Origin: a bacterium
GTDB taxonomy: Bacteria > Blakebacterota > Blakebacteria > Blakebacterales > Blakebacteraceae
NCBI GenBank assembly: GCA_025774615.1
Contig: JALGVQ010000029.1
Location: 1-26,953 of the forward strand
Direction: 5' to 3'
DNA length: 26,953 nucleotides
A program made the translations under genes and the position numbers. This document shows positions 1-26,953 of this stretch, piece after piece. The first letter of the stretch is position 1. The number at the start of each line of letters is the position of its first letter. The notes beneath the pieces were generated by a model, which saw only the letters and a program-made list of their open reading frames with translations, ran no database searches and was not told the origin of the DNA.

Positions 1-218
1 GTCCACTCCTGCGGGATCCCCTCATGGCTGTACCCGTTGAAGGCGAAGTAGGGGTAGATGGCTTGATTGCGTACAAAGATCGGTACCGGATCAGGATCGG
101 AGAACGGGTAGGTCAGTATCGTCCTCGTCTCCTCCTCGATGACCGCCTGCTGACTGGTGACGGAATTGAATGTCACCAGGAGCGCGAACAGGGAAAGTGA
201 CAGGATTCGGATCGTCAT
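1..218 (-). CDS. Secreted DUF5107-like protein, N-terminal part (cut by left edge)
   Basis: An open frame runs from an ATG at 218 to the left edge with no stop, giving 72 codons. The first ~23 residues form a Sec-type signal peptide: a basic start (MTIR), a hydrophobic stretch (ILSLSLFALLVTF) and a polar end near SVTSQQ. The mature start contains TYPFSDPDPVP, then IYPYFAFNGYS and a terminal QEW. From memory this resembles the opening of DUF5107 proteins, which often go on to TPR repeats and are common in polysaccharide-use loci. A weak ribosome site (AAGGTGA) lies about 7 nt upstream. The gene begins 87 bp after the stop of the glycoside-hydrolase-like gene and points the same way, so it is probably the last visible gene of that operon. 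Function is unknown; the family call rests on a short segment. Confidence 0.6.
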   Translation of the reverse strand, partial: MTIRILSLSLFALLVTFNSVTSQQAVIEEETRTILTYPFSDPDPVPIFVRNQAIYPYFAFNGYSHEGIPQEW

Positions 219-305
219 CGTGGTCACCTTGCAGGTTTTTCAGGCAAACGGGATACGGGCTGTCTCACTGGTCATCCCGAGATCATTGTATTCATCCGTG
301 AACGA

Positions 306-3300
306 CTATCCTTCGCTGATGATAAGGAGCCACCCGCGTCCCGGTTCAACAGGGATCGCATCAGCTGGACTGAACGTTGCAGCATCCTGGAAGTTCTCGA
401 TGGCCGGTGCTGAGATGACCGCCGTGTCGGGAGTCAGTCCCAGAGCCTCCCAGTCGATGTGGAGCCTCACATCCACAGGAGTTTCCGCCCAGCTGGCAAT
501 GGAAACCATGGTCTTTCCATCTCCTATCCAGGTCGTTGCCAGCACCTCCCGATGATCGGTGGTCACTGGTGCTGAGGGCACCCAGTACCCGATCATCCGG
601 CTCTCCTGGATACCGAACTCGTCCCATACTCTCCAGAGAGGGGCCGGATCGTTCCCCCCGTACGGCTGGCGGTTGGTCATGCCCCAGAGCATGCCCCGCC
701 AGGGATTCCCCCCGCCCTGCAGCATCTCCCCCATCAGCCCGAAGGGGATTCCGGACACCTCCACCATCCAGAAATCGGGATCGGAGTCGTAGTCGAAATA
801 CTCCCCGAACCAGAGCCGATCGATGAACGCGAAATGCTCGAGGTAGAGGTTGGCGCTGTTGGTAAAACCGTCGCGCGGGTTGTACTGATTGGCCGAGTGG
901 AGGTCGATGAGGGAGCCCGGATTCCCCCGGTCGAGGATTTTTCGCACCCGCTTCATGACGGTGCGGCCGAAGGCCACGTCATCGATGTAGAGCCCGTCGA
1001 TCCCGACGTTCCGGACCAGCCAGTCGAGACCCTCCAGGTAGAAGTTGTGCCAGCGGGAGACACCGCTGTTCACAACTGCTACGTCTTCATATCGCGGCAC
1101 GAACCAGCCGCCGATGTAGTTATCGATGAAATGTTCCTGTAGCCAGGAGTGCCCGCCACCAGGGCCGAAGGAGAGAATCTCATCCCCCAGGCTTCGAAGG
1201 GCGAAGAGCTCGGGAGCCCGGTTGGCGAGTTCCCTGACGGTGTAGTAGATCTTGACCTTCAGTCCCTTCTCGTGGGCCTCATCCACATACGCTTTCATCT
1301 CGTTGGGCCGCAGGAAGGGGTAGTTGATATAGGGATTGATCTCGGTGGCGTGATGCACGTTGATCACCGTCCCGCCCATCGAATCGACCGTGTCGACGGG
1401 ATTGAACCGGTGATGGAAGCGGTTGCTCCACTGCTTGTCGGTATCGATCGGCCGGAAGGGAGTGATGGTGAGACGGAAGTCGTAATGGAGCGTTTCTCCT
1501 GCCTGCATGGTCCGGGAGTCGCTGTAGCAGGTGATGAGGAAGGTATCATCACCCTTGGGGGCCAGGCGCATCCCCCCCTTCCCGTCGTTCGCCCAGGAGG
1601 TAGGCATCACCAGCGGCTTCTGCTGATAGAAGTTGGTGTTGAGCGGTCGGGAGTAGTTCTCATCCCGCAGACTGAACTGCAGGCCGGCATTCACGTCACC
1701 GATCCAGGCGCCGTCCTGGTTCTTCTCCACACCCCATTCCCAGTCATACCGATCGGATCGCAGACCACCCCTGAACCCCAGACCCATCATGTACTTCGCG
1801 ACATTGCTTTCGAGGGGAATTAGAAGCCTGATATCGTTGAGGGAGACCTCTTCGCTTGCCGTGACCGCGATCCGGTACTCCATGGTGCCGTCGAATTCCA
1901 GGCTTCCCTCCAGTTCGATCCGGAGCGCCCCGCTCTCCTGCCGTGACTGCCACTCGACCCTCCCTGGTGACGGGAACATCCGGGTGACCGTGACCGAGGG
2001 CCACGACATCGATCGTCCCCGGTCATCCTCCACCACCAGTTCCACAGGCGCGCTGAGCAGATCCCGGCCGGTATCGGTCAGGTGGGTCATCTCGGGCGAG
2101 AAGAAGCTCGTGATACGCTCCGGCAGACCGTTCAGACCGAGGATCACCTGTCGGCCCAGTACACGCAGCTCGTTCCCTTCCATCTCGACCGGGATGTAGG
2201 GAGCCACGACCTCGTCATCCTCGGCGATGGTCGAATTCAGCCATCGCAACCGGGACAACCGCCACGGGTCGTCGTCGCCGGCAGCCTCGATGACGTCACC
2301 AGTGACCCTCAGTCGGATCTCGACGGTCTGGGTCTCTACCCCGGTGCCGGAGACGGTCACCTCACCCGTATACAACCCGGGCGAGATTTCTTCAGGGACC
2401 TTCACCCCGCACCAGAGGGCCTGCACCTGCCCGGTTTCGACCGAGACCTCCCGCGTGAATTCCCTGCCTGCCCAGTCGATCCCTCCCAGGTTGAAACAGG
2501 TGAAATAAAGGGGCGGGATGACATAGTCACGCCCCCTGGCTGAGAGAATGCCGAAGCTGACCTTCAGATCCTCGATCGGCTGCCTCATGGCGTAGACACC
2601 CAGCTGGAAGGCGTAATACTCCCCGCGCATGGCCGTACCGCGGAGCGGGACTGCCGGGCCCGAATCGATCCATCTCTTCGGTAGATCGTCGGTCATCCTG
2701 ATGGAGCGGGTCCGATCCTCCGGAAAGACCAGGTAGGTAAGGTCGGGATTTTCGGCGTGGAGCCGGTCTGTTTCCTCCCGTGTCGCGATAACCTCCATCG
2801 GCCAGAAAGAGTGCAGTTCGTTGATTGCCTGGAATCCGACCGTCTCTGCCCTCGGCAGCTGCAGCAGTCGATCTCCGGCGAGAGACTCGGCCGTGAGATT
2901 CTGATCGCAAATCCATTCTTCCGAAGCGGAAATCTCCGGCTCGGGGTAACTGACCCTCGGGTAACTGCCTCCCGAACTCACGTGGGGCAGATAGTAGACG
3001 TAGTAGTCACCGGGGACTGTCCGGGGCTGGAAGACCAGACTGCCCCGTTCCCGGTTGATACTGACCCGGACCAGGTTTTCGATCCGTTCGCCGGTTGCGG
3101 CATCGATGATAATGAGGTTCTTCTGCTCCGGTTCGTGATCCCGCCGCCTCCAAGGGATGGTGACCCGGACCGCATCAGCCTCGACATCCACATGAACCAC
3201 GGCCCGGTGATTCCCGTACACGGCTGCATCCCACTCTCCCGTCGTATAGGGAATATCGTCCACGGAGTTCCCTGCAGCGAAGAGGACTACCAGGATCCAG

Positions 3301-3350
3301 ATACAAAGTGCAAAAAAGTAAATGGGCCATGCCCTGAGATAGCTATTCAT
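306..3350 (-). CDS. Exported glycoside-hydrolase-like protein (GH123N/DUF6067-like)
   Basis: This 1014-residue protein starts at an ATG with AAGGAA about 9 nt upstream. Residues 5-27 are a hydrophobic signal peptide or membrane anchor (YFFALCIWILVVLFAAG). Beta-rich regions follow, then a barrel-like C-terminal half with GLYIDDVAFGR near residue 785, DLHSANQYNPRDG, and Trp-rich segments (WRGMLWGMTNRQPYGGN). The layout recalls proteins annotated as glycoside hydrolase with an N-terminal GH123N (DUF6067) domain, which act on glycans outside the cytoplasm. The paired Asp of YIDD is a plausible active-site element, but the catalytic residues cannot be assigned from one sequence. It follows the rhamnose isomerase gene by 61 bp on the same strand, so it may release rhamnose-containing sugars for the importer encoded upstream. 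Substrate unknown. Confidence 0.6.
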   Translation of the reverse strand: MNSYLRAWPIYFFALCIWILVVLFAAGNSVDDIPYTTGEWDAAVYGNHRAVVHVDVEADAVRVTIPWRRRDHEPEQKNLIIIDAATGERIENLVRVSINRERGSLVFQPRTVPGDYYVYYLPHVSSGGSYPRVSYPEPEISASEEWICDQNLTAESLAGDRLLQLPRAETVGFQAINELHSFWPMEVIATREETDRLHAENPDLTYLVFPEDRTRSIRMTDDLPKRWIDSGPAVPLRGTAMRGEYYAFQLGVYAMRQPIEDLKVSFGILSARGRDYVIPPLYFTCFNLGGIDWAGREFTREVSVETGQVQALWCGVKVPEEISPGLYTGEVTVSGTGVETQTVEIRLRVTGDVIEAAGDDDPWRLSRLRWLNSTIAEDDEVVAPYIPVEMEGNELRVLGRQVILGLNGLPERITSFFSPEMTHLTDTGRDLLSAPVELVVEDDRGRSMSWPSVTVTRMFPSPGRVEWQSRQESGALRIELEGSLEFDGTMEYRIAVTASEEVSLNDIRLLIPLESNVAKYMMGLGFRGGLRSDRYDWEWGVEKNQDGAWIGDVNAGLQFSLRDENYSRPLNTNFYQQKPLVMPTSWANDGKGGMRLAPKGDDTFLITCYSDSRTMQAGETLHYDFRLTITPFRPIDTDKQWSNRFHHRFNPVDTVDSMGGTVINVHHATEINPYINYPFLRPNEMKAYVDEAHEKGLKVKIYYTVRELANRAPELFALRSLGDEILSFGPGGGHSWLQEHFIDNYIGGWFVPRYEDVAVVNSGVSRWHNFYLEGLDWLVRNVGIDGLYIDDVAFGRTVMKRVRKILDRGNPGSLIDLHSANQYNPRDGFTNSANLYLEHFAFIDRLWFGEYFDYDSDPDFWMVEVSGIPFGLMGEMLQGGGNPWRGMLWGMTNRQPYGGNDPAPLWRVWDEFGIQESRMIGYWVPSAPVTTDHREVLATTWIGDGKTMVSIASWAETPVDVRLHIDWEALGLTPDTAVISAPAIENFQDAATFSPADAIPVEPGRGWLLIISEG

Positions 3351-3411
3351 ATGATCTCATTCCTTATGGTAAAAGATCAGAGAACCGGGTGGCCTTGAGC
3401 TGCGGTCGGTC

Positions 3412-4683
3412 TCAATCCCGTTTCGAGAGGACCTCCCGCTCGTAGTCACGGACTTCTTCCAGCCACGCCTGCCCCAGCGGAGTCTCCATACTCATGCAAT
3501 AGTGATCCCACACGGCACCCGCGGGCAGGGTTTTTGTCTCCTCCAGCATGGCAAGACGTCCGGTAAGGTCTCCACCAGCCTCCAGATCCCGGAGTCTCCC
3601 GACCGGCTGCAGAAGGGCCGTGAGCAGCGCCTTGAGCATGTTGCGGGTTCCGATCACCCATGCCGCTACTCTGTTGATGCTGGCGTCGAAATAATCGAGT
3701 CCGATATGGGCCCGCTCAAGATAGTCCCCCCTGACGAGTTCCTCCGCGAGTGCTATCAGCCCGTCAGAGAGGGTGACTACGTGGTCGCTGTCCCAGCGCA
3801 CTCCCCTGCTCACGTGAAGCAGGATCTGATCGAGGTAGTTCATAACAGAGGAGAGCTTGTCGGGGACCTCTTCTGTCGGGTGGAAATGTCCGGTGTCGAG
3901 ACAGAGGAGCAGCTTCCGTGTGACCGCATACCCGAAGTAGAAGTCATACGATCCCACGACATAGCTCTCTGATCCGATCCCGAACAGTTTCGGTTCGACC
4001 GAATCGAGCAGATGCGCACGATCGTATTCCTCCGCAAACACTGAATCGAGTGAATGAAGCAAACGCTCTCGCGGGCCTTTGCGGTCTACAGGGGTGTCCT
4101 TGTAACCGTCAGGTATCCAGAGGTTCATCACGCAGGGAGTGCCGAGCTGACGGCCCATCTCTGCCGAGATTCTGCGGCAGGCAATCCCGTGCTCGATCCA
4201 GAAATCCCTTACACCGCTGTCTGGATGGCTCAGGGTGAAACCATCATCGGCAAGGGGATGTGAAAAACAGGTCGGATTGAAGTCGATACCGAGCCCCCGC
4301 TCCTGTGCCCACTCCACCCAGCCCTGGTAGTGCTCGATCCCTATCTCGTTGCGATCGACGCGCCTGCCGCCGGTCTCCAGATAACTTGCGTGCAGGTTCA
4401 ATCGGTGCCTGCCCGGTATGAGGCTCAGGGCCAGGTCGAGATCGCCGCGCAGTTCATCGACTGTTCGGGCCCTGCCAGGGTAGTTGCCGGTCGCCTGGAT
4501 CCCGCCGCCGCTCAACCCCGCTTCCTGTTCCTCGAAACCTCTGACGTCATCGCCCTGCCAGCAGTGGATCGAAACCGCGATCCTGGAGAGAGACTCAATC
4601 GCAGCATCGACATCCACATCGAGTTCGGCGAACTGTTCCTTCGCCAACCCGTATGCATCGCTGACCCTCTTCTCGACGTTCAT
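3412..4683 (-). CDS. rhaA: L-rhamnose isomerase
   Basis: It converts L-rhamnose to L-rhamnulose, the first step of the phosphorylating rhamnose pathway, in the cytoplasm. The 423-residue length matches the E. coli-type enzyme (419). The N-terminal signature [14 protein letters not shown] is at residues 38-51. The metal site is complete by position relative to E. coli RhaA: E230, D263 and H266 (CLDTGHFHP), H290, D298 and D300 (WDSDH), and D330 (GLDYFD). The ATG is preceded by AGGAGG 4 nt upstream, which fixes the start. The gene lies 40 bp after the class II aldolase, its expected pathway partner. This is the most secure functional call in the window and identifies rhamnose, or a close 6-deoxyhexose, as the likely substrate of the two divergent operons. 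Confidence 0.95.
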
Positions 4684-4723
4684 CGTTCCTCCTGCCTTTG
4701 ATCAGGGATCGCCCCTGTACAGA

Positions 4724-5800
4724 CTACACCTGCTTTCGACGATAGGTCTCGACTTCCCACCCCTCGATGAATCTCCGGGCCCTGTCATCCATATATTCGA
4801 TTCCGCCGAAGACCCCGGCGAACTGAACCACGAGGGCGGCATCCCTTGCCACCTCCAGTGCCAGCTCCGCGGCGGTACTGCTCTCACCCAGGCCGAAGAC
4901 GGCGTCCTCGAAAACCGCGATCTTCGGATCGTAACCGTGACGGGAGAGGAATAGGGTGATCCCTTCAGCAGAGAACTTTCCCCGGATGGGACAGGCTCCG
5001 GCATAGACGATGTGATCGGGAGTGATCGGACCTTCGGCCGGAGAGAAGTGGCCGGATACGGCAAAATGCAGCGGGCTCTCACTCCAGGCGGAACGGATGA
5101 TCTCTTCATTCCGGGTGATACTCTCCCGCGGAGGTGCATCGCCCTGTTTGACCTCTCTCTGCACTCCTGCCCTCTGATACACATCCTCCAGGCACGCGAA
5201 GATCTCGCTGTAGGTGCCGGCGATCTGATCGGCTTCGTCCCCGGCCACAAAAACACCATGGTTCCCGATGAAGATCACGGATGGTTCGTACCCGCGGTGG
5301 CCCCGGTATGCCTCTACCTCTCGGCGCACCTCCATACAGAGTGAATAACCGGGGTCGGTATAATCGATCCAGAGAGCATCGGGGAAAAGGTGCCTGCTGT
5401 GGTGCGCTCCATTGACCGCACAGGTCATGCCGTTGACGATGGGCGGGTGTGTATGCACAACGAATCGTGCGGAGAGAGAATCGTGCAGGGGGGCCTCGAC
5501 TGAGGGGCGGCCGGTGGAGTCCGGCAGCACCGAGGCCTCAACGATCTCCATTACGGCCGCTTCCCGCTCGGGCACCTCAGACGGAAGTCCCGCTCTGTAG
5601 AGATTGGAGAGCCTGTTCCGGTCAAGGGCAACAAAATCTGCCGGCTCGATACCGGCAAGTGTTGTACCGGAGGGCTTCACCCGGAGTGTTTCCGGATCTT
5701 TGACTGAGGTGTTTCCACCCCCACCTCTGACATATCCGGGTATTCCGAATTCGTGCGAAAGGCGGGTGATGACCCGCAGCAGGTCTTCCGAGGATTCTAT
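4724..5800 (-). CDS. Class II aldolase, probable rhamnulose-1-phosphate aldolase, apparent AUA start
   Basis: It probably splits L-rhamnulose-1-phosphate into DHAP and L-lactaldehyde. Family marks are the phosphate-binding GGGGNTSVK (residues 26-34) and VKPSGTTLA (41-49), plus zinc-type histidines H116 and H118 in HTHP and H181 in GNHG, with an acidic residue near E103. A GTG at 5680 opens a 318-residue frame but would delete GGGGNTS, so it cannot be the true start. Upstream, the frame reads back to an ATA at 5798-5800 seven nt after GGAAGGAG and 17 nt after the permease stop. No ATG, GTG or TTG lies in frame between that site and GTG 5680. The resulting 358-residue protein begins ESSEDLLRVITRLSHEFG, a typical N-terminus. 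Unlike RhaEW-type fusions it carries no dehydrogenase domain. Fuculose or another sugar-phosphate substrate remains possible. Confidence 0.82.
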   Translation of the reverse strand: MESSEDLLRVITRLSHEFGIPGYVRGGGGNTSVKDPETLRVKPSGTTLAGIEPADFVALDRNRLSNLYRAGLPSEVPEREAAVMEIVEASVLPDSTGRPSVEAPLHDSLSARFVVHTHPPIVNGMTCAVNGAHHSRHLFPDALWIDYTDPGYSLCMEVRREVEAYRGHRGYEPSVIFIGNHGVFVAGDEADQIAGTYSEIFACLEDVYQRAGVQREVKQGDAPPRESITRNEEIIRSAWSESPLHFAVSGHFSPAEGPITPDHIVYAGACPIRGKFSAEGITLFLSRHGYDPKIAVFEDAVFGLGESSTAAELALEVARDAALVVQFAGVFGGIEYMDDRARRFIEGWEVETYRRKQV

Positions 5801-5807
5801 GTCAGCA

Positions 5808-5815
5808 CTCCTTCC
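5808..5815 (-). promoter_or_regulatory. Strong ribosome binding site ahead of the ATA start
   Basis: On the minus strand GGAAGGAG spans 5815 down to 5808 and is followed by 7 nt and then ATA at 5800-5798. The spacing is ideal for initiation at the ATA. The only nearby standard start, a GTG inside this site, runs into a stop after three codons (GTG CTG ACA TAG). Confidence 0.75.
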
Positions 5816-5817
5816 GA

Positions 5818-7008
5818 TCAGGTCAGGTGGATCTTTTCGGTCGTGATCCGCCCTGTCGGGCGACGGTGCCGGAGCTGGTCGAGCGCCACCGCTGCCACGA
5901 TGATCCCACCGGTGACGATCTCCTGGACCCAGTTATCGAGTCCGAGCCTGGTGCAGCCGTTATCCACCACCGTCATGATCAGCGCGCCCACCATCGTGCC
6001 CCGTATCGAACCCTCACCCCCGGAGAGACTTGCCCCCCCGATCACGACCGCGGCGATCACCCGAAGCTCGTACCCTTCAGCGGTGGTCGGATCACCCATG
6101 GAGAGATAGGAGAACTGCAGCAGTGCGGCCAACCCTGCGCAACCTATCCCGATGATATAGATCAGCATCTTGCTTCGGCCGATCCGTACGCCGCAGAGCC
6201 TGGCAGTCTGCTCGTTCGAGCCGATAGCGTAGATATGACGTCCGAACCGTGTGTAACGCAGCATCCCTGCCATCAGAAGCGCCACTACGAGGAGTATCCA
6301 GACTCCCGGCGCCACGATCGCTCCGAGCCCGCCTGAGGTGTTGGCCATGAGATCGGTGAGCCAGGTTGCCGAATCGGGGTAGACCGGCTGGTTGTTCCCC
6401 AGACCTTTGGCCAACCCGCGCAGGCCTCCCCACATACCCAGAGTCACAATGAAGGGGGCGATAGGTACGCGCTTGATGAAAAATTCATTCAGGGCCGCGA
6501 TCGCTCCGGCACCGGCCAATCCGGCCAGCAATGCCGGCACTGTTCCGAGTGGCCCGATCGTCCAGAGCACGATGAGCCCGCCCCCGATCAGGGCCGCGAC
6601 CCGACCAACGTGTCCGATGACCATCGCGCCGACGGCCGCGCCGCAGAGCATGCCTGCCCCTACTCCACCAAAGGCAGCCAGAATCGGTGGAAACCCGGCT
6701 TTGAGGAGCAGAGCTATCACAACCGTGCCCAGCGCGATGGTCGACCCGACCGAGAGATCGATTCCGCCGCTGATGATGATAATTGTTGCTCCAAGCGCGG
6801 CCGTCCCCACAACCGCGGTCTGCAGCAGCATCAGACGCTGGTTGTCCCAGCGGATGAAGTCGCCACCCATCAGGAGAGCAAAGAGACCCCATACGAAAAG
6901 CAGCCCGATGAGGGGGCCGAATTGTCCGATCAGGCGAGTGATATACGTCTTGTCCCGCAATCGGGACCCTCCATCGGTATCATTCACGCTGACGGTTCTC
7001 CTGATCAT
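5818..7008 (-). CDS. Sugar ABC transporter permease (RbsC-like)
   Basis: This is an inner-membrane channel subunit of a ribose/rhamnose-type sugar importer. It has 396 residues and about ten or more hydrophobic segments. RbsC-family marks are ISGGIDLSVGS (residues 80-90), PFIVTLGMWGGLRGLAKG (185-202), YAIGSNEQTARLCGVRIGRSK, and VVIGGASLSGGEGSIRGTMVGA near the C-terminus. The protein is longer than the usual 320-340. The extra length is mostly a hydrophobic segment around residues 130-170, before the NEFFIKRVPIAPF motif. The ATG overlaps the ATPase stop in an ATGA arrangement, so the two are translationally coupled. The aldolase starts 17 nt after its stop. Rhamnose is inferred as substrate from the neighbours; the sequence does not show specificity. 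Confidence 0.92.
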   Translation of the reverse strand: MIRRTVSVNDTDGGSRLRDKTYITRLIGQFGPLIGLLFVWGLFALLMGGDFIRWDNQRLMLLQTAVVGTAALGATIIIISGGIDLSVGSTIALGTVVIALLLKAGFPPILAAFGGVGAGMLCGAAVGAMVIGHVGRVAALIGGGLIVLWTIGPLGTVPALLAGLAGAGAIAALNEFFIKRVPIAPFIVTLGMWGGLRGLAKGLGNNQPVYPDSATWLTDLMANTSGGLGAIVAPGVWILLVVALLMAGMLRYTRFGRHIYAIGSNEQTARLCGVRIGRSKMLIYIIGIGCAGLAALLQFSYLSMGDPTTAEGYELRVIAAVVIGGASLSGGEGSIRGTMVGALIMTVVDNGCTRLGLDNWVQEIVTGGIIVAAVALDQLRHRRPTGRITTEKIHLT

Positions 7009-8555
7009 GCGGCTTCACCCGTTCCAGTGGACTCTGTTCCAGTGGCCTCCAACATGATGGCCTGTTCGTCCAGATCGGCGACCGGACGGGGAGGACCGAG
7101 CCGGCCGCGATGCATGACCGCGATGGAATCGCAGATTCCCAGCAGTTCAGGGAGGTAGCTCGAGACCACTACGATCGCGCGTGGAGCGATCCCGGCAACC
7201 TGATCACCACAGGCCAGGTCATCGATCAAACGGTAGATGAGCGCCTTTGAGCCCACATCGATCCCTCGCGTGGGTTCGTCGAGCAGCAGCACATCGGATC
7301 CGGTGTGAAGCAGGCGGGCAAGCGCGACCTTCTGCTGGTTTCCACCAGAAAGCGTAGCCACCTTCTGTCGCGGTGAAGAGCACCTGATCGGCAGGCGCTC
7401 TATCCATGGTTGAGCCGCCCTCTCCTGCCCGGCCGGGGTAACCAGACCCCAGGGACCGAGTCCATCGAGCCTCGGAAGAGTCAGATTGTCAGCCAGGCTC
7501 AGTCCGGCGGCCAGCCCTTCACGGCCGCGGTCTTCGCTCACCATGCCGGCGCCCAGCTGCCACATCATCGGCGGTGTGCTACACGGCACGTGGGATACCC
7601 GTACTGCACCCCGGCGGACCGGATCGAGGCCGAAGATCGACCTGATCAACTCGGTTCGACCAGATCCGACCAGTCCGGCGATACCCAGCACCTCGCCACG
7701 ATGGAGCGTGAAGGAGACAGCATGGGGAGAGGTGCTGCCCGAGAGACCGCGAACCTCAAGGACCTCTTCCCCCAGCACACGTTCGCCGCGGATATAAAGG
7801 TCATGGATATCACGACCTACCATGAGGGTGACGATCTCTTCGAGCTGCGTGTCCGCCGTAATCCCGCGCCCCGTCACCTGCCCGTCGCGCAATACCGTGA
7901 ACGTGTCGCTGATCTCCCTCACTTCCTCAAGCACATGGGAGATGTAGACAACTGCTATTCCCTCGGTCTGCAGACGTCTGACCAGATCGAAGAGGTGACC
8001 GATATCAGTGCGGGTCAGGCTTGAAGTTGGTTCATCGAGCACCAGTACGCGACATCCTGTCGCCACAGCTCGGGCTATCTCCACCAGTTGCTGTTCAGCG
8101 GCAGAGAGCCGACCGACCTGGAGATCAAGTGGGATGTCGGGGCGGCCGATCCGGCTCATCGCCGTGGCGGCGCGCTCCCGCACTTCCCCCCTTCGAACGA
8201 AAGGCCCGGTCACCGGTTCCCGACCCAGAAGGATGTTCTCGGCCACCGTGAGGTGAGGAGCCAGGGAGAGTTCCTGATAGATCATCGCTACACCGGCTGC
8301 GCGACCGTCGACCGGAGTGCGGGGAGCGTAGAGTACGCCGTCAAGCATCATGCGGCCCGCATCAGGCAGGAGCGCCCCCGACAGCACCTTCATCAGGGTG
8401 CTCTTGCCGGCACCATTCTCACCGATGAGAGCGTGCACTTCACTCGACTCGACGGTCAGGTCCACTCCGTCCAGGGCCACGGTCGCTCCAAAACTCCGGC
8501 GGACCGCCTCCATTCGCAGGCGTGGGCCGTGCACTGTTCCGGGAACCGGGTTCAC
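7005..8555 (-). CDS. Sugar ABC transporter ATPase with two nucleotide-binding domains (RbsA-like)
   Basis: This cytoplasmic energy subunit of the importer has 516 residues, as expected for RbsA/XylG/MglA-type proteins. The N-terminal domain has Walker A GENGAGKST (residues 45-53), a signature LSAAEQQLVEIARA and Walker B VLVLDEPTSSL. The C-terminal domain has the degenerate Walker A usual in this family (GLVGSGRTE), an intact LSGGNQQKVALARLL and VLLLDEPTRGIDVG. The start is GTG at 8555, four nt after GGAAGGA. The binding-protein stop lies only one base before this start, so translation of the two is likely coupled. Because the upstream binding-protein frame is broken, ribosomes would reach this start only if they re-initiate inside that gene or bind here directly. 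Confidence 0.93.
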   Translation of the reverse strand: MNPVPGTVHGPRLRMEAVRRSFGATVALDGVDLTVESSEVHALIGENGAGKSTLMKVLSGALLPDAGRMMLDGVLYAPRTPVDGRAAGVAMIYQELSLAPHLTVAENILLGREPVTGPFVRRGEVRERAATAMSRIGRPDIPLDLQVGRLSAAEQQLVEIARAVATGCRVLVLDEPTSSLTRTDIGHLFDLVRRLQTEGIAVVYISHVLEEVREISDTFTVLRDGQVTGRGITADTQLEEIVTLMVGRDIHDLYIRGERVLGEEVLEVRGLSGSTSPHAVSFTLHRGEVLGIAGLVGSGRTELIRSIFGLDPVRRGAVRVSHVPCSTPPMMWQLGAGMVSEDRGREGLAAGLSLADNLTLPRLDGLGPWGLVTPAGQERAAQPWIERLPIRCSSPRQKVATLSGGNQQKVALARLLHTGSDVLLLDEPTRGIDVGSKALIYRLIDDLACGDQVAGIAPRAIVVVSSYLPELLGICDSIAVMHRGRLGPPRPVADLDEQAIMLEATGTESTGTGEAA

Positions 8556-8556
8556 T

Positions 8557-9647
8557 TCATCCTTCCGGATTAATGAGTGCCTGAATGGCAGGTTCGTTCA
8601 GATTTTCGCGGGTCACCAGCGCTACACCGGTATCCACGACAGGCGGAACCGATTCACCACGCAGATGGCGCACCAGAGTGGTGACAGCTTCATAGCCCAT
8701 ACGGTCGGGATTCTGAACAACCAGAGCGTCTATCTCACCAGCTTCGAGTGCCTGTACAAGTGGAGGAGATGCGTCGAACCCCACGAAACGGATCTGTCCG
8801 GCGAGACCCTCCTGACGGAGCGCCAGCAACATCCCGTAGGTGGAGGGTTCATTGGAACAGAAGATACCCTCGGCCCGGCGGACCTGATCGAACATGTTCA
8901 GTGATTGAGTCTTGGCTTCACCGGCAGTGGGCCCGGCATAGCGGTTATCGACCAATACCTCGATCCCGTCACTCTCTCGCATAATCTCGAGGAATCCCTC
9001 CTCACGGGCGGCAGTGCTGGCCGAGCCTACCAGGTAGCGCAGGAGCACGACGCGGCCGTTCCCTCCGAGAAGTTCCAGCAGGTGCTCTCCTCCCAATCGA
9101 CCGCCGCTGGTATTGTCGGTGGCTACAAAACTCAGAAAATCCGTTCCCGGTTCACCTTCGAGGCTGGAATCCATGATCACCACCGGAATCCCTCTCCCGG
9201 TCGCCTGCCGACCGGAATCCCTCTCCCGGTCGCCTGCCGGACCGGGGCAACCAGGGCGCGCAGGTCGAGAGGTGCCAGAACAATGCCGTCCACACCCTGG
9301 GATATGAACTGCTGTACCACCTGGATCTGGTGGGCCCGATCGTTCTCCTTCAAAGGCCCCTTCCAGATGATCTCGACACCCTGTTCAGTACCTGCCCGTT
9401 TTGCGCCTGCTTCCACCGATTTCCAGAATACATGGGTCGTACCCTTCGGGATGACGGCAAGGGTCAGATCACTGGTAGTATCGGCCGCGCCTCCTGTTGT
9501 CTCACTTCCTCCTGCATCTCCGCGATCACTCCGGCCGCAGGCGGCACCGGAAAGCAGCATTGCAAAGATGAGGGCCAGAAATATTCTGTCGTGAAATCCC
9601 CGGTCGGCACCTCTGATCCCGGAACATCTCAGTGGATTCTCTGTCAT
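8557..9647 (-). pseudogene. Sugar-binding lipoprotein of the ABC importer, broken by a 29-bp duplication
   Basis: The upstream part starts at ATG 9647 (GAGGAG about 12 nt before). It has a lipoprotein signal with lipobox LSGAAC (Cys37), a Gly/Ser-rich linker, and RbsB-type sequence LAVIPKGTTHVFWKSVEAG and GVDGIVLAPLD. It then runs into a stop at 9177-9179. The remaining protein continues in another frame from about 9183 to 8557 (VIMDSSLEG, FVATDN, IFCSNEPSTYG, FVGFDASPP). At the junction a 29-bp unit occurs twice. Deleting one copy restores one frame reading GRGIPVVIMDSS, a normal RbsB-family hinge, and gives 353 residues. As written, no full-length exported binding protein can be made. A short cytoplasmic C-terminal fragment could come from re-initiation at GTG 9183. 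Either this is a real recent mutation or an assembly error. Confidence 0.88.
9182..9239. repeat. Exact 29-bp tandem duplication inside the binding-protein gene
   Basis: Positions 9182-9210 and 9211-9239 are identical over 29 bases (beginning ACCGGAATCC, ending CGCCTGCCG). A further ACCGG follows at 9241. Because 29 is not a multiple of three, the extra copy shifts the reading frame of the lipoprotein gene on the minus strand. Confidence 0.97.
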
Positions 9648-9776
9648 CGCGGAGGTTCGCTCCTCTGCTTGAGGTTCTGGCTGAACCGTGCGGTTCCCGC
9701 TCTTCTTGTTATAGCCGCCAGCGGGTCCGACTCCAACCTCCGCTTTTACCTCTCCCCGGATCACTGTCGACCTGCC

Positions 9777-9806
9777 TTGACTAAAACCACATTATCGGGC
9801 AAAATA
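9777..9806 (+). promoter_or_regulatory. Weak candidate promoter for the plus-strand operon
   Basis: TTGACT at 9777-9782 is a good -35. The best -10 at an allowed spacing is AAAATA at 9801-9806, 18 bp away, and it is a poor match. The segment overlaps the direct repeats and lies 43 bp before the leader ORF. Confidence 0.25.
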
Positions 9807-9816
9807 CAACATTATC
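9783..9816. promoter_or_regulatory. Direct repeats in the divergent control region, candidate operator
   Basis: AAAACCACATTATC (9783-9796) and AAAATACAACATTATC (9801-9816) share ACATTATC at a 20-bp spacing, close to two helical turns. The two copies cover the -10 and -35 of the predicted minus-strand promoter, a good placement for a repressor. The DeoR-family protein at the end of the plus operon is the obvious candidate to bind here. This is inferred from position only. Confidence 0.45.
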
Positions 9817-9818
9817 AA
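9791..9818 (-). promoter_or_regulatory. Predicted sigma70-type promoter of the minus-strand sugar operon
   Basis: On the minus strand TTGATA (9818-9813) and GATAAT (9796-9791) are separated by 16 bp. Each matches its consensus hexamer at five of six positions. The lipoprotein start is about 144 bp downstream. The stretch is AT-rich in an otherwise GC-rich window. Confidence 0.55.
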
Positions 9819-9848
9819 GCATCGTATACGTGGGGAGGCAACCCGTTC

Positions 9849-9914
9849 ATGGTCATGGAAGTGGACAGGGAACGGGATATGGAAATGGACATGGCAAGGG
9901 ACAAAGGATCGGAA
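9849..9914. repeat. Degenerate hexanucleotide repeat (11 NNGGNN units)
   Basis: Eleven consecutive six-base units keep GG at positions 3-4 of nearly every unit, with the last units drifting (AAAGGA, TCGGAA). The plus strand is strongly purine-rich. It ends exactly at the PHP start codon. Confidence 0.7.
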
Positions 9915-9917
9915 TGA
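9849..9917 (+). CDS. Possible 22-residue leader peptide encoded by a degenerate hexanucleotide repeat
   Basis: An ATG at 9849 lies 10 nt after GGGGAGG (9832-9838), the best ribosome site in the region. It opens a 22-codon frame rich in Met, Glu, Asp, Arg and Lys, beginning MVMEVDRERD. The TGA at 9915-9917 overlaps the ATG of the PHP gene at 9914 in an ATGA arrangement. The DNA from 9849 to 9914 is eleven successive six-base units of the form NNGGNN (ATGGTC, ATGGAA, GTGGAC and so on). In the PHP frame the same DNA would encode alternating X-Gly (HGHGSGQGTG). Leader translation coupled to the PHP gene is plausible. A chance frame in a simple repeat is the main alternative. Confidence 0.4.
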   Translation: MVMEVDRERDMEMDMARDKGSE

Positions 9918-11284
9918 TGCCGGTTACCACACAGATAGTGGAACTCGAGAGGGATCTGAACAGTTTCGATCCCCTGGTACGCAGCCGGTCCTTCTCTGCC
10001 CTGCTGGCTCTGGCTGATGAGGGTGTGATCGAGTGCCGTCCATTCACCACCGCCTCGAACCTTCACTGTCATTCCTTCCATTCCTATAACGCATATGGTT
10101 TCTCCCCATCGGCCCTGGCCTGGATAGCCCGGCGGGAGGGCATCCGTTTGATGGGCATCGTGGATTTCGACCTCCTCGATGGTGTGGACGAGTTCATGGC
10201 AGCCTGTGAATCCGCGGGAGTGCACGCAACGGCGGGGATCGAAACGCGGGTCTGGCTGCCCGAACTCGCCGGCCAGGACATCAATTCTCCCGGCGAACCG
10301 GGAGTAGCCTATATGATGGGGATCGGCTTCACCTGTTCGCATCCCGTCGCATCGGCTCGACCGACGCTCGAGCTGCTGCACTCCGGGGCTCAGGATCGTA
10401 ACCGGAGCATTATCGAGCGTATCAATGCCCGGCTGCCGGAGTTGGCAATCGACTACAACCAGGATGTGTTATTGCTCTCCCCATCCGCTACGCCGACCGA
10501 ACGACATATCGTGCAGGCATACGCACTCCGGGCCGAAACGATCTTCCGGGATCCGGCCGCCGGATGGTCTGAGATGCTCGAGGATCCCTGTCCACCCGTT
10601 CCGGCCGGGACGACCGCCCGCGACCCCGATGTTCTGAAATGGCTTCGCTCCCGACTCGTCAAACAGGGGGGCATCGGTTACTCCAGACCCGGACCGGATA
10701 CCTTTCCGCCGGCTGACACCTTCATCCGCTTCGTGGAAGAGAGTTCTGCCCTGCCCTGCGCGGCCTGGCTCGACGGAACCTCTGAAGGTGAGCGTGATCC
10801 CGACCTGCTGCTCGACCTGCTCGTCACGATGGGGATCGTGGTCCTCAACGTGATCCCCGACCGCAACTGGAACTTCTCCGATCCTGAAGAGCGGGAAGAG
10901 AAGACCCGGAACCTGCATGCCATCATCACAGCCGCCAGGAAGCGGGGAATACCGGTCATCGCCGGGAGCGAGATGAATACACCGGGGCAGAAGCTCGTGG
11001 ATGAATTTAACTCGCCGGCCCTGGCTCCACTGCGACAGACATTCACCGACGGCGCCTGGTTCGTCCGGGGACACACGGTCATGCAGCACGCGGCCGGAAT
11101 GGGATGGTGGAGCGACTGGGCCGTTCACCATCTGCTTGAGCGGGCAGACCGGATCTCCTTCTTCACCCTTCTGGGACGAAGCACCCCATCCGGTCAGGCT
11201 GGTCGGAAGTGCCTCGAAGGGCTCGACAAGGATCTCGATCCCGCCGGGGTGCTGGCCCGGATCAGCGACGGGAGGAACAAGTGA
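9914..11284 (+). CDS. PHP-domain-like protein, first gene of the plus-strand operon
   Basis: I chose ATG 9914, with AAAGGA 5 nt upstream, giving 456 residues. A GTG at 9830 would add an X-Gly repeat tail and has no ribosome site. PHP-type features are HCHS at residues 51-54 (the family's HxH), GIVDFD (82-87), GIET (108-111), and IAGSEMN toward the C-terminus, where the family usually has GSD/E. The second motif is unusual: the canonical TDH-type His is replaced by Phe (D84-F85-D86), so metal binding may differ. PHP proteins are mostly metal-dependent phosphoesterases, and a sugar-phosphate phosphatase or lyase-like role in this operon is conceivable but unproven. The stop overlaps the next start (TGATG), so expression is coupled to the dehydrogenase. 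Confidence 0.6.
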   Translation: MMPVTTQIVELERDLNSFDPLVRSRSFSALLALADEGVIECRPFTTASNLHCHSFHSYNAYGFSPSALAWIARREGIRLMGIVDFDLLDGVDEFMAACESAGVHATAGIETRVWLPELAGQDINSPGEPGVAYMMGIGFTCSHPVASARPTLELLHSGAQDRNRSIIERINARLPELAIDYNQDVLLLSPSATPTERHIVQAYALRAETIFRDPAAGWSEMLEDPCPPVPAGTTARDPDVLKWLRSRLVKQGGIGYSRPGPDTFPPADTFIRFVEESSALPCAAWLDGTSEGERDPDLLLDLLVTMGIVVLNVIPDRNWNFSDPEEREEKTRNLHAIITAARKRGIPVIAGSEMNTPGQKLVDEFNSPALAPLRQTFTDGAWFVRGHTVMQHAAGMGWWSDWAVHHLLERADRISFFTLLGRSTPSGQAGRKCLEGLDKDLDPAGVLARISDGRNK

Positions 11285-13032
11285 TGGAGGATCGATATCG
11301 GGCCTGGGTCCTCGGACAGTCCCCCCTGCCCGCTACCTGCCGCCGCTGGCCGCTCTACGGTGCCGGATTCGAAAACCTCGGCCGGGACGAACAATCGATC
11401 AATGTTCCCCTGCCGGAACCGGATTCCGGTGAACTGCTCGTGCGACACGACGCCTGCGGCCTCTGTTTCTCAGACACCAAGGTCATCGGGGCGGGTGAAG
11501 ACCATCCCCGGATATACCGGGACATGAGAAGCGATCCGGTCATACTCGGTCATGAAGTGAGCCTGACGGTGATGGCGGTCGGAGAGGGACTCGAGGACCG
11601 GTACCAGATCGGAGATCGCTTCACCCTCCAGGCCGATATCTTCGTCGACGGGGTCGGATACGCGTATGGCTACGAGATCGATGGCGGGCTTTCCGAGTAC
11701 GCTCTGCTTGACTCACGAGTGCTCGACGGCGATGACGGGTGCTATCTGATCCCCGTACAGTCCTCGACCGGGTATGCCGAAGCCGCACTGACCGAACCAT
11801 GGGCCTGCGTTGTTGCCACATACGGACTGCGCTACCGGACCACGCTCAGGAATGGCGGCACGACCTGGATCCATGGCACCGACCGAACGATGGAATCGGG
11901 TTACGAGATCAGCCATGGACTCGATCACGCTTCCGCCCCTGCCCGCATCCTGCTCACCGATCTCCCGGCAGCATTCACCGATACGCTCAGGGAGCGGGCT
12001 TCGGTCCTCGGAATCGAGGTCACCACCACCGATGAGCAACCGGTCGTGGCCCATGAGAGTGTCGACGACATCATACTGCTCGGCGCCGATGCCGATCTGG
12101 TCGAGCGGCTCAGTCCGGCCCTGGCTCATGGCGGGATCATGGCGGTTATCGATTCTGAACCGCTCCTGCGGCCGGTGGCGCTCGACATCGGCCGGATACA
12201 CTACAACCGATGGCTCTTCATCGGCGGACCCGGTCCCGATCCGGCTGCAGTCCATGCTGATCGACCGGTACGCTCGGAACTCAAAGCTGGAGGACGGGCC
12301 CTCTTCATCGGAGCCGGGGGGCCGATGGGACGCATGCACGTGCAGCGGGCTCTCTCGCTCGCGCAGGGGCCGTCAGTGATAGTCGCCACTGATGTGAACG
12401 CTTCCCGCCTGGCAGACCTGAAGCGTTTGCTGACCGGGGATGCGGCCGCACACGAAGTGACACTCCTCTGTCTCGATCCGAACGACCGGGCAACGTATGA
12501 AGCCGGTCTCGAGCAGGCCATGAACCGTTCCCCGGTATCAGGAGGCGGAAGCGAATCGGGCTTCGACGACATCATCGTGCTGGCCCCGGTACCCCGCCTG
12601 GTCGAGGAGGCAGCATTCCTCCTGGCACCGGACGGGGTCATGAACATCTTCGCCGGCGTCCCCCGCGGCACAACTGCGGCCGTGGATCTGAGTGACGCCT
12701 GGCTCAGAGGCACCCGGATCATCGGACACTCGGCATCGACCATCGAAGATATGCGGCTGACGCTCGAACGCACTGAGACCGGCGTTCTCGACCCCGGACG
12801 TTCGGTGGCTGCGATCGGCAGCCTCGAAGCGGCGAAGGAGGGGCTCACAGCGGTTCGCGACGGCCGCTTCACCGGAAAGATCATCATCTATCCCCACATC
12901 CATCCCTTCCCTCTGACTCCCCTCTCCGAACTGGCCGGGCTGATGCCGGAAGTATCCGCCCTGCTGCGTGATGGTCGGGAGTGGACGGTGGCGGCGGAAC
13001 GGGAATTCCTGAAACGGATGCTGCGGGTATGA
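11284..13032 (+). CDS. Zinc-type medium-chain dehydrogenase with an extra Rossmann-like region
   Basis: This 582-residue protein starts at an ATG that overlaps the previous stop (TGATG). The N-terminal GroES-like domain has probable catalytic zinc ligands C61 (CGLCFSD), H90-E91 (ILGHE) and E171 (TEPWACV), as in polyol dehydrogenases. The structural-zinc four-Cys lobe is absent. A cofactor fold is expected after about residue 185, but two regions follow. The first (about 200-330; ILLTDLPAAF, DIILLGADADLVERLSPALAHGG) looks Rossmann-like but lacks a clear glycine motif. The second carries FIGAGGPMGRMHVQRA near residue 340, followed by ATDVN. Typical relatives such as L-sorbose-1-phosphate reductase are about 410 residues. 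With the SrlD-like neighbour, oxidation or reduction of a sugar or polyol phosphate is the likely role; the substrate is unknown. Confidence 0.75.
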   Translation: MEDRYRAWVLGQSPLPATCRRWPLYGAGFENLGRDEQSINVPLPEPDSGELLVRHDACGLCFSDTKVIGAGEDHPRIYRDMRSDPVILGHEVSLTVMAVGEGLEDRYQIGDRFTLQADIFVDGVGYAYGYEIDGGLSEYALLDSRVLDGDDGCYLIPVQSSTGYAEAALTEPWACVVATYGLRYRTTLRNGGTTWIHGTDRTMESGYEISHGLDHASAPARILLTDLPAAFTDTLRERASVLGIEVTTTDEQPVVAHESVDDIILLGADADLVERLSPALAHGGIMAVIDSEPLLRPVALDIGRIHYNRWLFIGGPGPDPAAVHADRPVRSELKAGGRALFIGAGGPMGRMHVQRALSLAQGPSVIVATDVNASRLADLKRLLTGDAAAHEVTLLCLDPNDRATYEAGLEQAMNRSPVSGGGSESGFDDIIVLAPVPRLVEEAAFLLAPDGVMNIFAGVPRGTTAAVDLSDAWLRGTRIIGHSASTIEDMRLTLERTETGVLDPGRSVAAIGSLEAAKEGLTAVRDGRFTGKIIIYPHIHPFPLTPLSELAGLMPEVSALLRDGREWTVAAEREFLKRMLRV

Positions 13033-13072
13033 GCGGGCACAAAAGCCTCCATCCCCGGCAGGAGGAGTACGA

Positions 13073-13912
13073 ATGAGCGGATCATCGACCTCGAGCATGA
13101 ACGGAAACGTCAACAGCGACGGAGGGAAAGGCATCGATGGCCGCGTTGCGCTCGTCACGGGCGCGGCGCAGGGACTCGGCGAAGCGATCGCGCGCCATCT
13201 GGCCGCTGAAGGCTTCGCCGTTGCCGTGGCCGACCTCGACGCCGACGGGGCTGGGCGCGTTGCCGGTGAGATCTCCGGAAAGACCGGCCGGCCCACAATG
13301 GGGATCGGGGTCGATGTGACCGACGAGGCTGAAGTGACGGTTATGATCGAGCGCACCGTCGCCGGGCTCGGCGGTCTCGACCTGCTCGTCTCCAATGCCG
13401 GCATCCTCATCGCCGGCCCGGTGGAAGAGTTCGCTGCTGAGCAATGGCAGGCGGTCATGAACGTCAATCTCTTCGGCTACTTCCTCAGCGCAAAGGCGGC
13501 GGCACAGATCATGATCGAGCAGGGAAGCGGAGTGATCATCCAGGTCAATTCCAAATCGGGGAAGAAGGGCAGCTATCGCAACTCGGCGTATGCCGCCTCG
13601 AAGTTCGGCGGCATCGGACTGACCCAGAGCCTTGCCCTCGAACTGGCCGAACACGGCATCCGGGTCAACGCGGTCTGTCCCGGCAATCTGCTCGACTCCC
13701 CCCTCTGGACCGACTCCCTCTACGGCCAGTACGCCGAACGCTGGGGGATCACCGAGGCCGAGGTCCGGCAGCAGTACATCGATCAGGTTCCGCTCAAGAG
13801 GGGCTGCGCCTATGAAGACGTCTGCCGGGTGATCACCTTCCTCGCATCAGACGGTGCCGCTTACATGACTGGACAGGCCGTGAACGTAACCGGTGGACAG
13901 GAGATGCGCTGA
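13073..13912 (+). CDS. Short-chain dehydrogenase resembling sorbitol-6-phosphate 2-dehydrogenase
   Basis: This cytoplasmic NAD(P)-dependent SDR has 279 residues and an AGGAGG-type ribosome site before ATG 13073. The cofactor motif TGAAQGLG is at 29-36, NAG at 108-110, and the catalytic set is S160, Y173 and K177. From memory the stretch NSKSGKKGSYRNSAYAASKF, then GGIGLTQSLALELAEHGI, and later YIDQVPLKRG and TGQAVNVTGGQ follow E. coli SrlD closely. That suggests a phosphorylated polyol or ketose substrate. About 20 polar Ser/Gly/Asn residues precede the fold. In many bacteria the rhamnulose-phosphate aldolase is fused to an SDR that handles lactaldehyde; here both domains exist but in separate operons. 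So lactaldehyde is a second candidate substrate. The stop overlaps the kinase start (TGATG). Confidence 0.8.
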   Translation: MSGSSTSSMNGNVNSDGGKGIDGRVALVTGAAQGLGEAIARHLAAEGFAVAVADLDADGAGRVAGEISGKTGRPTMGIGVDVTDEAEVTVMIERTVAGLGGLDLLVSNAGILIAGPVEEFAAEQWQAVMNVNLFGYFLSAKAAAQIMIEQGSGVIIQVNSKSGKKGSYRNSAYAASKFGGIGLTQSLALELAEHGIRVNAVCPGNLLDSPLWTDSLYGQYAERWGITEAEVRQQYIDQVPLKRGCAYEDVCRVITFLASDGAAYMTGQAVNVTGGQEMR

Positions 13913-15417
13913 TGCAGGGAACCGCAGACACGTACCTGGCCTGTGATCTGGGTGCCGAGAGCGGACGCATCGTGGCCGGCACGATCGGAGATGGCCGCCT
14001 CGAACTCGAAGAAATCCACCGCTTCCCCAACGGACCGGTAGAACAGGATGGGACCCTGCGCTGGCACATCGACAGCATATGGCGTGAGATCGTGGCCGGC
14101 CTCACAGCAGCGGGCGAACGATATGGCGACCGGCTCGCCGGCGTCGGTGTGGACACCTGGGGTGTGGACTTCGGTCTGCTCGACGGTGACGACTCACTGA
14201 TCGAAGACCCCTGGCACTACCGCGACGCCCGTACGAACGGCGTGATGGATACAGCCTTCAGCATCATCGATCGAGCCGACATATTCGCCCGGACCGGCAT
14301 CCAGTTCATGCAGCTCAATACCCTGTTCCAGCTCCTGGCCATGGTACACACCGGCTCCGAATCCCTGCGCCGGGCTGAGCGCCTGCTCTTCATGCCCGAT
14401 CTCATCACCTGGATGCTCTCGGGTCGGAAGGTGAACGAATTCACCATCGCCACCACGAGCCAGTGTTACGATCCCCTCAATGAATCGTGGGCATATGGGA
14501 TACTCGAGCAGATGGAGATCCCGACCGGGATCTTCGGCCCGATCGTGTCGCCGGGAACGATCGTGGGTGAACTGCTGCCCGAGGTGGCCGCCGCCACCGC
14601 CTGCGGCGCTCTGCCGGTCATCGCGCCCGGTTCCCACGACACCGCCTCGGCTGTGGCGGCAGTGCCGTTCACCTCCGGTAACGCCATCTTCCTGAGTTCG
14701 GGCACCTGGTCGCTCATGGGAGTCGAAGTCACTGAACCGGTCATCACCGAACTGAGCCTTGAACACAATATGACCAATGAGGGTGGCGTCGGGGGCTGCT
14801 TCAGGCTGCTGAAGAACATCATGGGACTCTGGCTGGTGCAGGAGTGCCGGCGGGAGTGGACACGGGAGGGTCGGGAGTGGTCATACGACGAGCTTACGGC
14901 CCTTGCGTCTGAATCACCCCCCTTCGGCCCCCTCGTCGATCCCGGCGATGATCGTTTCCTGCACCCCGGCGATATGCCCTCCCGAATGCGTGCGTTCTGT
15001 CGCGAGACGGGTCAGCCTGAACCGGTGGATGAGGGATCGCTCGTGCGCTGCGCGCTCGAGAGTCTGGCATGTGAGTACCGCCGGGTGGCAGACATCCTGA
15101 CTGAACTCACCGGCCGGACGGCTGACACCATCCACATCATCGGCGGGGGATGCAGGAACCGGCTGCTGAACCGGCTTACTGCCGATGCCACCGGGCGACG
15201 AGTCCTCGCCGGCCCGGCTGAAGCCACCGCCATGGGCAATATCATCGTCCAGGCGATCGCCCGGGGCGAGATCGCCTCGCTGGCTGAGGGACGGGCCCTG
15301 GTCAGTGACTCGGTCGAACCCGTGGAATACGAACCGGAGCCGAATGCGGCCTGGGACGAAACGTATGAACGCTACCTCACCATCAGAGACCAACATCAGA
15401 CAGGAACCAGAGTATGA
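13912..15417 (+). CDS. rhaB: Rhamnulokinase (FGGY family)
   Basis: It phosphorylates L-rhamnulose at O1 using ATP, feeding the aldolase encoded in the divergent operon. The protein has 501 residues. The N-terminal phosphate-binding segment DLGAESGR (12-19) is the variant characteristic of rhamnulokinases. Also present are DTWGVDFGLLD near 80-90, HYRDARTNG, QFMQLNTLFQL, PGSHDTASAV, SSGTWSLMGVE, TNEGGVGG and the C-terminal IHIIGGGCRNRLLN adenosine-site motif. The ATG overlaps the SDR stop, and its own stop overlaps the E1 start (ATGA), so it sits in the middle of a coupled operon. Together with rhaA this strongly supports a rhamnose-type pathway. A related 6-deoxyketohexose is the only realistic alternative substrate. 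Confidence 0.93.
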   Translation: MQGTADTYLACDLGAESGRIVAGTIGDGRLELEEIHRFPNGPVEQDGTLRWHIDSIWREIVAGLTAAGERYGDRLAGVGVDTWGVDFGLLDGDDSLIEDPWHYRDARTNGVMDTAFSIIDRADIFARTGIQFMQLNTLFQLLAMVHTGSESLRRAERLLFMPDLITWMLSGRKVNEFTIATTSQCYDPLNESWAYGILEQMEIPTGIFGPIVSPGTIVGELLPEVAAATACGALPVIAPGSHDTASAVAAVPFTSGNAIFLSSGTWSLMGVEVTEPVITELSLEHNMTNEGGVGGCFRLLKNIMGLWLVQECRREWTREGREWSYDELTALASESPPFGPLVDPGDDRFLHPGDMPSRMRAFCRETGQPEPVDEGSLVRCALESLACEYRRVADILTELTGRTADTIHIIGGGCRNRLLNRLTADATGRRVLAGPAEATAMGNIIVQAIARGEIASLAEGRALVSDSVEPVEYEPEPNAAWDETYERYLTIRDQHQTGTRV

Positions 15418-17489
15418 CCGGGAAGACATCAGAGGGAGTAGTGGCCTCGCATGGACTCACACGCGACGGAGCTCTCGAGCTGCTGCGGCAGATGTGGGAG
15501 ATCCGCATGTTCGAGGATCGGGTCTACGATCTGCTCGGACGCAACATCATCAAGGGTGCCTCACACCTCTATGCCGGGCAGGAGGCGGTTGCCGTCGGAG
15601 CGATCTCAGCCCTCAGGGATGATGATCTCATAACCAGCACCCACCGCGGCCACGGGCATTGTCACGCCCGGGGGGTGAGTCTGGTGGTCAGCGACGAGGA
15701 GCGGCAGGACCACTACAACCGGATGATGGCCGAACTCTGCGGCCGCGAAACAGGATACTGTCGGGGCCGTGGAGGCTCGATGCACATCGCTGACGTCGAG
15801 CGCGGCAATCTGGGAGCCACCGGTATCGTGGGGGGGAACATCCCCGTGGCCACCGGGGCCGGGATCGCCCAGCAGCAACACGATTCCGATCGCGTGGTTC
15901 TCTGCTTCTTCGGCGATGGAGCCACCAGTACCGGCAACTTCCACGAGTCGCTTAACCTGGCCGGACTCTGGAGACTGCCGGTCGTCTATATCATCGAGAA
16001 CAACCTCTACGGCATGTCGGTACCTCTTTCGTCGGCCGCCGCCCTGACAGCGCTCTCGGAACGTGCCGGTGCCTATAATATGCCCGGTGAGGTCGTCGAC
16101 GGCATGGATGTGCTCGAGGTACGGGCCGCTGTCAGGCGCGCCGTGGAACGGGCTCGGGCCGGTGATGGACCCTCACTGATCGAGTGCCGGACCTACCGCT
16201 GGTACGGCCACTCCCGCTCTGACCCGCGCGCCTACCGCACCCGCGAGGAGGAAGCTGAGTGGAAGAGCCGCGATCCGATCCCGAATTTCTCAGCCTGGCT
16301 GACCGAGAACGCGATCGTCCCGCAGGATGAGATCGAAGCTCTGGAGACCCGATGCGAGCAGGCGATCGAGAGCGCCACCGAATTCGCCCTGACCTCCCCC
16401 CTGCCCTCCCCCGACGAGGTCGAGGCAGACGTCTACGCTCCCTCGATCTGGACCAGCGATGATTACACCACCGAGAAACGCCTGCGGGATCTCTGCGGGG
16501 AGGAGAATGCAGAAGTGCGCACCATCCTCTACCGCGATGCCCTGCAGGAAGCCCTGCGCGAGGAGATGGAGCGGGACGAACGGGTCTTCGTGATGGGAGA
16601 GGATGTGGGCCTCTACGGCGGGGCCTACGGTGCCACCAAGGGACTCTTCGATTCATTCGGTCCCGGGCGGGTGATGGACACTCCGATCTCGGAAGCGACC
16701 ATCGGCGGCTCGGCGGTCGGGGCCGCCATGGCCGGCTGCCGCCCTGTGGCCGAGATCATGTACGTCGATTTCACCCCCCTGGCCATGGACCAGATCGCCA
16801 ATCAGGGAGCTAAGAACCGGTACATGTTCGGCGGCAAGACGACTGTACCGATGGTCATCCGCACCGAAGGCGGGGCCGGACGCTGCATCGCCGCTCATCA
16901 CTCCCAGAGCCTCGAAGCCCTCTGGACCCACTTCCCCGGCATCCATGTTGTGATGCCCGCTACTCCCTTCGACGCCAAGGGCCTGCTCAAGGCGGCCATC
17001 CGCGATGACAACCCGGTCATGTTCATAGAGCACAAGATGCTCTACGGGCTCAAAGGACCAGTGCCCGAAGAGGAATACCTGATCCCCTTCGGAGTGGCTG
17101 ACATCAAGCGCTCCGGTGATGACGTGACGGTTGTGACCTGGTCGCGCATGGTCCACCGGGCACTTGAAGCAGCCGACAGGTTGGCCGCTGAGGGCATCTC
17201 GATCGAGGTGATCGACCTGCGAACCCTCAAACCGCTCGACATGGAGACTATCGCCTCCTCAGTGAAAAGGACCGGCCGGATCGTGGGGGTGACCGAGGCC
17301 TGTCGGACCGGATCGTTCCTCTCCGAGATTTCAGCCCGCGTCTCCGAGGAGCTTTTCGATTACCTCGACGCACCCGTTGTGCGCGTGGCGGCCGCTGATG
17401 TCCCCGTGCCGATGTCTGAGTCGCTCGAGGATGCCGCCATTCCGGGTATTGAATCCGTGATCGCCGGCATCAGGGAGGTCCTCCGATGA
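15414..17489 (+). CDS. 2-oxoacid dehydrogenase E1, alpha and beta subunits fused
   Basis: This thiamine-diphosphate decarboxylase component of a 2-oxoacid dehydrogenase complex has 691 residues. Residues 1 to about 345 are the alpha part, with HRGHGHCHARG and the ThDP/Mg motif GDGATSTGNFHESLNLAG ending in ENN. A linker near 345-365 leads into the beta part, from about 367, with FVMGEDVGLYGGAYGATKGL, TPISEATIGGSAVGAAMAG and IDLRTLKPLD. Separate alpha and beta genes are the common arrangement; fused forms are known. Pyruvate, acetoin or branched-chain keto acids are all possible substrates and cannot be separated by eye. Being coupled to rhamnulokinase (ATGA) and to E2 (ATGA) suggests a sugar-specific role, for instance handling a three-carbon product of the aldolase. 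Confidence 0.9.
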   Translation: MTGKTSEGVVASHGLTRDGALELLRQMWEIRMFEDRVYDLLGRNIIKGASHLYAGQEAVAVGAISALRDDDLITSTHRGHGHCHARGVSLVVSDEERQDHYNRMMAELCGRETGYCRGRGGSMHIADVERGNLGATGIVGGNIPVATGAGIAQQQHDSDRVVLCFFGDGATSTGNFHESLNLAGLWRLPVVYIIENNLYGMSVPLSSAAALTALSERAGAYNMPGEVVDGMDVLEVRAAVRRAVERARAGDGPSLIECRTYRWYGHSRSDPRAYRTREEEAEWKSRDPIPNFSAWLTENAIVPQDEIEALETRCEQAIESATEFALTSPLPSPDEVEADVYAPSIWTSDDYTTEKRLRDLCGEENAEVRTILYRDALQEALREEMERDERVFVMGEDVGLYGGAYGATKGLFDSFGPGRVMDTPISEATIGGSAVGAAMAGCRPVAEIMYVDFTPLAMDQIANQGAKNRYMFGGKTTVPMVIRTEGGAGRCIAAHHSQSLEALWTHFPGIHVVMPATPFDAKGLLKAAIRDDNPVMFIEHKMLYGLKGPVPEEEYLIPFGVADIKRSGDDVTVVTWSRMVHRALEAADRLAAEGISIEVIDLRTLKPLDMETIASSVKRTGRIVGVTEACRTGSFLSEISARVSEELFDYLDAPVVRVAAADVPVPMSESLEDAAIPGIESVIAGIREVLR

Positions 17490-18835
17490 TCAGTGAAGTC
17501 ATCATGCCGAAGCTGGGGCAGACCATGGAAGAAGGCCGGGTCGTGGAGTGGTACCTGGCCGAGGGGGATGAAGTGAAGCGGGGGGACCTGCTCTACACCC
17601 TGGAATCGGACAAGGCCTCTCTCGACGTCGAAGCCACTGGCCGGGGCTGGTTGCGGAAGATAGTTATCGATGAAGATGAAGTCGTGCCGGTACTCACCGT
17701 GGTAGCTCTGATCACTACCGATGCCGATGAGTCGATCGAAGCCTGGAGCCCGACGCCGGTGGAACCGGGAACCGGGATCGAGACCGCGTCACCGGACGTT
17801 ACCGCCACACCAGCCGGAACTGAACCGCCGGCAGCTGCCGTCGACTCTGCCCCATCCATCGACTCCACGGGAACTTCTTCCTCTCCCGGCCGCCTCATCG
17901 CCTCTCCCCGTGCCCGCCGCCTGGCCGCAGACCGCGGCGTCGATCTCACCCCGGTCACCGGATCGGGGCCCGGGGGGCGGATCGTGGAAGCCGATGTCCT
18001 CGTTGCCGCGGCAGGTGTCCCTGATACCGGGGCCAGAGGGGACGGCTATCCTCGCGCAGATCTTCCGGTGACCGAGACCATCCCGCTGACCGGCCTGCGC
18101 GGCATCATCTCCGAGCGTATGACACTGAGCGCCCGCACGATCCCCCAGGTCACCCTGACGACCGAGGTGGATGCCTTCAATCTGCGGGAAGCGCGGCAGC
18201 GACTCAGGAGCGTTGAACCGGAGTGGGGGTTCGCCCCCGGTTATACCGAGCTGATCGCGTTCCTCACGGTACGGGCGCTGGCTGAACATCCTGGCCTGAA
18301 TGCCCGTCTGAGTGCCGACCATCAGGCGATCGAGATGCTTGCTCCTGTCAACCTGGGTGTGGCCACTGATACCGAACGGGGTCTGATGGTGCCGGTCATC
18401 ACCAGCGCCGAGTCGATGGACCTGCGGACCTTCACCACCCGGGCCCGAGAGCTCATCACCCGCGCCCTGGAGGGTACCGCGCTTCCCGACGATCTGGCGG
18501 GCGGCACCTTCACCGTCACCAGTCTGGGTGCGTTCGGGATCGACGCATTCACACCACTCATCAACCCACCCGAGGCAGCGATCATGGGAATAGGACGCAT
18601 CAGGGAGAAACCGGTCGTGACCCCCGACGGGATATCCACCAGACCACTACTGACCCTGAGTCTGGTGTTCGATCACCGGATCGTGGACGGGGCCCCGGCG
18701 GCCCGATTCCTCCAACGCACGGGTGAACTCATCGAAAACCCGGATACCGTATTCGACGGGATCTTCCCCGATGTCATCGGAAAAGACATCAGCAGTGACA
18801 TCGGCAGTGATACCAGCGGCGAGGCAATCACATGA
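17486..18835 (+). CDS. Dihydrolipoyl acyltransferase E2 of the same complex
   Basis: It moves the acyl group from E1 to CoA via lipoate. The 449-residue protein has one lipoyl domain with the lipoylated lysine K43 in LESDKAS. A Pro/Thr/Ala-rich linker (about 85-130) follows, then a peripheral-subunit-binding domain (ASPRARRLAADRGVDLTPVTGSGPGGRIVEADV, roughly 135-170). The catalytic domain contains SLVFDHRIVDG with H397 and D401. All three functional parts are therefore present and complete. No E3 (dihydrolipoamide dehydrogenase) gene is in the window, so the complex must use one encoded elsewhere. The start overlaps the E1 stop and the stop overlaps the DeoR start, both as ATGA. Confidence 0.92.
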   Translation: MISEVIMPKLGQTMEEGRVVEWYLAEGDEVKRGDLLYTLESDKASLDVEATGRGWLRKIVIDEDEVVPVLTVVALITTDADESIEAWSPTPVEPGTGIETASPDVTATPAGTEPPAAAVDSAPSIDSTGTSSSPGRLIASPRARRLAADRGVDLTPVTGSGPGGRIVEADVLVAAAGVPDTGARGDGYPRADLPVTETIPLTGLRGIISERMTLSARTIPQVTLTTEVDAFNLREARQRLRSVEPEWGFAPGYTELIAFLTVRALAEHPGLNARLSADHQAIEMLAPVNLGVATDTERGLMVPVITSAESMDLRTFTTRARELITRALEGTALPDDLAGGTFTVTSLGAFGIDAFTPLINPPEAAIMGIGRIREKPVVTPDGISTRPLLTLSLVFDHRIVDGAPAARFLQRTGELIENPDTVFDGIFPDVIGKDISSDIGSDTSGEAIT

Positions 18836-19596
18836 AGAACGGCATGCTTCCCGTCGAACGGCATCGTGAGATCATTAATAGCGTTGAATCTGCCGGCAGC
18901 GTACGGACCATCGAACTGGCTCGTGCGTTGAGCGTGGCTGAGGAAACCATCCGCCGCGATCTGGAGAGACTCGATTCCGAAGGCCGGCTCGTTCGGATCC
19001 ATGGAGGAGCCGTGCGCGTATCGGGCGAACACCGGGAGATACCCTTCGATGTGCGTGAAGTGGTGAATCTGAAGCAGAAACGGGCAATGGCACTGACAGC
19101 GATCGAATATGTAAGAGAGGGTGATGTGATCGCGCTCGATGCCAGTTCGACTGTGCGTGAGCTCGCCCGGCTCATTCCCGACAGACCCCTTACTGTTGTC
19201 ACCAATTCTATCGCGGTGACAACCACACTGCTCGATCGTACCAGGGTCCGGGTTGTCTCCACCGGCGGCACCCTCGATGGCCCCTCCCTCTCCTATACCG
19301 GCACCCTGGCCGAGGAGGCCCTGGAGCGTTTTGCCATCAGCCGCACCTTCCTCTCGTGCACCGCCCTCGATATCGAACGGGGGCTGGCCGTGGCCACCGA
19401 GGAACACGCCCGGATCAAGCGTCGCATGATGCAGCTCGCCGACGAGGTCATTCTGCTCGTCGATACCTCGAAGTTTTCTGCTCAGGGAGTCGAGTTCTTC
19501 GCTGCTCCTGAAGAGGTGGACCTGCTCATCACCGACGGAGGAACAGACAGAGCCTCACTGCAGGCATTGAAGAAACGCGGGATTACTGTCCGATAG
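18832..19596 (+). CDS. DeoR-family transcriptional regulator
   Basis: This 254-residue regulator is the last gene of the plus-strand operon. The N-terminal winged helix-turn-helix is clear: HREIINSVESAGSV, then LSVAEETIRRDLERLDSEGRLVRIHGGA, about residues 10-60. The C-terminal sugar-phosphate sensor domain shows DASSTVRELARLI, VVTNS, VSTGGTL and the late VDTSKF motif usual in the family. DeoR proteins generally repress sugar operons and release DNA on binding a phosphorylated intermediate; here rhamnulose-1-phosphate or DHAP would be natural signals. The probable target is the divergent promoter region near 9783-9816, which would give co-control of both operons plus autoregulation. Neither ligand nor operator is shown by the sequence. 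Confidence 0.9.
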   Translation: MKNGMLPVERHREIINSVESAGSVRTIELARALSVAEETIRRDLERLDSEGRLVRIHGGAVRVSGEHREIPFDVREVVNLKQKRAMALTAIEYVREGDVIALDASSTVRELARLIPDRPLTVVTNSIAVTTTLLDRTRVRVVSTGGTLDGPSLSYTGTLAEEALERFAISRTFLSCTALDIERGLAVATEEHARIKRRMMQLADEVILLVDTSKFSAQGVEFFAAPEEVDLLITDGGTDRASLQALKKRGITVR

Positions 19597-19621
19597 AGCA
19601 GCGACTGTCGCCTGACCGGGC

Positions 19622-20809
19622 CTACACCTCCACCGCTGTCTCCGATGGTGCCGTGAACCAGTGCTGCGTTCTGAGTCCTATCCGGACCAGCATCAGCATC
19701 ACCGGAACCTCGATCAGCACTCCCACAACCGTTGCAAGGGCTGCTCCCGATGAGAGCCCGAAGAGCATCGTCGCTGTGGCGATCGCTACCTCGAAGTGGT
19801 TCGAAGCCCCGATGATCGCTGCCGGTGCGGCATCTTCATACGATAACCCGAGCATTCTGGCGGCGCCGTATCCCAACCAGAAAATCAGCATTGTCTGGAT
19901 GAAGAGCGGGATGGCGATCCAGAGGATGGTCAGGGGCCGGGCGATGATGACATCACCCTTGAAGGAGAAAAGAAGCACCAGTGTCACCAGGAGGGCGGTG
20001 ATGGTAACAGGGGTGAGCAGATGCAGGAACTTCTCCCTGAACCAGGTCTCTCCTTTTATGGCGATGATCCCTTTCCGGGTCGCGAAACCGGCTGCCAGCG
20101 GCAGGGCCACGTAGATGGCGATCGACAACAGCAACGCCTGCCACGGGACGGGAAGCCGGCCTACCCCAAGCAGAAAACCACCGAGTACGCCGTAGAGAAC
20201 CAGCATGGTCAGGGAGTTGATGGCCACCATGACGAGGGTCAATCCATCATTTCCTCTGGCCAGGTACCCCCACACCAGCACCATCGCGGTACAGGGAGCG
20301 ATCCCCAGGAGGATGCAGCCGGCCAGATAGCTGCGCCAGAGGGGTACCTCCAGCATCTTGATGCCTTCCTGCAGGACCACGATACCCGACCCATGCTGCG
20401 CACCGACGGGGAGATCGAGCCCGAATGGCATCCGGACCAGATCAACTGCCTCGGCTCCGATCAGATTCCTGAAGAGGACTCCGAGAAAGAGCATGGCGAT
20501 GGCGTACATGGTAAACGGCTTGATGGCCCAGTTCAGAAAGAGAGTCAAACCGACAGGTTTTCCACTTCTACCGGCCTTGATGACTTCGGTGAAATCGATC
20601 TTCACCATGATCGGGTACATCATGAAGAAGAGGCAGATCGCAATGGGGATCGAGACGACCGGAGCCCCATCCACCCGGATCGCCATGCCGTCAAGGGTCC
20701 GTGCGAGGTCGGGGGCGATCCGACCAAGCACGATGCCGCCAAGGATGCACAATCCGACCCAGACCGTCAGATAGCGTTCAAATCCGCTCATGCCTCCACG
20801 TTCACTCAT
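19622..20809 (-). CDS. ACR3-type arsenite efflux permease
   Basis: This inner-membrane transporter of the BASS superfamily exports arsenite (possibly antimonite). It has 395 residues with about ten hydrophobic helices. Family marks are the conserved Cys in [18 protein letters not shown] (C173), [18 protein letters not shown] with E340, and [10 protein letters not shown] with E367. A longer loop than usual (about residues 115-160, with [22 protein letters not shown]) precedes the cysteine helix. GGGGAG lies 6 nt before the ATG. It converges on the DeoR gene with a 25-bp gap and diverges from the TolC-like gene. No arsR, arsC or other arsenic gene is nearby. A candidate operator palindrome lies 22-47 bp upstream of its start. 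Confidence 0.88.
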
Positions 20810-20830
20810 GCGATACTCCCCGGCTTCACT

Positions 20831-20856
20831 GTCTCATCAGGAATTCCTGTCCAGAC
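20831..20856. promoter_or_regulatory. 26-bp interrupted palindrome, candidate operator upstream of the ACR3 gene
   Basis: The sequence reads GTCT-N3-CAGGAATTCCTG-N3-AGAC. The inner 12 bp are a perfect palindrome and the outer four-base arms match symmetrically. It sits 22-47 bp upstream of the ACR3 start, where a repressor or activator dimer could act. It is not followed by a T-tract, so it is not terminator-like. Confidence 0.45.
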
Positions 20857-20919
20857 TAATGACGAAACAACCACTGCACAACCAGGTGCCTGTGCCGTAA
20901 TCCGCACCGGGACTGATCC

Positions 20920-20948
20920 TTGATGCCATACACCTGACGATTTATTCA
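20920..20948 (+). promoter_or_regulatory. Weak candidate promoter for the TolC/two-component operon
   Basis: TTGATG (20920-20925) and TATTCA (20943-20948) are 17 bp apart in an AT-richer patch, about 95 bp before the TolC-like start. The -10 matches poorly. Nothing else distinct was seen in the 233-bp intergenic region apart from the palindrome at 20831-20856. Confidence 0.2.
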
Positions 20949-21042
20949 GATAACCGTAAGTAGGAGAAAGTCTCAACAGCCCACAGACTGTCGGCACAAC
21001 ACGACCTGACACCTGTCCAGTTCATCGCTGGCAAGGAGATGT

Positions 21043-22572
21043 GTGCCGATGGAACGCCCGACCTGTCTTTCCGGCAAACTGCTTCTCATCACCACAGGAG
21101 CATTGCTGGCAGCCCCTCAGAGTGTCACTGCCCAACCAGTGGAATCTTCATATATCACCATGACTCCTGCCGTCCCGCTCGAGATCGACCTTGAACTGGC
21201 GCTCAGGCTCGCTCTCGACCGATCGTGGCGGATGGAACGTGAGAGACTCGACCTGAAACGGGACCGGTTCAACCTGGAAGCGAGCAGAGCAGCACTCAAG
21301 TCGAACGCCTCGATAGACTTCACTATTCCTGATTACGATCAATCAATCAAAGAGATCATCGATCCACAGACAGGGGATCCCCGGGTCATCAGCACCAGCG
21401 GAGCCAGGTACTCCAGCTCCATTTCGATCCGTCAGCCACTGCCGACCAATGGAGTACTATCTCTTAACGGAGTGATGAATCGAACCCAGGATGAGCTCAT
21501 AAAATACACTCCAGGGAAGAAGACGTATTACGGCAGGATGTATCTCCGATTCACACAGCCTCTCCTGCAACCGAATGAGATCAAGATGGATATCCGGCGA
21601 GCGGAACTGCGTCTGGAGCGGACAGAACTCTCGTTCAGAGATGAAGAGATCTCGATCGTGAACAATGTCACCGGGGACTTCTTCGACCTCTTCGAACTCG
21701 CCTATGAAGACACCCTGGCCCGGGAGGAACTGCGCCGTCTCGAATCTCTCTATCAGCGGGGTCAGGAACAGTATGCCCGGGGTGAAATGACCGAATCGGC
21801 ACTGCTGCAGCTCGAGGTCGAACAGGCCGCGGCTCGTGACCGGAGTTCATCCGCCTCCGGGCGGTTCGCCAGAGAGGTAGCCGATTTCAACCAGACGATC
21901 GGATTACCACTGGAGCAGCAGATAGCAATCCGTCATGTGATCGATTACAGCCCGGTCACTATCGATGATGCCGGGCTGGTTGATAAAGCGTTGAGGCAGC
22001 GGAGCGACCTGCGAAGGGATGAGATGGAGCGGGAACGGGAAGAAATGGACCTCCGTGAAGAACGCGCGAGGGGATCTCTCACCGGAGACCTCGGCATCAC
22101 GCTCGGCCTCGAAGGAAGAGCAGGTGACATGGAAGCGTTCTATGAAGCCATGCTCAATCCTGACCAGGCACGAGGTGTTGCCGTGAATTTTTCACTGCCT
22201 CTCTGGGACTGGGGCAGAAATAAAGCTCGAGTGAACGGGATACTCACTGGGCTGGAAAAAATGGATCGAGAAAAAGAGGAGACGATCAAGACCATCCGGA
22301 GAGAGGTCGGAAGTGTTGTGGCCAGGATCAGGGAGGCGAAATCCCGCCTGACAGGGCTGTCTACCAGTGTCGATGCAGCGCGTCGTTCATACGATCTCTC
22401 CCTCGCACAATTCGACGCCGGCGACCTGGGAGCTCAGGACCTGCTCCTGACTCAGAAGAGATTCTCTGAGGCACGCAGAAGTTATCTCAGTGCTTACCTG
22501 GACTATCGAAACGCGCTGACCGATCTGTCGGCAGTCACGACGGGCAGTGGCTACTGGGGCAGACGCCGCTAA
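21043..22572 (+). CDS. TolC-family outer-membrane efflux protein
   Basis: This is an outer-membrane channel of the TolC/CusC (OEP) type, 509 residues. A signal peptide covers about residues 1-30 (KLLLITTGALLAAPQSVTAQ). The mature protein is mostly long charged coiled-coil helices, with the twofold OEP pattern: ALRLALDRSW near the N-terminus, a middle helix pair (FDLFELAYEDTLAREELRRLESLYQRGQEQYARGEMTES), and a late SYDLSLAQFDAGDLGAQDLLLTQKRF. AAGGAG at 21033-21038 is 4 nt before GTG 21043 and 10 nt before ATG 21049, so either codon could be the start. No membrane-fusion protein or inner-membrane pump follows; a small exported protein and a two-component system do. Its efflux partner must be elsewhere, or it forms a novel set with these neighbours. 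Confidence 0.88.
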   Translation: MPMERPTCLSGKLLLITTGALLAAPQSVTAQPVESSYITMTPAVPLEIDLELALRLALDRSWRMERERLDLKRDRFNLEASRAALKSNASIDFTIPDYDQSIKEIIDPQTGDPRVISTSGARYSSSISIRQPLPTNGVLSLNGVMNRTQDELIKYTPGKKTYYGRMYLRFTQPLLQPNEIKMDIRRAELRLERTELSFRDEEISIVNNVTGDFFDLFELAYEDTLAREELRRLESLYQRGQEQYARGEMTESALLQLEVEQAAARDRSSSASGRFAREVADFNQTIGLPLEQQIAIRHVIDYSPVTIDDAGLVDKALRQRSDLRRDEMEREREEMDLREERARGSLTGDLGITLGLEGRAGDMEAFYEAMLNPDQARGVAVNFSLPLWDWGRNKARVNGILTGLEKMDREKEETIKTIRREVGSVVARIREAKSRLTGLSTSVDAARRSYDLSLAQFDAGDLGAQDLLLTQKRFSEARRSYLSAYLDYRNALTDLSAVTTGSGYWGRRR

Positions 22573-22608
22573 GAATCGTCTTAATAGTACGATCGAAGGA
22601 GCCTGACC

Positions 22609-22917
22609 ATGAAGATCAAGAAGAATACCGGTTATCATCTCCTGGCCTTCTGTATTGGAGCGCTTGCTCCCCTGCCCCTCCTCATCGGATTTCAAAACAG
22701 TGACGACCCGGATGCCCGGAGAAAGAGAATCCCTGAACCCGTCAGGCACCTCAGGTCGAATGATGAGGCAGGACATTCCACGAATGATCTCCCGGTTCAA
22801 CCATCGAAACCTCAAGACGAGGGGCAGGATTTCACGCATAATACTGAGAGCCGGTACGCTGAGGATGTTTCTCTCTTCCTTGAGGGGAGGCAGTCGGTTG
22901 CGGATCCTGGTAGTTGA
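22609..22917 (+). CDS. Small exported or membrane-anchored protein of unknown function
   Basis: This 102-residue protein is not recognised. Its ATG has an excellent ribosome site (GAAGGAG 22595-22601, 7-nt spacing), which argues it is translated. The N-terminus is basic (MKIKKNTGYH), followed by the hydrophobic LLAFCIGALAPLPLLIGF, so it should be exported or anchored in the inner membrane with a short hydrophilic tail outside. The rest is polar, rich in Asp, Glu, Arg, Ser and Pro. It overlaps the response-regulator start by 20 bp, which suggests coupled translation and possibly a periplasmic accessory or sensor role for the two-component system. A spurious frame is possible, but the start signals are better than those of most genes here. 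Confidence 0.6.
   Translation: MKIKKNTGYHLLAFCIGALAPLPLLIGFQNSDDPDARRKRIPEPVRHLRSNDEAGHSTNDLPVQPSKPQDEGQDFTHNTESRYAEDVSLFLEGRQSVADPGS
22882..22890 (+). promoter_or_regulatory. Ribosome binding site deciding the TTG start of the response regulator
   Basis: GAGGGGAGG lies 7 nt before TTG at 22898, inside the end of the small-protein gene. Longer frames starting upstream (22655) have no such site and would add residues unlike the receiver family. Confidence 0.75.
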
Positions 22918-23581
22918 AGATCAGAAGAAAGTGGCGCAGGCTCTAAAAGAGGGGCTTGAGGCTGAGCACTATGAGGTCGATGTCGCCATGACCGGGGAAG
23001 ATGGCTTCTTTCAGGTCAGCTCTCAGACCTACGACCTTGTTCTTCTTGATCTTATGCTGCCCGGCAGGAGCGGGATCGACATCCTCAAGACGATGCGGGA
23101 GCGGGAAATCGAGACACCGGTGCTGATCCTCACTGCAAAGGACACGGTGGAGGATCGGGTTATCGGGCTCGATAGCGGCGCCGACGATTACCTGGTCAAG
23201 CCGTTCGCCTTCCCGGAACTCCTGGCCCGCATCCGGGCACTCCTTCGTCGCGGTCGAGCCGACCAGGTCCTGCGACTGAAGTACTCTGACCTGGAGATGG
23301 ACCTGGTAACCCGCCAGGTAAGGAGAGCTGGCCAGGAGATCCACCTCTCAGCCAGGGAATACGATCTGCTGGAGTATCTCCTGAGGAACAGCGGTCACGT
23401 GGTATCACGTCAGATGCTTGCCAGGGACGTCTGGCAGGAAACAGACCGGGTCACGCCGATCGACAACGTAATAGATGTTCATATTACCCGATTGCGGAAG
23501 AAGGTGGATCAGCCGTTTGAAACAACGCTGATCCGGACGGTACGTGGTGTGGGTTTCATGATAGGAGAGGACACTCAATGA
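22898..23581 (+). CDS. OmpR-family response regulator (TTG start)
   Basis: This 227-residue DNA-binding response regulator is paired with the next gene. The receiver domain begins at once (RILVVEDQ), with phospho-acceptor D51 in LVLLDLMLPG, T79 in LILTAKD and K101 in YLVKPF. The C-terminal winged helix contains LSAREYDLLEYLLRNSGHVVSRQMLARDVW, then NVIDVHITRLRKKVD and TVRGVGFMI. The start is TTG 22898 because of the ribosome site just upstream and because 227 residues is the usual length. The overall form is like CusR/CopR-type metal regulators, which would fit the adjacent ACR3 and TolC genes, but the signal cannot be read from the sequence. Its stop overlaps the kinase start (ATGA). Confidence 0.92.
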   Translation: MRILVVEDQKKVAQALKEGLEAEHYEVDVAMTGEDGFFQVSSQTYDLVLLDLMLPGRSGIDILKTMREREIETPVLILTAKDTVEDRVIGLDSGADDYLVKPFAFPELLARIRALLRRGRADQVLRLKYSDLEMDLVTRQVRRAGQEIHLSAREYDLLEYLLRNSGHVVSRQMLARDVWQETDRVTPIDNVIDVHITRLRKKVDQPFETTLIRTVRGVGFMIGEDTQ

Positions 23582-24969
23582 GATTGCGTCCGGCAACGAT
23601 ACGGGTACGCCTGACGCTCTGGTATGCGGTGTCACTGGCATCGATCATGACCGTCCTGGGCGTTGGCACCTGGCTCCTCCTGCAGGCCCAGCTTGAACAC
23701 CAGACCTATGACAGACTTCAGGAACGATCAGCCACCCTCCTTAACTTGATCCAGGACAACAGAGATACCCGTTCGCTCTACCGCGAGATCGAGGATCTGG
23801 AAGAGAGCGAGATACTGCCCCTCTTCCGCATGCTTCTCAATAATAACAAGTTCTACCGGTCTGATGACTGGGCACGGGCGGGACTGGATACCACTCTTCT
23901 GGCAACCACGAGTGATTCCACCTGGGTATGGGAGGCTGTGGATGGCCGTCAATACTTCCTGCTGACGATCACCGATATCCATAACAGGACCCGCAATGAT
24001 TACCAGATCGCCGTTGCCGAAGACGGTGAAGCGGTCCTGGGAATCCTCCAGAGCCTGACACGGATGCTGATCATGGCCATCCCGATCATGCTGATCCTGG
24101 CATCGATCGGCGGGTATCTGCTCGCCGGCAAGGTACTCGCGCCGGTCTCCACACTGGCAACCAGGGCGGAGGCCATCACAGCCCAACGGTTATCAGACAG
24201 GCTGCCGGTGGAGAATCCTGAGGATGAATTCGGCAGACTCGCAATTGTATTCAATGCCATGCTCGGCCGTCTTCAGTCCTCCTTTGACCAGCTCCGTCGT
24301 TTCACCAGTGATGCTTCGCATGCCCTGCGCACCCCTCTAACGGTTCTTCGAAGTGTCGGAGAAGTAGGACATCAGGAATCCACCGATCTGGAATCGTGCC
24401 GCGAGGTTGTTGGCAGCATGCTCGAAGAGACGGACCGGCTGACCACGACGGTCGATGCCCTGCTCTCCCTGGCGCGCGCTGAAGCCGGACTGGTAACCGG
24501 CACCAGGGAATCGTTCTCGCTGAAGGATCTGGCGGAGGATGTCGTCGACTCGATCGGGATTCTGGCTGAGGAAAAGCACCAGAAGCTGAGTACCATTATT
24601 GACGAGGAGGTGTGGGTGTCGGCGGACAGGAGCATGATCCGACACGCCCTCATCAATCTGCTCGATAACGCAATCCAGTATACCCAGCCTGAAGGTACGA
24701 TCGAAGTAATCGTGAAGATTCCACGTGAGGGGTACGGGGCTATCGAACTTAACGATAACGGCCCGGGAATCCCCCTGGATGAGCAGGAGAATGTCTTTGA
24801 GCGATTTCACCAGATCGCCGTTGAGACGAGGACGGATGGAACGGGATCAGGCCTCGGACTCGCCATCGCGAAATGGGCGGTACACCTGAACGATGGTTCG
24901 ATCGAACTGGAGAGTGAGCCCGGTATCGGCAGCACCTTCAGGATCATCCTGCCGAGAGCTGAGGAGTGA
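23578..24969 (+). CDS. Sensor histidine kinase
   Basis: This inner-membrane partner of the response regulator has 463 residues. One membrane helix is at about 13-35 and another at about 161-183; between them is a roughly 125-residue periplasmic sensor with many acidic residues (REIEDLEESEILP). A HAMP linker follows (184-236), then HisKA with H248 in SDASHALRTPLTVL. The ATPase domain has the N-box RHALINLLDNAIQYT (N364), DNGPGIP, FERFHQ and GTGSGLGLAIAKW. All catalytic parts are intact. The architecture matches CusS-like heavy-metal sensor kinases, which is suggestive only. The gene overlaps the regulator by 4 bp and converges on the next gene with an 8-bp gap. Confidence 0.93.
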   Translation: MRLRPATIRVRLTLWYAVSLASIMTVLGVGTWLLLQAQLEHQTYDRLQERSATLLNLIQDNRDTRSLYREIEDLEESEILPLFRMLLNNNKFYRSDDWARAGLDTTLLATTSDSTWVWEAVDGRQYFLLTITDIHNRTRNDYQIAVAEDGEAVLGILQSLTRMLIMAIPIMLILASIGGYLLAGKVLAPVSTLATRAEAITAQRLSDRLPVENPEDEFGRLAIVFNAMLGRLQSSFDQLRRFTSDASHALRTPLTVLRSVGEVGHQESTDLESCREVVGSMLEETDRLTTTVDALLSLARAEAGLVTGTRESFSLKDLAEDVVDSIGILAEEKHQKLSTIIDEEVWVSADRSMIRHALINLLDNAIQYTQPEGTIEVIVKIPREGYGAIELNDNGPGIPLDEQENVFERFHQIAVETRTDGTGSGLGLAIAKWAVHLNDGSIELESEPGIGSTFRIILPRAEE

Positions 24970-24977
24970 GGCAGCAG

Positions 24978-26953
24978 CTATCTGCCCACCCTGTCCGGGA
25001 CAAGTCTTTCCGCGATTTCACGGGTCCGTAGCTCGACCCGCACTTCAGGATCTTCTCCCCCGGCGAAAACGCAGTCGAAAACCAGCGTATGGTCTCCCGC
25101 ACGTACGTGCCAATCAGCAGGATCGATCACCAACTGACGGTGAATATTCCAGTTTTCATCGCGCAGGGTGGCACGGTTCCCGCCTTCGTACTTGAGTGAC
25201 CACCCATCAGGGATCCGGAGATCGAAACGGACCTCGGAACTGATATCGAGACGCATGGACACACCGGAGATATCTCCACCTTCAGCCGTAACGATCCAAT
25301 GCAGCTCCTGCTCTTCACCGGGATTGGTGAAAGCGAACCTGGATGCTCCTGGCTCACCCGGTTGACGCACCGGGCGGTCGTGGCGGTAGATGTGAGTATG
25401 GATCGAGGTCAGGAGCCAGCTGTCCGAGTCCGAATCCTCAAGGGTGAATTCAGCGCTGATATCCTCCATCCGACGCTTCTGCTCATCACTGAAGGCCCCT
25501 GCCATGCGGGCCTGCTCCCACATTCCGATGGCAGCCAGGATCCGGTCGGTATAGCCGTTGGCCTCGAGCGCGGCATAGCCGGTTACGAACGCGTATCCGG
25601 CATCGAAGGCCGCTGACCTGGCCAGCATCCATTCGATGTCCTCGATGCTGGTGTTCGGACGCATCTGGAACCAGCCGAGCATCCCCGGCATGAGGTTTCT
25701 GCGGAAGTAGGCCTGGTTCTTCATCCGGTATTCGGTCTGGCTCTCCCTGAACCCGGCGTACCACGGCTCACCCCAGTTCATCCGGGTGTAGATGTGCCAG
25801 AAGTAGTGGGACGTTCGGCTGGCATCGGCTATGTAGTGCTGCCGTATCTCCGGATCGAGATTCTCATACCAGGTCGATGTGAAGAGGATCTCGCCATAAT
25901 TGCCCATCCCGGTCGACCGGTTTCCCTCCAGCCCGTCGAAGGATATCTGGCGTACCCCCGTTTCGTTGAAGAAATCGGCGATATTGGTCGCTATCTCAAT
26001 CCCGAGATCTGCGTCAGTCAGAAACACGTTGTAAGCGTGGTCGGCCAGTTTGGCGATCGTTTCTCCGGAGGCATGCGCAGCCGTTCGTGTTCCAAAGGCC
26101 CCGCGCTGGCACTCGAGAAGACGCCAGGGCGATTCACTGGAAACAGCCCCGTACTGGATCAGTTCCTCGTCGATCATGACACTGCGAAGGTTGTTGTTCC
26201 GATCCTGGTTGAAGAAGTCGGGCGAGGCGATCCCGATCTCGGTGTCGTTCGCCGTAATCGGAGCAGTCAGCGTACTGGCACCAACCCTGGCGAGCCGTGG
26301 ATCAGGAACCGGAGTCACCCAGGCATCATTGGTGGTGATGAAGTTCGACAGGGTATGCACACCCACGGTGATCCCGACCGCCTCGGCCTTCTCGACACAG
26401 GTACGTAATCCTGCCCGCCCGTTCGGGAACTGGTCATTCAGCTCAAAATGTCCCCAGGTCCGGAAAGGACCTGAGTGGTAGAGGTAGCGCAATCCGGCCT
26501 GGCGGACCCGGGCCAGGGCCCGGTCGATATCCGCCTCGCCGAAGTTCATGATCATGTAGGCTGCCGATGCACCGGGGGCCTTCTTCCCCCATTGACCATC
26601 GATCATCGGGTGCGGCAGTCCCTCGGCGATCTCGATCTCTCCGATCACATCGAGAGCCTGCTGTGCCGGTGAACCGAAGAGCGCGATCTTCGAACCCGTG
26701 ACACCGCCGTCGGAAAAGGGAGGAGCGATGTACCGGTCGTGGTTCCAGTTCTCGATCACCCGCTCATCTGTTCGGTTCCGGCAGTATGCCTGCAGGGTTG
26801 AACCGAAATCTTCCGGTTTGGCGGCCTCCACCCGGTAGAGGACATACCGTTTCCCCTCCTCGCTCAGGTCTGAATAGTCATCTCTCTCGAAAATGTCGAG
26901 CTGGGGCATGCAGTCGTTCTCATTCCAGGGATAACCGCCAAGAGTCCGGGGAT
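24978..26953 (-). CDS. Large glycan-active-like protein of unknown family (start beyond right edge)
   Basis: The frame is open to the window edge. An ATG at 26909 exists, but the same frame continues upstream as TLGGYPWNENDCMPQL with no stop and no ribosome site, so the real start lies outside. About 657 residues are visible. The central part looks like an alpha/beta barrel: RQAGLRYLYHSGPF, then KAEAVGITVGVHTLSNFITT, and later GVRQISFDGLEGN. An inserted beta segment reads IDEELIQYGAVS through CQRGAFGTRTAAHASGE. The last ~130 residues look like a beta-sandwich (RFDLRIPDGWSLKYEGGN, HTLVFDCVFAGGEDPEVRVELRTREIA). The surroundings suggest a secreted carbohydrate-active enzyme, but I cannot name the family or catalytic residues. 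Confidence 0.55.
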   Translation of the reverse strand, partial: PRTLGGYPWNENDCMPQLDIFERDDYSDLSEEGKRYVLYRVEAAKPEDFGSTLQAYCRNRTDERVIENWNHDRYIAPPFSDGGVTGSKIALFGSPAQQALDVIGEIEIAEGLPHPMIDGQWGKKAPGASAAYMIMNFGEADIDRALARVRQAGLRYLYHSGPFRTWGHFELNDQFPNGRAGLRTCVEKAEAVGITVGVHTLSNFITTNDAWVTPVPDPRLARVGASTLTAPITANDTEIGIASPDFFNQDRNNNLRSVMIDEELIQYGAVSSESPWRLLECQRGAFGTRTAAHASGETIAKLADHAYNVFLTDADLGIEIATNIADFFNETGVRQISFDGLEGNRSTGMGNYGEILFTSTWYENLDPEIRQHYIADASRTSHYFWHIYTRMNWGEPWYAGFRESQTEYRMKNQAYFRRNLMPGMLGWFQMRPNTSIEDIEWMLARSAAFDAGYAFVTGYAALEANGYTDRILAAIGMWEQARMAGAFSDEQKRRMEDISAEFTLEDSDSDSWLLTSIHTHIYRHDRPVRQPGEPGASRFAFTNPGEEQELHWIVTAEGGDISGVSMRLDISSEVRFDLRIPDGWSLKYEGGNRATLRDENWNIHRQLVIDPADWHVRAGDHTLVFDCVFAGGEDPEVRVELRTREIAERLVPDRVGR

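Follow-up and report, generated by a model that had tools for sequence, protein, structure and literature searches.

A rhamnulokinase-type operon with a fused E1, an E2 and hexitol-phosphate-type dehydrogenases: a tentative route from 6-deoxyhexoses to acetyl-CoA

The stretch of DNA analysed here, referred to as the window, comprises 26,953 nucleotides of contig JALGVQ010000029.1 (assembly GCA_025774615.1) from a member of the Blakebacteraceae and harbors two divergent operons encoding the following proteins:

3412..4683, minus strand: L-rhamnose isomerase RhaA (divergent operon)
about 4724..5800, minus strand: class II aldolase, similar to the RhaE aldolase domain, without the SDR half (divergent operon)
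5818..7008, minus strand: permease of a sugar ABC transporter (divergent operon)
7005..8555, minus strand: ATPase of a sugar ABC transporter, AraG/XylG/RbsA type (divergent operon)
8557..9764, minus strand: sugar-binding protein (divergent operon)
9914..11284, plus strand: PHP-domain protein, 456 aa
11284..13032, plus strand: SorE-like (L-sorbose-1-phosphate reductase-like) zinc-dependent MDR, 582 aa
13073..13912, plus strand: SrlD/SorD-like SDR of the sorbitol-6-phosphate dehydrogenase family
13912..15417, plus strand: FGGY kinase of the rhamnulokinase type
15414..17489, plus strand: fused E1 alpha-beta of the TPP-dependent 2-oxoacid/acetoin dehydrogenase type, 691 aa
17486..18835, plus strand: E2 with a lipoyl domain (DKA), an E3-binding domain and an acyltransferase domain (HRIVDG)
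18832..19596, plus strand: DeoR-family regulator

An earlier, sequence-only reading had described positions 9914-19596 as an operon for a PHP protein, two dehydrogenases, a rhamnulokinase, a fused E1 and an E2, and all of these genes were found again; the DeoR regulator at 18832-19596, which closes the operon, was missing from its title. Likewise, the pathway core is indeed split between divergent operons, with the genes of RhaA, the aldolase and the sugar ABC transporter on the minus strand facing the kinase operon. The gene of the sugar-binding protein consists of two ORFs, broken at a short tandem duplication. On the plus strand, the PHP/SorE and SrlD/kinase genes overlap by 1 nt, while the kinase/E1, E1/E2 and E2/DeoR overlaps measure 4 nt each. 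The proposed linkage by overlaps of 1-4 nt thus applies to SrlD-kinase and kinase-E1-E2 but not to the junction of SorE and SrlD, which is a gap of 40 nt.

With respect to the rhamnose-side enzymes, RhaA passes curated cut-offs (682 bits, cut-off 572; TIGR01748, 650 bits, cut-off 585). The kinase reaches 480 bits against TIGR02627, by far its top family match, which is just below the cut-off of 528. The aldolase resembles the RhaE aldolase domain at 59 bits, far under the cut-offs for full-length RhaEW, and no second class II aldolase turned up in its genome. Such an enzyme is present in 27 of the 27 genomes tested, usually within the same locus, and its family (Ald2) keeps the aldolase-type Glu as well as the phosphate-binding residues; hence, lactaldehyde and DHAP can probably be made. 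Since this conserved Glu is aldolase-like and not the Asp of AraD-type epimerases, a function as an AraD-type 4-epimerase, which would lead to D-erythrose-4-P as product, is not supported. No gene for a lactaldehyde dehydrogenase or reductase (AldA, RhaW, FucO, RhaZ) occurs in the window, and no Fe-ADH of the FucO type was found in the genome, which encodes seven aldehyde dehydrogenase matches elsewhere that could handle lactaldehyde.

The SorE-like MDR matches annotated SorE proteins of Klebsiella, Citrobacter and Serratia at 28-31% over both halves, in line with the resemblance to sorbose-phosphate reductase recognized before, and its zinc-site residues C61, H90, E91 and E171 are conserved, while about 150 additional residues separate the two MDR halves. 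Its structure model displays an MDR fold whose relatives include ketose reductases among others. The protein is a candidate ketose-1-phosphate reductase. The neighboring SDR, earlier compared with SrlD, passes the curated sorbitol-6-phosphate dehydrogenase cut-off (PRK12384, 361.5 bits, cut-off 307), has the sorbitol-6-phosphate dehydrogenase 5o3z as its best solved relative, and is a candidate hexitol-phosphate oxidase. The PHP protein, whose metal ligands (HxH, D84, D86, E110, H198, H387) are kept in homologues, is by structure probably a phosphoesterase of the RNase AM/nucleoside bisphosphatase type (AlphaFold pLDDT 88; nearest solved folds, the PHP phosphoesterases 3o0f and 2yb1 and RNase AM); its gene is optional in the SorE-SrlD-E1-E2 module. 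Anaerolineae also have stand-alone DeoR-E1-E2 operons, in which a regulator of the same DeoR family as that of the window comes ahead of E1-E2.

The fused E1 counts pyruvate dehydrogenase (PDH) E1 models among its best family matches and the E2 resembles PDH E2. Nonetheless, E1 alpha stays under the PDH cut-off of TIGR03182 (358.7 vs 393.85 bits). The E2 does not belong to the AcoC family (PRK14875, 86 bits, cut-off 307); acetoin neighbors (AcoX, butanediol dehydrogenase) are absent from the window. In the E1 tree, the window E1 groups with E1s linked to DRL (DXR-II-like) or PTS genes (UFBoot 100), separate from the PDH pair of its own genome and Bacillus (UFBoot 100) and away from BCKDH, too. 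It is placed on the acetoin-type side, although the split of all non-PDH/BCKDH E1s received a UFBoot of only 74. The closest relatives include alphaproteobacterial E1s, to which a DRL gene adjoins in 32 of 33 plasmid records, in one case together with RpiB and a PTS of the sorbitol type; SorE-SrlD itself adjoins at least three E1 lineages. DXR-II acts on 1-deoxyxylulose-5-phosphate (DXP) (PMC3847144), and because aceE mutants of E. coli make DXP, a 1-deoxyketose phosphate (PMC3424233), 1-deoxyketose-phosphate chemistry lies within reach of E1 enzymes. The possibility that E1-E2 represents the only general PDH of the organism, which would have refuted the sequence-only reading, is ruled out by another complete PDH with E3 that is encoded apart from the window operon. 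The dedicated 2-oxoacid-dehydrogenase-type complex is the novel part of the operon, as the earlier reading had stated.

The neighborhood, moreover, is not confined to one genome. The gene order of the window is present in three family members, and the order SorE-SrlD-RhaB-E1-E2 is seen again in Chloroflexota (locus L161), which renders the arrangement more than chance. Sediments, sludge and hot springs are rich in Chloroflexota, many of which carry the neighborhood: SorE-SrlD adjoins RhaA, RhaI or FucI, a kinase, E1-E2 and sometimes E3, the latter inside or beside the operon in loci L161, L163, L171 and L172. By sequence, these isomerases are bona fide RhaA, RhaI and FucI. The kinase slot is occupied by RhaB or a PfkB hexose kinase, with RhaB in this slot in L161, L163 and L165, and MtlD is added in several loci. 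Three families of hexitol-phosphate dehydrogenases (SorE, SrlD, MtlD) thereby point to hexitol-phosphates. Of 297 Anaerolineae-class genomes, 46 contain both a fused E1 and SorE (odds ratio 9.5, kinship ignored), and in 18 genomes the two lie at most 10 kb apart. On the other hand, core loci lacking the fused E1 occur in 28 of 60 genomes with type I SorE, and 17 genomes contain E1 without SorE.

The recurrence of the same gene set in rhamnose and fucose clusters of Chloroflexota suggests an undescribed breakdown of deoxy-sugars straight to acetyl-CoA; the literature searched yielded no description of such a SorE-SrlD-E1-E2 deoxy-sugar pathway. With a probability of roughly 0.45, the operon encodes a route for 6-deoxyhexoses, L-rhamnose here and L-fucose in relatives, that bypasses lactaldehyde and ends in acetyl-CoA. 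According to their family assignment, RhaA and RhaB would make L-rhamnulose-1-phosphate, whose C2 ketone may be reduced by SorE to a 6-deoxyhexitol-1-phosphate. SrlD would then oxidize the far carbinol (C5) to a ketone beside the methyl group, giving a 1-deoxyketohexose-6-phosphate. This putative ketone shift is modelled on the way in which SorE and SorD are known to turn L-sorbose-1-P, through glucitol-6-P, into fructose-6-P. Carrying the acetoin motif CH3-CO-CHOH-R, the predicted product could be split by the fused E1 on TPP into hydroxyethyl-TPP and a tetrose-4-phosphate, after which E2 would hand the acetyl moiety on to CoA, with NADH being formed and the PDH operon supplying the E3. DeoR would sense a sugar phosphate, PHP might act as an accessory phosphoesterase, and the class II aldolase may provide a parallel classical branch or act on some intermediate. 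Stereochemistry worked out by hand predicts D-threose-4-P (or L-erythrose-4-P) as product unless a C4 epimerase acts; no tetrose-phosphate gene is present in the window. That this combination of ketone shift and acetoin-dehydrogenase-like cleavage to acetyl-CoA and tetrose-phosphate serves both rhamnose and fucose, in Chloroflexota and in this lineage, is proposed tentatively, at somewhat less than even odds. The tree position of E1 beside DRL-linked E1s, the co-occurrence of fused E1 and SorE, the conserved SorE-SrlD-kinase-E1-E2 order, the linkage to RhaA, RhaI or FucI, the three families of hexitol-phosphate dehydrogenases, the E3 in or next to some of the operons, the missing FucO-type Fe-ADH and the separate PDH with E3 count for the route, while the aldolase in all 27 genomes tested, the predicted tetrose-phosphate with no matching gene in the window, the core loci lacking fused E1, the E1 genomes lacking SorE and the seven aldehyde dehydrogenase matches count against it.

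The nearly constant presence of the aldolase would also suit a classical route with a new ending, in which aldolase cleavage of rhamnulose-1-P yields L-lactaldehyde besides DHAP, with the SDR/MDR enzymes and E1-E2 taking lactaldehyde on to acetyl-CoA, e.g. via methylglyoxal or lactate and pyruvate. L-lactaldehyde arises from rhamnose and fucose alike, and in Chloroflexus lactaldehyde is oxidized by an SDR, RhaW (PMC3870299). The window SDR, however, belongs to the sorbitol-6-phosphate dehydrogenase family and not to RhaW (361 vs 181 bits), SorE, MtlD and PfkB as partners would stay unexplained, and locus L106 (FucI-PHP-SorE-SrlD-E1-E2) is adjoined by neither aldolase nor kinase, just as the operon of L161 is devoid of an aldolase. 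We therefore regard this ending as unlikely. A passage from lactaldehyde to acyl-CoA had been one of two earlier suggestions and is less well supported than the phosphorylated-hexitol route because of the recurrent hexitol-phosphate dehydrogenase partners and the lack of a lactaldehyde dehydrogenase/reductase gene in the window. The other suggestion, that rhamnose enzymes have been recruited for a different deoxy-sugar or polyol, comes near to the reading preferred here, genuine RhaA, RhaI and FucI being present in these operons. The earlier interpretation is thus partly supported, and the locus, with SorE, SrlD and E1-E2 and with no lactaldehyde dehydrogenase or reductase, is indeed not a standard rhamnose operon.

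Alternatively, a single regulon could unite two pathways, with rhamnose degraded in the ordinary way and SorE-SrlD-E1-E2 serving some other ketose or polyol set free from the same polysaccharides. Rhamnose and fucose genes are commonly missing from SorE-SrlD loci (e.g. E1long-AP2epimerase-MtlD-like loci), Deinococcus sp. AJ005 features SDR-SorE-FGGY kinase without E1, and several clusters carry RhaD plus a second aldolase. Yet the window kinase sits between SrlD and E1 with overlaps of 1-4 nt, the same slot holds RhaB in three Chloroflexota loci, and several RhaI or FucI operons contain no second isomerase, so that a shared regulon appears rather doubtful. Finally, the resemblance of E1 and E2 to PDH components would agree with a mere second PDH that provides extra flux within a sugar operon, but in view of the complete PDH encoded elsewhere, the position of E1 in the tree and the sub-threshold E1 alpha score this is highly improbable.

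In comparison with known systems, the locus shares an isomerase, a rhamnulokinase-type kinase, a class II aldolase and a sugar ABC importer with the phosphorylated L-rhamnose pathway (RhaA/RhaI, RhaB, RhaD or RhaEW; PMC3870299), whereas SorE, SrlD and E1-E2 take the place of lactaldehyde dehydrogenase/reductase. The L-sorbose pathway of the Klebsiella sor operon likewise combines a SorE-like reductase with an SDR of the sorbitol-6-phosphate dehydrogenase family, but the window lacks the sorbose PTS, its 582-aa SorE bears an insertion, and RhaA/RhaB and E1-E2 are the neighbors. The rhamnose and fucose pathways known so far lead to lactaldehyde (and DHAP) or, if nonphosphorylated, to 2-keto-3-deoxy acids; the preferred route, if true, would constitute a new direct path to acetyl-CoA that avoids a toxic aldehyde and the loss of propanediol. 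The window complex resembles the acetoin dehydrogenase complex (AcoABC) in that its E1 lies on the acetoin-type side of the tree and that it is predicted to split CH3-CO-CHOH-R into an aldehyde and acetyl-CoA, but it differs by its fused E1 alpha/beta, its non-AcoC E2, the lack of acetoin/butanediol genes and its sugar-phosphate neighbors. The DRL-E1alpha-E1beta-E2 clusters on alphaproteobacterial plasmids, for whose function no description was found in the literature searched, contain the sister E1 clade next to a polyol- or deoxyketose-phosphate enzyme; their E1 is unfused, however, and DRL plus a PTS or ABC transporter replace SorE/SrlD/RhaB. DXP synthase and the DXP-making E. coli aceE mutants (PMC3424233) perform the same hydroxyethyl-TPP and aldose-phosphate chemistry in the reverse direction, yet with a biosynthetic C5 product and no lipoyl transfer to CoA. 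Databases name the E1 proteins of the window's clade pyruvate or acetoin dehydrogenase; if the proposed route is true, 1-deoxyketose phosphates would be the physiological substrate class of this clade of 'alpha-ketoacid dehydrogenase' E1s, and the wider clade would represent 1-deoxyketose-phosphate dehydrogenases, among them enzymes with which alphaproteobacteria catabolize DXP or methylerythritol phosphate.

The window represents an entire contig (G000:C282) of a draft genome that is 82% complete, and harbors the following genes, in which SorE and SrlD denote L-sorbose-1-phosphate reductase-like and sorbitol-6-phosphate dehydrogenase-like proteins, respectively:

9914-19596, plus strand: PHP protein, SorE-like zinc dehydrogenase, SrlD-like SDR, rhamnulokinase-type kinase, fused E1 alpha-beta, E2, DeoR regulator
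Minus strand: L-rhamnose isomerase, exceeding both curated cut-offs
Minus strand: RhaE-type class II aldolase, SDR half missing
Minus strand: sugar ABC transporter
306-3350, minus strand: GH123-like protein (1014 aa), matching GH123_N along its whole length (1404 bits) and adjoining rhaA

Within 9914-19596, junctions measure 1 nt (PHP/SorE, SrlD/kinase) or 4 nt (kinase/E1, E1/E2, E2/DeoR), with a 40-nt gap between SorE and SrlD. As read from the sequence, the fused E1 features the GDG...NN motif for TPP and, in its E1 beta portion, the conserved His, and E2 the lipoyl DKA motif and HRIVDG, while no E3 gene lies within the window. The GH123-like protein may be the source of the sugar. Moreover, a sugar-binding-protein gene is broken into two ORFs at a ~29 bp tandem duplication (9177-9260), perhaps by an assembly error or recent frameshift; an open frame at 5680-5800 lacks ATG, GTG or TTG before the aldolase's conserved N-terminus; and an ORF of 643 aa (24978-26909) has no Pfam match.

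The concern of the sequence-only reading that this neighborhood might be confined to one genome was dispelled by a gene-neighborhood search: the gene order recurs in three family members, one deposited as Candidatus Zixiibacteriota, and SorE-E1 loci occur across Chloroflexota. Genome contigs were scanned with a SorE alignment (491 relatives), and the best 80 of these 491 were nearly all Chloroflexota. After gene calling, the best loci comprised SrlD in 71 of 79, PHP in 56, E1 in 32 and E2 in 24, and many of the 79 also contained RhaB, RhaA, RhaI or class II aldolases. L-fucose isomerase, far over its cut-off, was found in loci L106, L061 and L171, and in L106 directly 5' of PHP-SorE-SrlD-E1-E2. 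Among 297 sampled genomes of the class Anaerolineae, 98 carried SorE, 63 fused E1 (identity of 62% or more) and 46 both (odds ratio 9.5, p 1.6e-13, uncorrected for phylogeny); in 18 genomes the two lie at most 10 kb apart, forming compact operons:

L160, L164, L168, L170: DeoR-RhaI-aldolase-SorE-SrlD-(MtlD)-PfkB kinase-E1-E2-DUF4432
L161: RhaI-SorE-SrlD-RhaB-E1-E2, E3 adjoining, aldolase absent; SorE-to-E2 order as in the window
L167: RhaA-aldolase-RhaB-PHP-SorE-SrlD-MtlD-E1-E2
L172: like L167, plus E3

E1-E2 unlinked to SorE commonly forms its own DeoR-E1-E2 operon. Since the E1s adjoining SorE-SrlD belong to no fewer than three separate lineages (fused, long fused, unfused), this arrangement argues for a functional tie between them. 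Seven loci (L066, L073, L083, L084, L086, L089, L095) encode a very divergent long fused E1 (~820 aa) and E2 together with an AP_endonuc_2 isomerase/epimerase, PHP, SorE, SrlD and an MtlD-like dehydrogenase, are devoid of rhamnose genes, and probably perform the same chemistry on a different sugar. In L096 (3117-16828) and L109 (3035-16635), a RuBisCO-like protein (PF00016) is located near unfused E1-E2, aldolase, PHP, SorE and SrlD; both loci also hold a second, fused E1-E2.

The SorE/SorD pair shifts a ketone, converting L-sorbose-1-P via glucitol-6-P to fructose-6-P. By analogy, we propose a 6-deoxyhexose route to acetyl-CoA that avoids lactaldehyde: SorE/SrlD would act on L-rhamnulose-1-P or L-fuculose-1-P, which carry the methyl group at the far end, and yield a 1-deoxyketohexose-6-phosphate. 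This alpha-hydroxy methyl ketone resembles acetoin, and the acetoin-type E1-E2 would cleave it to acetyl-CoA and a tetrose-4-phosphate. Stereochemistry, worked out by hand, gives D-threose-4-P from both rhamnose and fucose, barring an epimerase.

For ALTERNATIVES, three less probable alternatives were weighed: that the pathway ends via lactaldehyde, that a separate polyol pathway shares the regulation, or that E1-E2 is a second PDH. Bearing on the first is the class II aldolase, which is present with aldolase-type residues in 27 of 27 genomes tested and which, like the PHP protein, the proposed ketone-shift route leaves unaccounted for. A second PDH is the least likely of the three. That E1-E2 might be the organism's only general pyruvate dehydrogenase, a reservation of the sequence-only reading, is contradicted by a separate cluster in its own genome comprising a second E1 alpha (one part at an end of contig C31, the other at an end of C284), E1 beta, E2, E3 and lipoate ligase. 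Trees built on concatenated alpha and beta sequences pair this separate PDH with Bacillus PDH (UFBoot 100) and place the window E1 among the fused E1s, a distinct clade (UFBoot 88) whose nearest relatives (UFBoot 100) are a Clostridioides PTS-operon E1 and alphaproteobacterial plasmid E1s. The window E1-E2 is not the housekeeping PDH.

Independent support for the proposed cleavage of a 1-deoxyketose-phosphate by E1-E2 derives from this sister clade: of 33 alphaproteobacterial plasmid records whose E1 alpha is at least 65% identical to that of Terrarubrum, 32 have a gene for a DXR-II-like protein (DRL, PF21135) directly adjoining E1. DXR-II acts on 1-deoxyxylulose-5-phosphate (DXP), and its clade lists Sinorhizobium fredii NGR234 (PMC3847144), one of these plasmid records, whose listed protein we assume to be the E1-adjacent DRL. 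Mutants of E. coli PDH E1 make DXP (PMC3424233). The DRL-E1alpha-E1beta-E2 cassettes on the Terrarubrum (L127:6592-11259; accompanied by a glucitol-type PTS and RpiB) and Aminobacter (L128:7589-12323) plasmids suggest methylerythritol or 1-deoxyxylulose catabolism via DXP to acetyl-CoA and glyceraldehyde-3-P. On a Shinella plasmid (L129:8950-17490), another sugar-linked complex is encoded by E1alpha-E1beta-transaldolase/FSA-like-E2-E3, accompanied by genes for a phosphatase and a homologue of triose-phosphate isomerase. In Clostridioides difficile (NZ_CP149674; L182:1-5494), generically annotated E1-E2-E3 genes adjoin a PTS, a class II aldolase-family protein and lipoate ligase.

Rhamnose pathway variants described so far include RhaEW in Chloroflexi, and the portions of that account consulted make no mention of SorE, SrlD or E1-E2 among them (PMC3870299). 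Within the open-access literature, to which the search was confined, no description of such a pathway was found. The enzymes belong to known families; what is new, as far as could be checked, is their combination and the proposed route.
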